Source: Bdellovibrio sp. GT3
GTDB lineage: Bacteria; Bdellovibrionota; Bdellovibrionia; Bdellovibrionales; Bdellovibrionaceae
DNA: 64,000 nt
NCBI RefSeq assembly: GCF_037996765.1
Contig: NZ_JBBNAD010000006.1
Location: forward strand, 62,001 to 126,000
Direction of reading: 5' to 3'
Both the position numbers and the translations under genes were made by a program. Positions 1 through 64,000 of the stretch are shown here, in pieces. Every line of letters starts with the position of its first letter. The first letter of the stretch is position 1. Under the pieces are notes generated by a model that saw only the letters and a program-made list of their open reading frames with translations, was not told where the DNA came from and ran no database searches.

Positions 1-2719
1 CCTGAAAATCGGTTCCGTCACCAAATACTCAGTTAAAATTAAATACAAAAAAAATGTTCATACGGGACTGTTTAATCAATCCTATGTGATCGGGCTTCAC
101 GCCCCGGAAAAAGCCGGCAAGGCCAAAATCAAATCCCTTCTTCCCTTGTATTGGCACGTGAACGATCCGTGGAATGTACTGACAAAAAAAGAAAGCCGCG
201 AAGGCGAATACTACGTGTTTGAGTTTGAACAGATTAAACCCCTCTTCAAGGTACCCAAAGAACCCCTGGCGGTTTTAAACAGGGATCTGGTTTCGCGCGT
301 GGACATCTCAACCATGAATGACTGGAATAATTTTGTCGCTCCGCTGGCAAAAAAGTACGAAGCCATTCTGGCGGTTAAATCCCTGCCCGCGCCATTTACC
401 CGCATCGTGACCAAAGCAAAAAAAGGCAAAACAACGGCCGAGAAGATCGACATCGTCACTTCTGAGTTATCGAATATCATGACTTATTCCGGCAACTGGA
501 CAAGCCTTGAAAAAATGGTGATAGCCCAGCCATTAAAAGATATCTCCAGAACTAAAACCGGCGATTGTAAGGACTTTTCCCTGGCGACAACAGCGATGTT
601 AAGAGCCTTGGGGATCGACGCCAAGGTCGCTCTGGTTCGCAGAACCTCCATCCAGGAAGCAAGCCGCATCACCATGGAGGCCATCGCTCCGAATCTGGTT
701 ATGGCCGAACGCTTTAATCACGCGATTGTGAAAGTGACTGAAGGTGACAAGATTTACTGGGTGGATCCAACGAATATCGTCAGCAACTCTGACTTTGTTT
801 TCTCTGATATCGCAGGCTCCAAAGCATTGGAAGTAAGCCTTGCCGCAAAGGACCTTGAAACTGTTCCTCACCCCACTGCTGCCCAATCCCGTCTGACTTT
901 TGATAAGACCATCAAAATCAACATGGACCGCAGCAGCGACACCGTCACAAACTTTGAGGCTCTGGGCGACTATGCCAAATATATCTCCGAAGCTTCTTTT
1001 GCAACCAGCGAAGACTCAGCCAAGAAAACATTGATGACTTATCTTCGTAACGACAGCAAAAATGCCAAAGGTATCTACGAAGGAATTAACTTCCGCAATC
1101 GTATTGCCAGCTCCCTCACGGGCACACAAAAAACCATCGGCGAGGAAATCGTCAAATGGGAAGATCAAAAACTTCTCTTGAACCTGGGCTTCCCCTTGTC
1201 CGCTTTGACGCCGATGGCCCTGAACGGCTACCGTGTCACCCCGGCCACTTTGATTGGAAGATTTTCTGAATCCACTGTGACTCACATCACTGGCTATGAC
1301 TTTGTCGGCTATGAGCTGGGCTGCAATATTTTGACCCCGTGGTATAGAATCACCCGCGACTTCATCAAAGAAGACAAAGGTTTCAAAGTCGTCGACGAAG
1401 TCACCTTTGAACAGGTGCAGGTCTCTGCAGATGATCTGAATTCAGAAAAATTCCAATACATGCTGGGCTCCCTGGCTGACTGTATGGAAAGCAGTATCGT
1501 GAAAATAACGCCACTGGCGCCAGCCGATACCCTGCAAGGTCGTCTTGATAAATACACAGTCCAAATCGCAGAAGACAAAATGGCAGTGGGTGGACCAAAA
1601 TCCATTGATGGTGCCCGCGAGGCCTATCACATTGCCGGACAGATTTTATCAAAAGAACCAGAAAACAAAGAGGCTCTATTAATTCGCGCACGCGCAGTAC
1701 GCCGAGTGAATTACTTTAACAACAGCATCGACAGTTCGGAATACCTGAACGAGTCAGCAAAAATTCTGGACGCTCTTGAACTTCGCTACCCGCAAGACCC
1801 CAAAGTCCTGCAACAAAAAACCTGGGTGGCGGTTTATCGCAATGATAAAGAGAAAATCTCCGGGCTTTTCAACCAAGCGTACAAAACGTCTCAGAAGGAC
1901 TATGAGTTGTACAAACTGGGTGGCCGCGTTTTGGAAGACATGAAACAAACCCAGGCTGCCATTGGCTCTTATACAAAGGCCTTCGAGCTTGCTAAAAACC
2001 CAAGAGACAAAGCCACTGTGGCCGAGTCATTGGGCCACTTGCTGATCACCAACAATCAAATTGAAAACGGCATCGGCTACTACAAGTACGCGATCAAAGC
2101 AGATCCCGGAAATGCTTGGCTTGCGGGCAACTTCGCATCTTTGATTCAGCACTATGGCCGCTGGGATGATGCCATCACCGTGGGCGAAGAAGTCGTAAAA
2201 TCCAATCCTTATGGCATGGCCAAAACAACTCTAGCCAAAGCCTATGCGGGAAAAGCCAACACGATTATGGCCGTTCCCGTGAACAATCCTTTGGATCAGG
2301 CCAAGAATCTGGATGCCTCTGAAAAACTGTATTCCAAAGGCCTCACCCACGTCCCGAACAACGAGGAATGTCTTTTGGGGCTTTCCAAGATCTATCACAT
2401 CCGCGCTAATATTGATTTAAATCCAATGACGGCGCAAAAATCTTTGCGCTATCTGGATAAGGCTTTGGAAAGTAAAAAGATCTCTGTGGAGCGCGTTGCG
2501 CACATGAAGAAAAATCTTTTGATGATTGCTGATGGCAAGAAGCCCACTCCGAACAGCTCAGGCACCACTGAGTTTGCAACCGAAGTGATTCCAGCTGCGA
2601 GCCCGATTGTGGTCACTGTTCCACCGAACCAAAGAGTCCCAGCAGCAGCTGCTGCTGCTGCTACTCCTGCCGCGGCACCTCAAACTCCGCCGCCTGTGGT
2701 GGCGCCAGCCGCGAAATAA
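1..2719 (+). CDS. DUF3857/transglutaminase-like protein with TPR repeats (5' partial)
   Basis: The frame is open from base 2, so the protein begins upstream of the window; the first in-frame start inside it is GTG at 86 and is probably internal. Numbering from that GTG, a transglutaminase-like core is visible: GDCKD with Cys161, FNHAIVKV with His212 and YWVDPTN with Asp227, giving the expected Cys-His-Asp order. The preceding part resembles the beta-rich DUF3857 region that usually comes before this domain. From about residue 520 to 810 the sequence is helical and TPR-like, and the last 45 residues are a Pro/Ala-rich tail. Proteins of this architecture are usually exported and their substrates are mostly unknown. 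The gene converges on copA with a 13-bp gap. The family call is good; the cellular role is not established. Confidence 0.8.
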   Translation, partial: LKIGSVTKYSVKIKYKKNVHTGLFNQSYVIGLHAPEKAGKAKIKSLLPLYWHVNDPWNVLTKKESREGEYYVFEFEQIKPLFKVPKEPLAVLNRDLVSRVDISTMNDWNNFVAPLAKKYEAILAVKSLPAPFTRIVTKAKKGKTTAEKIDIVTSELSNIMTYSGNWTSLEKMVIAQPLKDISRTKTGDCKDFSLATTAMLRALGIDAKVALVRRTSIQEASRITMEAIAPNLVMAERFNHAIVKVTEGDKIYWVDPTNIVSNSDFVFSDIAGSKALEVSLAAKDLETVPHPTAAQSRLTFDKTIKINMDRSSDTVTNFEALGDYAKYISEASFATSEDSAKKTLMTYLRNDSKNAKGIYEGINFRNRIASSLTGTQKTIGEEIVKWEDQKLLLNLGFPLSALTPMALNGYRVTPATLIGRFSESTVTHITGYDFVGYELGCNILTPWYRITRDFIKEDKGFKVVDEVTFEQVQVSADDLNSEKFQYMLGSLADCMESSIVKITPLAPADTLQGRLDKYTVQIAEDKMAVGGPKSIDGAREAYHIAGQILSKEPENKEALLIRARAVRRVNYFNNSIDSSEYLNESAKILDALELRYPQDPKVLQQKTWVAVYRNDKEKISGLFNQAYKTSQKDYELYKLGGRVLEDMKQTQAAIGSYTKAFELAKNPRDKATVAESLGHLLITNNQIENGIGYYKYAIKADPGNAWLAGNFASLIQHYGRWDDAITVGEEVVKSNPYGMAKTTLAKAYAGKANTIMAVPVNNPLDQAKNLDASEKLYSKGLTHVPNNEECLLGLSKIYHIRANIDLNPMTAQKSLRYLDKALESKKISVERVAHMKKNLLMIADGKKPTPNSSGTTEFATEVIPAASPIVVTVPPNQRVPAAAAAAATPAAAPQTPPPVVAPAAK

Positions 2720-2732
2720 TCAGACAAACAAA

Positions 2733-4889
2733 TCAGTCTAACTTCTTGCTCTTTAAGAGCAGGGAGTTACTAACGACGGAAACAGAGCTCATGGCCATCG
2801 CAGCACCGGCGATCACCGGATTTAGCAAACCCAATGCCGCAAGCGGAATTCCCAGAGTGTTATAGAAGAACGCAAAGAAAAGGTTCTGACGAATTTTCTT
2901 AAGTGTCACTCTGGAGAGCTGTATAGCCTGAGCGACACCTTGCAAATCATTATGCATCAACGTCACATCCGCAGTCTCGATGGCAATATCAGTCCCCGAC
3001 GACATTGAAAAACTCACATCCGCCATCGCAAGGGCCGGCGCATCGTTGATACCGTCCCCCACCATGGCCACTGTTTTCTTTTGTCTTTTTAAGGTCACAA
3101 TGACATTGGCTTTATCCGAAGGTTTAACTCCGGCTTTGAATTCAAGAATCCCCGACTGGCGAGCGATCTCCTTGGCAGTCCCTTGGTTATCACCCGTTAA
3201 CATCATGACCTGTACACCCAAGGCCTGCAATTCCGCGACCGCTTGTTTTGAACTCTCGCGAATTCGATCGGCCACTGCGACATAACCCAAAATGCGCTCT
3301 TCTGCTCCAAGCACCATCACAGTTTGACCTTGCGATTCCAGCTTTTGCAGCAAATCCAGCTGCAGAAATCCGCCGCTAGAAACCCAATCCGGTCGTCCAA
3401 GTTTGTAGCAAATTCCCTCTATAGTTCCTGTAACACCATGACCGCTAACAACTGCAAAATCCTGCACCGATTTTAATTCAATCCCCCGATCCAAGGCCCC
3501 TTGAGTCAGAGCGTGTGCCAAAGGATGAGAAGAGCCATTTTCCAGACTTGCTGCAAGGGTCAGAACTTGATCTTGATTGAACGATGAAACTCCATGCACC
3601 TCGGTGACAACGGGTTTCCCCTCAGTTATGGTGCCGGTTTTATCAAGCACCACGACGCTGATCTTTTCAGCCTGCTCCAGCGCACGGGCATCTTTAAACA
3701 AAATCCCCAGACGTGCCGCTCGACCTATCCCCACAACCACTGCGGTCGGCGTCGCAAGTCCCAAAGCACAAGGACAGGCAATAACCAGCACTGAAACTGA
3801 AGCAACAAAGGCCGCCTGCATATCCTGCACAAACAGCCATGTTCCAAAAAAAGTTAAAATGCTGATCACAACCACGACAGGTACGAAGATGCGGGAAATA
3901 CGGTCCGCCAAACGCTGAATGGGTGCCTTGGAGCCCTGAGCTGCCGTGACTATCTTGATGATTTGTGCCAGTTGAGTTTTAGAACCCACACTGGTTGCTT
4001 TAACTTGCAAGGAGCCTTGTTGATTCAAAGTGGCTGCATAGACATGACTGTCTGGATTTTTTTCCACTGGCAAACTCTCGCCGGTCAACATGGACTCATC
4101 CACCGATGAATTTCCCGCTACTACAATTCCATCAACTGGAATGGCTTCACCATTTTTTACCAGGACCTTGTCACCCGTATTCACCTCAGAGATGGAAATA
4201 GAAACCCAAGTGCCGTCCCGCTCTACCAAGGCCATCTTGGGTTGCAGTCGAATCAGACTCTCCACAGCTTCAGAGGTTTTGCCTTTGGCTCTGGATTCCA
4301 TCAGCTTACCTAACAGGATCAATGTAATCACCGCGGTACTGGCTTCAAAGTAAACGTGCTGATCATGCCAATTCTTAAGTGTCACGACGGCACTCAATAC
4401 ATAAGCCATGGTAGTTCCCAGTGCGATCAGAACATCCATATTGGCACTTTTAGCTTTTAGTGCGTGGTATGATCCCACATAAAATCTCCAACCAATCCAA
4501 AACTGCACTGGCGTTGCCAGCAGTAGCTGCAGCCAACGGGGGATCAACTCGTGATCGTGACGAACAAACATCACTATCATTTCCACGATAAATGGCGCCG
4601 TTAGTATTGCCGAAATAACAAAATGCCGTAGATCCCGACGGTATTCGGCCGCGGCAATTTCTTTTACATTTTGAACATCAATATCAGAATTAATCTCAAA
4701 AGCCTGGTAACCCAGGTTTTGAATGGCTTTTATCAGAGTCTCAGGAGTGATTGAACTTGGATCAAATTCAACATGTGCTTTTTCCGTTGCGAAGTTAACG
4801 GTGGCCTGAACTTCAGGAAGTTCATTAAGTGCTTTTTCAATTTTGCCGGCACAATTCACACAGGACATGCCTATGAGCTGCAATTCCAT
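2733..4889 (-). CDS. copA: Copper-translocating P1B-type ATPase
   Basis: This 718-aa protein is a heavy-metal transporting P-type ATPase of the inner membrane that would export Cu(I). One N-terminal HMA domain carries GMSCVNC (Cys10, Cys13). The intramembrane metal site is Cys372-Pro-Cys374 in [13 protein letters not shown], which points to Cu/Ag. The phosphorylation motif DKTGT has Asp416, followed by the nucleotide-binding SHPLAHAL motif and the hinge [10 protein letters not shown]. Length and domain order fit CopA with a single HMA. The ATG at 4889 is preceded by AGGG. A 67-bp gap separates it from the upstream DUF366 gene, enough for its own promoter. No copper chaperone or CueR-type regulator is adjacent. 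Confidence 0.95.
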
Positions 4890-4956
4890 AATTCACCCTG
4901 GCACCTTTGGCCCTTACCCACTATTAGGACATGGGGAGCCATTTTGTGACAAAGAT

Positions 4957-5526
4957 TTAGGGAACTGGTCGGACTTTTTGAGTGGCTATTGTAATGGACT
5001 GGAACTCTTTTGTGAATAATGACATCAAATGATGAGCTGTCTCTCGAGGATCCAGCTTAAAATCCCCCAGACACGCCGTTTTCACCGGGGTGCCTTCGTT
5101 CGTCACATTCATTGCAAAGTGAACCATTGTTGAAACCGGTGATTTCGTGGCGATACTGATGGAAAGCTTGCGATCCCCCCAGTAAATATCATCCCCATCG
5201 CGAATCAAGGTATCGGACTTAAGATGAGTGCCGGCATGAGCCTGGATATAGTCACGTGCGATGGCAGCAAACAATCTTTGCAAAGCCACACCGCTAAATA
5301 GATCACGATCAAATACTTCAATGATAAAGTGAAGCATCTCGTCGCCTGCGATCACAGCATTAGCCAGCAAATCCTCGCCATCCACCATGTGTGCCGCCGG
5401 GATATCACATTTGCCAACCCAGGAAATAATGGAAGGTCCCAGTTTCCCGTGATCCAGATATGCAAATAGCGAATGAAGCTGACTGCCATCGTAGGCGAAT
5501 TTCTTTTCGATAAAATGCATTTCCAT
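4957..5526 (-). CDS. DUF366 family protein
   Basis: A 189-aa soluble protein matching the pattern I remember for DUF366 (COG2029): an N-terminal FIEKKFAYDGSQLHSLFAY stretch, then CDIPAAHMVDGEDLLA and MLHFIIEVFD. No catalytic function is established for the family to my knowledge. It starts three bases after the queC stop, so the two are very likely co-translated. That coupling suggests a role near 7-deazaguanine/queuosine metabolism, which is inference from context only. There is no signal peptide or membrane segment. Confidence 0.7.
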   Translation of the reverse strand: MEMHFIEKKFAYDGSQLHSLFAYLDHGKLGPSIISWVGKCDIPAAHMVDGEDLLANAVIAGDEMLHFIIEVFDRDLFSGVALQRLFAAIARDYIQAHAGTHLKSDTLIRDGDDIYWGDRKLSISIATKSPVSTMVHFAMNVTNEGTPVKTACLGDFKLDPRETAHHLMSLFTKEFQSITIATQKVRPVP

Positions 5527-5529
5527 AAC

Positions 5530-6225
5530 TTACCCCTTAAACAAACTTTTCACATCGACCTTGGCGGAAGCAAAGGCACGCTTGGCGCGCTGACAGGATT
5601 CACACTGCCCACACCATTCCTCTCCGGCAAAATAACAGGGCCAAGTCAGCTCCCAAGGAACATCCAGTCCCTGTCCCAATAGAACAATGGCTGGCTTGTT
5701 CAAATGAGCCGTGTAACAACCCACGGTCACTTTGTTTGAAGTCGAATATGAAAGCGCGTGAGTTGCAGCTTTTAGGAAGTCCACGGAATTATCCGGGAAT
5801 GTCGCTGCTTCTTCAGCATTGAATCCTGGAATGACAGAGTCCGCGCCCAAAGCTTCCGCGTAGGCTGCAGCAATATTCAGGAAAATCCCATTGCGATTTG
5901 GCACCCACACGGATTTGGCTGTTTCGCCGGATTTTTCCAGATTATCAATTTCAACGTCTTTACCCGTGGGAACTTCTTGATCCTCCACCAGCAAAGAAGA
6001 TTTATTGAACTCCTTAAACCACGTCACATCCAGGACCTTATGGGGCACATTCAGAAACTTTGCGATTTTAGCAGATTGTTCGATTTCTTTTTTTGCGGCC
6101 TTCTGCCCATAATTAAAAGTCAGGGCCAGCACCACTTCGTGGTGATGCTTGATGGCTTCAAAAATATTAACAGTCGAGTCCAAGCCCGACGACAGCAATA
6201 CGACGACTTTTTTCTTTTTCTTCAT
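5530..6225 (-). CDS. queC: 7-cyano-7-deazaguanine synthase QueC
   Basis: QueC converts 7-carboxy-7-deazaguanine to preQ0 using ATP and ammonia in the queuosine pathway. The 231-aa protein has the PP-loop SSGLDST at residues 12-18 and NYGQKAAKKE. The C-terminal zinc site is a four-cysteine cluster (PCYF, then CGQCESCQRAKRAF). The length is typical. The ATG lies inside the end of recJ (4-bp overlap), so translation is coupled; DUF366 follows at once. tgt and queA, the later steps of the pathway, lie 5-7 kb away on the same strand. queD, queE, queF and queG are not in the window. Confidence 0.95.
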   Translation of the reverse strand: MKKKKKVVVLLSSGLDSTVNIFEAIKHHHEVVLALTFNYGQKAAKKEIEQSAKIAKFLNVPHKVLDVTWFKEFNKSSLLVEDQEVPTGKDVEIDNLEKSGETAKSVWVPNRNGIFLNIAAAYAEALGADSVIPGFNAEEAATFPDNSVDFLKAATHALSYSTSNKVTVGCYTAHLNKPAIVLLGQGLDVPWELTWPCYFAGEEWCGQCESCQRAKRAFASAKVDVKSLFKG

Positions 6226-7955
6226 GACATGGCCTTCAGATCACGAACCAGGATTTGTATGGTTTTTTGCCCAGCAAAATAATTCCACTGCAGCTCCCCC
6301 AGAATATCATAAAAACCCGGCACATTGTGCAAAGTTTCCACCTGACGAGGAGTCGGAGTAAATAACAAAGCTTCCATAGTGGCATTGCTGTCTGGATCAA
6401 ATAGCTTCAAACGCAGATGTCCACCTTTGAGTTCCCGTTTTGACAAGACTTGAATATTGGAAAAATGAATAAGCGGAATCGCGAAACCGGCACCAAACGG
6501 ACCGACAAAATCATACCACTTCATTAGATTGGTACTGACTTCCGGCAAACTCGCCTGAACGTCGTAGAAAATTTCCAATGGCTTTGGTTTTTCGCGAAGA
6601 TCTGAAAAGTGTGAATCCAGGCGATTCACAAATTGTGACACCTTGGCTTCTGCGATCTCAAAACCTGCAGCCGCAGAATGCCCACCAAAACGACTCATTA
6701 GTTCCGCTGCCGTGGACATCGCCTCGACCAAGCAGGCTTCCTGTCCCTGAGGCAAACGCGCAGATCCCACGATCATCCCATCGTCACCAACAGAACCCAC
6801 GAAAGCTGGTTTGTTGTAGACCTGAGTCAACTTTGTAGCAATCAGTCCAACCACCCCACGGTGGAAGCTGGAAGAAGCCACAAAAACAAAGTCCTTATGA
6901 GGCCAGTCTTTAAGTAACTCTTGAGCTTCAGCTTCCGCATCACTTTGCAATTGCACCCGTGTGGAATTGTTCTTCATCACCTGGCGAACCATGTCGCGGG
7001 CTTTACCTTGATCTTCCAACAAGAAGATATCAATTGGCAAAATCCCCGATTCCATACGTGATAGAGCATTCAATTTTGGTGCGAAACGAATTGCCACATC
7101 CTGACTGGTCAGTGCGCGATCCTGCAGATCCAACTCTTCAAGTAATGCTCTAAGTCCGGCTCTTTTCGTCTCTGCCAACTTCACCAGGCCGTGCTTCACC
7201 AGGACTCGATTGTCGTCCACCAAAGGCACCATGTCGGTCAAAGTCCCAATCGTGAAGTAGTCCAGCACCTCTTTAAGATCCCAATTGTTTTTAGGTAGTT
7301 GCGCGTGATCATGAAAGTATCTTTTCAATCCACGCAGAAGATAGAATGCAACTCCCGCACCACACAAATAACCTAAACCACTTTCGCAAGTTCCTTGGTT
7401 TGGATTAATAATCACGTAGGCCGATGGCAACGTATCTGCTGGTAAGTGATGATCTGTTAAAATAACATCAACACCCAACTCGCGGGCCTTATCGATCGCC
7501 GCATGCGCAGTGATGCCAACGTCAACCGTGATAATCAGGGAAACACCTTGAGATTTAAGCTCCTCAACCGCGGCCGCATGGAAACCATATCCCTCAGACA
7601 AGCGCTTCGGTTGGTAGTGCAAAACTTCGGTAAAACCCAAAGCCTGCATCCCGGTTTTTAACAAAGCCAATCCGGAAGTTCCATCCAGGTCAAAGTCTGC
7701 ATAAATGCAGATCTTTTCTTTATTAATATATGCCTGACCCAGACGCTCGAGTGCTTGAGACATCCCCTTCAATAGAAGTGGATCTTTCAAATCTCCAAGT
7801 TTTGGAAACAACAGCTTATCAACATCACCGGCTTGAGTGAATCCACGGGCCGCAAGAAGCTTGCCGATCAAGGATGGCCATTGCCCCTCGACCTTTGCGG
7901 GTGTTGCCACCTCGCCATTTGCTTCTCTAAGTTTCCAAAGTGGATTCACTATCAC
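6222..7955 (-). CDS. recJ: Single-stranded-DNA-specific exonuclease RecJ
   Basis: RecJ is a 5'-3' ssDNA exonuclease of recombinational and mismatch repair. The 577-aa length is typical of the family. DHH-family motifs are visible: ADFDLDGTSG (motif I, metal ligands), VILTDHHLPAD (the DHH motif) and a later DHHA1 part with GGHSAAAGFEI. The C-terminal region fits the OB-fold domain. The ATG at 7955 lies about 60 bp downstream of secF across a strong terminator, so recJ probably has its own promoter in that small gap. It heads the recJ-queC-DUF366 group. Confidence 0.95.
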   Translation of the reverse strand: MIVNPLWKLREANGEVATPAKVEGQWPSLIGKLLAARGFTQAGDVDKLLFPKLGDLKDPLLLKGMSQALERLGQAYINKEKICIYADFDLDGTSGLALLKTGMQALGFTEVLHYQPKRLSEGYGFHAAAVEELKSQGVSLIITVDVGITAHAAIDKARELGVDVILTDHHLPADTLPSAYVIINPNQGTCESGLGYLCGAGVAFYLLRGLKRYFHDHAQLPKNNWDLKEVLDYFTIGTLTDMVPLVDDNRVLVKHGLVKLAETKRAGLRALLEELDLQDRALTSQDVAIRFAPKLNALSRMESGILPIDIFLLEDQGKARDMVRQVMKNNSTRVQLQSDAEAEAQELLKDWPHKDFVFVASSSFHRGVVGLIATKLTQVYNKPAFVGSVGDDGMIVGSARLPQGQEACLVEAMSTAAELMSRFGGHSAAAGFEIAEAKVSQFVNRLDSHFSDLREKPKPLEIFYDVQASLPEVSTNLMKWYDFVGPFGAGFAIPLIHFSNIQVLSKRELKGGHLRLKLFDPDSNATMEALLFTPTPRQVETLHNVPGFYDILGELQWNYFAGQKTIQILVRDLKAMS

Positions 7956-7986
7956 TCCGCGGGAATAATTCCCCAGTTAAAACACA

Positions 7987-8007
7987 AAGGCCCCTTATCG
8001 GGGCCTT
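7987..8007 (-). terminator. Intrinsic terminator after secDF
   Basis: A perfect 8-bp stem AAGGCCCC/GGGGCCTT with a 5-nt loop lies just past the secF stop. Read on the minus strand it is followed by TTTGTGTTTT. It should end the yajC-secD-secF transcript and insulate recJ. Confidence 0.85.
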
Positions 8008-8014
8008 CGATTTA

Positions 8015-8956
8015 TTAAGCCTTTTTACTAACCAATTTATCCATGTACATAACAAACGGTGCTGCTACGTAAATGGAAGAGTAAGTACCGAATGCGATAC
8101 CCACGCAGATCGCGAAGGCGATATCGCCCACTGTACCACCCGAGAACAACCACAAGCACAAAGCTGAAGTGAAAACTGTTCCGGAAGTCATGAACGTACG
8201 ACGAAGCATATCGTTGATCGCTTTATTGATGATAAATTTGTAGCCTTTATCATGATACAAGCTATCAGTTTCACGAATACGGTCGAATACGACGATCGTG
8301 TCATTCAGTGAGTAACCGATCAAAGTCAAAATCGCCGCCAGGATAGGAACGTTCACTTCCTTACCAACTGCTACAAAGATCGCCAAAGTGATTACCGCAT
8401 CATGGAACAAGCAGAATACTGCGCCCGGAGCGTATTTGTAATCGAAACGAAGACCTACGTAGATCAAGATCACCAGCAAGCAATAGAAAACTGCCAGCAA
8501 TCCGTTACGTTTCAACTCCGCACCCACTTGAGGTCCCACGGTGTCGACACGACGGATATCAGGGCTATGATCAGCAAACTTTGTTTCGATCATAGTTCTG
8601 ATTTTAGCGATATCCTGATTTAGGATTTCATTTGTTTCTTTATCAGTTTTACCCTGTTGTCCTTGGAAGCGAATGATGAATTCGTTGTTTTCGCCGATAG
8701 CTTGAACACCGACATCACCCAATTTCAAATCGTCAACGGACTGACGAACTTGATCGATCGCCACGCCTTGAGCAAATTTAACCTGGAACTCAGTACCACC
8801 TTTAAAGTCGATACCGTAGTTAACACCCTTGATCGCCAAGTAGGCCAGGGAGATCACAACCAACAAAACGGAAATACCTGTGAAAAGGTTTGTTTTGCCG
8901 ACGAAATCGATTTTGCCCCAAGATTCAGTTGTCGTAGTTTTTGTATTATTAGTCAT
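8015..8956 (-). CDS. secF: Protein translocase subunit SecF
   Basis: SecF partners SecD and uses the proton gradient to help release exported proteins at the periplasmic side of SecYEG. The 313-aa protein has the first membrane segment at about 25-45, the GIDFKGGTEFQVKF motif at the start of the periplasmic part, and later membrane segments with YSLNDTIVVFDRIRE, a SecF signature. The length is normal. It follows secD by 13 bp in the yajC-secD-secF order and ends at a strong terminator. Confidence 0.97.
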   Translation of the reverse strand: MTNNTKTTTTESWGKIDFVGKTNLFTGISVLLVVISLAYLAIKGVNYGIDFKGGTEFQVKFAQGVAIDQVRQSVDDLKLGDVGVQAIGENNEFIIRFQGQQGKTDKETNEILNQDIAKIRTMIETKFADHSPDIRRVDTVGPQVGAELKRNGLLAVFYCLLVILIYVGLRFDYKYAPGAVFCLFHDAVITLAIFVAVGKEVNVPILAAILTLIGYSLNDTIVVFDRIRETDSLYHDKGYKFIINKAINDMLRRTFMTSGTVFTSALCLWLFSGGTVGDIAFAICVGIAFGTYSSIYVAAPFVMYMDKLVSKKA

Positions 8957-8969
8957 TTTTGCACCAATC

Positions 8970-10658
8970 CTAGATGGACAACTTTTTCACGTTAAATTTG
9001 TAAATCAACTGATCCACGATAACTTTGGATACGAACACGTTCGCAAACATAGTTGTCACGATACCAATCAACAAGCTCACCGCGAAACCACGCACCGGAC
9101 CTGTACCGAAGTACAATAGGATCACAGCAGTAGCACCTGTAGTTACGTTGGAATCGATGATCGCAGACATCGCACGGTTGTAGCCCTCTTTGATTGCGGC
9201 TTTCAAACTGTGCCCTTGCGCCAACTCTTCCTTGATACGCTCGTTAATCAACACGTTCGCATCGACCGCGAAACCCACCGTCAAGGCGATAGCCGCGATA
9301 CCAGGCAACGTCAAAGTTGCACCGAAAGAAGTCAATAGAGCCAACACACCCAGAACGTTCAGTCCCAAGCACACTGCCACCACGCAACCCATGCCTTTGT
9401 AGTAAACAATCATGAACAAGCAGATCAATGCGGCACCAATGTAAGCACCCATTTTCGCTTTATCGATAGAGTCAGCACCCAAAGTTGGACCCACGCGACG
9501 CTCTTCCAATTGCTCCAAAGAAGCAGGCAATGCACCCGCGCGAAGAGCTGTGGAAATCATTTTCGCTTCGTCCATCATTTGGTTACGATCACGGCCACCA
9601 CCCAAAGTGATTGTCGCCTGACCGCCACCAATACGCTCACGAATGCTTGGAGCGGATTTGATGATTTTATCAAGTACGATCGCCATTTGTCTGCCCGAGT
9701 TTGAACCCGTCAAGTCAGCGAACTTTGTCGCACCTGCAGAGTTGAAACGAAGAGAAACCATTGGCGCTCCGTAGTTGTCATAACCAACGCTTGCATCATC
9801 CAATGCAGAACCACCAAGATCCGTGTCTTCTTTAAGAAGGTACGGAATGGCGCCCGTTTCCATTGAAGTCGCATTCGCAGACTTTTCAAAGTAGATCACA
9901 GACTTTGCAGGCAATTTACCTTTAAGGTCCGCATTCAAACGAGTCACGTAGTCTGAATACTTCATGGAATCCATTTTATAACCGCCCGCTTTTTCAGCGT
10001 CAGCGATCATCACTTGAAGTTCCTGTGGAGTTTTCTCAGTGGATACGATCATGAAATCAAGCTTTGCAGTTGTATTGATCAACTGTTTTGCTTTTTCAGC
10101 ATCCGCCATACCTGGCAATTGAACCAGAATACGGTTTGTACCTTGTTGAGAGATGGAAGGCTCAGCCACACCAAACTCATCGATACGGTTACGGATTGTT
10201 TCAATCGCCTGTTGAATCACGCGATTTTTGTAGTCATTCAAATAAGCATCAAAGTAACGGTACGTAGCCGTTGTATCCGTGGAACCCACTTCTTGAAGGT
10301 CCGCTGGATGCTTTTCAGACATGTATTTTTCAACTTTGGCTTTTTCAGCCGCCGCGAAAGACAAAGTCACTTCACCCGCCTCAAGGCGCTCGGATTTAAC
10401 ATCCGTCAAAGTGATGCCGTCTTTGGCAGTGTCTGTTTTAAGGGAGGAGATCAAACGAGTCGTGGACTCTTTCACCACGCCGTCTACGTCAACGCCCATA
10501 ACAAGGTGCAAACCACCTTGAATATCAAGTCCATAGTTCATCTTTTGTTTAGATGGCCACCATGAGTTTCCGAAATTCACTACGTTTGGCATAAACCAAA
10601 CGAGAGCCAAAATGATACCCAAGGCCGCAGCCAGGGTTCTCCAACGAAGTCCGTCCAT
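8970..10658 (-). CDS. secD: Protein translocase subunit SecD
   Basis: SecD forms the large periplasmic part of the SecDF complex. The 562-aa protein has an N-terminal membrane segment followed by MNYGLDIQGGLHLVMGV, a long periplasmic region including TNRILVQLPGM, and C-terminal membrane helices with GFAVDANVLINERIKEEL, all SecD hallmarks. It is somewhat shorter than the E. coli protein but has the complete domain set. Its ATG overlaps the yajC stop by one base, so translation is coupled. Confidence 0.97.
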   Translation of the reverse strand: MDGLRWRTLAAALGIILALVWFMPNVVNFGNSWWPSKQKMNYGLDIQGGLHLVMGVDVDGVVKESTTRLISSLKTDTAKDGITLTDVKSERLEAGEVTLSFAAAEKAKVEKYMSEKHPADLQEVGSTDTTATYRYFDAYLNDYKNRVIQQAIETIRNRIDEFGVAEPSISQQGTNRILVQLPGMADAEKAKQLINTTAKLDFMIVSTEKTPQELQVMIADAEKAGGYKMDSMKYSDYVTRLNADLKGKLPAKSVIYFEKSANATSMETGAIPYLLKEDTDLGGSALDDASVGYDNYGAPMVSLRFNSAGATKFADLTGSNSGRQMAIVLDKIIKSAPSIRERIGGGQATITLGGGRDRNQMMDEAKMISTALRAGALPASLEQLEERRVGPTLGADSIDKAKMGAYIGAALICLFMIVYYKGMGCVVAVCLGLNVLGVLALLTSFGATLTLPGIAAIALTVGFAVDANVLINERIKEELAQGHSLKAAIKEGYNRAMSAIIDSNVTTGATAVILLYFGTGPVRGFAVSLLIGIVTTMFANVFVSKVIVDQLIYKFNVKKLSI

Positions 10659-11005
10659 TATTTCTTTTCCTCTGTCGCTGTTGCTGCTTTCTGAGTTGTC
10701 GCAATTTGAGTACGAAGCATTTTAACTTTCACGCCATCCGCGATCTCAACAGTCACGAATTGGTCAGTGATGCCCTCGATACGACCCAAGATACCTGAAG
10801 AAGTGATAACTTCGTCGCCACGTTTGATTTCATTCAAGAACTTTTGATGGTCTTTTTGGCGCTTGGATTGAGGACGGATAATAAGGAAGTAGAAAATAAC
10901 GAAGATAAAGATAAACGGAACAAACATCTCAAGAGTGGATGGTTGTCCAGCTGCTGGAGCTGCCGTTTGCGCGTGTGCTGTATTAACAAGAAGTTCGAAT
11001 AACAT
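10658..11005 (-). CDS. yajC: Sec translocase accessory protein YajC
   Basis: A 115-aa small inner-membrane protein with one membrane segment (FVPFIFIFVIFYFLIIRPQ) followed by the charged SKRQKDHQKF stretch and a beta-rich domain with the pattern GDEVITSSGILGRIEGI, as in YajC. It associates with SecDF. A good SD (GGAGG) sits 4 nt before the ATG. A two-hairpin repeat element lies directly upstream (11024-11080). It heads the yajC-secD-secF operon and is separated from tgt by 115 bp. Confidence 0.95.
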   Translation of the reverse strand: MLFELLVNTAHAQTAAPAAGQPSTLEMFVPFIFIFVIFYFLIIRPQSKRQKDHQKFLNEIKRGDEVITSSGILGRIEGITDQFVTVEIADGVKVKMLRTQIATTQKAATATEEKK

Positions 11006-11023
11006 GATTCCTCCAATGATGCT

Positions 11024-11080
11024 GCTTCAGCCTCCACCCCTACCGGGGTTTCGGCACTGCCCGGCAAAGCCGGCACTAAA
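11024..11080. repeat. Two-hairpin repeat element, copy A (upstream of yajC)
   Basis: It begins GCTTCAG and contains a first hairpin CCCC-TACC-GGGG, a linker TTTCGGCACTGC, a second hairpin CCGGC-AAA-GCCGG, and ends ACTAAA. The same layout recurs twice in tandem at 44696-44800 with altered stem sequences that still pair. It sits 19 bases before the yajC start, just outside its SD. It may be a REP-like element or a transcript-processing or attenuation signal. Confidence 0.7.
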
Positions 11081-11120
11081 ATTCAGCATTATTCCATGGA
11101 AGAATCAATAGTTATGTCAG

Positions 11121-13294
<2,174 letters not shown>

Positions 13295-13411
13295 AGGAGG
13301 CCTTCATAGCATAGCTCCTTTGAAGATAGTAGCTGCGAGAGTAACTTTTACCTGACTTTTACAATGCGACTTGATCCCGCCGGCCAATTGCGCAAAAGTA
13401 CACAGCAATTC

Positions 13412-13903
13412 ATGAAATTCACCAGAAACTTGATCCTTACTTCCGTTTTCCTCTTAAGTCCTGTGCTTTTTGCAATGGACAGCGACCTGTTTGGTGAATG
13501 CCCCACATCTAATACTTCTTGTGAATTCTACCGCTGCAAAGCTGCGCAACAGCCTTGCGGTAAAAATGGCTACTGGGAAAACTTCGGCATTCCTTACTGC
13601 GAAGTCTTCGTCAAAGATGAACATAAGTTCAGCCCAGACAGCCAGATCTGGCTTCAGGACGTGCGCCTTTGCCTGCAAGTTCGCCTGCAGGAAACGGCTA
13701 CAGGACTGACTTGTTCCAAAATCAAAAAAGCTGCGATGCACGACCATGTCAGCTGTTACGTCGACACCGGCTTTTGCAACCTGACCATGCGGGAACAGTT
13801 TAAGATCATGTGGTACCTAAAAGGTGCTCTCCGCGACCTGAAAACTTGGCAAGAGGCAGAGCTTTTGCGTCGTGCTTGTCAAAACACCTATTTTCCCCAG
13901 TAG
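13412..13903 (+). CDS. Secreted cysteine-containing protein, unknown function
   Basis: I do not recognise a family. The frame is open from ATG 13364, but the ATG at 13412 gives a clean signal peptide (MKFTRNLILTSVFLLSPVLF then A), so I prefer it (163 aa). The mature part has about ten cysteines, including GECPTSNTSC, FYRCKAAQQPC and HVSCYVDTGFC, and ends with a helical acidic/basic stretch. An even set of cysteines suggests disulphides in the periplasm or outside the cell. No clear SD precedes either start. It is followed 47 bp later by another secreted protein on the same strand. Confidence 0.6.
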   Translation: MKFTRNLILTSVFLLSPVLFAMDSDLFGECPTSNTSCEFYRCKAAQQPCGKNGYWENFGIPYCEVFVKDEHKFSPDSQIWLQDVRLCLQVRLQETATGLTCSKIKKAAMHDHVSCYVDTGFCNLTMREQFKIMWYLKGALRDLKTWQEAELLRRACQNTYFPQ

Positions 13904-13950
13904 ATTCATAAACTCCATCTCGTTAACATAGGGTCCCTTAGGAGAACACT

Positions 13951-15090
13951 ATGACGAAATGGATTCTGATACTGATACTGCCCTTCTTGCCGGCTCTTGG
14001 TTTTGCCAAACCTGAAATGCGCGGACTCCGCGTGGACCCCTCTTATTTCTATGAACTTTATCCTGAAAAAACCGCTCCTGAAATCGCACAATTGGTTGTT
14101 CATAAAGCGATGCAGGCCCATGTGAATACTTTGTTTCTGTATGCTTATGTTTCAAACCATGGCGCCTTTTATCCTACGGACTATCCTTTAACCACCGTCG
14201 AAACTCATTTTGGTGAGAAGAATATTTTCAATGAAATTTACACTTTGGCCCGGGCCCATGATTTTCATGTGGTGGCCGTCATCAACGTCACCGATAATAA
14301 ATCCGTCTGGGATGCCCGTCCAGAGTGGCGATCCAAAACACCGAATGGTGGTGACTACAAACCGATGTCACAAACTTATATTCTGTCGGCTTGGCACCCT
14401 GAGTATCGCCAATGGCTTCAGGGTTTTGTAAAGGATTTGACTGATAAATTTCCACATCTTTATGCGGTCGAAGCTGTTGAACCCACCGTCGATTGCTTTT
14501 GGCGCATGGAAGCTGATTTCAATCCCGAAGCCAACAAGGCCTTCTTTGCCCGCCACCCTGATGGACAGCTTGGAGATAAAAACTGGCTCGTAATGCGCGC
14601 AGAAGGCGTCACGGATTTACTGGGAATTATGGCTGAAGTCAGTCATGCCAAAGGCATCAAAGCTGGTGTTGTGCAAACCTGGCCGGCATTGGCGGATGGT
14701 AGTCTTTCCACTCCGGAACAAATTCGCGATGATGTGGGGTTTGATCTGAATGGTATTCTGAATCTTCAAGGTGCCAAGAAAATGGACTTCGTTGTTGGTG
14801 AGCTTTTATGGCAACAATGGCGCGGTGAATTCGGAAATCCCGTTTTCAATCCAGCGTGGACCTTGCCGGCAGCTTTGGAATTCAAGGACCTGGTTGCAAA
14901 TCGCAGCGAAGTGGTGATTCATATTGAAATCTCCACATGGCATGGGCAACACAGCAGCGTCACTCCGAATCTTGCAGAGTTTCAGGAAAGCCTGGAAGTC
15001 ATCAGTGAGGAGATTCCTCACATAGATGTTTATGACTACAGTCAAATTGAAAATCGCCACGCATGGAATGCGTTGGCGGCGTGGAAATAG
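13951..15090 (+). CDS. Secreted glycoside-hydrolase-like (TIM-barrel) protein
   Basis: A 379-aa protein with an N-terminal signal peptide (MTKWILILILPFLPALGFA). The mature part begins KPEMRGLRVDP and shows a pattern typical of beta/alpha-barrel glycosidase-like proteins: an N-terminal strand, VNTLFLYAYVSNHGAFYPTD, HVVAVINVTD, and an acidic cluster YAVEAVEPTVD that could hold a catalytic carboxylate. It resembles the GHL/family-10-like hydrolases loosely, and substrate and activity cannot be told. AGGAG lies 8 nt before the ATG. It may act on polysaccharide or peptidoglycan outside the inner membrane; that is inference. Confidence 0.55.
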   Translation: MTKWILILILPFLPALGFAKPEMRGLRVDPSYFYELYPEKTAPEIAQLVVHKAMQAHVNTLFLYAYVSNHGAFYPTDYPLTTVETHFGEKNIFNEIYTLARAHDFHVVAVINVTDNKSVWDARPEWRSKTPNGGDYKPMSQTYILSAWHPEYRQWLQGFVKDLTDKFPHLYAVEAVEPTVDCFWRMEADFNPEANKAFFARHPDGQLGDKNWLVMRAEGVTDLLGIMAEVSHAKGIKAGVVQTWPALADGSLSTPEQIRDDVGFDLNGILNLQGAKKMDFVVGELLWQQWRGEFGNPVFNPAWTLPAALEFKDLVANRSEVVIHIEISTWHGQHSSVTPNLAEFQESLEVISEEIPHIDVYDYSQIENRHAWNALAAWK

Positions 15091-15125
15091 TTGAGGTTGA
15101 TAAAGAATCACGCTAAAGTTTGCGG

Positions 15126-15407
15126 ATGAACATAAAACATCTTGTCACTTTCAGCGTGATTCTCACATTCATGATCTCCCCGTTGGCTTGGGGACAAGAA
15201 GAACTTCCGGAAGCATCTCAACAAGAACCCATCACAGGCTATCAAGGCATGCTGCCTTATATTCAGGAAAATGCAGCTATTCGCAAAGAAGCTCAGCAAA
15301 AATATGGTTCTAAAAAGTCCCGCAAAAAGGGCAAGAAAAGTAAAAAAAGCAAAACCTCTAAAAAATCCAAAACAAAAAAGAACCCTGGCAAAGCCAAGGG
15401 TTCTTGA
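15126..15407 (+). CDS. Small secreted protein with lysine-rich tail
   Basis: The 93-aa product has a signal peptide (MNIKHLVTFSVILTFMISPLAWG), an acidic middle part (QEELPEASQQEPITGYQG) and a very basic C-terminal tail of about 35 residues built from Lys/Ser/Thr. A TTG at 15120 is an alternative start. No family is recognised. The SD is weak. The last codons lie within a hairpin that is the intrinsic terminator of the convergent small gene, and the A-rich lysine codons supply that terminator's T-tract on the other strand. The signal peptide argues for a real gene; the function is unknown. Confidence 0.6.
   Translation: MNIKHLVTFSVILTFMISPLAWGQEELPEASQQEPITGYQGMLPYIQENAAIRKEAQQKYGSKKSRKKGKKSKKSKTSKKSKTKKNPGKAKGS
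15378..15405 (-). terminator. Intrinsic terminator overlapping the end of the lysine-rich gene
   Basis: AAGAACCCTGGC, loop AAA, then GCCAAGGGTTCTT form a long stem with one bulged base. Read on the minus strand it is followed by a run of T (TTTTTTGTTTT), so it terminates the small gene at 15428-15625. The hairpin is also the coding end of the plus-strand gene. Confidence 0.8.
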
Positions 15408-15427
15408 ATTCACTAAACGCGGCAGTC

Positions 15428-15625
15428 TTATTTGCGACTTTCTGAGTGAGATCCTTTTTGTGAAGACTCACGATTTTCGCTTTCACTGGAAGCAGACTCT
15501 TCCGCATGTGGATCTGCTGAATGATCCGCCTGTTTATTATGGGCGGCCCGCCTTTGCTCTTTAATACTTCCATCATAACGTTTGCTGGTCTGGCTAAATC
15601 CTCTGCCTTTATTATGTCGAGACAT
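15428..15625 (-). CDS. Small hydrophilic protein, unknown
   Basis: A 65-aa, fully hydrophilic product starting MSRHNKGRGFSQTSKRYDGS and ending in a Ser/Glu/Arg-rich tail, probably disordered. A very strong SD (GGAGGTG) lies 5 nt before the ATG and a clear terminator follows the stop, so I regard it as real although it is short and its frame overlaps a longer reading frame. It faintly recalls small stress-induced KGG-type proteins, but I cannot claim that family. Confidence 0.6.
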   Translation of the reverse strand: MSRHNKGRGFSQTSKRYDGSIKEQRRAAHNKQADHSADPHAEESASSESENRESSQKGSHSESRK

Positions 15626-15853
15626 TTTACACCTCCGTGCCCTTCCAATTTACCAAGAATACTCATTGCTGAAACCGTCACGATGGGCGAGGTTTGCTAT
15701 ACGAAATGGCAATCTTGATGTGGCAATTGTCGAAATCGAATTATTATGTCTCAATCTGAGCCATTCGCAGTCAAAAACCGCACAATACTGACTCCTATTC
15801 ACTCAAAGAAAACGTTCGTTTAACCGATAAATAGATAGAACAAAGGGGATTGT

Positions 15854-18361
15854 TTGAACCATCAAAGTACGTTTCATAAGCAGTTGTTGCGCTCGCAACA
15901 GGGCTCCGTTCTACTTATGGCGATCATAAGTGGCGTGATCGTATGTATCATGTTCTTCGCCTCCATTGCCTATATTGAAACTCAAGCAAAAATGATGGCT
16001 CGCTCGGCGAACAAGACAGATCGCCGCATCGTGATGGATGGTTTGTATGCCTACACCGTCAATGCTGTGAAACAAAGCTGGTGCTTGTCCTCGACTTGGG
16101 TTGAGGAACTGAACTGCACCATGAATCACCCACGCAACACTCAACGACTTTTGCTATCGGACGAAACACTTCTATTCATCCGCAACTCTGGCACTCCACA
16201 TCCGGAACCACTGTCTTCAACACGTTTGAAATCGATTTCGACAACTGTTCAATTGAGCAATTTCACAGAGTCGCATCCTCTCTATTCTGTCGTAAGACCA
16301 CTTAAGGAAGAATACTCCCAAGCCACCTTTACAATCGAGCGTGATGCAACGGCGATCTCTGCCGTTCGTGGTAAGGAAGTTCCGTTGAAAGTCACGATCT
16401 TCCTGAAACACAAATCTGAAAGACAGTATGATGAAACACTGGTTTCAAAAAACATCGTCTATCCACGCGAGCTCAGCTACTTCTCGTTGATTTTAGCAAA
16501 TGATTTATATCTGAATACAAAAGCCAGCAGCGCAAGCAGCGGCAATAATCGCATCAATTCCGCACCTATTGGATCAAGCCCCGGTTTAAGATTCGAAAGC
16601 CCGGTTTTCGTCAACGGTGATATGCATCTGCCAGCCTCTGGACTTCGCCCTGCCATGAAAAACGTGACCTTCGTGGATAAGGTGGTATTGGGCGGCGGGA
16701 AAATCATGCAGGACAATCAGCCTTTCATGGTTAAAACTGCCGGTGGTGAAGGCTCCATGTTTAACTATGAGCTGCCGAACTTTGCGGGACTTCTGGGTGG
16801 ATATGAACTGGATCCAGGTCGCGATACAGGTTTGGATTTCCTTTATAACATCGCTCCCGGCGACACAAACAGCTTCAATTCACAGGTTCTGTGTCGCGCC
16901 CGCTTGATGGCTTCCTACGATCTTTTGATCACGAACCCTTCACAGCTTTGGGCTCGCGCCAACTCAGCTTCGGCGAATCGCGCGCAATTAAGCTTCAATG
17001 TCGGCAACGTGGATAACTTTGTCGAGCAAGCCACTATCAATGGATACGAAGCAATCACGACAGTGCCAAACGTAGCTACGGCTGCTATGTCAAACGCCTC
17101 GACAACGGCGGGAACTCCGATCATGAAAGCCCGCGTGTACTACAACGGTCTTCAAGCACCGGGAGGTGCGCGTGGTGCCTATATCACTGACTTCTACGTA
17201 CACCGTGAAGGCACGGTAACGCTGTACCCAACGGGAACAGCGGGTTCTTCGATCACCATCAGAACCGCTCCTTTGGTGGTTTCGGGACGCACTCAGTTCA
17301 ATCAAGTCGATATGACTGTTGAGTTTAACGGCTCCTTGGACATAGCTCCTTATAAAACCAATGGAAGTGTTTTGTTCAACTCATCCCCTTCTGTGAAGTT
17401 TGTATTTGAGGCCTACGATTACGGTTATCTAAATGGAACCAATCTGCGACCTCCCGGTGGTACGCCATACTTCAAAAACAAAACCAACGGTGTGACTTTC
17501 ACACGTTCTGGCGCCGATATGGTTCTGGTGGCCAACACCAACAATCTGGGTGTGAACTTTAACAAATGGCAGACGAATTCAGGCCTTGAAGCCTCGGCGA
17601 ACTACTCTTTCCCAATTACTTCAGAATACATTGGTTTGCATGTACCAAAAGACACTCCGGAAAATCTGGCAGAATTCGATGACCGCTGTTTTGCAACGCC
17701 GGAACCAGGAAATTCCAATGCGGATTTTTCAGCCTTCCCTGCTGCAACTTGGGACACATCATTCGCCCGCCAGGCGCGCAATGCGTGGATGTTCAATGCG
17801 GACTGGTCGACCCGAACAACGCCAGGATACTATGAAGGTGTCTGGACATACGGCACCAGCTCGACATTTACAACACACTCGCTGGTCAGAGAATGCCGCA
17901 TTGATCCTGATGCAACACTTATTGCGGGAATGTTTGCGTGTGAAACATTCCGAATTATGGCGCGCTCAAAACCACTGCGTATCATTGGAACTGTGATCAC
18001 CAATCAGTTGATTATTGATCCTTCGGCATTCAATGCCGGCATCCGTTGGAGCAGCATCTACCACCCGCAGGCAACGCAGGAGCTTATTAATGCCGGCATT
18101 TTGGGTCGGGATAAAGCAGGTGCCTTGATGAGTTGCGCACCTGGGACACTGGCACCGCTATGGCAGGCCAACATTGGTATTTCTGACCGTTACGCGCACT
18201 GGGTGTGCAACCCTGTGAGCCTGCGTAAAGCAGATCCATTCAAGTGGACCACGGTTGATCCAGACTGCGGTATCGTAAATGCCCGTGATACTTTGGTTAA
18301 ATGCAAAAAACAATCGAAGCGCTTCCTAATCAAGGAAGTCAGCCGCGGAAAGGGGTTGTAG
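15854..18361 (+). CDS. Large prepilin-like protein (PilX/GspK-like N-terminus)
   Basis: An 835-aa protein with a prepilin-like start: a short basic leader ending SQQG (Gly17) followed by the hydrophobic SVLLMAIISGVIVCIMFFA. Position +5 after the putative cleavage site is not Glu, as in tip-located PilX/GspK proteins. The rest is a large beta-rich exported domain with few cysteines. The start is TTG at 15854, supported by AAAGGGG upstream. It is the first gene of an operon with two further prepilin-like proteins, so it is probably a minor (tip) pilin that carries a surface or adhesive domain. The start and pilin class are moderately certain; the ligand is unknown. Confidence 0.7.
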   Translation: MNHQSTFHKQLLRSQQGSVLLMAIISGVIVCIMFFASIAYIETQAKMMARSANKTDRRIVMDGLYAYTVNAVKQSWCLSSTWVEELNCTMNHPRNTQRLLLSDETLLFIRNSGTPHPEPLSSTRLKSISTTVQLSNFTESHPLYSVVRPLKEEYSQATFTIERDATAISAVRGKEVPLKVTIFLKHKSERQYDETLVSKNIVYPRELSYFSLILANDLYLNTKASSASSGNNRINSAPIGSSPGLRFESPVFVNGDMHLPASGLRPAMKNVTFVDKVVLGGGKIMQDNQPFMVKTAGGEGSMFNYELPNFAGLLGGYELDPGRDTGLDFLYNIAPGDTNSFNSQVLCRARLMASYDLLITNPSQLWARANSASANRAQLSFNVGNVDNFVEQATINGYEAITTVPNVATAAMSNASTTAGTPIMKARVYYNGLQAPGGARGAYITDFYVHREGTVTLYPTGTAGSSITIRTAPLVVSGRTQFNQVDMTVEFNGSLDIAPYKTNGSVLFNSSPSVKFVFEAYDYGYLNGTNLRPPGGTPYFKNKTNGVTFTRSGADMVLVANTNNLGVNFNKWQTNSGLEASANYSFPITSEYIGLHVPKDTPENLAEFDDRCFATPEPGNSNADFSAFPAATWDTSFARQARNAWMFNADWSTRTTPGYYEGVWTYGTSSTFTTHSLVRECRIDPDATLIAGMFACETFRIMARSKPLRIIGTVITNQLIIDPSAFNAGIRWSSIYHPQATQELINAGILGRDKAGALMSCAPGTLAPLWQANIGISDRYAHWVCNPVSLRKADPFKWTTVDPDCGIVNARDTLVKCKKQSKRFLIKEVSRGKGL

Positions 18362-18362
18362 G

Positions 18363-18836
18363 ATGAAACTGAACAACAACCGCGGTTTTTCAATGATTGA
18401 ACTTTTGGCAGCTATCGTGGTGGGCGTGATCGTCAGCTATGCCACTTATTCCTACATCACTTATATTTCCAATCTTTCGGCGCAAATGCGACTTACTCGC
18501 GCCTCGAACGACAACGTTCAGGCTATTGTGGAAAGCATTCGTTTCAATCTGTCCCTGTATCAGGTGTCTTTTGAAACCAACATGGCTAAAGAGGAAGCTC
18601 TTTTGAAAAGGGATGTTTTGCCCTTTGGGCTTTCCTACGGGACCATGATCCCGAAATCAGAATGCTTCAAAAAGGATCCTTGCCAGGCCTATTTTGGCTA
18701 CGTCATCGTACCAAGTTTATTTGTTAGAAATTTATATCAGGTCGACCTGAGGGTCGCCCTGCCCGCAGATAAAAGAGTCATTGGTAAGCAGGAGGAACGG
18801 TGGAAACAATACACCTACTTCATCACAGTGAAGTAA
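18363..18836 (+). CDS. Prepilin-type minor pilin-like protein
   Basis: 157 aa with a canonical type IV prepilin N-terminus: MKLNNNRG, cleavage after Gly8, then FSMIELLAAIVVGVIVSYA with Glu at +5. A prepilin peptidase would process it in the inner membrane and it would join a pilus or pseudopilus. Two cysteines (SECFKKDPC) could form a small loop. Its ATG begins two bases after the previous stop, and its 3' end overlaps the next gene by 37 bp. Confidence 0.8.
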   Translation: MKLNNNRGFSMIELLAAIVVGVIVSYATYSYITYISNLSAQMRLTRASNDNVQAIVESIRFNLSLYQVSFETNMAKEEALLKRDVLPFGLSYGTMIPKSECFKKDPCQAYFGYVIVPSLFVRNLYQVDLRVALPADKRVIGKQEERWKQYTYFITVK

Positions 18837-19849
18837 AAAGTAAAAATCCCCTGCAAAATGCAAAGGGCATGACCATCACGGAACTCCTGGTGGTTTTGGC
18901 ACTTGTGGGCGTGGTCGCCTTGGGCAATGCCACGTTCCTGTTTGATTTCACCAATCAATTAAAACGCATTAACTCCGCATCTGAAGGCGACACCGAGTTG
19001 TCTGTTTTGAATATTGCCACAGTGAATATTCTGAAAAAATCAGCGGCCAGCTTCAATAAAGTTGATTTACGCGACGATAATAATCGCAACTTCTTTGACT
19101 ATTATCCTGACGTTCCCTACTCCACTATCGAGGATCAGGCGAAGAATTCTGCGCAAAGATCTTTCACTATGACGCCGGGTCAGGCCAACCGCTATTTCTA
19201 TTTGCTTCAGTCGGAAGAGGCTGAATTTGACTCGGTCATTTTCGATCCGATGTTCGCCTACCGACAATCCTCAGTACCAGCCAACCAACTGCTGAACGGA
19301 ACAGTTCAATATGTGGGATTGAATTCCATCCCGGATTTAAAGGGCACAACGGGTTCATCTCCGAATGGCTCCATGACTCAGATTTTTCAAACGCGCTGGG
19401 CCCCAGGAAAGCTATTTATGTTAAGCTGCCCTACTTATTTGCGCCCCATTGTCGGTGGTTCGATCAGCATCATGACTGCTCCCCGTTTTGCTTCTTACCT
19501 TGGAAAAGTAAGCGGCAGTGACCTTGGACTGCTGTCAAATGCAGAGTCCAAAGTGAACATCATTAATTCTCACCCAATCACCCTGGCCAACTATACAAAC
19601 GTTGATGGATTCATGCGCACACTGCCCGCTGTGGGTGGAGCTGCACCTTTTGTCAAAATTGAACCTGTGACTATGGTACGATTTGAATTACGTGTAAACT
19701 CGGTGACAAACAAGTCGGAGCTATGGCTTCAGGAACTGACAAATGGTCAATATAAAGACGTCAATATGCTGTTATCCGGCGTAAGCGAAGTTAAATTTGT
19801 AAGAAAAGCGATCACCCTCCCTATTATCAGTCTTGAGGTGAAACGATGA
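18800..19849 (+). CDS. Prepilin-type minor pilin-like protein
   Basis: 349 aa with leader ending NAKG (Gly23) and mature start MTITELLVVLALVGVVALG, with Glu at +5. The GTG at 18800 is chosen because GGAGGA lies 4-8 nt upstream, although this places the start inside the previous gene. The C-terminal domain is large and unrecognised, as in GspJ-like or PilW-like minor pilins. The stop overlaps the next ATG (ATGA). Confidence 0.75.
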   Translation: METIHLLHHSEVKSKNPLQNAKGMTITELLVVLALVGVVALGNATFLFDFTNQLKRINSASEGDTELSVLNIATVNILKKSAASFNKVDLRDDNNRNFFDYYPDVPYSTIEDQAKNSAQRSFTMTPGQANRYFYLLQSEEAEFDSVIFDPMFAYRQSSVPANQLLNGTVQYVGLNSIPDLKGTTGSSPNGSMTQIFQTRWAPGKLFMLSCPTYLRPIVGGSISIMTAPRFASYLGKVSGSDLGLLSNAESKVNIINSHPITLANYTNVDGFMRTLPAVGGAAPFVKIEPVTMVRFELRVNSVTNKSELWLQELTNGQYKDVNMLLSGVSEVKFVRKAITLPIISLEVKR

Positions 19850-21057
19850 AAAATATGAACTTGAAACTTATCATCGCCGCCAGTTTAGTGGTTCCGCTTT
19901 CCTTGCAAGCGCAAACCAAGAAGTCCTCAACGACCAGCGTTCTGCCTTTTACCGGGCCTAATATGAACGACGTCGTTCTGGATTCACAGCTTGTGATGAA
20001 CGGGTCAAACTCGGACGTAACCACTTTGGATATTTACGTCAGCTGTTTTGGTACAAATCTTCGTGCCGTTCCAAATCCAATTTCTGAGCAATCAGATATC
20101 ACGGCGACCTTGTATTATCTAACGGCTGCCGGTGGTAAAAGAAAACTCGATATCACTTTCCCGGCAACTGCAACCATGCGGACCTCCGCCAGTACCGATG
20201 TGGATTTAACCAATGCGACTGTCCTGGACAACAATACCAGCACGCGCTTGCGTGCACGCTTAAAGGGAAATTTAATCCGCATTAACCTGGAAGGTGCCAA
20301 AACCATCCCTGTGGATGTCCTGGCAACAGGTACTAATTTCACTAAATTGGATGCACTGGATGTCAAATCGGACTTCCTCAGCGGCATCACCTTTGCGCAA
20401 AAAGTTACCAACAGCAATAGCGAGCGCCGCTACATGGCTTTTGATGGCCCCATTACCGCCGCCAGCAACTGGTATGCTTCTGAAAACGGAAAATCCCTGA
20501 CCATGCTGGCAGCCTTTCCGGGTGAAACCTCTTTCTGTGGTGGTTACTTCTCCCCGTTGGTTTTAAAATTTGATGATGAACTGCCGAAGGTTGAAAAGAC
20601 CTCCAAGTTTCCTCTTATAGCCAACCAAAACGGAAGAAAGATCTCCTGGCCGACATTTGATGACGAGATGTACTTCCTGGTCCATGATCAAAATGGAAAC
20701 AAAAAAGTCGACGGTGGTCACGAACTCTTTGGCGACATTAACAACTTCCAGGACGGCTTCAAAAACCTTGAAGTCTATGACTTCAATAAAGATGGCTTGA
20801 TTGACTCCAAAGATCCGGTCTTCGCAAAACTGCGACTTTGGAAAGACAGCAATCACGATGGTAAAAGCTCCGCCAAAGAGCTTAAAACCCTCAAACAACT
20901 GGGTGTTGAGTCGATTTCCGTGAAATATACGGATGCGACCCAGGATCTGGGCCCTAACGCGCGACTTGTAGGACCGGGCGAGTTCACCTACAAGGATAAA
21001 AAGGGCGAAGAAAAGAAAGGGCGCGTCTGGGATATTTTTCTTAAAATTGTTCCTTAA
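19846..21057 (+). CDS. Secreted EF-hand/dockerin-like calcium-binding protein
   Basis: 403 aa with a signal peptide (MKNMNLKLIIAASLVVPLSLQA). The N-terminal 250 residues are a beta-rich domain of unknown family. The C-terminal part has calcium-loop motifs: DQNGNKKVDGGHE from residue 281, DFNKDGLIDSKD from 312 and DSNHDGKSSAKE from 334, the last two fitting the 12-residue EF loop. It overlaps the upstream prepilin gene by 4 bp, so it belongs to the same assembly. Calcium-dependent binding at a pilus tip is plausible but inferred. Confidence 0.7.
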   Translation: MKNMNLKLIIAASLVVPLSLQAQTKKSSTTSVLPFTGPNMNDVVLDSQLVMNGSNSDVTTLDIYVSCFGTNLRAVPNPISEQSDITATLYYLTAAGGKRKLDITFPATATMRTSASTDVDLTNATVLDNNTSTRLRARLKGNLIRINLEGAKTIPVDVLATGTNFTKLDALDVKSDFLSGITFAQKVTNSNSERRYMAFDGPITAASNWYASENGKSLTMLAAFPGETSFCGGYFSPLVLKFDDELPKVEKTSKFPLIANQNGRKISWPTFDDEMYFLVHDQNGNKKVDGGHELFGDINNFQDGFKNLEVYDFNKDGLIDSKDPVFAKLRLWKDSNHDGKSSAKELKTLKQLGVESISVKYTDATQDLGPNARLVGPGEFTYKDKKGEEKKGRVWDIFLKIVP

Positions 21058-21088
21058 TTGAGATAGCATTTTTTTTTGGGAGGATTCC

Positions 21089-21916
21089 ATGAAAAGGCAA
21101 ACTCAACTGAAATTAGCAACTGGCGTTTTGCTCTTGTTTACGATCGCAGTCATTTCCGAAACCGGGTTTTCAAGACCTGGCAGCAATGGCAACCGCTGGG
21201 AGTACCGCTTTAAGAAGGACTCTCCGACGGATAAGAGCCCTAGAACGGATAACAGAGGAAGCGTCAGCGCCCCCGTCAACTTGGGAAGCGATGGAACCCC
21301 TTGCCGTGATGCCTTCATCATGATGAGCACCATCTTTGATGATGCCTCAGTGGGAGCTGCAAAATCCCGCCTGGCGGTACCGCCGTTGGCTCATGGCGAA
21401 ACCAAAAACTTTAATTGCACAGAACCACAGCCAGCCATGTCCAATAAAAATGAACAAAAAGTTATTGGCGGGACTTTGACGGTTCAGTGTATCAATGGGG
21501 TGGCAACTTTAGCAGCGGCAAGCTGCGATCTTTCCGCACCACCTCCACCGCCGCCTGTACCAACACCCACACCAACCCCTACTCCGGGCGACTGCACGAA
21601 CTGTAACACGCTCGTTGCCACCAACTCTACTGAGGTTCAAATCAGTAAAAACGCAACGGGCACCCGTGTGACTTCCAAAGTTTATCGTTGTGACGGGCGT
21701 GCCTACTTGACGGTGTACGTAAGTTCCAACAAATCTGTTTGTACTCCGCCAGCATCGCAACCTGGATGCGGAAGCACTTGTGACGCCATCGGTGTTACGA
21801 CTACAAGCTCATACCAAATCTCCAAGAATGCCACGGGTACCAGAACTTCCACGAGCTACCAATGCGACAACGGCAAGGTACTGGTTAAAGGCTCCACTGG
21901 AACATATTGCCGCTAA
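21089..21916 (+). CDS. Secreted repeat protein with proline-threonine linker
   Basis: 275 aa with an N-terminal hydrophobic signal (about residues 8-27). An N-terminal cysteine-containing domain is joined by a PPPPPPVPTPTPTPTPG linker to two homologous modules of about 50 residues, each with a CxxC-like start, the shared motif ISKNATGTR and a terminal cysteine. A good SD (GGGAGGA) precedes the ATG. It closes the pilin-like operon, ending at a strong terminator. No family recognised; a surface-exposed or pilus-associated role is inferred. Confidence 0.6.
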   Translation: MKRQTQLKLATGVLLLFTIAVISETGFSRPGSNGNRWEYRFKKDSPTDKSPRTDNRGSVSAPVNLGSDGTPCRDAFIMMSTIFDDASVGAAKSRLAVPPLAHGETKNFNCTEPQPAMSNKNEQKVIGGTLTVQCINGVATLAAASCDLSAPPPPPPVPTPTPTPTPGDCTNCNTLVATNSTEVQISKNATGTRVTSKVYRCDGRAYLTVYVSSNKSVCTPPASQPGCGSTCDAIGVTTTSSYQISKNATGTRTSTSYQCDNGKVLVKGSTGTYCR

Positions 21917-21929
21917 AATTCACAAACAG

Positions 21930-21957
21930 GGCGCCCCCGAGTGGGCGCCTTCTTTTT
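21930..21957 (+). terminator. Intrinsic terminator of pilin-like operon
   Basis: A perfect 7-bp stem GGCGCCC/GGGCGCC with a 6-nt loop is followed by TTCTTTTT. The start codon of the next gene lies only 12 bases further on. Confidence 0.85.
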
Positions 21958-21968
21958 ACGGATGAAGA

Positions 21969-24143
21969 ATGATTTTACTGCTGGCCCTGTTCTCGGGCCT
22001 TTTAAATCTTTCAGCACAAGTTCTATACCAAAAAGTCGTGTCGGTGACTTTGGGGGATCTTTACACCACGTTCATTCTGGTGACGCTGCTATTCATCTGC
22101 GGCTCGGCGCTTGGTAATTTATTTTCTTCAAAACTGCGCAAACACCTGCCCCTGCTGGAAGTTTTAACCGGCATTTACAATTTACTTCTGTTTTTTAAAA
22201 CTCCACCCGACACTTTGCTGATTGCAAGTCTGCTTATTCCCGCCTTCTGCCTTGGGGCACAGCTACCTTTGTACAGCTATTACTTGCGCCAAATTCGCTA
22301 TCGTTGGATTTACTCTCTATACCACTTGGGTGCAATTGCAGGTCTTTTAGCCTTTGAAATTTACTTCACTCACGGTTTGTCCATTCGGACAGCGCTGGCA
22401 GCACTGGGCTTAGCCCAGATCTCACTGGGAATTGCTTTGTACCTCCTGGCTCAAAAAGAACGTTTCCATCTGACTTCAAATCCGCAATTTCATCTGAAGA
22501 AATTCTTTGCACCCAGGCATCGCCTCAGCATCTTCGCCGTGGTGGCGATCTCAACACTTAGCTATTATCAAATATTCTGGGCCGTAAAAACCCAGACTTT
22601 CTTAACTGAAGCCTTCCGTCTGCAGGCCACACTGATCACCATGGCTGTCTTTTTTTGGATGAGTTTTGCTGGTGCCGTTGAAAAATGGGCAAAGACGGTC
22701 CCTCGTGCGGTATTATTCATCGCTTGGGCCTGTGTTCTGTTGATCATTCAGCTATTCTTTCCGAGTTTGCCCGTATGGTTGCGGGACTTGATGAATGGAT
22801 CTCTTGCAAATTATTTCGCACTTAGTTTTGTGCAGGCCCTATTCCTTACCGTGCCAGTCTTGTTTTCCAGTCTGATGTTCATTCGCGGCGCTGAAGAAAT
22901 TTCCGAGGACATGGCGATAGATGAGTCTTCAAGCTTATTGAATATCCTTGCCAGCGCTGGCAACACGGTGGGGATGCTGGCAGCCGTATTGATGTCTTCG
23001 CAGCTTTGGTTCAATTCTTATTTTGCCACGGCTATTGTTATTGCCAGTGCCTGCGCGCTGGTTTTTGCGCATTTTGAAAATCGCTATTTTAAAACTGCAA
23101 CTGCCTTGGCCGGCGTGGCCATTCTGGCCTTTTTCGCTTTTAAAAATAGCCAGGCGGATTCTTTGCTTGGCAATCGCTTGTCCAAAGAAATCCGCGCGCA
23201 ATCAATTCCAAGCACCACGACGATACACTCCGAAGCGTTTTCGTCCATCGCCATCCATAATACATACTCAAACGTCCCACCCCATGAACCGGTGCGCATG
23301 TACTACATCGACGGCCATGCATCTCATGACTTGAATTTATTCACTGAAAACCTGGTGGGATTGATTGCAGCTCCCTATTTCCCAGGAGCAATCGATAAAT
23401 CCCTGGTTATCGGCGTGGGTTCCGGACAAACCTCCTGGGGTGTCGCGGCCATCAGCGCAAACACCGATCTGGTCGAAATATCACCCGCCGTTCGCAAAAC
23501 CTTGAACCTATTCTCTTTTGAAAACAACCAACTGGCAACTCGCCCTGGGATTCAGCTTCACCTGCAAGATGGAATGAATTTCTTAAAAGCCTGTCCGACT
23601 GGAACCTACGACCTGATCGTCAACACCTCCACCTATCCGGGGAACTTTAACGCCGGGAAACTGTTTACGGACGAGTTTTTGTCTTTGGCAAAATCATGCC
23701 TGAAAACACAGGGCGTCTATCAGACTTACTTTGATATCGCCTCGGTCATTGATATTAAACAACGAAACGAATTCCTGGCTCCGCTGCAAAAGCACTTTAA
23801 GTATATTGATATTGTGAAAATACCCTATCCAATCGTGATAGCCTACAATACTCCCCGTGCACTTAGAAAAACCAGAATCTCTGATTTACTTAAAAATGAA
23901 GACCTTAAGTTTTATCAGAATACTCTTGTTAACAAGGAATCCTTCAAAGACCCCTGCTTCACGGTCTATCGAGATATTCCCACGACCAACGATGTCCGCA
24001 TGAACACTTTGGATGAGAGTATTTTGGAAGCCAATTCCATCAGCAATATGGTGCAGGCCTTGAACCCACATTTTTTAGGTGAGCACCTTCAAGACACCAC
24101 CTCTGACTTGAAATCCTCCGGCTGCTGGCAACCTGAGCCCTAG
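21969..24143 (+). CDS. Membrane protein with aminopropyltransferase-like domain (1 of 3)
   Basis: 724 aa. The N-terminal 400 residues are mostly membrane helices of the kind fused to spermidine-synthase-like domains (first helix from residue 2, GNLFSSKLRKHLPLLE between early helices). The C-terminal 250 residues have a Rossmann nucleotide site VIGVGSGQTSWG near residue 480, an acidic DLVEISPAV, LQDGMNFL, and then YDLIVNTSTYPG followed by KLFTDEFL. In true spermidine synthases the last motif has a catalytic Asp where this protein has Asn552. It may therefore not make polyamines. It is convergent with the second member, overlapping by 4 bp. Confidence 0.75.
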   Translation: MILLLALFSGLLNLSAQVLYQKVVSVTLGDLYTTFILVTLLFICGSALGNLFSSKLRKHLPLLEVLTGIYNLLLFFKTPPDTLLIASLLIPAFCLGAQLPLYSYYLRQIRYRWIYSLYHLGAIAGLLAFEIYFTHGLSIRTALAALGLAQISLGIALYLLAQKERFHLTSNPQFHLKKFFAPRHRLSIFAVVAISTLSYYQIFWAVKTQTFLTEAFRLQATLITMAVFFWMSFAGAVEKWAKTVPRAVLFIAWACVLLIIQLFFPSLPVWLRDLMNGSLANYFALSFVQALFLTVPVLFSSLMFIRGAEEISEDMAIDESSSLLNILASAGNTVGMLAAVLMSSQLWFNSYFATAIVIASACALVFAHFENRYFKTATALAGVAILAFFAFKNSQADSLLGNRLSKEIRAQSIPSTTTIHSEAFSSIAIHNTYSNVPPHEPVRMYYIDGHASHDLNLFTENLVGLIAAPYFPGAIDKSLVIGVGSGQTSWGVAAISANTDLVEISPAVRKTLNLFSFENNQLATRPGIQLHLQDGMNFLKACPTGTYDLIVNTSTYPGNFNAGKLFTDEFLSLAKSCLKTQGVYQTYFDIASVIDIKQRNEFLAPLQKHFKYIDIVKIPYPIVIAYNTPRALRKTRISDLLKNEDLKFYQNTLVNKESFKDPCFTVYRDIPTTNDVRMNTLDESILEANSISNMVQALNPHFLGEHLQDTTSDLKSSGCWQPEP

Positions 24144-26398
24144 TAGTCCCTTGGATAATTAAGAAACAAATCCGTCGCGGATGTTCGGCTTTTCTCAATC
24201 AACAGATTATCATCCGTGACTATGGCATCATTCACACCGACCTCACGGCGGATGTACTCGATCCAACTATTTGCCACTTTCTCTGCAATATCGAAATCAT
24301 TGGGTGTATTCAATCCATCCTGATCCCAGGAACGGCTTGGCATCAGCTTTTCTGCCCGATCCCAACGAGCCGCATCCCACGATGTAAATGGCTCCATTTT
24401 ACCCAGGAAGATAATTCCATCATAATCGTAACCCGGCAAAATCTTGTAGTACGGAAAACTCTGCTTAGCCGTATTGATCAAGGCTTGAATGGAGTGCTGG
24501 GACCCAAACAACAACTGTGCATAGACTCCGCCCGGCGCCAGATTCTGAGTCACGATTTTGTAAAACTCTGCTGACATCAAATGCGTTGTGCCGACTCCAT
24601 AGGGATCCACATTCACAGTCAGCACATCCCACTTTTTGCCAGAAAGTGCGACATAACTACGACCGTCGGCGGCGATATTTATCACTCTTGGATCTTTCAG
24701 ATAGTCGTTGTTTTTAAAAGTCATTTCACTTTGCGCCCGCAAAACCAACGGCAGCAATTCAACACTGGTGATATTTTGTTGCACTGGAAGCTGTACAAAG
24801 GCTTCCGTGGTAAGTCCGTACCCCATCCCCACGACCAGGACATTATTCAGATCCTTGGCAAAAAGGGCCGGATACAAAGCCAGATTCTTTTGCACCACTT
24901 TTGTTTTATCAAAACCATATGGCGCCACCAATGAGCTGAAATTATTGAACATCGCCCAGCGAGTTAAATCTGGCTGAGCGGGATAGGGCTTCAGTTGAAC
25001 CAGGGATAAATACCCGAACTCATCTTCGGCTTCAAACAACACTGTCTCGGCGGAATTAAGACTGAGCGGCTTCAATATAACGAAGCCCAAAAGTACGAGC
25101 CCAAAAATCACAGTCAATCCGCGCCGCGCGCCTTGAGTAAATTGAACCGCACCGAAAAGGGCCAAAATCAAAAGTGCCGCGCACAAAAACTTCAAACTGT
25201 TCACGGTGCCAAGATATCTGAACAGAACATAAGTAGCTAACAGACTCCCCAATACCGAGGCGAAGGTGTTTACATAAATTGCCCGGGACAAACTTTTCGT
25301 GCGCGCCAAGGCAGAAACCTCCCCAGCCTGAATCAAACGCAGCGACAAAGGGAAACACAAACCTAAAATCACACCCGGCACGATGGCCAAAACCAACAAT
25401 GCCGCCGCAAAAACAAAATGCAAACTCTTGTGGTACGGACTTACCAAATCAACTGCCAAACCCATGGTGTGATTAAAAAATAAAAAGCCCACACACACTG
25501 AAAATACCGCGAGCAATAATAAATTGATCAATCGGGAAACCTGACTCCGCACCGGCAAATCTTTCCAACGTGGACTTAACGCTGCACCAAGAAACAGCGA
25601 CAATAAAAGCACCGCCAAAACCAGACTGTGCACGTAGACACGCCCACCTAACAGCAATGAGGCCAGGCGAAACCACAACTGTTCCAGACTTAGAACGAAA
25701 AAACCACTGAGTCCGCTTAAACAAACCGCCCAGATTTTAATGGTTTTTGCAGACAATCCCTCCGCTGCCATTTGATGGCTGGGAGTATTTGCTGTCTTCT
25801 CGGATGAGAAATTCTGAAATTTATGTCGAAAGAAAATCACACCTGCCAGAAAGTTCAAGCCAATCCCTAGAGCCAGGGTCTTGCCAAGCCCCGCATAGTA
25901 AATCAAAACCGTATAAGACAATAAGGCCCCCACGGCCCCGCCAAGACAGTTCACGGCATAAAGCCATTGGTGCTGACTGGCTTCCGAAAACTTGTAACTG
26001 ATCACCGGGAACGACAACCCCATTAAAAAGGTGGCCGGGAAAATAAAGATCCCCGTCAGTAAAAAATGGGAGATCAAACTTGGACCGGAAAAGTCCCGCA
26101 ACCAATGCGTGATTGACTCTGTGTTTCCAGTGAGAATCGCAAAACTGGCGCAAACAACCACGACAATCGCAAATTCACAATAGGAATAAAGGGGAATCTC
26201 TTTTCGAAATGATCGTCGAAGCAACTTGGGCGCCCATGCCGTCCCGAGCCCAAGTCCCAGCATGAAATGCGCAATCACGCAGGAAATAGACAATGTGGTT
26301 CCGCCCAACAAAGTTGAAAAAACGCGGATCCAAAGAATTTGATAAAGCAAACCAGAAAATCCCGTCAAAAACATTGCTGTGATACCCTGACTGAACAT
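24140..26398 (-). CDS. Membrane protein with aminopropyltransferase-like domain (2 of 3)
   Basis: I choose ATG 26398 (752 aa) because GGTGGAGG lies 8 nt upstream and the product then begins MFSQGITAMFLTGFSGLLYQ at its first helix; the frame stays open further upstream to 26536 but that would overlap the divergent gene. About 500 residues of membrane helices precede a spermidine-synthase-like domain: VLVVGMGYGLTTEAF, SVELLPLVL, AADGRSYV and WDVLTVNVDPYGVG, where Asn again replaces the usual catalytic Asp. The family is widespread as fused transporter/spermidine-synthase-like proteins, mostly without proven function. Confidence 0.75.
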   Translation of the reverse strand: MFSQGITAMFLTGFSGLLYQILWIRVFSTLLGGTTLSISCVIAHFMLGLGLGTAWAPKLLRRSFRKEIPLYSYCEFAIVVVVCASFAILTGNTESITHWLRDFSGPSLISHFLLTGIFIFPATFLMGLSFPVISYKFSEASQHQWLYAVNCLGGAVGALLSYTVLIYYAGLGKTLALGIGLNFLAGVIFFRHKFQNFSSEKTANTPSHQMAAEGLSAKTIKIWAVCLSGLSGFFVLSLEQLWFRLASLLLGGRVYVHSLVLAVLLLSLFLGAALSPRWKDLPVRSQVSRLINLLLLAVFSVCVGFLFFNHTMGLAVDLVSPYHKSLHFVFAAALLVLAIVPGVILGLCFPLSLRLIQAGEVSALARTKSLSRAIYVNTFASVLGSLLATYVLFRYLGTVNSLKFLCAALLILALFGAVQFTQGARRGLTVIFGLVLLGFVILKPLSLNSAETVLFEAEDEFGYLSLVQLKPYPAQPDLTRWAMFNNFSSLVAPYGFDKTKVVQKNLALYPALFAKDLNNVLVVGMGYGLTTEAFVQLPVQQNITSVELLPLVLRAQSEMTFKNNDYLKDPRVINIAADGRSYVALSGKKWDVLTVNVDPYGVGTTHLMSAEFYKIVTQNLAPGGVYAQLLFGSQHSIQALINTAKQSFPYYKILPGYDYDGIIFLGKMEPFTSWDAARWDRAEKLMPSRSWDQDGLNTPNDFDIAEKVANSWIEYIRREVGVNDAIVTDDNLLIEKSRTSATDLFLNYPRDY

Positions 26399-26422
26399 TC
26401 CTGATGCCTCCACCTTAGATGC

Positions 26423-26451
26423 TTGTAAAGATGCTACCAATCGTCTAGCCT
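26423..26451 (+). promoter_or_regulatory. Possible promoter giving a leaderless transcript
   Basis: TTGTAA, a 17-base spacer and TAGCCT lie so that transcription would begin one or two bases before the ATG at 26460, which lacks an SD. The -10 match is weak, so this is tentative. Confidence 0.25.
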
Positions 26452-26459
26452 TAAAACCA

Positions 26460-26939
26460 ATGGAATTTTTCAATAAAAAATCTGAACTAATTCTTTTGAT
26501 GACTCTGGCCGTGATATTTGTGGTCAGCTTCTTCACACGCCCACTATTTCCTGTTCAGCGGTATCCCCTGTTTGCGGATGCTCCGACGACGTATGAAACT
26601 TATCATGCAAGCCTGCCCACAGGAGAACAGATCCCCTTGCTCAGTTTGCAATTGCAAAACAACTATGACGGCGATCCCACTTACGACGTCGGGCGCCACC
26701 CAGCCACGGTCTACGCTTGGGGTGAAATCCTAACCACAGAGCAGTTACAGAATCACTTCTCCACCCTGTCCAAACAAAATCAGATTCCTAAAGAGTTTTG
26801 TCTTATCAGAACCATTTGGGGGCAGCGCAGTGATCAGAATTTTGGAGTCATTAAATACTCCCTATTTTGGTGGTCCAATGAACATCTCGCAGAAAACAGC
26901 GATTCAGCACCACCGGTCTGTAGAGGAACGGTTATATGA
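26460..26939 (+). CDS. Membrane-anchored protein, unknown
   Basis: 159 aa with one N-terminal membrane segment (LILLMTLAVIFVVSFFT at about 10-26) and a soluble extracytoplasmic part beginning RPLFPVQRYPLFADAP. No family recognised. No SD precedes the ATG, so translation may be leaderless. It diverges from the 752-aa gene with a 61-bp gap and overlaps the HTTM-like gene by 4 bp (ATGA), so it belongs to the same unit as the HTTM-like protein and the third aminopropyltransferase-like protein. Confidence 0.6.
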   Translation: MEFFNKKSELILLMTLAVIFVVSFFTRPLFPVQRYPLFADAPTTYETYHASLPTGEQIPLLSLQLQNNYDGDPTYDVGRHPATVYAWGEILTTEQLQNHFSTLSKQNQIPKEFCLIRTIWGQRSDQNFGVIKYSLFWWSNEHLAENSDSAPPVCRGTVI

Positions 26940-27715
26940 TTTGGCCAACGTCTATTCGTTACTTTGATGGCTTTCGCCGCTTGGTCTTACTGTGTTCCAT
27001 TTTTCTAGGCTTGGATCAGTTATTTATCCCTTGGCGAACGGCAGGTGCTATCCTGCCAGTTTCGGTGATCGGCTATTTACCGGAAGCGTTTATTGAAAAC
27101 AAAATGGCATTTCAAATTTGCACGGGCATTTTTCTGGTCAGTGCGACCCTATGGTTGCTCAAATTGGTTCCGCGGTTGTCTTCAATTGTTTCATCGTTGT
27201 TTTTCATACTCAGCACCTCCTGGTATTTACAGAATGAACCCTTCGGCGATCACCGCCAATCGGTGTTTTCTCTTTTACTAATCTTATTAACCCTGCGTGA
27301 ATGGGGTTTACTACAGCGATATTTTTATCAGGCAGCGGCTGTCGTGGTGCTGTCATTTTATTGCCTGGCCGGCTGGGAAAAGATTTTTTATTCAGGCCTT
27401 TCATGGCCCAACGGCACCACTCTGCAAATTTTTGTACACGCCATGGGCTACATGGAATCTTATTTGGGAAAAGTCATTCTTCAAAACCACAGCTTGGCCG
27501 TATTTCTTCAATGGGCAATACTTATTATGGAATGCGGAGCCTTCCTTATCCTGACCGGACCGCGCCTGCTTAGATGGATTTGGCTAATTGCTCTGTTGGG
27601 GTTTCATATCGGCATCGAGGAAGTCTTCCATTACCGCTACTACCTGCATTTCATGATAGTTATTTACTTGTTCGCACTACCGGGTCTTTTGGAGAAAAAA
27701 CATGTTCAGTCTTGA
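26936..27715 (+). CDS. HTTM (vitamin K-dependent gamma-carboxylase-like) membrane protein
   Basis: 259 aa with about seven membrane helices. The stretch YCLAGWEKIFYSGLSWPNG is the 'K...sG..W..G' signature of HTTM proteins, and GFHIGIEEVFHYRYYLHFM matches the later His-containing helix. HTTM proteins share the transmembrane fold of vertebrate gamma-glutamyl carboxylase, though most bacterial members have no known reaction. It is coupled upstream (4-bp overlap) and overlaps the next gene by 14 bp. Confidence 0.65.
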   Translation: MIWPTSIRYFDGFRRLVLLCSIFLGLDQLFIPWRTAGAILPVSVIGYLPEAFIENKMAFQICTGIFLVSATLWLLKLVPRLSSIVSSLFFILSTSWYLQNEPFGDHRQSVFSLLLILLTLREWGLLQRYFYQAAAVVVLSFYCLAGWEKIFYSGLSWPNGTTLQIFVHAMGYMESYLGKVILQNHSLAVFLQWAILIMECGAFLILTGPRLLRWIWLIALLGFHIGIEEVFHYRYYLHFMIVIYLFALPGLLEKKHVQS

Positions 27716-30044
27716 TAGGTTCAAAACGAATTCTGAAAAGATTTTTCTCCTCTGGTTCGGAATTCCTGTGCTGCTGTACCAGGTTCTTATTTCCAGAATT
27801 TTATCGCAAATTTTCGGCAGTCTTTTTTTCATTCAACTTTTCCTGATCGCAGTGGCCTACCTGGGCACCTCCCTGGGCAGCTATTTTGCGGATCGCTGGA
27901 AGTTCACTCTTTCCAACAGTCACCTCTCGCTGGTGATACTTAACGTCGCCCTGCTGGGGTTCTATTTAAACGACACAACCTTATTGGCTGCCACCCATCT
28001 AAGTTTGATTCTGGGCTTTGTCCTGTTTTTTCTGATCAGCTTTGTTTCGGCCATGATTCTTCCGTTGTATTTCTTAAGAACCGGCACCGAAACTGGATCC
28101 TCCACCAAACGCTTCAATCAGGTTTATTTTTATTTCCATCTGTTGGTGGTCGGGGCCTTGATATGGACGGAGTTGGATTTACTTTCTTCCGTCGGCATCA
28201 CGCAAATCCTGATTGGCCTGACGCTGCTTGAAGCCTTCTGGAGTATTTACTGGTGGTTTCGCGACAAAGACCGCATCCAACCAATCAGCCGCTCTGCAAA
28301 TGAAATGCTGTTCTCGACTTCAGCAAAAAAGCTACTCCTGTCCCTTTTTGTGTTTTCGGTGATCAGCGGCGTGATTCAGTCGATTCTTTATCGACAAGTG
28401 CAAACCACACTGGCGCCCCTGGCCTTTCACTACACTTTGTATTTGGCGGCATTGCTGCTGAGCTGGGCCGCCTCCAGTTTGTGGTTTCAAACGCGCAAAG
28501 GCTATCAATGGCTGAGCTGGACAGATTTCAAAAGCAAATCGGCGATATTGATTTTTGCACTTTTGGTTTGGACTCAAGCTTGGCCCGTGGCTTGGGCCTG
28601 GATGTTGGATGTTTGTGGATTAAGCACCTTTGATGGAGCTGCACTTCACTCCTCTGTGACACCTGAAAACACCCCGTACATCATCTTTATGATTCGCGCC
28701 GTATTCACCCTGGGGCTGATCTTTCCATTTGGTTTCTTTTTCGGAAGCCTATTGCCACTGGTGAAAAAAGAAAATGAATACATCCCCTTGGGAATTTATC
28801 TAAGCATCAATTCTTTGGGAAATGCCTTGGGCATTCTGGTTTTCATTTCGATACTTTTTGAAGTGTTGGGGATTTTTCAACTCTGGGCTTTACTGGGGCT
28901 GTGCTGCCTGATTTTCGCAGTTCGCACCATCAAACTCCGCATCATCACCAGTTCGCTGATTGTGATCATGGGCGGCTTATCTTGGGGGCTGTTAAGAACA
29001 TATTCCTGGGATTTGGGCAGCTTTAATATGCGTGGTTTTGCGCAGTGGTATTCCTATTCTCAGGAAATCAGCAAAGTTCAGACCTTCAAACACAACAGCA
29101 GCCAGGTTAACTTTGTAGAGTTCGCTGGACAGTACTCACTAATGTTCATGAACGGTCACACGTCGGTCTTCCTTCCGCACCAGGAACCGATCCCCTTGAT
29201 TGATACTTTGATGGGCCTGACGCCTTTGGCTTACGTGAATAATTTTAATAATGCCCTGGTGATCGGCATGGGCACGGGCGCGACGGCTTTGGGAGCGGAA
29301 CAGCTTTTTGCTCATACCGACATCGTGGACCTGGATCCGACGATGTTAAAAGTTGCCGGCAGCCTTAAGTTTGTCGCCGATAAGTTATTGCATAATCCCA
29401 AAGTGACTTTCACCGAAGCCGACGGATTGACTTATCTAAGGACGACGAAAAAGAAGTACGACCTTATTTACAACAACGTGCCTTCACCGGTTTATTTTGC
29501 TGCAGCGAAACTATGGACGCGTGAAGCTTTACAGGCCGTTTCATCAGCCCTTCATGACGACGGAATTTTTGCCCAGTGGCTGGATGGGGAAATATCACCC
29601 TTGGCCTTGGACAGTTTGATTCGTTCCTCAGAGGATCTGTTTTCCCAATGTGATTTGTATTTGCTGAATATCGAGTTTTATTCACTGGTTTGCTCCAAAG
29701 GTGCTGCACCCCTGAAGTTTAAAACCTACCCCGACAGCTTGGCGAGCCTGATGCAAACCACACCGCTGACATTCAATGCCTTTCTACAGGCTTTACAGTT
29801 CCCAAAGGTGCCCATGAAGGCCGTCGATCCTGACGTCCCTTTGAACACCCTGGACAAACCCCTTATGGATGTACTGGTTGCGCAAAACCCACCGGGCTGG
29901 CTGCACAACGCCCGCAAAGACTCCGTGGCCGCCCGCTTTAAGATCGGCGAAGCCCTCACTCCAGAGAAGTGTTCCCGCATCCGGGGTTGGCTGTTCAATC
30001 GGCACTTTGTTGAAGCTCCAGGCGATTGCGCAGAGCTTTTCTGA
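27702..30044 (+). CDS. Membrane protein with aminopropyltransferase-like domain (3 of 3)
   Basis: 780 aa. About 450 N-terminal residues form many membrane helices. The C-terminal domain has LVIGMGTGATALGAE, DIVDLDPTM, TEADGLTYL and YDLIYNNVPSPVY, the last with Asn591-Asn592 where spermidine synthases have the catalytic Asp. Sequence differs clearly from the other two members, so this is not a recent duplication. It starts within the HTTM-like gene. kdsA follows 35 bp after its stop on the same strand. Confidence 0.75.
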   Translation: MFSLDRFKTNSEKIFLLWFGIPVLLYQVLISRILSQIFGSLFFIQLFLIAVAYLGTSLGSYFADRWKFTLSNSHLSLVILNVALLGFYLNDTTLLAATHLSLILGFVLFFLISFVSAMILPLYFLRTGTETGSSTKRFNQVYFYFHLLVVGALIWTELDLLSSVGITQILIGLTLLEAFWSIYWWFRDKDRIQPISRSANEMLFSTSAKKLLLSLFVFSVISGVIQSILYRQVQTTLAPLAFHYTLYLAALLLSWAASSLWFQTRKGYQWLSWTDFKSKSAILIFALLVWTQAWPVAWAWMLDVCGLSTFDGAALHSSVTPENTPYIIFMIRAVFTLGLIFPFGFFFGSLLPLVKKENEYIPLGIYLSINSLGNALGILVFISILFEVLGIFQLWALLGLCCLIFAVRTIKLRIITSSLIVIMGGLSWGLLRTYSWDLGSFNMRGFAQWYSYSQEISKVQTFKHNSSQVNFVEFAGQYSLMFMNGHTSVFLPHQEPIPLIDTLMGLTPLAYVNNFNNALVIGMGTGATALGAEQLFAHTDIVDLDPTMLKVAGSLKFVADKLLHNPKVTFTEADGLTYLRTTKKKYDLIYNNVPSPVYFAAAKLWTREALQAVSSALHDDGIFAQWLDGEISPLALDSLIRSSEDLFSQCDLYLLNIEFYSLVCSKGAAPLKFKTYPDSLASLMQTTPLTFNAFLQALQFPKVPMKAVDPDVPLNTLDKPLMDVLVAQNPPGWLHNARKDSVAARFKIGEALTPEKCSRIRGWLFNRHFVEAPGDCAELF

Positions 30045-30069
30045 TTGCATGGGCGAGCTGGAATGCTAG

Positions 30070-30933
<864 letters not shown>

Positions 30934-30987
30934 TTGAAAACTCGGCCTCGAAAAAATCATTACAGGTGATTAATTTTTCTTGCAAAT

Positions 30988-31025
30988 GTGTGGTGGTTCT
31001 ATAAAAGGACCCCACACTTTTTTTT
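30988..31025 (+). terminator. Intrinsic terminator after kdsA
   Basis: GTGTGGTGGTTC pairs with GGACCCCACAC, with one bulged base, and eight T residues follow. The SD of the downstream protease begins only about seven bases later. Confidence 0.75.
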
Positions 31026-31043
31026 ATTTGCGAGGAACACGAG

Positions 31044-31964
31044 TTGAAACTTCTAAATGCCTTTTTACTGGCTGTTGCTTTCATCACTGTGGGTTGCAGC
31101 GCTTCTGTTGAACCCACACTAGTATCAAATAAGTCTGCTACGCCTATTATTGGCGGCCAGTTGGTTAAAGAGGACTCTGCGCTGGCCCACAGTGTGGTAG
31201 GAATCTACGACAACAACTTCGGCTTCACATGCACGGGTTCGCTTTTGCCAGGAAATCTGGTTTTGACTGCAGCTCACTGCATCGGCGAAAAAACTTCGGA
31301 GGTCTATGTAGTTTTCCATCCGAACATGGAATCCATCCTGAATCTTGGTAAAAATTTCAGAACTCACCCAGCTGTTCGCCGCGTGGTTAAAATGAAAGCT
31401 CACGAAGATTTCGCTGGCAGCCAAGACAACATGGCAATCCCAGGACACGACATCGGTTTGATGATGTACGAAGGCGAAACTCCAAAGGACTATACTCCAG
31501 CAAAAATCCTGACTGAACCCGCAGCACTAAAAAGAGACGCTTTGACGATTCTTGCTGGTTACGGTGTGAACTATGCTGAGGTGATTCCAGTCAACCCGCG
31601 CAAAGAAAAAAATCTTCAACAGATGATCAATAATGGCGAAGTTTACTGCGACAACGACGATGCACGTAAAGCCACAAGCTGTGTTCGTGAAGAGATCAGC
31701 GGCCCTGCAATTCTTAAAGCTGTGCAGGTAAAAATCAAGTACACGCCCAATGAAGGTGAAGTTGTTTTGGACCAAACTGGCGGTCAAGCGGCTTGCTCCG
31801 GAGACTCTGGTGGTCCGGCTTACATCCAGGTTGGTAACGAATACCAGCTTTGGGGTGTCACCAGCCGCAGCGGCTTGGGTTGCAACACCGATATCATTTA
31901 CATGAACATTCTGTACTATGCAGTTTGGATCACAGACACCGCAAAATCTTTCGGTGCTAAATAG
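31044..31964 (+). CDS. Trypsin-like serine protease, lipoprotein
   Basis: 306 aa, family S1. The start is TTG with GAGGA 8 nt upstream. The signal peptide ends in a lipobox-like TVGC (Cys18), so the protein is probably lipidated. IIGGQL marks the activation-type N-terminus of the catalytic domain. The triad is visible: His78 (TAAHC), Asp136 (HDIGLM) and Ser255 (GDSGGP). Paired cysteines typical of the fold are present. A paralog of the same layout lies at 41259-42185. Target proteins are unknown; in a predator it could digest prey protein, which is speculation. Confidence 0.92.
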   Translation: MKLLNAFLLAVAFITVGCSASVEPTLVSNKSATPIIGGQLVKEDSALAHSVVGIYDNNFGFTCTGSLLPGNLVLTAAHCIGEKTSEVYVVFHPNMESILNLGKNFRTHPAVRRVVKMKAHEDFAGSQDNMAIPGHDIGLMMYEGETPKDYTPAKILTEPAALKRDALTILAGYGVNYAEVIPVNPRKEKNLQQMINNGEVYCDNDDARKATSCVREEISGPAILKAVQVKIKYTPNEGEVVLDQTGGQAACSGDSGGPAYIQVGNEYQLWGVTSRSGLGCNTDIIYMNILYYAVWITDTAKSFGAK

Positions 31965-31967
31965 TCA

Positions 31968-31995
31968 AAAGGCGGCCTCAGAGCCGCCTTTTTTT
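31968..31995. terminator. Bidirectional terminator between protease and DUF5985 genes
   Basis: AAAGGCGGC, loop CTCAGA, GCCGCCTTT, followed by T on the plus strand (seven or more) and by TTTT on the minus strand. It separates two convergent transcripts. Confidence 0.85.
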
Positions 31996-32000
31996 ATGTT

Positions 32001-32267
32001 CTATTTTCGGTTTTTATCGACCACGGCCGTGATAATCAGCAAGAAAGCCAATAGTCGCATGGAGAATATCCAGGTATTTTCCTCCCCTTGTGTTGGCATG
32101 AAAACCAGAAACCATCTCTCCGCTGCCAGAATAAAAAATGAAGCGGCAAACATCGCAAAGAAACGATCCGCTGTCTTTCTCCAGAATTTAAGAAAAAACA
32201 AACCGGAAACCAGCGATGCCATCATCACGGCGCCATAAATAAATTGTTTTACAATTTCCTGACTCAT
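32001..32267 (-). CDS. DUF5985 family small membrane protein
   Basis: 88 aa with three predicted membrane helices. The pattern FLKFWRKTADRFFAMFAASF followed by an acidic loop and RLLAFLLIITAVVDKNR fits DUF5985. It is the last gene of a tight five-gene minus-strand operon (1-bp gap to the previous DUF5985 gene) that begins with two soluble hybrid kinases. The function of the family is unknown to me; a membrane-sensing or tethering role for the kinases is possible. Confidence 0.7.
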   Translation of the reverse strand: MSQEIVKQFIYGAVMMASLVSGLFFLKFWRKTADRFFAMFAASFFILAAERWFLVFMPTQGEENTWIFSMRLLAFLLIITAVVDKNRK

Positions 32268-32268
32268 T

Positions 32269-32526
32269 CTACACCGTATCCCAAATCAAACCATAAACCA
32301 TGGCCGCCATTCCGCCCAAAATCAACCAGGCACGAATCATTGTGAGGTCATAACTGGGCCCCAAAAGGAAATCCACCGACAGTAATATATTATTCAGAGC
32401 CACGCCGACAAAACAGATACTACTCCAAAACAACAATCGGGAACGGCTGCGAAAATAGGCCCGCCCCAGGAAAACAGCACAGCCAAAACTGGTAACCGAA
32501 CAAAGTAAGTAAACGTAAAATGCCAC
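32269..32526 (-). CDS. DUF5985 family small membrane protein
   Basis: 85 aa with three membrane helices; YLLCSVTSFGCAVFLGRAYF, RLLFWSSICFVGVALNNILL and RAWLILGGMAAMVYGLIW are characteristic of DUF5985. It differs from its downstream neighbour, so the two are probably a heteromeric pair. The gap to the upstream gene is 2 bp. Confidence 0.7.
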   Translation of the reverse strand: MAFYVYLLCSVTSFGCAVFLGRAYFRSRSRLLFWSSICFVGVALNNILLSVDFLLGPSYDLTMIRAWLILGGMAAMVYGLIWDTV

Positions 32527-32528
32527 GA

Positions 32529-32909
32529 TTAATCCTTTTTGATTTTAAAGGCATTGGCGAAGTCGCGAATGCTATCAATCGGTTGTGAATAAATAAAGTT
32601 CGTAATTGTGGAACGTCGGGTGCTGTATAGAACTTCCAGCTTCCCCGCCAATTCCCCAAGCTCGCCATTGTGATAACGATAACTTCCATTTTCTTCACGC
32701 AGTAAATCCATCGCCACCAGTTCCAGAAGTTGAGAACGTGCATACCCCGGATTACTGCGCATTTCCAGGCTGACTTCCTCTGGTGTCCAACTCCGCTGTT
32801 CGTTGGCCTTTAGTAGAAACAAAACGTCCAAAAGTGTCACAGAATGTATGTGTTTTCTGATGAAGTTTTTTATCTCCAGCGTGACGTCTCCAGAATCATC
32901 AAATGGCAC
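32529..32909 (-). CDS. Small winged-helix-like protein in kinase operon
   Basis: The frame is open to GTG 32927, but GTG 32909 has GGGAGG 6 nt upstream and I take it as the start (126 aa, IVPFDDSGD region). The first 25 residues are acidic. A helical segment VTLLDVLFLLKANEQRSWTPEEVSLEM followed by SQLLELVAMDLLREENG and YRYHNG looks like a winged helix-turn-helix. The start overlaps the end of the 683-aa kinase gene by 11 bp. It could be a DNA-binding or protein-binding output of the operon; this is inference. Confidence 0.6.
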   Translation of the reverse strand: MPFDDSGDVTLEIKNFIRKHIHSVTLLDVLFLLKANEQRSWTPEEVSLEMRSNPGYARSQLLELVAMDLLREENGSYRYHNGELGELAGKLEVLYSTRRSTITNFIYSQPIDSIRDFANAFKIKKD

Positions 32910-34950
32910 AATGATCCTCCCGCACACCTTTATCCCTATGTATACCCGCCAGTAAATCTATCAACTGATTGAAGTTCACGGGCTTCGCCAAATGGTGCGT
33001 GCATCCCGCATCAATACTCTTCACTGTCTCCTCCTTAAGTGCGTGGGCTGTGAGCGCAATAATCGGCCGCTCATACCCCTGAGCCCGCAATCTTCGCGTG
33101 GCTTCATAACCATCCATAATCGGCATTTGAATATCCATCAGGACGGCATCGTAGTCATGGGCCAAGGCCGTATTCACCCCTTCAAGCCCATTCTCAGCAA
33201 AATCAACCGTAGCTCCCACGATTCCCAGGAAATGGGAAATCAACGCCTGGTTGTCCTCCACATCCTCAACCAAAAGAACTTTCATTCCCTCAAGTTTTTT
33301 GTTTCCTTTAAAATTAAAACCTCCATCATCGCGAGGAGTTACCGAATTCAAACTACTAATATAAGCAGTGCCGCTGACAGGTTCCGCATTGACTTCAATC
33401 ATGAAAGTGCTGCCCTGACCTGGTACACTACCCGACAAGACAACATCTCCGCCCATGGCCCGGGCCAACTGCCGGGACAACGCCAACCCCAATCCCGTGC
33501 CACCAAAATTTCTTGTGGTCGCACTGTCCTCCTGAACAAAAGGTTGGAACAAATGACTGGCATGCTCGGGATGAATACCCACACCAGAGTCTGAAATATA
33601 AATTCGCATTTTATTGTGCAATTCAAATTCAGTGCGTGGAACCCATTCCACATCAACATGAACATAACCTTCACTGGTGAACTTTATTGAATTTCCAATA
33701 AGATTCAGCAGAATCTGGCGCAACCTGGTTGGATCAGAAATGATCAACTTCGGAATGCTGTTATCCAGATCAATGCGGAAATCCAGTCGTTTATCCAACG
33801 CCTGAAGACGAAGAAGGGAACGAATGTCCTCTAGGACACCTTCCACATCCACTTCCACCCGCTCCATCTGCAGTCTTCCTGCCTCCACTTTGGAGATATC
33901 AAGAATTTCATCGATAATTTTTAACAGCTGATCGCCATTTCGCTGCACGGTTCGAATCCATTTCGCACGCTCCGCGGCGCTTTGTTCCTCATCCGCCATC
34001 AGCTCCGTGAATCCCAAAATTGCATTCATCGGAGTCCGAATCTCGTGGCTCATATTGGCTAGGAAATTTGTTTTGGAAACACTGGCTGCACTTGCTTTTC
34101 TTTCTGCATCAATCAACTTCAACTCGACCGTTTTACGATCGTGTATGTCAGTACAGGTTCCAATCCAGGAGCGAAATCCCTGATAGTTTGTATCAGACAC
34201 AGCCCGTATCCAAAACCAGCGAGTTTCGCCATTTTTACTTTTCAAACGACATTCCGTTTCAAAGGCGCTGCCGTCGTCCATTGAATTCATCCAGACCTTC
34301 AGTAACTCCCGAAGATCACCGGCATCAACTGCAGACTGCCAGCCATTGCCAAGACTCTGTTCGATCGTAAGACCGGTAAAGTCTGTCCAGCCCTTGTTAA
34401 AGTAGTCAAAGGTGCCATCGCCCTTCGCCCGCCAGATAATATGCGGAATTGCATCCGCAAGACTGCGGTAGCGTCGCAAACTTTCAACTTCCAGCTCCGC
34501 CAGCCTGAGAAAGCGCTCCCGTGCTTCTGACGTGCGAATCATTTCAGCCTGCTCTTCGAGCTGCTTGGTCTTTAAGAATAACTCCACAAAGATATGAACC
34601 TTTGACTTCACAATGTAAGGTTCAAAAGGCTTAAAGATATAATCCGCTGCTCCGACCTCGTATCCCTTATGAATATATTGTTCATCTTTATTGATGGCGG
34701 TCACAAAAATGATCGGCGTTTGAAGGTGGCGCGGATTCAAACGAATCCGTTGGGCCGTTTCAAAACCATCCATTCCTGGCATCTGCACATCGAGCAGGAT
34801 CACCGCGAAATCATACTTGTCCACAAGCTCCAGAGCCTCGGCGCCTGATTGCGCCTGTACCAGATTCAGATTAGGCGCCGTCAATACCGCTTGCAAAGCC
34901 AACAGACCATCCAAACGGTCATCTACAATAAGAATATCCACTTTGTTCAT
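32899..34950 (-). CDS. Hybrid histidine kinase, REC-PAS-HisKA-HATPase-REC
   Basis: 683 aa, soluble, no membrane segment. An N-terminal receiver has DD at 10-11 and phospho-acceptor Asp54 (LLDVQMPGMDG). A PAS domain follows at about 160-280. HisKA has [12 protein letters not shown] with His302; the ATPase shows NSIKFT, DSGVGI and GGTGLGLALS. A C-terminal receiver has Asp606 (LMDIQMPIMDG). The N-terminal receiver suggests that it takes phosphate or signals from another kinase, possibly the adjacent poly-HAMP protein, whose stop overlaps its SD (12-bp gap). Confidence 0.93.
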   Translation of the reverse strand: MNKVDILIVDDRLDGLLALQAVLTAPNLNLVQAQSGAEALELVDKYDFAVILLDVQMPGMDGFETAQRIRLNPRHLQTPIIFVTAINKDEQYIHKGYEVGAADYIFKPFEPYIVKSKVHIFVELFLKTKQLEEQAEMIRTSEARERFLRLAELEVESLRRYRSLADAIPHIIWRAKGDGTFDYFNKGWTDFTGLTIEQSLGNGWQSAVDAGDLRELLKVWMNSMDDGSAFETECRLKSKNGETRWFWIRAVSDTNYQGFRSWIGTCTDIHDRKTVELKLIDAERKASAASVSKTNFLANMSHEIRTPMNAILGFTELMADEEQSAAERAKWIRTVQRNGDQLLKIIDEILDISKVEAGRLQMERVEVDVEGVLEDIRSLLRLQALDKRLDFRIDLDNSIPKLIISDPTRLRQILLNLIGNSIKFTSEGYVHVDVEWVPRTEFELHNKMRIYISDSGVGIHPEHASHLFQPFVQEDSATTRNFGGTGLGLALSRQLARAMGGDVVLSGSVPGQGSTFMIEVNAEPVSGTAYISSLNSVTPRDDGGFNFKGNKKLEGMKVLLVEDVEDNQALISHFLGIVGATVDFAENGLEGVNTALAHDYDAVLMDIQMPIMDGYEATRRLRAQGYERPIIALTAHALKEETVKSIDAGCTHHLAKPVNFNQLIDLLAGIHRDKGVREDHCAI

Positions 34951-34962
34951 GGTTACAAACTC

Positions 34963-37900
34963 CTAGAGCTGCGGGTTCACATTTGCCTTTGGCAACCAGG
35001 AGTACATTACCGATAACAGATAAACTTCATCGACCGGTTTTGTCACATAGTCAGATGCCCCGGCAGCCAGGCACTTTTCGCGATCCCCTTTCATCGCTTT
35101 CGCGGTCAAAGAGATAATCGGCAATTTCTGAAATTGCTCGATTTTGCGAATCTCGTGGATAGCCTCAATCCCATCCATTTCCGGCATCATGGTATCCATA
35201 AGCACCAGATCGGTGTCAGGATTTTCATTTAATGTTTTAATACCCTGCTTGCCATTCTCCGCAAAAACCACGTTCATGCCGCGCATTTTTAGAACGCTGC
35301 TTAGAGCAAAAACATTCCGTACGTCATCATCGACAATCAATATCTTTCGACCGGTAAATTCGGCATCAATCGGTAGCGGCAACACTTCAGAGTTTTCATC
35401 ACGCACATTGACCGTTACCCCCTCAGGAGCTGAGTACTTTACTGGCAGAATCAAATTGAAACTGCTGCCCTGACCTGGCATGCTTTCCACATTGATCACA
35501 CCACCTAAAAGGCGTGCAATCTCCCGACTGATCGTCAGGCCCAGACCAGTACCGCCGTATTTGCGACTGGTTGTTCCGTCCGCCTGCTGGAAGGCTTCAA
35601 ATATCAACTTCTGCTTATCCGCTGGAATCCCGATACCCGTATCCTGTACCCGATAAACAATCGCTCCACCCGGGTAATTTCCGGCGGCATCATAACTGAC
35701 ATCCAGATTCACATGCCCCTTGTCCGTAAACTTGAAGGCATTGGACAAAAGATTCTTCAATATTTGGTGCAGTCGATTTTCGTCCGTGACCATGGCTTTC
35801 GGTAAGTCTGGTGAAGCCGTTATCAAAAATTCAAGTCCCTTGTGTTCGGCAACTGGACGGAATGTCTGCTCCAGATATTCCTGAACTTCCTTGATCTCGA
35901 CAGCTTTCGGTGTGACTGGCATTTTTCCAGCTTCCACTTTGGAAAGATCCAGAATTTCGTTGATCAAGGCCAACAGATCCTGCCCCGCAGAGTGAACCGT
36001 GCTGGCAAATTTCACCTGCTCACCGCTTAGATTTTTCTCGCGGTTATCAGCCAGGGTTTTTGAAAGAATCAATAAACTGTTCAACGGAGTTCTCAGCTCA
36101 TGCGACATGTTTGCAAGAAATTCGGATTTGTATTTGGAAATCAACGACAACTGTTCTGCTTTTTCCTCCAAGGAACGGCTGGCAAGCTCCACTTCCTGAT
36201 TTTTCACTTCCAGAAGTTTTGCTTTGTCTTCCAGTTCTTTCGCCTGGGCTTCCAGTTCGACATTCGAACGTTTCAGCTCCTGCAAAAGCTCCTCAGTTCT
36301 CATACTTGACGAGATCATGTTCAGGATCACACCCACGGAGTCCATCAATTGATCCAGGAAGTTGATATAGTTCTGTGTGAACGGAGTTAAGGAAGCCAAC
36401 TCGATCACAGCTTTAAGTTCACCTTCGAACAACACCGGCAATACGATAATATTGCGCGGTTTTTCTTCGACGATGCTTGAGCTGATCATGGCATAGTCGC
36501 CCTGTGGATTGGTCAGAAGAATTCTTTTCTTCTCGAATGCACATTGACCAACAAGGCCTTCTTTTAATTTATATTTATTGGATACTGAACGACGCTCAGA
36601 GAAAGCATAACTTGCAATCAGATTCAAAGAGCTTTCAGCCCCTTCTGCTTCAAGCATGAAGAAGGTCCCCTGACGGGCATCTACCAGCGGTGTCAGCTCT
36701 GACATGATGAGCTGGGCCACCGATGCAATACTGCGCTGACCTTGCATCATTCCCGAGAATTTTGCGAGATTCGTTTTCAACCAGTCCTGCTCGTTATTCT
36801 TTTGAGTCGTGTCTTTCAGATTGCTGATCATCTGATTGATATTTTCGGACAATGCCGCAACTTCGCCTTCGGCCTCAACCGAGATGGATCGGGTCAAGTC
36901 ACCCTTCGTTACCGCCGTCGATACTTCGGCGATGGCACGAACCTGTGCGGTTAAGTTTCCCGCGAGCTGATTCACGTTGTCTGTTAAGTCCTTCCAGGTA
37001 CCAGAGGCACCCGGTACGCTTGCCTGACCGCCCAGCTTTCCTTCGATACCCACCTCGCGGGCAACGGTTGTTACCTGATCCGCGAAAGTTCTTAATGTAT
37101 CAGTCATTGAATTGATGGTTTCGGCAAGTGCGGCAACTTCCCCTTTGGCTTCCAGAACGAATTTTTGTTCCAAATCCCCATCGGCAACAGCGGTTACGAC
37201 CTTTACGATACCCCGTACTTGGGTCGTCAGATTCGAGGCCATGAAGTTTACGTTATCTGTTAAGTCTTTCCAGGTTCCGGCAACACCCGGCACGCGCGCC
37301 TGAGCTCCCAGTTTACCTTCGATACCCACCTCGCGGGCAACGGTTGTTACCTGATCCGCGAAAGTTCTTAATGTATCAGTCATCGAGTTGATGGTTTCCG
37401 CAAGTGCGGCAACTTCCCCTTTGGCTTCAAGGACGAATTTTTGATTCAAATCCCCGTTGGCAACGGCGGTTACGACCTTGACGATACCACGTACCTGTTT
37501 CGTCAGGTTCGAGGCCATGAAGTTTACGTTATCCGTTAAGTCTTTCCACGTACCGGACACTCCGCGCACTTCCGCCTGACCTCCCAGTTTCCCTTCCGTA
37601 CCCACCTCTTTCGCCACACGAGTTACCTCGGCCGCGAATGAGTTTAGCTGATCCACCATCGAGTTGATGGTGTTCTTAACTTCCAGGATTTCCCCACGGG
37701 CATCAACGGTGATCTTTTGTGACAAGTCGCCATTGGCAACCGCGGTGGTAACTTTTGCGATGTTACGTACCTGTGCTGTTAGATTTCCGGCAAGACCATT
37801 TACGTTATCTGTTAAGTCTTTCCAAGTACCAGAAACCCCTTTTACTTCGGCCTGACCACCTAGCTTACCCTCGGTTCCCACCTCTTTCGCCACACGAGTT

Positions 37901-40458
37901 ACCTCGGCTGCGAATGAGTTCAGCTGATCCACCATGACGTTGATCGTATTTTTTAACTCAAAGATCTCACCCTTGGCATCAACGGTGATTTTTTGTGACA
38001 AGTCACCTTTGGCAACCGCGGTGGTTACTTTGGCGATATTACGTACCTGATCCGTTAAGTTTCCAGCAAGGCTGTTTACGTTGTCAGTCAGATCTTTCCA
38101 TGTACCCGACACACCTTTTACATCGGCCTGACCACCCAGTTTACCTTCAGTACCCACCTCTTTCGCCACACGAGTTACCTCGGCTGCGAATGAGTTCAGC
38201 TGATCCACCATGACGTTGATTGTATTTTTTAGTTCGAAGATTTCTCCGCGGGCATCAACCGTGATCTTTTGTGATAAGTCACCTTTGGCAACCGCGGTGG
38301 TTACCTTCGCGATATTACGTACCTGCGCGGTCAAATTCCCGGCCAGACCATTTACGTTATCTGTTAAGTCTTTCCATGTTCCAGACACTCCGGATACTTC
38401 GGCCTGACCACCCAGCTTACCTTCAGTACCCACCTCTTTCGCCACACGAGTTACCTCGGCCGCGAATGAGTTCAGCTGATCCACCATGACGTTGATTGTA
38501 TTTTTTAATTCAAAGATCTCGCCTTTGGCATCAACCGTGATCTTTTGTGATAAGTCCCCTTTGGCAACCGCGGTGGTTACTTTGGCGATATTACGTACCT
38601 GATCCGTTAAGTTGCCGGCAAGGCTGTTTACGTTGTCCGTTAAGTCCTTCCAAGTACCCGACACACCTTTTACATCGGCCTGTCCACCCAGCTTACCTTC
38701 GGTACCCACCTCTTTCGCAACACGAGTTACCTCGGCCGCGAATGAGTTCAGCTGATCCACCATGACGTTGATCGTATTTTTTAGTTCCAGGATCTCACCC
38801 TTGGCATCAACCGTGATCTTTTGTGACAAGTCACCATTGGCAACGGCGGTGGTAACTTTTGCGATATTACGTACCTGCGCAGTCAAATTATTCGCAAGAC
38901 CATTTACGTTATCTGTTAAGTCTTTCCAAGTTCCGGAAACCCCTTTTACGTCGGCCTGACCGCCCAACTTACCTTCGGTACCCACGTCTTTCGCAACACG
39001 AGTCACCTCAGCGGCAAAAGAGCGCAGCGTATCCACCATCGTATTAATAGTGTCCTTAAGTTCCAGGATCTCACCCTTGGCATCAACTGTGATTTTTTGT
39101 GATAAGTCCCCGTTCGCAACTGCGGTGGTAACTTTTGCGATATTACGTACCTGCGCGGTTAAGTTATTCGCGAGACCATTTACGTTATCCGTCAGATCTT
39201 TCCAAGTTCCCGACACACCTTTTACGTCGGCCTGACCGCCCAACTTACCTTCAGTACCCACGTCTTTCGCAACACGGGTCACTTCGGCGGCAAAAGAACG
39301 AAGCTGATCCACCATGACGTTGATTGTATTTTTTAACTCGAAGATTTCCCCACGGGCATCAACCGTGATTTTTTGTGACAAGTCCCCGTTTGCAACTGCG
39401 GTGGTAACTTTTGCGATATTACGTACCTGCGCGGTTAAGTTATTCGCCAGACCATTTACGTTGTCAGTCAGATCCTTCCAGGTACCCGAGACACCTTTTA
39501 CGTCCGCCTGACCACCCAGTCGACCTTCCGTACCCACCTCTTTCGCAACGCGAGTCACCTCGGCCGCGAATGATGAAAGCTGATCCACCATGACGTTGAT
39601 TGTATTTTTTAACTCGAAGATCTCCCCACGGGCATCAACCGTGATCTTTTGTGACAAGTCACCTTTGGCAACGGCCGTGGTTACTTTCGCGATATTACGT
39701 ACCTGGTCGGTCAAGTTGCCCGCCAGACTGTTCACATTGTCCGTCAGATCTTTCCAAATACCAGATGCTCCTCGAACATCCGCCTGTCCACCAAGCTTAC
39801 CTTCGGTACCAACCTCTTTCGCAACACGAGTCACCTCGGAAGCAAATGAATTCAGCTGATCCACCATCGAATTCACGGTGGTACCGATACGAAGGAACTC
39901 CCCCTTAACCGGGCGTCCATCAATTTCCAAAACCATTTTTGAAGACAAGTCCCCTTTTGCCACCGAGGTGATGACACGAGCAACTTCCTGAGTCGGTTGA
40001 ACCAGATCACCAATAAGTAAATTCACTGAATCAACACTGATCGACCAGGCTCCCTTCACAGAGCCCATCGATACACGTTCATTCATTTTACCTTCTTGAC
40101 CAACGGTGGATCGCACACGAACAAATTCGTCGGCCATGCTTTCATTCAGTTCAATGATATCGTTCAGGACTTCACCGATTTCACCAATGATACCTTCCTG
40201 ATTGAGCGGCATTCTAACGGCAAAATCACCACGTCGGACGGCTTTCACTGTAAAGAGCAGCTGACGCAACTGTTCTTTTGCGATGTTATCAAATCCCAAA
40301 GTCTGAGACGTAAACTCCAGATCGCTGTCAAAAGAATCTTTATGTTTTGTTTTTTTAGCTGAGAGGGCTTTTTTTCCCTCTGAAAACGGCTTTAACTTTG
40401 TTGAAATATTTTTAGCAGATTTTTCTTTTGCTTCCGGTGCGGAATCGACTTTCGCCAC
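34963..40458 (-). CDS. Giant soluble poly-HAMP hybrid histidine kinase
   Basis: 1831 aa with no membrane segment; GTG start preceded by GAGGGGG. A degenerate N-terminal HAMP-like part (to about residue 197) is followed by eleven 92-residue units (residues 198-1209), each with HAMP-type helices around the motif WKDLTDNVN and [11 protein letters not shown]. Then come a GAF domain (about 1220-1390), a coiled coil, HisKA with His1453 ([12 protein letters not shown]), an ATPase domain ([23 protein letters not shown]) and a receiver with Asp1755 ([11 protein letters not shown]). The layout resembles fungal group III (Nik1/Os-1) kinases, which act in osmotic sensing. Heads a five-gene operon. Confidence 0.95.
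36832..39867 (-). repeat. Eleven tandem 276-bp in-frame repeats (HAMP array)
   Basis: The codon for the Met that opens each unit recurs at 39867, 39591, 39315, 39039, 38763, 38487, 38211, 37935, 37659, 37383 and 37107, exactly every 276 bases. Units 5 and 7 are identical over the compared core, and units 6 and 8 are nearly so, indicating that a two-unit block of 552 bp was duplicated. Units 9-11 are more diverged ([13 protein letters not shown]). Confidence 0.9.
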
Positions 40459-40712
40459 AAAGGCCCCCTCATTGTTCGATTCCCTTAATTAACCTTAGGT
40501 AATTTTTTATATGTAACTAAAACTTGTGTATTACACGGACTTAATCGTTTTAACTACAGCTGGTCAATTACAGAACCGTCATTTGAATTAGTGCACGCGA
40601 AGAGTTTTTAATTTATTCCCTAGAAATCAAGATGTTAAGAAAACGCAACAACTAAGAAAAACGAAAAAACCGCAACTTTCTTGCTGTTTTTTTTCTGAGA
40701 TTTTTTGTTTAA

Positions 40713-41087
40713 TTATGGCTTTAACAAAAACAATTCTGAATCTTTGGTTTGCTTGTCATGAACCTTGATTTTAATTTCCTTGTTAAGTGGCATCTCTTCC
40801 TTGAACTTGTATCCTTCAGCCACTGATATCAAATCCAGTTGTTGCTCCAGCCCTTTCGCATCTGTTGTTGCTGCTGTCACTGCATAACGAGAAGAACTCA
40901 AACCCTTTACTGTTTTTCCCACCAAAGAGACACGAAACGTTTTTGCCTTTGTATCAAAGTCCACGGCAAACAATCGTCCTTTGCGGGGAACAATTGTATT
41001 TTCAAAGTATGGTCCTTCTTCTTGGGCCTCCGAAATACCATGGAACAAAAACAACACAGAAAACAAACAGATCACTAAAGCTTTCAT
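40713..41087 (-). CDS. Small secreted protein, unknown
   Basis: 124 aa from ATG 41087, chosen because GGGGG lies 6 nt upstream; an ATG two codons earlier has no room for an SD. A signal peptide (MKALVICLFSVLFLFHGISEA) is followed by a beta-rich acidic/basic domain without cysteines. No family recognised. It is divergent from the second trypsin-like gene (171-bp gap) and about 250 bp from the start of the poly-HAMP kinase gene, in an AT-rich stretch with no other feature that I see. Confidence 0.6.
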   Translation of the reverse strand: MKALVICLFSVLFLFHGISEAQEEGPYFENTIVPRKGRLFAVDFDTKAKTFRVSLVGKTVKGLSSSRYAVTAATTDAKGLEQQLDLISVAEGYKFKEEMPLNKEIKIKVHDKQTKDSELFLLKP

Positions 41088-41258
41088 ACGCATCCCCCAC
41101 GCTCAATGATTCCCCCAACCTCTGGTTATCACAAGTTCTTTTCATCGATCTGTCCAAACTCTGGTCAGATCCACCTGGGAATTAGAAATAATTATGCGGG
41201 GCTGGAAATGGCGGCAAATCACGTTAGAATACACTCTCGCAAAGGAATGTTTTTACTC

Positions 41259-42185
41259 ATGAAGTTGGTCAAACTCCTCACGATACTGTTTGTGCTTTCA
41301 AGTGCTGCCTGCACTCAGGTCGGCCATGACTCTTTGCAGACTCGCAATTCGGAACAGATCATTGGCGGCAAACTCGTAAAAAAAGATTCTCCTATTGCAA
41401 GATCGACTGTCGGAATTTACGACGTCAATACCTCCATGATTTGCACCGGCGTTCTGCTTGATAATAACATCATCCTGACAGCAGCCCACTGCCTGACACC
41501 TAATCTTGATGAAACCTTCGTTGTTTTTGCACGGGACATGGATCCCATTATCGAAGACTATGACTTGCTTCACAAATCGCCTAACACCCGCCGGGCTCTG
41601 GCTGCCGTCGTTCACCGTGAATTCAAAGTGCCGGAAGAAATCCGGGGAACAAACAATCCGGCAAACGACATCGCTCTTCTAAAATTCAAAGGATCTGTCC
41701 CTAAAGACTACAAAGCGGCGCGTATTCTCCAAAATCCGTCATCTCTTAAGGCAGGCCTATCTACAATTGTCGCAGGCTATGGTGTCGAATCAGACGAAGT
41801 CACCGAAATCGACACCACTCAAACCGAGGACCTTCAGGCCCTGATCGATGAAGGTGTTGCTATCTGCTATTTTGATGACGAGGAAAACAAAGAACGCTGC
41901 TTCAGCGAAGAGCTTTCCGGTCCCGCTGTTCTAAAATCTACTTCCGTGAAAATTGGCAGTTTCCCAAACCCATTTGAAGTGATTTTGTCGCAGGACAAAA
42001 CCCACGGTCCTTGCCTGGGTGATTCCGGTGGTCCGGCATTTATCAAGTCCGGCTCTGAATACTTCGTCTGGGGTATCACCAGTCGCGGCGACATTGGCTG
42101 CTCCACTCGCACCTTCTACACCAGCATCCAGGCCTACAAAACATGGATCGTAGAGAACAGCGCTCGCCTGACTCCAATAAAATAA
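41259..42185 (+). CDS. Trypsin-like serine protease, lipoprotein (paralog)
   Basis: 308 aa. The signal peptide MKLVKLLTILFVLSSAAC ends at a lipobox Cys18. The catalytic domain begins IIGGKL and has His77 (TAAHC), Asp137 (NDIALL) and Ser256 (GDSGGP). The order, length and flanking phrases (SPIARSTVGIYD, PKDYKAARIL, EELSGPAVLKS, WGITSRG) match the protease at 31044 closely, so the two are paralogs. ATG 41259 is chosen for the signal peptide; AAGGA is rather distant (12 nt), and ATG 41247 is an alternative. Confidence 0.92.
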   Translation: MKLVKLLTILFVLSSAACTQVGHDSLQTRNSEQIIGGKLVKKDSPIARSTVGIYDVNTSMICTGVLLDNNIILTAAHCLTPNLDETFVVFARDMDPIIEDYDLLHKSPNTRRALAAVVHREFKVPEEIRGTNNPANDIALLKFKGSVPKDYKAARILQNPSSLKAGLSTIVAGYGVESDEVTEIDTTQTEDLQALIDEGVAICYFDDEENKERCFSEELSGPAVLKSTSVKIGSFPNPFEVILSQDKTHGPCLGDSGGPAFIKSGSEYFVWGITSRGDIGCSTRTFYTSIQAYKTWIVENSARLTPIK

Positions 42186-42293
42186 CTCACCCCGCTCCAG
42201 CAGTTTCCATCACTGCAGAAATAAAAATCCACCTAAGTCGGGATCTCATGCAGATTGTTTGCTGACTGATAGAGGATGTTTTTATCATGGGAT

Positions 42294-42893
42294 ATGAAAA
42301 ATAAATTTCTGCTTCCACTTATCGTTTCCCTTTCTATGATCTCTACACAAAGCTTCGCGGCCTTCACACCTTTATCGGTGGCGATCGTGCCGCCGATTCA
42401 GTTTCCTCCTGAGGATTTTTCCATCACAGGTTTGCGCCTAAGCGCACTATGGGGACAGCACCGCGATGTCTATGGTGTGGATCTGGGCTTGTTGGGAAAT
42501 ATCACAGATCAGGATTTTGTGGGTATTGGTGTCTCTGGGGTTTTCAATGCCACTTACGGCAACACTCGCATCATCGGCTTGCAGCTGGCCGGCATGGGCA
42601 ACTACAACAAACAAAAAACCTCGGTCGTGGGTCTGCAAGCAGCTTTGATGACCAACTACAACGTGGCTGAAAGCAGCGTCTACGGTGTTCAGCTTTCCTT
42701 GGCTAACATCAGCGCCTTCACAGCTATATATGGCTTGCAATTGGGACTTTATAATCGCGCCAAGTCTGTCTATGGCTTTCAAATTGGCTTGATCAATGTA
42801 ACCGACAATCTTCACGGTCTTCAGATCGGCCTGGTCAATATGAACAACACCGGTCCCTTTAAGATCTCTCCGATTTTAAATGTGGGCTTCTAG
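42294..42893 (+). CDS. LA_2272-like surface repeat protein
   Basis: 199 aa with a signal peptide (MKNKFLLPLIVSLSMISTQSFA). The mature protein is made of repeated short beta elements of the form VYGVQLSLAN, IYGLQLGLYN, VYGFQIGLIN and LHGLQIGLVN, typical of the LA_2272 family of surface repeat proteins. It is probably outer-membrane associated. An in-frame ATG at 42276 is possible. The last 35 bp overlap the convergent YoaK-family gene. Confidence 0.65.
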   Translation: MKNKFLLPLIVSLSMISTQSFAAFTPLSVAIVPPIQFPPEDFSITGLRLSALWGQHRDVYGVDLGLLGNITDQDFVGIGVSGVFNATYGNTRIIGLQLAGMGNYNKQKTSVVGLQAALMTNYNVAESSVYGVQLSLANISAFTAIYGLQLGLYNRAKSVYGFQIGLINVTDNLHGLQIGLVNMNNTGPFKISPILNVGF

Positions 42894-43629
42894 TCTGAAA
42901 ATAGATCATCGACACCAATAAAATCCCGGTGGTAAACGCCGGGATTAAAAATCCTGAAAATCCAACCACAGGGAATAAAAAACCACCAACAACGGATCCC
43001 AGGACGAACATGGCGATAATCCCCACGCGCATGAAGGTCGCCTTGTGTTCACTCTCAAGCAGCTCACCGTGCTCTTTACTAAGGTTTTGCTTATTTAACA
43101 GTCGCACCAACCCAATCCCCAAGTCCGTCGTAATACCGGTCAGATGAGTGGTTCGCACAACGGATCTTGAAACACTGGTGATAGTTCCATTCTGAATGCC
43201 GCAAGTAAAACACAACAGGATCAACAACAAATATCCTTTTCGTGACTCCTCAAGAAAAGCCCCAAAAGGACCAAACCATCCAAGCCAGCCGCCCAAAGTC
43301 GTCAGCAAAATCAGAATCAGCATCACTGCATAGGCAATATAGTATTTGGGTTTCTTGTGAAGCTTTAAGCGCAGATCCACCAGATAACCGCTTACCATCG
43401 CACCAAACAAAAAGAACAATGGCACGATCAGCATACCTAAAGCCTGACTTCGGTTCTTCTGACTGAACTCATGACCAAAGAAAGTCGCAAACCCCGTCAC
43501 ATGAGAAACAAATCGATGGCAGGCCATAAAGCCACCCATATTCAAAACACCCGCCTGAAATGCCATAAGCATCCAGATAGTGATATTACTGCGAGTATAG
43601 TGAGAAATGGATTCGTTACCGTAAAGCAT
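42859..43629 (-). CDS. YoaK/DUF1275 family membrane protein
   Basis: 256 aa with about six membrane helices. The motif GIQNGTITSVSRSVVRTTHL followed by TGITTDLGIGL is diagnostic of DUF1275 (YoaK). Family members are inner-membrane proteins of unproven transport role. The gene lies downstream of a strong terminator that ends the ihfA-merR transcript, so it has its own promoter or depends on readthrough, and it overlaps the convergent repeat-protein gene by 35 bp. Confidence 0.88.
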   Translation of the reverse strand: MLYGNESISHYTRSNITIWMLMAFQAGVLNMGGFMACHRFVSHVTGFATFFGHEFSQKNRSQALGMLIVPLFFLFGAMVSGYLVDLRLKLHKKPKYYIAYAVMLILILLTTLGGWLGWFGPFGAFLEESRKGYLLLILLCFTCGIQNGTITSVSRSVVRTTHLTGITTDLGIGLVRLLNKQNLSKEHGELLESEHKATFMRVGIIAMFVLGSVVGGFLFPVVGFSGFLIPAFTTGILLVSMIYFQTRSPHLKSERS

Positions 43630-43656
43630 AGTTTCCGCTGGTGATTGGAATAAAAA

Positions 43657-43680
43657 AAGGGCTTCGTTTCCGAAGCCCTT
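43657..43680 (-). terminator. Intrinsic terminator after ihfA-merR
   Basis: A 10-bp perfect stem AAGGGCTTCG/CGAAGCCCTT with a TTTC loop, followed on the minus strand by seven T (complement of 43652-43658). It lies 8 bp past the MerR-type gene's stop. Confidence 0.88.
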
Positions 43681-43687
43681 TTAGGAT

Positions 43688-44290
43688 TTACATAAACATT
43701 CCGCGAAGTTTGCGGATATCCGTCAACAAACCCTCGACCATTTCGTTCACATTGTCGAGTTTGTGATAGACCTGACTCATGTCTTTTTCTTTGCGCACAT
43801 GAGCTTTAAGTTCCTTCATCGCATTTCTTGCACCTTCAATCGAAAAACGATCACGATGCAGAAGTTTACGAATCAAGAGCGCATTCTCAACATCTTTGCG
43901 CGTATACATGCGCTGATTGTTGGAAGCTTTTTTCGGCTTAAGAACATCAAACTCCGTTTCCCAGTAACGAAGAACGTATTGTTTGATACCCAAAATCTCA
44001 GCCACATCGCCGATCTTAAAAGCCATCTTATTCGGGATCGCCTTGATCTCATCCATCAACTTTTCATCACACAGCATGGCTGGGATGGAAATCTGCGGCA
44101 TCTGAGAAGCCTCTGGGTTTGCACCTTGAGTTTCAGCCTCCACGAATTCCAGATGCTGATCACCCAGTGAAAGCTCAGAGCTCTCAAAGCTCATTTGCCC
44201 ATCATTGGCAAATTGATCAACGATCGGAGTCATCGGATACTCAGTACGCTCACTTGTAGCTGCCGTGGTATCCGCTTCAGGACTATTCAT
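43688..44290 (-). CDS. MerR-family transcriptional regulator
   Basis: 200 aa from the ATG at 44290, which overlaps the end of ihfA; the frame is open further upstream only through ihfA's Asp-rich codons. An acidic, probably flexible N-terminal region of about 88 residues precedes the MerR winged helix (FKIGDVAEILGIKQYVLRYWE then RMYTRKDVENALLIRKLL) and a short coiled coil at the C-terminus. No metal- or drug-binding cysteines are seen. Its position after pheST-ihfA is common for this MerR type in proteobacteria. Targets are unknown. Confidence 0.88.
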   Translation of the reverse strand: MNSPEADTTAATSERTEYPMTPIVDQFANDGQMSFESSELSLGDQHLEFVEAETQGANPEASQMPQISIPAMLCDEKLMDEIKAIPNKMAFKIGDVAEILGIKQYVLRYWETEFDVLKPKKASNNQRMYTRKDVENALLIRKLLHRDRFSIEGARNAMKELKAHVRKEKDMSQVYHKLDNVNEMVEGLLTDIRKLRGMFM

Positions 44291-44648
44291 CGTCGCCGTA
44301 GTCATCATCGTCATCGTCATCATCCTTGAGATGTTCGTACTCTTCACCGTTCAACATTGCCTTCAACACTTGTGAAGGACGGAATGTCAGAACACGACGA
44401 GCAGAGATTTTGATTTGTTCGCCCGTTTGCGGATTGCGCCCGATGCGCTCGTTTTTTCCACGCACGACAAAATTTCCAAATCCAGAAATCTTAACTTTAT
44501 CGCCATTTTGCAGAACGTGCTTCAAGGTATCAAAGCACAGTTCAACCAGTTCAGAAGCTTCCTTTTTGGAGAAGCCGATCTTCTGGTAGACGTTTTCGAC
44601 GATATCGGCCTTCGTCACAGTTGATTTACCCAAGTTTTGGCCAGCCAT
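44283..44648 (-). CDS. ihfA: Integration host factor alpha subunit (IHF/HU family) with acidic tail
   Basis: 121 aa. The IHF/HU fold is clear: TKADIVENVYQKIGFSKKEA, VKISGFGNFVVRGK and the DNA-intercalating arm RIGRNPQTGEQIKI. After the normal end of the domain comes an acidic tail with eight consecutive Asp then YGDDE, which standard IHF alpha lacks. Placement after pheST supports ihfA rather than HU. AAGGA precedes the ATG. A tandem pair of repeat elements lies upstream at 44696-44800. Confidence 0.88.
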   Translation of the reverse strand: MAGQNLGKSTVTKADIVENVYQKIGFSKKEASELVELCFDTLKHVLQNGDKVKISGFGNFVVRGKNERIGRNPQTGEQIKISARRVLTFRPSQVLKAMLNGEEYEHLKDDDDDDDDYGDDE

Positions 44649-44695
44649 TGTGATCCTTCACTTTGTTTTAATATCTTACTTTAACTTCAAACGTT

Positions 44696-44800
44696 GCTTC
44701 AGCTTACGTCCCTACCGGGACTTCAGCACTGCCTGCTCCCGCAGAGCTTCAGCTTACGTCCCTGCCGGGACCTCAGCACTGCCTGCTTTCGCAGACTAAA
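44696..44800. repeat. Two-hairpin repeat element, tandem copies B and C (upstream of ihfA)
   Basis: Copy B (44696-44745) and copy C (44746-44795) are 50-bp direct repeats starting GCTTCAGCTTACGTCCCT. Each has a first hairpin GTCCC-TACC or TGCC-GGGAC, a linker TCAGCACTGC, and a second hairpin CTGC-TCCC or TTTC-GCAG. Copy C ends CTAAA like copy A at 11024. They lie between pheT and ihfA. Confidence 0.85.
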
Positions 44801-44831
44801 GCGTAACAAGCATCTGAAAACAATCAACAAT

Positions 44832-47270
44832 TTATCTCACGGAAAGGTCAAAATTCTTCTTCAAAGACTCTAGAACCTTCGATGTCACTCCGGAGATCTG
44901 CTCTTCTTGCAGTGTGCCATTTTTATCCTGAAGCCACAAACGGATCGCCACGGACTTCTTGCCCGCCTCCATTTTGTCGCCTTCATACAGGTCAAACACA
45001 TCCACATTCACAAGAAGTGCACCCGCAGCTTTACGGATATCTTTTAGAACATCGCCCACCTTCAGCGCTTTTGGCATCACGAAGGCAAAGTCACGCTCCA
45101 CCACCTGGAACTTGGAAACGCTTTGAATACGGAATGGACGAGGCTGACCTTTGTACAATTGATCCAGATCAAACTCACCGATCGCCGCAGGCACACGGAT
45201 TTTTGCGTCATCCAAAATAACCGGATGAACAGTTCCGATAAAGCCCACCTTCTTACCTTCCACCAACAACTGGGCAAATTGCCCTTGGTGCATGAATGCT
45301 GGAACCTCTGCTTTGTTGGCAGGAGTCACCCAAGTGTAAGAAGAAATATTCAAAGACTTCAAAAGAGTTTCCACTGTCGCTTTCAACTCAAACACGATTG
45401 GATAATCCAAAGACTTATTCCAAAGGTTTTCATTGCGTCCCCATAAAGCAAAACCCAAACGCGGATTTTCTCCGTAAGAACCATCATCACCCGTATAGAA
45501 TGTGCTGCCGATCTCAAACAATCGACCCATCATATTGCCGTAGTGGAAGTTCGTGGAAAGATTCTTGAACAAGCCGAAGCTTAAAGAAGATCTCATTACA
45601 TCCATTTCCTCGTTCAGAGGATTCATGATGCGGATTTCTTTTGCCGTCGCGTTCAAGCCCGCTGCTTTCAAAGCGGAAACATCACCAAGGAATGGTTTCT
45701 CGCCTTTGGAGCCCACAAATGCAAAGTTGAATGCCTGCTGGAAACCATCCGCACGCACCAGCTCGCTCACTGATTTATTCAGCAGGAAGCCTTTATCGTG
45801 ATGAGCTGGAGGATTTGTGAATACCGGCAACGCTTCAGGAATATGATCATAACCATTCAGGCGCGCATATTCCTCAACCAGATCCATGTCCTGCTCAAGG
45901 TCAAAACGGAATGTTGGAGGCAACACCTTGAAAGTCTCGCCATTTTTTTCAACACCGCAGCCCAGGCGTTTCATGTAATCCACGAATTGAGATTCAATCG
46001 CCTCATAGCCCAGGCGATCAGAAACAGTTTTCACAGTGATCGTGATTGGATTTTTCTTAACTGGATTTGGATAGAAGTCATGGTGATCAGCAAATGCTTC
46101 GCCACCGGCGACTTCCAAAATCAATGCAGTCGCACGATTCAAACCGCGCAAAGCCCCATCTGGATCCACTCCGCGAGAGAAGCGGTAAGCGGAATCAGAA
46201 TCCACACCGTGCGTGCGTGAAGTTTTACGCGCACTCATTGGCACGAAGTAAGCGGACTCCAGGAAGATTTCTGTGGTTGCATCCGTCACACCGGAATTTT
46301 TACCACCGATAACACCCGCCAAACACATTGGATGAGAAGCATCGCGAATCGTCAGCTCTTCACCGGTCAATGTCTTTTCAGAACCATCCAAAGTGATGAA
46401 CTTTTCACCCGCTGTGGCGCGATCCACGACGACTTTTCCGCCACCGATGAATTTCGCATCAAAAGCATGCAATGGTTGACCCAATTCCATCATCACAAAA
46501 TTCGTCACGTCGACGATGTTGTTGATGGAGTTCATGCCCACAGATTCCAGACGGTGTTTCAACCATTCCGGAGACGGACCAACTTTTACACCTTTGATCA
46601 CGCGAGCTGTATAGCGCGGGCAAAGATCAAAAGCTTTCACTTCCAAGGCGATTTCTTTTTTGGAGGAATTTGAACCCAGTTTTGGTTCTGCTTTAGGAGT
46701 TTTCAATTCTTTTGAAAGCAAGCACGCCACCTCGCGTGCAAGACCGAAATGACTTAGGCAGTCCGCGCGATTCGGAGTCACTTTCAATTCGAAAGTGATA
46801 TCGTCATAACCACCGTACTCTGCATAAGATTTACCGATCGGCGCATCCACTGGCAAAATTTCGATGCCGTCAGATTCCTTTGCCAGGCCCAGCTCTTTCA
46901 AAGAACAAAGCATACCAGCAGAGTCCACACCACGTACCGCAGATTTTTTAATTGCGAAATTGCCCGGCAAAACTGCCCCTGGCAAGGCCACGATCACGCG
47001 GTCACCCGCTTTGTGATTTTGCGCCCCGCAAACGATTTGGTGTACCACATCGCCCGTCGAAACACGGCACAAGGAAAGTTTATCCGCATTGGGATGTTTG
47101 TCTTTTTCAAGGATGTGACCAATCACCACGTGATTGAAGTCTTTGGCAAGATTCGTGATCTCCTCGACTTCCAGTCCCGCGCGAGTCAAAGTTTCTGCAA
47201 GTTCTTCCGGCTTGGTAAAGAACTCTTTCACATCCACATATTCTTGGAGCCATTTTAGACTGATTTTCAT
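44832..47270 (-). CDS. pheT: Phenylalanyl-tRNA synthetase beta subunit
   Basis: 812 aa, the full length of bacterial PheT. Domains in order: N-terminal [14 protein letters not shown], the tRNA-binding OB part with [20 protein letters not shown], the B3/B4 editing region, B5 region, and the C-terminal ferredoxin-fold anticodon-binding domain ([13 protein letters not shown] to the end). It forms an alpha2-beta2 enzyme with PheS. The start overlaps the pheS stop by 4 bp. Confidence 0.97.
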
Positions 47271-48292
47271 TTTACAAACTGCCTTAAGAAACGAACGTCA
47301 TTTTCAGGGAACAAACGGATGTCTTCGATGCCGTACTTGATGATGGCCATACGCTCAACACCAAATCCGAATGCGAAACCTTGATATTTTGGATATTCAA
47401 TTTTCGCCATTTGGAAGACTTTTGGATTTACCAATCCACAACCACCGATCTCGATCCATCCAGTTTGCTTACAAAGACTGCAGCCTTTGCCTTTACAAAT
47501 CGGGCAAGAGCAATCCACTTCCGCAGAAGGCTCTGTGAATGGGAAAAAGCTTGGACGGAAACGAGTTTTCAAACCTGGACCGAAATATTCACGAACGAAG
47601 AAACTGATCGTGCCTTTAAGGTCTGCCATGGAAACTTTCTCGTCCACACACAAAGCTTCAATTTGATGGAAGTTCGGCAAATGCGAAATATCGCTATCAC
47701 AACGGAACACCGGACCGGTACCAATCACGCGCAGTGGAAGTTTTTCCTCTTCCATCGTGTGGATTTGAATCGGACTCGTGTGAGTTCTCAAGACGTGAGT
47801 TTTATCGATGAAGAATGTATCCTGCATGTCACGCGCCGGGTGATCAGCTGGAATATTCAAAGCTTCAAAGTTGTAGTAATCTTTTTCGATCACAGGTCCC
47901 GTGCGTACGGAGTATCCCAAACGCGACATGATGGTGAAGATCTCCTCGATCACCATGTTCACCGGATGCTGCGAGCCCTTGGCACGCGAAGCACTTGGCA
48001 ACGTCAGATCCAACTCTTCAGAAGACATCTTGGCATTGATCTCAGATTTCTTAAGAGCCTCTTCCGCTTCTGTGTAAGCCGCTTCAAGAACTGCCTTCAC
48101 TTCATTGACCTTCTTACCAAACAGAGGTTTTTCCTCTTTCGGCAAGGAAGCCATTTCTTTCATGATTTCTGTAAGAGAACCACTTTTCCCAAGGTATTGA
48201 ACCTTGAGATCGTAAAGTTCCTTGGAACCAGGAGCCGCTTTGAAGGCCGCCAGTGCCGCTTCTTTGATGGAATCGAGTTTGGACGTTGTCAT
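47267..48292 (-). CDS. pheS: Phenylalanyl-tRNA synthetase alpha subunit
   Basis: 341 aa, catalytic subunit of the class II synthetase. An N-terminal coiled coil is followed by motif 2 and 3 elements: [38 protein letters not shown] and [19 protein letters not shown]. An extra [17 protein letters not shown] cysteine cluster, seen in many bacterial PheS proteins, probably binds zinc. No SD precedes the ATG and a candidate promoter ends close to it, so the mRNA may be leaderless. The usual neighbours rplT-rpmI are about 11 kb upstream rather than adjacent. Confidence 0.97.
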
Positions 48293-48300
48293 AGAAGTCA

Positions 48301-48329
48301 GTTATCCCGCCAAAAGCCCCTATTTTCAA
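48301..48329 (-). promoter_or_regulatory. Candidate promoter of pheS
   Basis: On the minus strand TTGAAA, a 17-base spacer and GATAAC place the transcription start about two bases before the pheS ATG at 48292. The fit to the sigma-70 consensus is 5/6 and 4/6. Confidence 0.45.
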
Positions 48330-48526
48330 GGATTTGGCCGACATAGCCCATGGCGGCAAGGACAACATGCTTTTGAATTAAGCAAAAGCGGCCACTTTCC
48401 CGCGCCAGAGTCCTGTCTCAAGATGATATTGTCCCTCGAAAAATCAACATTTGTTCCGTGAGAAACAGGTCCAGAACCGTTCAGCCGCCCCCCGTCGGCG
48501 CCGATATATTCCCTATGGGAGTCGTT

Positions 48527-49138
48527 ATGAAATACTTGCTTTTAGCTCTGGCAATCCTGACATATTCACACCAAAGCTTTGCTCAGCTGGATTCGGATAT
48601 CGAAGCCGAAATGTCCATGGGCATGTCTGAGGAAGCGAAAATCGATGCCCAGGAGCAACGAAAGTTCCTGGAGCGTGAAAAGGTTCGCCGCGAACAAATG
48701 CGCCAACAGGCCGTAAAAACAACCAGCGAGGCGAAGAACCTTGAAGCACAGGCTGCCCGTGAAGCTCAACAGACTCGCGTGGAAAAAGAACGCCTGACGG
48801 TTCAGGTGAAAGAATATCAACGCCAGATCAAAATGAACGAAGAGCGCAAACTCAAGGCGCAAAAAGAAATTCAGTATCAAAAAGACGAGGCGGCTCGCTA
48901 TAAAAAGTTCGCCCAGGAATACAAAGACAAGCGCGATGTCACCAACAAGGAAATCGAACGCCTGAATGAAGACGGTCGTAATATCGCGAAATGGACGGCT
49001 GAGGCGAAAGCTGAAGCGGCCAGAAGCCAGCGCGATGCTGCCTATGCAGCTGCCAAGGCCAAGCAACAAGAGGCCTATAACGAAAGAGCCCGCCAGGACG
49101 GTAACCGCGTCTACCGCGGCATCAGTTCCGAGCGATAA
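48527..49138 (+). CDS. Secreted coiled-coil protein, unknown
   Basis: 203 aa from ATG 48527, chosen for its SD (GGGAG, 6 nt) and signal peptide (MKYLLLALAILTYSHQSFA). Almost the whole mature protein is a charged alpha-helical coiled coil rich in Glu, Lys, Arg, Gln and Ala, ending in an alanine-rich helix. No enzymatic motif. Such proteins can act as periplasmic scaffolds; no specific family is recognised. A terminator hairpin follows about 35 bp after the stop. Confidence 0.65.
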   Translation: MKYLLLALAILTYSHQSFAQLDSDIEAEMSMGMSEEAKIDAQEQRKFLEREKVRREQMRQQAVKTTSEAKNLEAQAAREAQQTRVEKERLTVQVKEYQRQIKMNEERKLKAQKEIQYQKDEAARYKKFAQEYKDKRDVTNKEIERLNEDGRNIAKWTAEAKAEAARSQRDAAYAAAKAKQQEAYNERARQDGNRVYRGISSER

Positions 49139-49172
49139 TTGAATCTGATCAGTGTCTAAAATCCCGACGAAT

Positions 49173-49195
49173 CCCCCGGGTCCCGGGGGCTTTTT
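49173..49195 (+). terminator. Intrinsic terminator after coiled-coil gene
   Basis: GC-only stem of about seven pairs (CCCCCGGG, T, CCCGGGGG) followed by CTTTTT. Confidence 0.8.
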
Positions 49196-49285
49196 ACAGG
49201 GCCCCTTTCCACAGACTCCGCTTTTCCGCTCGAAATAAGCTAAACCCTTCTATCTTAAGACAAAAACGGCTATAACAGCCGTTCC

Positions 49286-50161
49286 ATGGCACATAAGAAC
49301 AAATCGAACTACAGTCCCTATAAAGCCCGTCAAGAAGCCCGTGCGCAAGCAATGGGTGCCAAGTTCGCCAGCGCCCCGCCGGCTGAACAAAAGGGACGCC
49401 ATAAAAAACCTGAATCCATTTTCGAGTTGAACGAAGCCAACGATCGTCTGGCTGATATTTTTCGTAATCATGATTTCAACCTGGTGAACCACAGCCAGCG
49501 TCAGCAATTGGCCCACTTCTATCGCCTGTTGATGTTGAATCAGGAAAAAGAAAACTTCACGCGCCTGTTGAAGCTGAAAGACATCGCCATCAAGCACTTC
49601 ATCGATTCCATCATCATCATGAAGCACACGAAACTTCAGTTCCCGCTTTTGGACGTCGGTACAGGGCCAGGCTTCCCGGGCATCCCTTTGAAAATCATGT
49701 ACCCGGACGAACAGATTCTTCTGGGCGAGGGCGTGCAACGTCGCGTGGAATTTTTAAAACACGTGCGCACTGAAATGAAACTTCCGAAGCTGGACATCCT
49801 GGGCCGCAATATCAACAAACACTGCGTGTACCCGGTCAATGGCGCCATCACACGCGCGGTGGAGGATATCGGAAATACTCTTGGAAATGTCATCAACTGC
49901 CTGAACATCGGCGGCCGTGTGTATTTCATGAAAGGTCCCGGCGTGGATCCGGAAATCAAAATGGCCAAAGAGAACTGGTCCGAGTATTTCAAATTGGTCG
50001 AGGACACGGCCTACTCCCTGCCCCACACACCTCATGACCGCCGCATGGTGGTCTATGAGAAAATCAAACACATGCCTTTACCGGATGAAGATGAAGGCGA
50101 AGAGATGTTGTTTGAGGAGCTGACAAACGAAGAGAAAAGACGCTGGGCGGTTTACAAATGA
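49286..50161 (+). CDS. RsmG-family (GidB-like) SAM methyltransferase
   Basis: 291 aa. The core matches 16S rRNA m7G527 methyltransferase RsmG: EKENFTRL, HFIDSI, the SAM-binding LLDVGTGPGFPGIPLKI and a later AITRAVEDI. An N-terminal extension of about 60 residues, basic and low-complexity (HKNKSNYSPYKARQEARAQA), is unusual for the family, as is a C-terminal acidic tail (PDEDEGEEMLFEE). It is not next to mnmG or parA, where rsmG usually lies, so it could be a second paralog. It overlaps the following RNA methyltransferase gene by 4 bp. Confidence 0.75.
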   Translation: MAHKNKSNYSPYKARQEARAQAMGAKFASAPPAEQKGRHKKPESIFELNEANDRLADIFRNHDFNLVNHSQRQQLAHFYRLLMLNQEKENFTRLLKLKDIAIKHFIDSIIIMKHTKLQFPLLDVGTGPGFPGIPLKIMYPDEQILLGEGVQRRVEFLKHVRTEMKLPKLDILGRNINKHCVYPVNGAITRAVEDIGNTLGNVINCLNIGGRVYFMKGPGVDPEIKMAKENWSEYFKLVEDTAYSLPHTPHDRRMVVYEKIKHMPLPDEDEGEEMLFEELTNEEKRRWAVYK

Positions 50162-50916
50162 TCGAAATCTCCTCTAAAACGAATGACCACTTTCGCCGCT
50201 GGATGGATCTTTCGTCCTCCCGGGGTATTAAAAAGCACGGTGAATTTATTCTGATGGGCGAAAAGCTTATTCAGGAGTTTTTGCAGAATCCAAATTTTAA
50301 AATCAAAGCGGAGATCTTGCACGAAGACTTGAAATCCGTAACGTTAACTCATGCGGTTTCAAAAACTCAGCGCATTCCGGTTTTTAAATTGCCGAAAGCC
50401 CTTTTCAACGAAGTCGACGTTGTGGGCACGCACTACAACCTTTTGGTTTTGGAACCAAAATCAATCGAGTCACTGAACGCAGCTGCCAAACCCGAAGGAC
50501 TGGAAGTGATTGCTCCCCTGGGGGATCCATCCAACTTGGGCGCCTTGGTTCGCTCTGCTGTTGCCTTTAAAGCAAATAAAATTATTCTGACCGAGGAAAG
50601 CAGCTCACCTTACCATCCGAAAGCCATCAAGGCCTCGGCGGGTGCATTGCTAAAAATTCCGCTGTATAAAACCGGAAAATTTTTGGAGTTCGTTCAGACG
50701 AACAACGAGATATACGCTTTGGATATGAAGGGCGAAAACGTAGCCAAATTCAACTGGCCCAAAAACCTTCGCCTGGTTATCGGCGAAGAAGGCCCCGGCT
50801 TTAGCGGCGTCAAGGGCCTGAACCGCCTGTCTGTGCCGACAGACGGTGTTGAATCTCTGAATGCGACTGTTGCCGCATCCATTGCTTTATTCAGCTACGC
50901 TCAAAAACATTCTTAA
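50158..50916 (+). CDS. TrmH/SpoU-family RNA 2'-O-methyltransferase
   Basis: 252 aa. An N-terminal substrate-binding-like domain (HGEFILMGEKLIQEFL) precedes the SPOUT domain with LGDPSNLGALVRSAVAF (motif 1), VIGEEGPGFSG (motif 2) and SLNATVAASIALFSY (motif 3, knot). It should methylate ribose in rRNA or tRNA; the exact nucleotide cannot be told. Translation is coupled to the RsmG-like gene, making a two-gene rRNA/tRNA modification unit. The stop is 2 bp from the convergent gene's stop. Confidence 0.85.
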   Translation: MIEISSKTNDHFRRWMDLSSSRGIKKHGEFILMGEKLIQEFLQNPNFKIKAEILHEDLKSVTLTHAVSKTQRIPVFKLPKALFNEVDVVGTHYNLLVLEPKSIESLNAAAKPEGLEVIAPLGDPSNLGALVRSAVAFKANKIILTEESSSPYHPKAIKASAGALLKIPLYKTGKFLEFVQTNNEIYALDMKGENVAKFNWPKNLRLVIGEEGPGFSGVKGLNRLSVPTDGVESLNATVAASIALFSYAQKHS

Positions 50917-50918
50917 TA

Positions 50919-51542
50919 CTAGTTCTGTGTGGGCTGTCTTGGTACCACACAAACTACACCACAACGATAGAAGCCTTTTTTCCAGCCGCCCCAGCAGTGT
51001 TTGTGCATGCGTTTGTAAGGCTTGTAGCAAGTCTTACCATCTGCAGGCACACACGTGTTGCCTTCATAAGCTTCGCCCGGTTTTTGATTTTCACAAATCT
51101 TGGCAGGACGATGCAAAGCCACTGTGCCCTCTTCGTTCATGGCGAAAAGACCGGAAACTGTCTCTTCAGCAAAAAGATTTCTTCCACCATGGCCTTTATT
51201 GCCACGGCCGTAGTCACATTTATAGTCACCATGTGGCGCCCATTTGCAATTTGCACGGGCATTACAAGCATAACCGCAGTGATAAATGCCCTTCTTCCAA
51301 CCACCCCAGCAGTATTTGCGTGAGTTTACATATCCATCTGGACAAGTTTTTCCTGCTGGATCACAGGCACGTTGTAGCTCCATTTCGTCTGCAGCCGCTG
51401 GCTGTGGCACATCAGAACATTTTGCTGCCAAAGGATTCAAAACAACGGACCCATCAGCCGTCATTTGAAGTGTTCCTTGATATGCTTGAGCAGAACCGAA
51501 ACCCAGTACGCTCAACAAAAGCAGTGTAGATAGAAATCTCAT
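50919..51542 (-). CDS. Secreted CWGGWKKG-motif protein (paralog 1)
   Basis: 207 aa from ATG 51542, chosen for its signal peptide (MRFLSTLLLLSVLGFGSAQA) and GGGAG upstream. Two modules share the pattern YCWGGWKKGIYHCGYAC and HCWGGWKKGFYRCGVVC, each preceded by a CxxGY or CYKPYKRMH segment. Cysteines are many and even, so a disulphide-rich exported protein is likely. I know no named family with this motif. The neighbouring gene at 51696 is a clear paralog on the same strand. Confidence 0.65.
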   Translation of the reverse strand: MRFLSTLLLLSVLGFGSAQAYQGTLQMTADGSVVLNPLAAKCSDVPQPAAADEMELQRACDPAGKTCPDGYVNSRKYCWGGWKKGIYHCGYACNARANCKWAPHGDYKCDYGRGNKGHGGRNLFAEETVSGLFAMNEEGTVALHRPAKICENQKPGEAYEGNTCVPADGKTCYKPYKRMHKHCWGGWKKGFYRCGVVCVVPRQPTQN

Positions 51543-51642
51543 AGTAGTAATTCTCCCTTTAATAAAGTTCCGCAATCAGACCAAGAATTGAAACCCTTGT
51601 CACTTTTGAAAAGCGTAATTTTTAACAAGAGCGTTCCGGAAT

Positions 51643-51669
51643 AAAAAAAGGCCCCCGAACGGGAGCCTT
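51643..51669 (-). terminator. Intrinsic terminator between the two CWGGWKKG genes
   Basis: AAGGCTCCCG, loop TTC, GGGGGCCTT on the minus strand, followed by TTTTT. It ends the upstream paralog's transcript, so the two genes are not one simple operon. Confidence 0.8.
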
Positions 51670-51695
51670 TGAAAATCAGAAATTTGATTTAGCAA

Positions 51696-52331
51696 CTAGT
51701 CGTGGAAAGGGCCGCCGAAGCCGCCGTTGCCATCGTCATGTGCGTTGCGTGATTTTTCACAAACATAACCACAACGGTGGATACCTTTTTTCCAACCACC
51801 CCAGCAGTATTTATGCATGCGTTTGTAACCAGAGCCGCAGTTTACACCGTCAGCTGGACGACAAACAACCCATTGTTCCATGTCACCTGCAGTAGGACCT
51901 TGATCTTCGCAGATAACTTTTGCAGTTTTGAATTCAACTGCGCCATCTTGTTGAAGGTTCAAGATACCAGAGATTTCACCAGCAAATGCTTGTGGACCCG
52001 GAGCTGCACCAGCTCTTGGACGGCTGCATTTCCAGTCGCCACTGTGATTCCAACCGCATTGCTCTTGTGGCTTACAAGAGATACCGCACTTCTGGAAACC
52101 TTTTTTCCAACCGCCCCAGCAAAGCTTCGCGAATTGGTCGTAACCCGTTGGGCAAGAGTTGCCTGCTGGCTTACAATAGTTACCGTTTGCTACCGGTGTA
52201 GCAGGGCAAACGCCACCTTTTAGAGGTTGGATTTGTGCGCCTTCAAGTGTTGGAACAAGGGCACCTTCGAATGCCATTGCAGTAGAGCCAACAAAGCCCA
52301 AAGACAAAAGAATCATCAAAAACTTTTTCAT
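51696..52331 (-). CDS. Secreted CWGGWKKG-motif protein (paralog 2)
   Basis: 211 aa with a signal peptide (MKKFLMILLSLGFVGSTAMA). The mature part starts FEGALVPTLEGAQ and holds two modules, LCWGGWKKGFQKCGISC and YCWGGWKKGIHRCGYVC, with CPTGYDQFAK and CGSGYKRMHK before them, as in paralog 1. The mid-protein CGWNHSGDWKC corresponds to CKWAPHGDYKC of the other. The C-terminus is glycine-rich and acidic. AGGAG precedes the ATG. Function unknown; the conservation suggests a structured disulphide domain. Confidence 0.7.
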   Translation of the reverse strand: MKKFLMILLSLGFVGSTAMAFEGALVPTLEGAQIQPLKGGVCPATPVANGNYCKPAGNSCPTGYDQFAKLCWGGWKKGFQKCGISCKPQEQCGWNHSGDWKCSRPRAGAAPGPQAFAGEISGILNLQQDGAVEFKTAKVICEDQGPTAGDMEQWVVCRPADGVNCGSGYKRMHKYCWGGWKKGIHRCGYVCEKSRNAHDDGNGGFGGPFHD

Positions 52332-52465
52332 TTTGTACTCCTGTTTAGTATTTAATTGTCCAAAGATTATGGGCGCAATCTAATGAAGACCACTTAACTA
52401 AGCAAGCGTTGTCGACTATCAAATTGCTATCGACGCGGGAGACAATCGTATAGAATAACAAAATC

Positions 52466-53164
52466 ATGACAATTCATTCAGAAATTTCAAAATTGCAAAG
52501 CAAACCGAGAGCGAAAGTTCTTCAAAGATTCTTTAAAACCGGCCATGGTGAGTACGCCGAAGGCGACGTGTTTTTAGGGCTAACTGTCGGTCAAAGCCGC
52601 GCTATCGCTAAGCAATTCAAGGAATTGCCTCTCTCAGAACTAACTCATCTTCTATCGTCACCCATTCACGAAGAGCGACTTATTTCCTTAATAATTCTGA
52701 CACAGCGTTATCGCAAGGCAGATGAGAAAGAGCAGAAAAAGATCTTCACCTTTTTGATTAAAAATCGAAAAGGAATCAACAACTGGGATCTTGTGGACAC
52801 TATTGCTCCGGCGGTTTTTGGCCCTCACCTCTTCGACAAGGACCGCGTGATCCTTTATAAATATGCAAAGTCAAAAAATGTTTGGGAGAGAAGGATTGCG
52901 ATCATCTCGACTTTCTATTTTTTGCGCCAACACGACTATCTGGACACATTGAAAATCGCAGAGCTGCTTCTGCAAGACGAACACGATCTTATTCACAAAG
53001 CCGTGGGCTGGATGTTGCGCGAAGTGGGCAAACGCGATGTAAAGACCGAAAAGAAATTCCTAAACAAACACGCGGCAGTCATGCCACGGACCATGCTTCG
53101 CTACGCCATTGAAAAATTCCCCGAGAAGGAACGCCTGCGCTATATGAAAATGAAGAAGGCCTAA
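52466..53164 (+). CDS. AlkD-like DNA alkylation repair protein
   Basis: 232 aa of HEAT-like helices. Family motifs are present: GINNWDLVDTIAP (Trp and Asp of the active site), WERRIAIISTFYFLR and HKAVGWMLREVGKRD. AlkD-type glycosylases remove bulky or cationic alkylated bases without base flipping. No SD precedes the ATG and a TAGAAT box ends about 10 bases before it, so a leaderless transcript is possible. It is a stand-alone gene. Confidence 0.88.
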   Translation: MTIHSEISKLQSKPRAKVLQRFFKTGHGEYAEGDVFLGLTVGQSRAIAKQFKELPLSELTHLLSSPIHEERLISLIILTQRYRKADEKEQKKIFTFLIKNRKGINNWDLVDTIAPAVFGPHLFDKDRVILYKYAKSKNVWERRIAIISTFYFLRQHDYLDTLKIAELLLQDEHDLIHKAVGWMLREVGKRDVKTEKKFLNKHAAVMPRTMLRYAIEKFPEKERLRYMKMKKA

Positions 53165-53317
53165 ACGCACAATCCCTCACATCCGCGAAAACCGCACCCA
53201 CAGCGGATTCCCCGACTATCGTACAAATTTTTGACTCTTCTCAAAGACATTCCTTCTAAGCCTTAGACAGTTTTAAAAACAGTAAAGGTTTTCCGGGCCA
53301 TGACCGATCATCTTGAC

Positions 53318-54064
53318 ATGGCAAGATTCATTATAAAAAACCTGCTTTTTATTTTGATCTCGGGATTTCTGGTTACTGCTTGCGGAAACAATTCCTCACT
53401 CAGCTCCAGTCAACTTTCCAGCACAACCGGCGACGACTCAGCAGCCGGAATTGAGACCCCTGATCCAACACCAACCCCTACACCGTCGGTAGAACCGACA
53501 CCGTCACCAACACCTGGTGCTTTGGCTGTCGCCCCAATTTGGGAAGCTGCAAAAACTGATGGCAAACTATGGACCACGCACGTGATGACTCAACTTGAGG
53601 TTTTAGGAGAAGACCTTCTTGATGTGATTCCGGCTGACGGCACCACTTTCTGTCCGAAATACAACAGTCTGACTCGCGAACAACGTAAGAACTTCTGGGT
53701 CTACCTGATATCACAGATGACAAAGTATGAATCAAATTTCACACCTACGATGAACTACACGGAAAACTTCGATGACAGTTCCGGCAACAACGTGATCAGC
53801 GCTGGCCTTCTGCAGCTCTCAGTTGAAAGTGGCAACGCCTACGGGTGTGGCCTTAAAAAGACAACCGACCTGCATAATCCATATACGAACTTAAGCTGTG
53901 GTATCCGCATCTTAAATCGTTGGATGGGAAAAGATGCCCGTATCGCGGGACAGGTCAGCGGAAGCTGGAGAGGTGGCGCCCGCTACTGGGCCGTTCTGCG
54001 ATCATCGAACTCGCCTTACGCAAAAATCGTGGCGGCGACCAAAGCGATTTCAATCTGTAAATAA
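53318..54064 (+). CDS. Lytic transglycosylase-like lipoprotein
   Basis: 248 aa from ATG 53318 (an upstream ATG at 53300 is in frame). The signal peptide ends in the lipobox LVTAC, followed by a Ser/Thr-rich region and a PTPTPTPSVEPTPSPTPG linker. The C-terminal domain has KYESNF with candidate catalytic Glu138, SAGLLQLSVESG and SCGIRILNRWMG, a lysozyme/SLT-like pattern. It would cleave peptidoglycan from the outer-membrane inner face or cell surface. The domain call is moderately sure. Confidence 0.7.
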   Translation: MARFIIKNLLFILISGFLVTACGNNSSLSSSQLSSTTGDDSAAGIETPDPTPTPTPSVEPTPSPTPGALAVAPIWEAAKTDGKLWTTHVMTQLEVLGEDLLDVIPADGTTFCPKYNSLTREQRKNFWVYLISQMTKYESNFTPTMNYTENFDDSSGNNVISAGLLQLSVESGNAYGCGLKKTTDLHNPYTNLSCGIRILNRWMGKDARIAGQVSGSWRGGARYWAVLRSSNSPYAKIVAATKAISICK

Positions 54065-54108
54065 CCATTCCCTGGCAGCTCATTCCCCTGAATTGCCTCC
54101 CTTAAAAC

Positions 54109-54136
54109 AAAACCCCATCTTTTTAGATGGGGTTTT
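54109..54136. terminator. Bidirectional terminator between lipoprotein and mevalonate operon
   Basis: A 12-bp perfect stem AAAACCCCATCT/AGATGGGGTTTT with a TTTT loop separates the two converging transcripts and is flanked by T and A runs on either side. Confidence 0.88.
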
Positions 54137-54147
54137 ACTTTTTAAAC

Positions 54148-55038
54148 TTAGCAAGGAATCAGATTTTTCAAAGTTTCCGCAGAGGGTGGTTTTTCCCAAA
54201 GGGATATCACATACCCACCACCGCCTGAACCCGTGGGTTTCACGGCAATGGCTCCTTGCTCGCGCAACCAGGCAATGTGACTTGCCGGAGCCCCTTCATT
54301 CAGGCCCCATTTATCGAAGCACTCAGCACCCATATTCAGGGCCTGCACCAGAGTCTGCAGACCTTCTGATTCTGAATCCATCAACAACGCCTTCTGCGCT
54401 GTCTCGACGGCCTTGGCCATGTTCAGGTCAATTTGCTGGCCCACGGGAGGCTGCTTAGCCAATAGATCCTTCACTTTATTAACAGCATCTGCGGTAACGC
54501 CACGTTTGCCGGAATAAGAGATATACCAGCGCGGCTTCCATTTCGGAGTGATTTCAGTACGCTCGCCATTGCGAACAAAGCGCAATCCTTGTCCACTTAA
54601 AGCCACGGAAATATCAATACCACTGCTTTCGCCATGGAATAGATCTTCAAGACTGCGCGCAAACTCAAAATACTCAGATTCCTGAACGTAACCCAGGTGT
54701 CCCAGCCACCGAGTCAGCGCCACACAAAGAGCGGCGGAAGCACCCATCCCGGCACCCACAGGTAACGATGAATCCACATGCAAGGTTCCAGTGAAAACCG
54801 GACGAGGAATATTTTTTAGCTGAAAGGCTCTTTCCAAAACACCCCAGAAAAGAAGCTGCATTTCCTGGCCGTGATCACCTTTAAGATCCAGAACCAGGGC
54901 ATGCTCGCCAGGAGTGTATTTTAGTTCCAAAGTGCGTGATGGAATTGGAAACACCAATGAAGGATATCCGCGAATCACGGAATGATCCCCCATCAGAATC
55001 CATTTACCAAAAGCCGTGCACTGAAAACTAGTGGACAT
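54148..55038 (-). CDS. Mevalonate kinase (GHMP family)
   Basis: 296 aa. Phosphorylates mevalonate at C5 with ATP. GHMP motifs: FGKWILMGDHSVIRG (where Asp replaces the more usual Glu of GEH), the ATP loop LPVGAGMGASAAL, an acidic DLFHGESSGIDIS with the catalytic Asp, and KPTGSGGGGYVISL. Its start overlaps mvaD by 11 bp and it is the last gene of the operon, ending at a strong terminator. The order in the operon, together with a distinct phosphomevalonate kinase, supports the assignment. Confidence 0.88.
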   Translation of the reverse strand: MSTSFQCTAFGKWILMGDHSVIRGYPSLVFPIPSRTLELKYTPGEHALVLDLKGDHGQEMQLLFWGVLERAFQLKNIPRPVFTGTLHVDSSLPVGAGMGASAALCVALTRWLGHLGYVQESEYFEFARSLEDLFHGESSGIDISVALSGQGLRFVRNGERTEITPKWKPRWYISYSGKRGVTADAVNKVKDLLAKQPPVGQQIDLNMAKAVETAQKALLMDSESEGLQTLVQALNMGAECFDKWGLNEGAPASHIAWLREQGAIAVKPTGSGGGGYVISLWEKPPSAETLKNLIPC

Positions 55039-56008
55039 CAGGCTTTACTCCCTCGAAGGCTAAAACTTTGAATTTCTCGCCGAAATGCTGGCGGTATTCA
55101 GAAAAACGTTTTATCTGATCATGACGGAACAACATATGCACATTGGCACCGGCATCCATGGTCACCAACGGACCATCCTGCCAACGATTCCACAACTTCT
55201 CGCACTCGGCCAGAACTTCTTTGGAAGCTTCTGTCATGTAACTAAATGCCGGAGTGCTGGTTTCAAACAAGCGATGCATATCAATGAATTCATCCCAAAC
55301 AATCTGGCGAGCCATATCCCAATCGCCGTTTTGCAGTGCCATGGAAAGATCACGCAGACGGATTTCAGCACGCTCCACACGACCTTCAAAGCGAGGACTG
55401 GTGGTAACAAGCTTATGGGCCTCTGATGACGATACTTCCTTCTTGGACGCTTCAACCACCACACAGATGTGGTGCATGTCTGCCAAGGGCAGATTCATCG
55501 GTTGCGCGTACTCTTGCTGCCACAAAGCCCACGGCGTATACAATGAGCGGCAAGAAGAGCCGGACCCCTGACGGGAAAGTTCAGACAAAAACTTCTTATC
55601 TGCACCCCAAGGTTGTGGATTTATTTTTTGAAACATCTCGGCTGCTGCCAACGTCAAAGCCGCAAAGCTTGACGCGGAACTAGCCAGACCGCAATCAGAG
55701 GGAAAGTTATTAGCGGATTCAACCAGGAAGTTTTTTGTAACTCCCCACTTGTCCTTCAAGTTTGCCAGATGTTTCAAAAATCTTTGCTGACCTTTTTCAG
55801 ACAGATCGATTTTTTCAAGATCCTCGCGCACCAGCGGTTTCCAACGGTCGACACCACCGTCAATTTCGGTCAAACGCACGAAGGTGCGCAGATTTTCCAA
55901 AGTATAGGACAAAGATGCATTGGTCGGTTTATTACCCGTTCCTTCAATCTTTCCCATGTACTTGATCAACGCAATGTTTGACGGAGCAGAAACCAAAACC
56001 TGATTCAT
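55028..56008 (-). CDS. mvaD: Diphosphomevalonate decarboxylase
   Basis: 326 aa. Converts mevalonate diphosphate to isopentenyl diphosphate. Family features: SAPSNIALIKYMGK near the N-terminus, NNFPSDCGLASSASSFAAL (phosphate loop), SRQGSGSSCRSLY and the C-terminal MDAGANVH with a substrate-binding Asp. Length is normal for the monofunctional enzyme. It lies 3 bp after the phosphomevalonate kinase stop and overlaps the mevalonate kinase start. Confidence 0.93.
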   Translation of the reverse strand: MNQVLVSAPSNIALIKYMGKIEGTGNKPTNASLSYTLENLRTFVRLTEIDGGVDRWKPLVREDLEKIDLSEKGQQRFLKHLANLKDKWGVTKNFLVESANNFPSDCGLASSASSFAALTLAAAEMFQKINPQPWGADKKFLSELSRQGSGSSCRSLYTPWALWQQEYAQPMNLPLADMHHICVVVEASKKEVSSSEAHKLVTTSPRFEGRVERAEIRLRDLSMALQNGDWDMARQIVWDEFIDMHRLFETSTPAFSYMTEASKEVLAECEKLWNRWQDGPLVTMDAGANVHMLFRHDQIKRFSEYRQHFGEKFKVLAFEGVKPDVH

Positions 56009-56011
56009 AGA

Positions 56012-56926
56012 CTAACTTTCCTTCTCACTGATATGAAGACCTGCTGAAACTGTGCGGTTGGAGGCAATCACATTCACCTTCACTTCCTGGCAATGTCTTT
56101 CAATCACTTCGGACTGATTCTTATCGGTCACTACAAACATCACATCGGCGCCCAAAGCGCCACAGCCCTTCGCCGCTTTCACTCCCGGTAGTGCACGCAG
56201 CCCTTCCAAAAGTTTCAACGTGGGCTCACAAGTAAAATTCAAATCTTTCAATGCCTGGGCATAAGCCTTCACACCACTGATCAACTCTGCCGAGTTCACA
56301 GCAGCGAAAGATTCATGCACCTGATAAGCGGCTTTCTCTAAAGCCGACGAATCGAACTCTTTTAAAGTCTTCAGATGTTCGTGGGTCGCCACTTTATTGC
56401 CCGTGTGGATCAGATAAAAATCCAGATCCTCAAAAGGCCAGTTTGTGACTGACAATAAACCTTTGCGCTTTTCAAAGAATGTCAGGTTGCCCTTCATCTG
56501 CGCGATCAGGTCAGTGCCACTTGGCGGAGCCCCTTCGCCATTCCAGGCATACTTCAAATACACAGACAGAAGATGCTTGAAATCAAACTGAGCTTCCATC
56601 CCGATTTGATGGGATTCACGGTGCATCCAAAAAGCATAAGCCCCCAGGAATTGCGCCGTCGAGGCACCAAAGCCACCGACTTTATAGGGATCTTCAAATT
56701 TCAAATTAATGTTTTTAAAGTACTGCGCATGATCGAGTACAAATTTTCCAGCCGGAGATTCAGGGTGAATACTTCCCAAGCCCGGCGTGCTTTGATTTTC
56801 ATCGGCCTTGACTGCCGTGACCACAAAGCAAGGCTTCGACAGCACGAACAAGGCCGGTCCGCCGTGGAGGGCCAGATATTCGCCCACCAAAAAAGTCTTA
56901 CCAGGAATCGTGCACGTCAAAGCCAA
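56012..56926 (-). CDS. Phosphomevalonate kinase (GHMP family)
   Basis: 304 aa. Phosphorylates 5-phosphomevalonate. It begins with CTIPGKTFLVGEYLALHGGP, the GHMP N-terminal motif in the form found in phosphomevalonate kinases, and has VGGFGASTAQFLGAY and GEGAPPSGTDLIAQM. A C-terminal AAKGCGALGADVMFVV matches motif 3 of the superfamily. The gene between mvaA and mvaD is the expected place. SD and spacing (12 bp after mvaA) fit an operon gene. Confidence 0.83.
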   Translation of the reverse strand: MALTCTIPGKTFLVGEYLALHGGPALFVLSKPCFVVTAVKADENQSTPGLGSIHPESPAGKFVLDHAQYFKNINLKFEDPYKVGGFGASTAQFLGAYAFWMHRESHQIGMEAQFDFKHLLSVYLKYAWNGEGAPPSGTDLIAQMKGNLTFFEKRKGLLSVTNWPFEDLDFYLIHTGNKVATHEHLKTLKEFDSSALEKAAYQVHESFAAVNSAELISGVKAYAQALKDLNFTCEPTLKLLEGLRALPGVKAAKGCGALGADVMFVVTDKNQSEVIERHCQEVKVNVIASNRTVSAGLHISEKES

Positions 56927-56938
56927 GTTGAACTCCTC

Positions 56939-58249
56939 TTAGTGAGGACGCTGAGTCGAGCTGGAAGCCTGACCCGCACGAAGCTCTTTTAGAACTTCAA
57001 TCGCATTGCTAAGGGAAATACGCTTACGAATAGTCAAAATCTCTTCCAGCTTCTTTTGTACCGCCGGGATCTCACGCTCTTCAGCGCCCGCTCCCAGTGC
57101 CAGGTTTTTAGTATGAAGCTTCATGTGGCCTTCGATAATACCGACAGTCGTCAGAGCTTTCAGAGCCCCCAGGTTTTGAACCAATCCCACTGCCGCAATC
57201 ACGCGCGAAAGCTCGTTTGCGGATTGAGTGCCCAACATTTTCATACACATCATCGCCGTTGGATGCAGAGTGGTCACACCACCCACAGTTCCAACCACTA
57301 ATGGTGCTTCAAACACACCGGTCAGGCCGCCGTTTTCACGGTACCATTTGGTGATGGAGCGATACTGACCATCACGGCAAGCGTAAGCATGAATGCCCGC
57401 TTCCACCGCACGCCAATCGTTTCCTGTCGCCACCAAAACCGGATCGATACCATTCAGCACACCTTTGTTGTTGGTGGCAGCACGGTATGGGTCCATTTGT
57501 GCGAACAAAGAAGCTTCTTCGATTTTTTCGGCCAAAGCCGGATCAATGTCATTAATACGAACCACAGCGCGAGTGACTTTTGTATCCACTAGATTGGACA
57601 GGATACACATCGTCACTTTTTCGCCTGTGAATTGTTCGATCGGCTCTTTCAGGTATTCACACACCTGATTCATGATGTTCGCGCCCATGGCATCGCAAGG
57701 ATCCATCAAAACGTGAACCACAGCCATGTCAGTGCCATCACCACGAGGTACACGGCGCACTTGAATATCACGAACACCACCACCGCGACGAACCAGGCCA
57801 AAAGCCACTTCGCGGTTGGAGATTTCGATCATGTAGTTTTTTTGAGCCAGAAGTTGTTTTTCAAAAACCGCAAAGTCTTTCACTTTGGCGATTTGAATTT
57901 GACCGATGATTTCACTGCCCACCACTTCAGTTGTGATAGAGCCGGATTCACGGATCCATTTTGCAGATTTACAAACAGCTGCCACGATGGAAGTTTCTTC
58001 CACCGCCATTGGAATAGCGAAGTCTTTGCCATCGATACGGAAATTAGTGGCAACGCCCAAAGGCATTTGAAAATAACCGATAACATTTTCGATGAACTTT
58101 TCACCCAAAGTCGTGTCACGCAGACCACCCTTTGCCAGGTAATCGACGTCCGCTTGTTGCAAAGCACCCACCTCAACCAAAGAATCCAAACGTTCCTGGC
58201 GAGTCAGTTTTGAGAAACCTTTAAAGATCTCTTGCAGTTGTTTTTTCAT
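56939..58249 (-). CDS. mvaA: Hydroxymethylglutaryl-CoA reductase, class II
   Basis: 436 aa. Reduces HMG-CoA to mevalonate. The length and motifs fit the bacterial class II form: PMAVEETSIVAAVCKSAKW with the catalytic Glu, DPCDAMGANIMNQV, and EGHMKLHTKN with the catalytic His. It has no membrane domain. It overlaps fni by 4 bp. HMG-CoA synthase is not in the window, so the substrate must come from a gene elsewhere. Confidence 0.95.
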   Translation of the reverse strand: MKKQLQEIFKGFSKLTRQERLDSLVEVGALQQADVDYLAKGGLRDTTLGEKFIENVIGYFQMPLGVATNFRIDGKDFAIPMAVEETSIVAAVCKSAKWIRESGSITTEVVGSEIIGQIQIAKVKDFAVFEKQLLAQKNYMIEISNREVAFGLVRRGGGVRDIQVRRVPRGDGTDMAVVHVLMDPCDAMGANIMNQVCEYLKEPIEQFTGEKVTMCILSNLVDTKVTRAVVRINDIDPALAEKIEEASLFAQMDPYRAATNNKGVLNGIDPVLVATGNDWRAVEAGIHAYACRDGQYRSITKWYRENGGLTGVFEAPLVVGTVGGVTTLHPTAMMCMKMLGTQSANELSRVIAAVGLVQNLGALKALTTVGIIEGHMKLHTKNLALGAGAEEREIPAVQKKLEEILTIRKRISLSNAIEVLKELRAGQASSSTQRPH

Positions 58250-59289
58250 CGAACCACCTTCTTATCTGCCAGCTCAGCCAAGTTTCCGCTGCCTGTGCAG
58301 AATAGTGCGATTTTAAGTTCAGTTTCCAAACGATTCAGTAAGTTCTCCAGAGCATCGTCGCCTTGCAAAGCCGCTTCTAAAAACGGTTTTGCAATTCCGA
58401 CCTTTTTCGCTCCTAAGGCACATAGTTTAGCCACATCAAGGCCCGTACGCACGCCGCCCGATGCCCAAACTTCATAAGTGACGCCAGCCGCCTTAGCATT
58501 GCGTAAAGACTCTACCGTGCTGATGCCCCAGTTCGCGAAAGTTTGCGCCACTTGGTAAAGCATCGTGGTCTCTTCAGAGCGATAACCTTCAACACGTCCC
58601 CAGTGAGTTCCGCCCTTACCAGCCACGTCGACCGCGGCAATGCCGGTGCCTTCAAGGCGCTTCAGCGTACTCACAGAAAACCCACAGCCAACTTCCTTCA
58701 CTATCACCGGAACTTCTGCGAATTTCACGAGGTTTTCAATAGCTTGTAAGGAGTTCTTAAACTCTGTGGTGCCTTCGGGCTGCAAAGCTTCTTGCAGAGG
58801 GTTAACATGGACAAACAAAGCCACCGCTTCGGTCGCATTCACCAAGCGGCGAATGTCATCCAACGGGGTTTTGATCAATTGAGCAATACCAATATTTCCC
58901 AGGAGGCGGGCTTTGGGTGCAGCTTTACGCACCAGAGTCCACTCCTCGGCAGCATTGGTATCATTCAATTCACGACGTTGAGAGCCCACACCCATCAAAA
59001 TCTGACGGCGATCGCTTAAACGAGCCAGGGCCTGATTGATTTCACGACCGTGCTCATGACCCGCGGTCATGGAAGAAATAAAAATGGGAGAAGAAAGAGA
59101 GAAAGACTGTTTGGAAAAAGAAAAAGAGGTCGAAATATCGACCTCTTTAAAATTCAAGTCAGGCAAAGCCTCATGAACTAATTCGATCGAATCCAATCCC
59201 GTTTGCCCTTCAGTCTGAGACCTTGGGTCCAGCGCGATCCTGATATGGTCGCGCTTTCGATTTTCAAACTGCGTATTGGATTCGCTCAT
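58246..59289 (-). CDS. fni: Type 2 isopentenyl-diphosphate isomerase (FMN)
   Basis: 347 aa. Interconverts IPP and DMAPP using FMN and NADPH. It has the N-terminal RKRDHIRIALD, the FMN-binding ISSMTAGHEHGREINQALA, AAVDVAGKGGTHWG and the C-terminal WASGGVRTGLDVAKLCALGA. An AAGGAG SD lies 8 nt upstream of the ATG. It starts 26 bp after rplT with no terminator between, so the mevalonate operon is probably transcribed with rpmI-rplT. Confidence 0.95.
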   Translation of the reverse strand: MSESNTQFENRKRDHIRIALDPRSQTEGQTGLDSIELVHEALPDLNFKEVDISTSFSFSKQSFSLSSPIFISSMTAGHEHGREINQALARLSDRRQILMGVGSQRRELNDTNAAEEWTLVRKAAPKARLLGNIGIAQLIKTPLDDIRRLVNATEAVALFVHVNPLQEALQPEGTTEFKNSLQAIENLVKFAEVPVIVKEVGCGFSVSTLKRLEGTGIAAVDVAGKGGTHWGRVEGYRSEETTMLYQVAQTFANWGISTVESLRNAKAAGVTYEVWASGGVRTGLDVAKLCALGAKKVGIAKPFLEAALQGDDALENLLNRLETELKIALFCTGSGNLAELADKKVVR

Positions 59290-59315
59290 TGCCGTTGCTC
59301 CTTATGAGCTTCGAC

Positions 59316-59663
59316 TTATTTCAAAGCGTGTTTGCAAAGTGCTGCGAAACCCGCTGCATCAGTGATAGCCAAGTTAGCCATAACTTTACGGTCTACTTGG
59401 ATGCCAGCTTTAATCAAGCCACCGATCAAACGAGAGTACGTAGTACCATTCAAACGAGCAGCTGCATTGATACGTTGATTCCACAAAGTGCGGAAGTTAC
59501 GTTTTTTAGCTTTACGATCGCGGTAAGCGAAAGCCATACCACGGTCATTTTTCTCTACCGCGTGGATGTACGCGCGAGAACCAGCGCTGTAGTAACCTTT
59601 TGCTCTTTTAAGAACTTTTTTGTGACGAGCACGATTTGTTTTACCAGATTTTACACGAGCCAT
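59316..59663 (-). CDS. rplT: 50S ribosomal protein L20
   Basis: 115 aa, matching L20 throughout: MARVKSGKTNRARHKKVLK, AKGYYSAGSRAYIHAVEKN, DRKAKKRNFRTLWNQRINAA and a C-terminal LIGGLIKAGIQVDRKVMANLA. It binds 23S rRNA and helps assemble the large subunit; in other bacteria it represses its own operon. It follows rpmI by 76 bp. Instead of pheS, the mevalonate gene fni comes next. Confidence 0.98.
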   Translation of the reverse strand: MARVKSGKTNRARHKKVLKRAKGYYSAGSRAYIHAVEKNDRGMAFAYRDRKAKKRNFRTLWNQRINAAARLNGTTYSRLIGGLIKAGIQVDRKVMANLAITDAAGFAALCKHALK

Positions 59664-59739
59664 TTTGAACCTCTGTTTAGATCTCTACTGCCAATTTGTA
59701 CGGCTTAAGAGAGAAAATTTATTTATTAACTTAAAAACC

Positions 59740-59931
59740 TTAGAATACTAGGCAGCGACGTGCTTGAAGCATGTTCGCGTCTTCTACGTAAGATGTTTTA
59801 CCAAGTTGTCTTTTTGTTTTTGAGCTCATGTGAGAGTTCAAGTGACGCATACGAGTGCTTTTTTTCTTAACTTTGCCGCTCGCAGTAACTTTCATGCGTT
59901 TTTTAGCGCCTGAGTGAGTACGCATTTTCAT
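59740..59931 (-). CDS. rpmI: 50S ribosomal protein L35
   Basis: 63 aa: MKMRTHSGAKKRMKVTASGK, VKKKSTRMRHLNSHMSSKTK and a typical C-terminus. AAGGG precedes the ATG. infC, which nearly always lies just upstream of rpmI, is absent; the 140-bp region upstream holds the promoter and a GC-rich segment (59955-59985) that could fold, then the terminator of the next gene. Confidence 0.98.
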   Translation of the reverse strand: MKMRTHSGAKKRMKVTASGKVKKKSTRMRHLNSHMSSKTKRQLGKTSYVEDANMLQARRCLVF

Positions 59932-60071
59932 AGGTATTCCCTTGTCTCCGATAAGGCGTTCCTCCCGATGGGGAAGACTCTTAGTAGTGCCCTAGTCAGT
60001 CATAAATACGGACTCATGGTTTTAGGTCGAATACTGTGGAAATGCAAGCATTTTAACAGGCTTGTAAAACG

Positions 60072-60096
60072 AAAAAAGGACGCTTGGGCGTCCTTT
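60072..60096 (-). terminator. Intrinsic terminator after DUF3443 gene
   Basis: A 9-bp perfect stem AAAGGACGC/GCGTCCTTT with a 4-nt loop, followed by six T on the minus strand. It ends the DUF2844-DUF3443 transcript and separates it from rpmI. Confidence 0.85.
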
Positions 60097-60120
60097 GGAT
60101 ATATTAATGATTTTAGGTAG

Positions 60121-61422
60121 TTAGAAAGCCCAGAAGGGTCCTGAAACCGTAGTTCCGCTAGGATTTCCGGTAGTACGATTGATGACTGCCGACTTCCCGT
60201 AGATCCCAACATAGACCGACCGGCCTAGGAAAAACGGCAGCCCCCAATCAAAGGGGTCTCCATTTAGATCCGACGAGTCAAAGGCGATATTGCGGTAAAC
60301 CATGCTGTATGGCTCTGACGAAGCCAACGTGACCATATTACCGACCTCAAAAGATACCACTTTCGTGGTTGCGCCCGACTTCATCGTTGCTGAAATGTTG
60401 ATTAAGGATGCCGGGCAATAAAAACCCGAATCTCCGGAACACAGAGCTGGATACCCACCAGATTGTTGTGGAAATCCGTTAAAGTTAGTTCCGCTATCAA
60501 TGAATGAGTAATCGTATGTATTCCCATTGTACTCTGTAGCGAAAGTCGCATCATGGTCCTGAGCGAAAACAGTCAGGTCTGTCCCTGAATTATTCGCATC
60601 CGTACCGATACCTAATATAAGATATCCGTAGGCCGCACCAGCTCCTACTAGAGGCACATCAGGCAACATCATCACAAGTCCATTATTATGTGATACAAGC
60701 TTTGCAACAGGGTTTACGATTTGATCTGCGGCAGGAACTGGAACCTCAATGCAGTCATCTGTAGTAGACTTGCACCCCCAGTATTTATTCGGCAAGGTCG
60801 CGGGGACCCCGGAAGTACACCCATTTTGTCCGACAGTGCCAAACCCAACACTGCAATCTTCAACAAAAGACCCTACGCCAATTATGCCGTTAAAACCAGC
60901 CACATCAGGACCTGAATCAGGGTTGCTAGCGCATTTTGTTTTTTCTGAATAGTCAGAATCCAGGGTTACAATAGAAACCGAACCATCAGTTTTAATATTT
61001 CCTAACTTCACATCAGCTTTTACAACCTGCCCCCAATGCCCGGAACCATCGAGATATCGCGTGCAGTTTGCAATCCCTCGTGTGGAATCACCCGAGTATG
61101 TCACCTGATCCAACGGAACCGTGATTAGTGATTTAAAAATCTTCAAACCATAACTACCCGTGTCCACCAGAATGTTATCGATAGTTTGGCACTGTGAAGT
61201 TCCGGGTTTGCAGATCGTAACGCTGATACACGGCTCATTCACATAGCCATGCACCCCGCAAGCCCCAACGGACAATGGAACTACGTTATCACCAGTAAGA
61301 TTTGTAGGAAAGTAAACGGAAGGCTTACGAGTACTACCGCCACCACCTTCCGAGCATCCAAGCTGGTTCATGCCGACAACAAGTCCACTCAATAAAATTA
61401 AAGCCGCTTTGATTTTATTCAT
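60121..61422 (-). CDS. DUF3443 family lipoprotein (aspartic-protease-like motifs)
   Basis: 433 aa. The signal peptide ends in a lipobox-like NQLGC (Cys23) followed by a Ser/Gly linker. The DUF3443 pattern is clear: EPCISVTICKPGTSQCQTID, then NILVDTGSYGLKIFKS and later DYSFIDSGTNFNGF. The VDTGS and IDSGT elements lie in the same order as the two catalytic motifs of pepsin-type proteases, although activity in this family is not established to my knowledge. Many cysteines suggest disulphides. It overlaps the DUF2844 gene by 8 bp, the usual partner. Confidence 0.82.
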   Translation of the reverse strand: MNKIKAALILLSGLVVGMNQLGCSEGGGGSTRKPSVYFPTNLTGDNVVPLSVGACGVHGYVNEPCISVTICKPGTSQCQTIDNILVDTGSYGLKIFKSLITVPLDQVTYSGDSTRGIANCTRYLDGSGHWGQVVKADVKLGNIKTDGSVSIVTLDSDYSEKTKCASNPDSGPDVAGFNGIIGVGSFVEDCSVGFGTVGQNGCTSGVPATLPNKYWGCKSTTDDCIEVPVPAADQIVNPVAKLVSHNNGLVMMLPDVPLVGAGAAYGYLILGIGTDANNSGTDLTVFAQDHDATFATEYNGNTYDYSFIDSGTNFNGFPQQSGGYPALCSGDSGFYCPASLINISATMKSGATTKVVSFEVGNMVTLASSEPYSMVYRNIAFDSSDLNGDPFDWGLPFFLGRSVYVGIYGKSAVINRTTGNPSGTTVSGPFWAF

Positions 61423-61882
61423 TGTAGTTGATGTCCTTTAAATCAAAGCCCTGCGGCAAGCTTGCTGGAATGTAAGCACGCCCTCGCTGATCTGTCTGGC
61501 GACTGGATCCCTCGACGACGATGTTATCCGTCTTGATTTTCAAAGTCTTACGACCATACACACGGCCGCGCGCCGCAATCTTATCCTTGTACTCCGGCAA
61601 ATAAGTGCCTAACAATTCCTCAAGAGGTGGCAAACTTGTGCCCTTCCAGGAAATTGCAAAGACCACCCCTGCGGAGTTCACGTATTGACGAATTTTAAGG
61701 TCGCCTGATTCAGTTTCACTGATCGTATAAGTCGTACCTGCAGAAGTTGCTTTTTTGGATTGTGCAGATTTGGAAGTGGATGAGGAGCCCGAGACCAATT
61801 GGTCCCCGAGTGCGGCACTGGCAGGCATAGAAGTGAACAAGTACATCGCCCCCAAAAGAAGGCCACAAATCTGATGTTTCAT
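61415..61882 (-). CDS. DUF2844 family secreted protein
   Basis: 155 aa from ATG 61882, chosen because GGGAG lies 5 nt upstream; an in-frame GTG at 61894 has no SD. A signal peptide (MKHQICGLLLGAMYLFTSMPASA) precedes ALGDQLV, a Ser/Lys-rich stretch and the DUF2844 core with VNSAGVVFAISWKGTSLPPL and a C-terminal region. In other proteobacteria DUF2844 and DUF3443 are encoded side by side, as here. Function unknown. Confidence 0.8.
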   Translation of the reverse strand: MKHQICGLLLGAMYLFTSMPASAALGDQLVSGSSSTSKSAQSKKATSAGTTYTISETESGDLKIRQYVNSAGVVFAISWKGTSLPPLEELLGTYLPEYKDKIAARGRVYGRKTLKIKTDNIVVEGSSRQTDQRGRAYIPASLPQGFDLKDINYNE

Positions 61883-62071
61883 GAGGGCTCCCACTGATAG
61901 TATTTTCGGTTTAATTCAGCGAATTCGTAAGTGAAAAACGGCTTTTTTGTTATTCGTTTCCCATAACATGACAACCCTTTCCCAAGACGGGATTTGCTTA
62001 GGTTTTGTCGATCTTCTTGGCCCTGTGCATTTGACTAGAACTCACCCACGCAGCCCTGTACCATTCTCAAT

Positions 62072-63100
62072 ATGAAACATTTTGAGACGCTTTCAAATCT
62101 CCGTGCTTATGAAGTTCATAACTTTCAAATTGAGACTTTGCAGATTCGCAGTGAAGTTCTTAAGAACAATCCACTGAATGATTCCGCAGTCCGCTTCAAT
62201 CCTTTGTTATTACCAAAAAACAACGGACCTTGGCCAGTTGTCTTGGTGCTGGGGGGCTTCAGCGGCAATGCGCCTTTTTATTTCAATCCCAAGTTCAATG
62301 AACAAAACACAATTCAAGTGATTGATCAGGCCTGCACCCGTGGCGAAGCACCTGAGGCTCTGTATGTTTTCGTGGATGCACTCACCACCTGGGGTGGCTC
62401 GCAATTTTTGAACTCGTCAGCCGTGGGGAACTATGAAGACTACATCATGACGGAACTTGTTCCGGCACTTTCACACTACTCTGTTTCAAAAAATCCTGCC
62501 GACTGGTGTGTGATGGGAGGCTCCAGTGGCGGCTATGGTGCACTTCATTTATCAAGTAAGTATCCTGATGTGTTTGGTTTGTGCGCCGCTATCGCTCCGG
62601 ATTCATTTTTTGATGCGAGCATCATCAATGATCTTTATCAGGCCCTGCCCGTGTGGGAAAAATACGGACAATCGGGATTGCGAGTTCTGGAAGAACTTCG
62701 CAGCGGCAAGCTTACCAAGTTTCGCAATTGGCATTCATTACTGAACGCCTTTGGGATGTCAGCGTGTTATTCACCGAAAGGCTCCTCAGGTGACTTTCAT
62801 TATCCGCTGGATCCGCGCACAGGAAATAAAAATATTGAAATTTGGCAGCAGTGGCTTGAAAAAGATCCTGTTCACTTTTTGTCAAAACGTCTGACCGAGG
62901 TTCGTAAACTTGATGGCCTCTATCTGGATGTTGGCACAAAGGACAACTTCCATTTGCAGTATGGGGCTCGCCAGATTTCTAATTTACTGAAAGAAAACAG
63001 CGTGCCTCATGATTATGTCGAATTTGATGGAAATCACTTCGACATCGGGGATCGCCGACCGGAAGTCTGGAAATGGTTAACGACATTCTGGCGGAAATAA
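62072..63100 (+). CDS. Esterase-D-like alpha/beta hydrolase
   Basis: 342 aa, no signal peptide. The nucleophile elbow is GGSSGGYGALHLS with Ser152. WPVVLVLGGFSGNAPF resembles the oxyanion-hole region, and FDGNHFDIGDRRPEVW supplies the catalytic His322. The overall pattern matches the putative esterase (enterochelin-esterase/EstD) family. The substrate cannot be told. The ATG has no strong SD. A CoA-transferase gene follows 15 bp after its stop on the same strand. Confidence 0.8.
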   Translation: MKHFETLSNLRAYEVHNFQIETLQIRSEVLKNNPLNDSAVRFNPLLLPKNNGPWPVVLVLGGFSGNAPFYFNPKFNEQNTIQVIDQACTRGEAPEALYVFVDALTTWGGSQFLNSSAVGNYEDYIMTELVPALSHYSVSKNPADWCVMGGSSGGYGALHLSSKYPDVFGLCAAIAPDSFFDASIINDLYQALPVWEKYGQSGLRVLEELRSGKLTKFRNWHSLLNAFGMSACYSPKGSSGDFHYPLDPRTGNKNIEIWQQWLEKDPVHFLSKRLTEVRKLDGLYLDVGTKDNFHLQYGARQISNLLKENSVPHDYVEFDGNHFDIGDRRPEVWKWLTTFWRK

Positions 63101-63115
63101 ACGACTGAGGGATTT

Positions 63116-64000
63116 ATGCACCACGACCGCATCGCCGAAAGATTTCGTAGTAAAATTACTTCCGCTGAAAACGCTGCGGAGTTAATCAAAGACGGAATGG
63201 TCGTGGGAGCCAGTGGATTCACAAAGGCTGGCGACCCCAAAGCCACCTTGAAAGCTTTTGCAGCAAAGGCGCAAAAGAATCCACTAAAAATCAATCTGAT
63301 GACCGGTGCTTCCTTAGGCCATAATCTGGATGGATTGCTGGCTGAAGCCAACGCTATTTCCCGTCGCATGCCATTCCAAGCTGACTCCTTGTTGCGCAAA
63401 AAAATCAACAACGGCGAAGTCATGTTCACCGATCCACATTTGGGTGAAACAGCAGAGCTGTTGGCCTACGGTTTTTTACCGGCCGTGGATATCGCCGTCA
63501 TTGAAGTCGCTGCCATTTATGATGACGGCACTGTGCTCCCGACAACTTCTGTCGGCAACAATCTAACCTATGCCCGTCATGCGAAGAAAATTATCCTGGA
63601 AGTGAATACCACCATTCCACTCGAGATCCGTGGCTTCCATGATATTTTTGCGACAGGTTTATCCCCCCAGCGCCAAATCATCCCGGTCACTGAAGCTAAC
63701 ACGCGCATTGGAACAGAAACTATGCCCATGGATCCGGATAAGATCGTCGCCGTAGTGGTGTCGGATCTTAAGGACAGCCCCATAGAGCTAAGCTCAGTGG
63801 ATGATAAAACCCAGGCGATTTCCAACCACCTCATGGATTTCTTTGGCAACGAAGTCAAGAAAGGCCGCCTGACTTCTCAATTGCCACCTCTGCAAACAGG
63901 CATTGGAAATATCGCCAATGCCGTCTTCAGTGGATTTAAAAATGGCCCCTTCGAAAACTTGCAAATGTATTCAGAGGTTTTACAGGACAGCACATTTGAA
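63116..64000 (+). CDS. Acetyl-CoA hydrolase/transferase family protein (3' partial)
   Basis: 295 codons to the window edge, no stop reached. ATG 63116 follows GAGGG. It begins HDRIAERFRSKITSAENAAE and has GMVVGASGFTKAGDPKA, MTGASLGHNLDGLLA, FTDPHLGETAELLAYGFLPA and LQTGIGNIANAV, all as in succinate/acetate CoA-transferases of the AarC/Cat1 type. The candidate catalytic Glu287 lies in MYSEVLQDS. It probably moves CoA between acetate or propionate and succinate; the exact pair is not certain. Confidence 0.9.
   Translation, partial: MHHDRIAERFRSKITSAENAAELIKDGMVVGASGFTKAGDPKATLKAFAAKAQKNPLKINLMTGASLGHNLDGLLAEANAISRRMPFQADSLLRKKINNGEVMFTDPHLGETAELLAYGFLPAVDIAVIEVAAIYDDGTVLPTTSVGNNLTYARHAKKIILEVNTTIPLEIRGFHDIFATGLSPQRQIIPVTEANTRIGTETMPMDPDKIVAVVVSDLKDSPIELSSVDDKTQAISNHLMDFFGNEVKKGRLTSQLPPLQTGIGNIANAVFSGFKNGPFENLQMYSEVLQDSTFE

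Follow-up and report, generated by a model that had tools for sequence, protein, structure and literature searches.

The locus analyzed here raises the question of what three large membrane proteins with spermidine-synthase-like C-terminal domains (P0001, P0002, and P0005) may do beside a cluster of minor pilins in a predatory bacterium. It lies in what we call the window, that is, the whole 64,000-nucleotide stretch of DNA that was analyzed (G000:C6:62001-126000, from a Bdellovibrio-like genome of 3.58 Mb). In order, the locus comprises a five-gene cluster for minor-pilin-like and exported proteins (15854–21916, plus strand), P0001 (724 aa; 21969–24143, plus strand), P0002 (752 aa, a fused MFS/SpdSyn-type membrane protein; 24140–26398, minus strand), P0003 (159 aa; 26460–26939), P0004 (259 aa; 26936–27715), and P0005 (780 aa; 27702–30044), the last three on the plus strand, and finally a gene of the DAHP-synthase family that starts at 30079, adjoins the P0005 end of the locus, and was read as KdsA-like (KDO8P-synthase-like). 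The open reading frame positions in the first-pass annotation were borne out, and the overlaps that it described between P0003 and P0004 (26936–26939) and between P0004 and P0005 (27702–27715) are real. The listed GTG start of P0002 (26536) is probably wrong: it overlaps the divergent P0003 and has no ortholog support, whereas the ortholog alignment supports a start at 26398. P0001, P0002, and P0005 together with their respective orthologs are referred to below as families A, B, and C.

All three proteins match the Pfam model PF01564 above its cut-off in their C-terminal part (e values of 4.5e-8, 4.1e-10, and 3e-11 for P0001, P0002, and P0005, respectively), in agreement with the spermidine-synthase-like domains initially proposed. 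Profiles of the ortholog sets were then aligned to solved spermidine synthases, and no Asp aligned at the catalytic position; the column is occupied by T553 in P0001, N596 in P0002 (counting from the start at 26398), and N592 in P0005. The initial claim that Asn replaces the catalytic Asp in all three proteins is therefore right in that Asp is absent throughout and that P0002 and P0005 have Asn, but P0001 has Thr; its N552 lies one residue before the column, and T553 is in the column by both HMM and MAFFT alignments, an assignment that a gap could shift between the two residues. The second Asp is retained in P0002 (D598). The acid of the GxG(D/E)G motif, which binds decarboxylated SAM, is replaced by S485 in P0001, Y527 in P0002, and T525 in P0005, and the ribose-binding acid after beta-2 is retained (E503 in P0001 and D543 in P0005). 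A YHE-type motif, corresponding to the substrate Tyr/Gln of the N-terminal hairpin, was not visible in families A, B, and C in an alignment that is gappy in that stretch. The active-site strings are invariant among orthologs (NT-x-TYP in P0001, NVDPYG in P0002, and NNVPSPVYF in P0005), which argues against decay. Judged from these alignments, P0001, P0002, and P0005 are not standard synthases, and their genes are not in decay.

Given their SpeE fold and family membership, the three proteins might be true aminopropyltransferases with unusual substrates such as branched or protein-bound polyamines. We regard this as very improbable because the two acids in contact with the aminopropyl group and the attacking amine have been substituted in each of the three proteins and in every ortholog, because the domains are predicted to be periplasmic (discussed later), and because polyamine synthesis is covered by a separate SpeD-SpeE fusion. 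The latter combines AdoMet_dc and Spermine_synth within one frame of 433 aa (L001:886-2184, in the G000:C5:289538 region) with an intact site (GGGDGG...VDGSDP). We therefore rejected a polyamine role, as the first-pass annotation had done, and are highly confident that P0001, P0002, and P0005 are not aminopropyltransferases. Frames similar in length to the fusion occur in many congeners. The genome also encodes another membrane SpdSyn-like protein (L002, in the G000:C5:660162 region), which retains GAGDG and FLDFPYP, follows another membrane protein of this type, and has a predicted C-out topology that is ambiguous.

The missing Asp had been presented as the surprising feature of the locus. 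To place it in context, 143 genomes of the class were searched with NF037959, the model for "fused MFS/spermidine synthase" proteins, and the hits were read at the motif level. In most of the large membrane SpdSyn-like proteins sampled, the acid of GxG(D/E)G is missing (LGTG, YGTG, FGGG, and similar motifs take its place), and the catalytic column holds D, E, or Q, several proteins having E or Q. Comparable losses are thus frequent among relatives, and we rejected the missing Asp as the main surprise; on this motif-level reading, the acid loss is a property that holds for a wider superfamily. What sets P0002, P0005, and their orthologs apart among the proteins sampled is Asn at the catalytic column. 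P0002 matches NF037959 (51.8 bits; cut-off 40), and P0001 and P0005 gave no match to it at e values up to 1. Like NF037959 proteins, the three proteins combine an N-terminal MFS-type membrane domain with a C-terminal SpeE-fold domain, and they share the predicted 13-helix C-out arrangement of most relatives in the class; they differ in that P0001 and P0005 escape the model, in the Asn column of P0002 and P0005, and in their linkage to pilin and HTTM genes. Within what was searched, the three families are restricted to Bdellovibrionaceae, and a scan of 84,980 species genomes with two narrow peptide patterns for P0001 relatives outside Bdellovibrio matched only two Bdellovibrio MAGs. A literature search on NF037959 found no experimental paper.

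An AF2 model of P0001 (pLDDT 79, pTM 0.83, 8 sequences) shows a complete 12-helix MFS transporter in residues 1–374 (VIA Z 22.4 to SLC37A4 over 341 residues), a 13th helix (TM13, 373–390), and a SpeE fold in residues ∼395–715 that superposes on spermidine synthases (1inl/1jq3, 3o4f, and 1iy9) with VIA Z ∼20. Unlike SpeE itself, the proteins of the window lack both acids of aminopropyl transfer, are fused to a membrane domain, and are predicted to have this domain in the periplasm. P0002 and P0005 have 13 helices each by hydropathy, as do most orthologs of the three families. MFS proteins have both termini in the cytoplasm, so one extra helix would place the SpeE-fold domain outside. The distribution of K/R residues, which are concentrated on the N-terminal side (17 versus 5, 20 versus 6, and 22 versus 3, C-flank included), agrees with this for all three families. 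The soluble domain contains four invariant Cys in P0001 and in every other member of family A (one further pair being present in G012), none in family B, and four invariant Cys in family C; such even numbers suggest disulfide-bonded periplasmic domains. Class-wide relatives (L125–L154 and L051–L053) are mostly C-out with 13 helices or a parity-equivalent number, exceptions being L140, L144, L131, and L142, and most class-wide "fused MFS/spermidine synthase" proteins have 0, 2, or 4 soluble-domain Cys. From hydropathy and the one structure model, we consider it likely that the SpeE-fold domains of all three proteins are periplasmic. The folds themselves are known; the predicted topology conflicts with the family name "spermidine synthase," and the linkage to pilin and HTTM genes is unreported.

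A periplasmic SpeE-fold domain stripped of its aminopropyltransferase acids could belong to a pseudoenzyme that binds a ligand or partner and, without any group transfer, serves as a gate for the MFS transporter or as a chaperone. The loss of all these acids, the completeness of the MFS domain in the P0001 model, and the difficulty of naming a general base with confidence would all fit. The new invariant strings, with clusters of Asn, Thr, Tyr, and Pro beside the nucleotide pocket, are however what is expected of a re-tooled active site, and methyl transfer is compatible with a missing GxG(D/E)G acid, as a fungal protein demonstrates. NHMT, an ER-resident SpdSyn-like protein with seven transmembrane helices, methylates the N-terminal His of secreted LPMOs although it lacks the GxG(D/E)G acid, and its SAM-binding acid is conserved; how much SAM reaches the ER is named by its authors as a limit (PMC10349129). 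We therefore consider the pseudoenzyme explanation unlikely. The proteins of the window resemble NHMT in having a polytopic anchor and a SpdSyn-like domain, a non-acidic GxG(D/E)G residue with the ribose/SAM acid kept, a soluble domain that is extracytoplasmic by prediction, and, as we propose, exported targets. This likeness is one of features: NHMT has 7 rather than 13 helices, no MFS domain has been reported for it, and it belongs to the eukaryotic ER. No conserved mature N-terminal His was noticed in P0006, the exported protein encoded immediately upstream of P0001.

The HTTM identity of P0004 suggested in the first-pass annotation was confirmed by structure. Its AF2 model (pLDDT 87) gave human GGCX as all of its top 15 Foldseek matches (probability 1.0), with VIA Z 14.8 over 234 residues. 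P0004 itself matched neither the Pfam HTTM model nor PDB sequence profiles, and its ortholog in L047 reaches PF05090 with an e value of 1.6e-5 and 25.1 bits, under the cut-off of 27.7. P0004 superposes on the membrane domain of GGCX and has an invariant Lys in its AG-x-EK motif (K149), which we take to be a possible equivalent of GGCX Lys218; in contrast to GGCX, with which it shares 16–18% identity, it lacks the large lumenal domain, and it would at most be a putative carboxylase. P0003, its small partner encoded 5' of the HTTM gene, has a single N-terminal transmembrane helix followed by an extracytoplasmic domain and matched no family at e values up to 5. Small membrane-anchored proteins resembling P0003 also precede HTTM genes in L117, L119, and L121–L124. 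In G119, which belongs to another family of the order, a small anchored protein, an HTTM protein, and an acid-less membrane SpdSyn-like protein are encoded together up to the contig end (L119:67-3680); the set thus recurs outside Bdellovibrionaceae. With the exception of G119, the weak HTTM matches in a search of 144 genomes of the class are mostly unrelated to SpdSyn genes. In G064, an HTTM pair is closely followed by two prepilin-like genes (GFSLMELM and GFGLIEVM; L124:8230-13332), a second case of proximity between HTTM and pilin genes.

In Bacillus subtilis, SdpAB is a pair of a small membrane protein and an HTTM protein that matures a secreted peptide. By this parallel, P0003 and P0004 would mature a secreted peptide to which the SpeE-fold proteins add a further modification. 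The recurrence of the gene pair, the HTTM fold of P0004, and a partner in G022 that is weakly DUF5819-like speak for this explanation, which we nevertheless consider quite improbable: neither an SdpA nor an SdpC match was found, and no candidate small precursor was identified beside P0003 and P0004. A literature search returned nothing on HTTM together with spermidine synthase, nor on the HTTM family via SdpA/SdpB.

It had further been proposed that the three proteins and the HTTM protein form one dedicated membrane modification system. Related genomes do conserve the neighborhood, but in a patchy manner. The whole block is collinear in four congeners (G010, G011, G021, and G022), P0001, P0002, and P0005 being 47–58% and the KdsA-like neighbor 90–94% identical; since wider synteny is also shared there, this collinearity is weak functional evidence. 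The five closest genomes share the wider synteny, and only G035, G016, and G012 are independent of it. In G035, which represents another genus, the pilin cluster with P0001 (L048) and P0002–P0005 (L047) are each intact and ∼890 kb apart, and in G016 the pilin cluster adjoins P0001 in swapped order and P0002–P0005 are absent. A single three-enzyme system was therefore rejected in favor of two separable modules, the first consisting of the five-gene pilin cluster and P0001 and the second of P0002–P0005. No genome was found to have the second module without the first. A role in membrane-associated modification as such is plausible, supported by the predicted periplasmic domains and by the pilin linkage. 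Further along the window, an 1,831-aa hybrid histidine kinase (34963–40458, minus strand) carries about a dozen near-identical repeats ahead of its kinase part, and two trypsin-like exported proteases that are ∼40% alike (31044–31964 and 41106–42185, plus strand) flank the kinase genes; this protease pair is conserved in the collinear congeners.

The pilin cluster of the first module, all on the plus strand, begins with P0008, a large minor-pilin-like protein of 835 aa (15854–18361) with a leader that is class III-like by eye (..QQG/SVLLMAIISG). It is followed by a prepilin of 157 aa (RG/FSMIELL; 18363–18836) that matches PF07963 (N_methyl) with 26.3 bits, above the cut-off of 21.2, by a prepilin-like protein of 349 aa (KG/MTITELL; 18800–19849) that scores 19.5 bits, slightly under the same cut-off, and by P0007, a secreted protein of 403 aa (19846–21057) whose D-x-[DN]-x-[DN]-G repeats resemble EF hands, give weak EF-hand matches, and are kept in six orthologs. 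The last gene encodes P0006, an exported, Cys-containing protein of 275 aa (21089–21916) with an NRW[EH]xR motif that is conserved after the signal/anchor and with orthologs in L044, L045, L046, L048, and L050. Of 80 genomes, exactly 7 encode close relatives of P0008 (49–61% identity over the full length), and each of the seven also has P0001, which is present in eight of the 80; the hypergeometric p value of this co-occurrence is 2.5e-9, and 5e-5 within the genus, both uncorrected for relatedness. Paralogous pilin clusters, two in this genome and others in relatives, comprise four pilin genes and lack both P0006 and P0001, so that these two genes distinguish the cluster from its paralogs. The two in this genome lie in tandem ∼8 kb left of the window (L093:2493-14279, G000:C6), with large pilins of 1,017 and 1,026 aa. 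The start and stop of P0001 and P0006 overlap in G011, G021, and G022. In the strain analyzed here, a terminator-like hairpin of nine pairs, seven of them G-C (21928–21951, plus strand), lies between the two genes and argues against a single transcript; a promoter scan gave no excess over shuffled sequences. G012 has, without this pilin cluster, a P0001-like gene that precedes genes for a small protein and an HTTM-like protein, which counts against the explanation that we favor. Divergent from that P0001-like gene is one for a 1,290-aa exported protein with thrombospondin-like CGGGTQTRT repeats (L049:12877-16749). On balance, P0001 is probably linked in function to the pilin cluster.

A comparable arrangement has been described in another predator. 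Myxococcus has interchangeable minor-pilin tips that determine which prey is killed, and its Kil "Tip" clusters share with those analyzed here the presence of several paralogous minor-pilin clusters per predator genome and of large modular pilins; the leaders found here are, in contrast, type IVa-like, and no modification enzyme is reported for the Kil tips in the portions of that article drawn on here (PMC12075869). Our literature search found no paper tying spermidine-synthase-like proteins to pili.

The surroundings of the locus also allow for a modification, outside the cytoplasm, of surface glycans or lipids (O-antigen or capsule) rather than of pilus proteins, in which case the pilin linkage of P0001 would be incidental. 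A distant family B relative in G056 (L053, 24% identity) is encoded in a cluster of sugar genes whose products, named from their sequences, include a nucleotide-sugar epimerase, a DegT-type aminotransferase, and a PIG-L-type deacetylase; the locus itself adjoins the KDO8P-synthase-like gene. This fits P0002 and P0005 better than P0001, which stays with the pilin cluster through the rearrangements in G035 and G016; moreover, the modules contain no glycan genes, and in other congeners the KdsA-like gene is not accompanied by the locus. We therefore judge a glycan or lipid target to be somewhat unlikely. Insertion of a cassette at a fixed kdsA site was tested in G005, G006, G012, and G019; the KdsA-like gene has different neighbors in each of them, so that no empty site could be read.

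The explanation that we favor, to which we assign a probability of roughly 0.4, is that P0001, P0002, and P0005 belong to the "fused MFS/spermidine synthase" superfamily as lineage-specific members, are not aminopropyltransferases, and serve as enzymes that mature secreted components of the pilus tip or the surface outside the cytoplasm, probably in a SAM-dependent manner. In the model of P0001, helices 1–12 form the MFS transporter; helix 13 would carry the chain across the membrane, and the SpeE-fold domain would be left in the periplasm, where its conserved Cys could form disulfides. By analogy with NHMT, the MFS part might bring a donor nucleotide, in the simplest case SAM, out of the cytoplasm, and the periplasmic domain, with its ribose acid kept and the acids for decarboxylated SAM lost, might pass on a group (in the simplest case methyl) to exported proteins or to components of the surface. 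Methyl transfer by the SpeE-fold domains is a tentative assignment at somewhat less than even odds, and donor supply by the MFS part is speculation; to our knowledge, no SAM pool is known in the bacterial periplasm, which counts against the proposal. P0001 would serve the accompanying minor-pilin cluster, with P0006 or the pilins as substrates, and P0006 is the first candidate since it and P0001 set this cluster apart. P0002 and P0005, together with the P0003/P0004 pair, would form a second maturation module that may co-operate with the first. In its boldest form, which we consider doubtful, the proposal is that SAM, or a donor related to it, is exported by the MFS half and used by the attached periplasmic half to methylate exported pilus-tip proteins, perhaps as a general property of "fused MFS/spermidine synthase" proteins, and that the HTTM pair adds a second, carboxylase-like chemistry.

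If the SpeE-fold domain is periplasmic and not an aminopropyltransferase, the "fused MFS/spermidine synthase" annotation, borne by many bacterial membrane proteins, would be wrong for a whole family, and a type of SAM-dependent modification that takes place after export would have been overlooked in bacteria. The tie between P0001 and the minor pilins in a predator provides a specific and testable set of substrates and, if the proposal is true, the surface tips with which Bdellovibrio meets its prey may be chemically modified.
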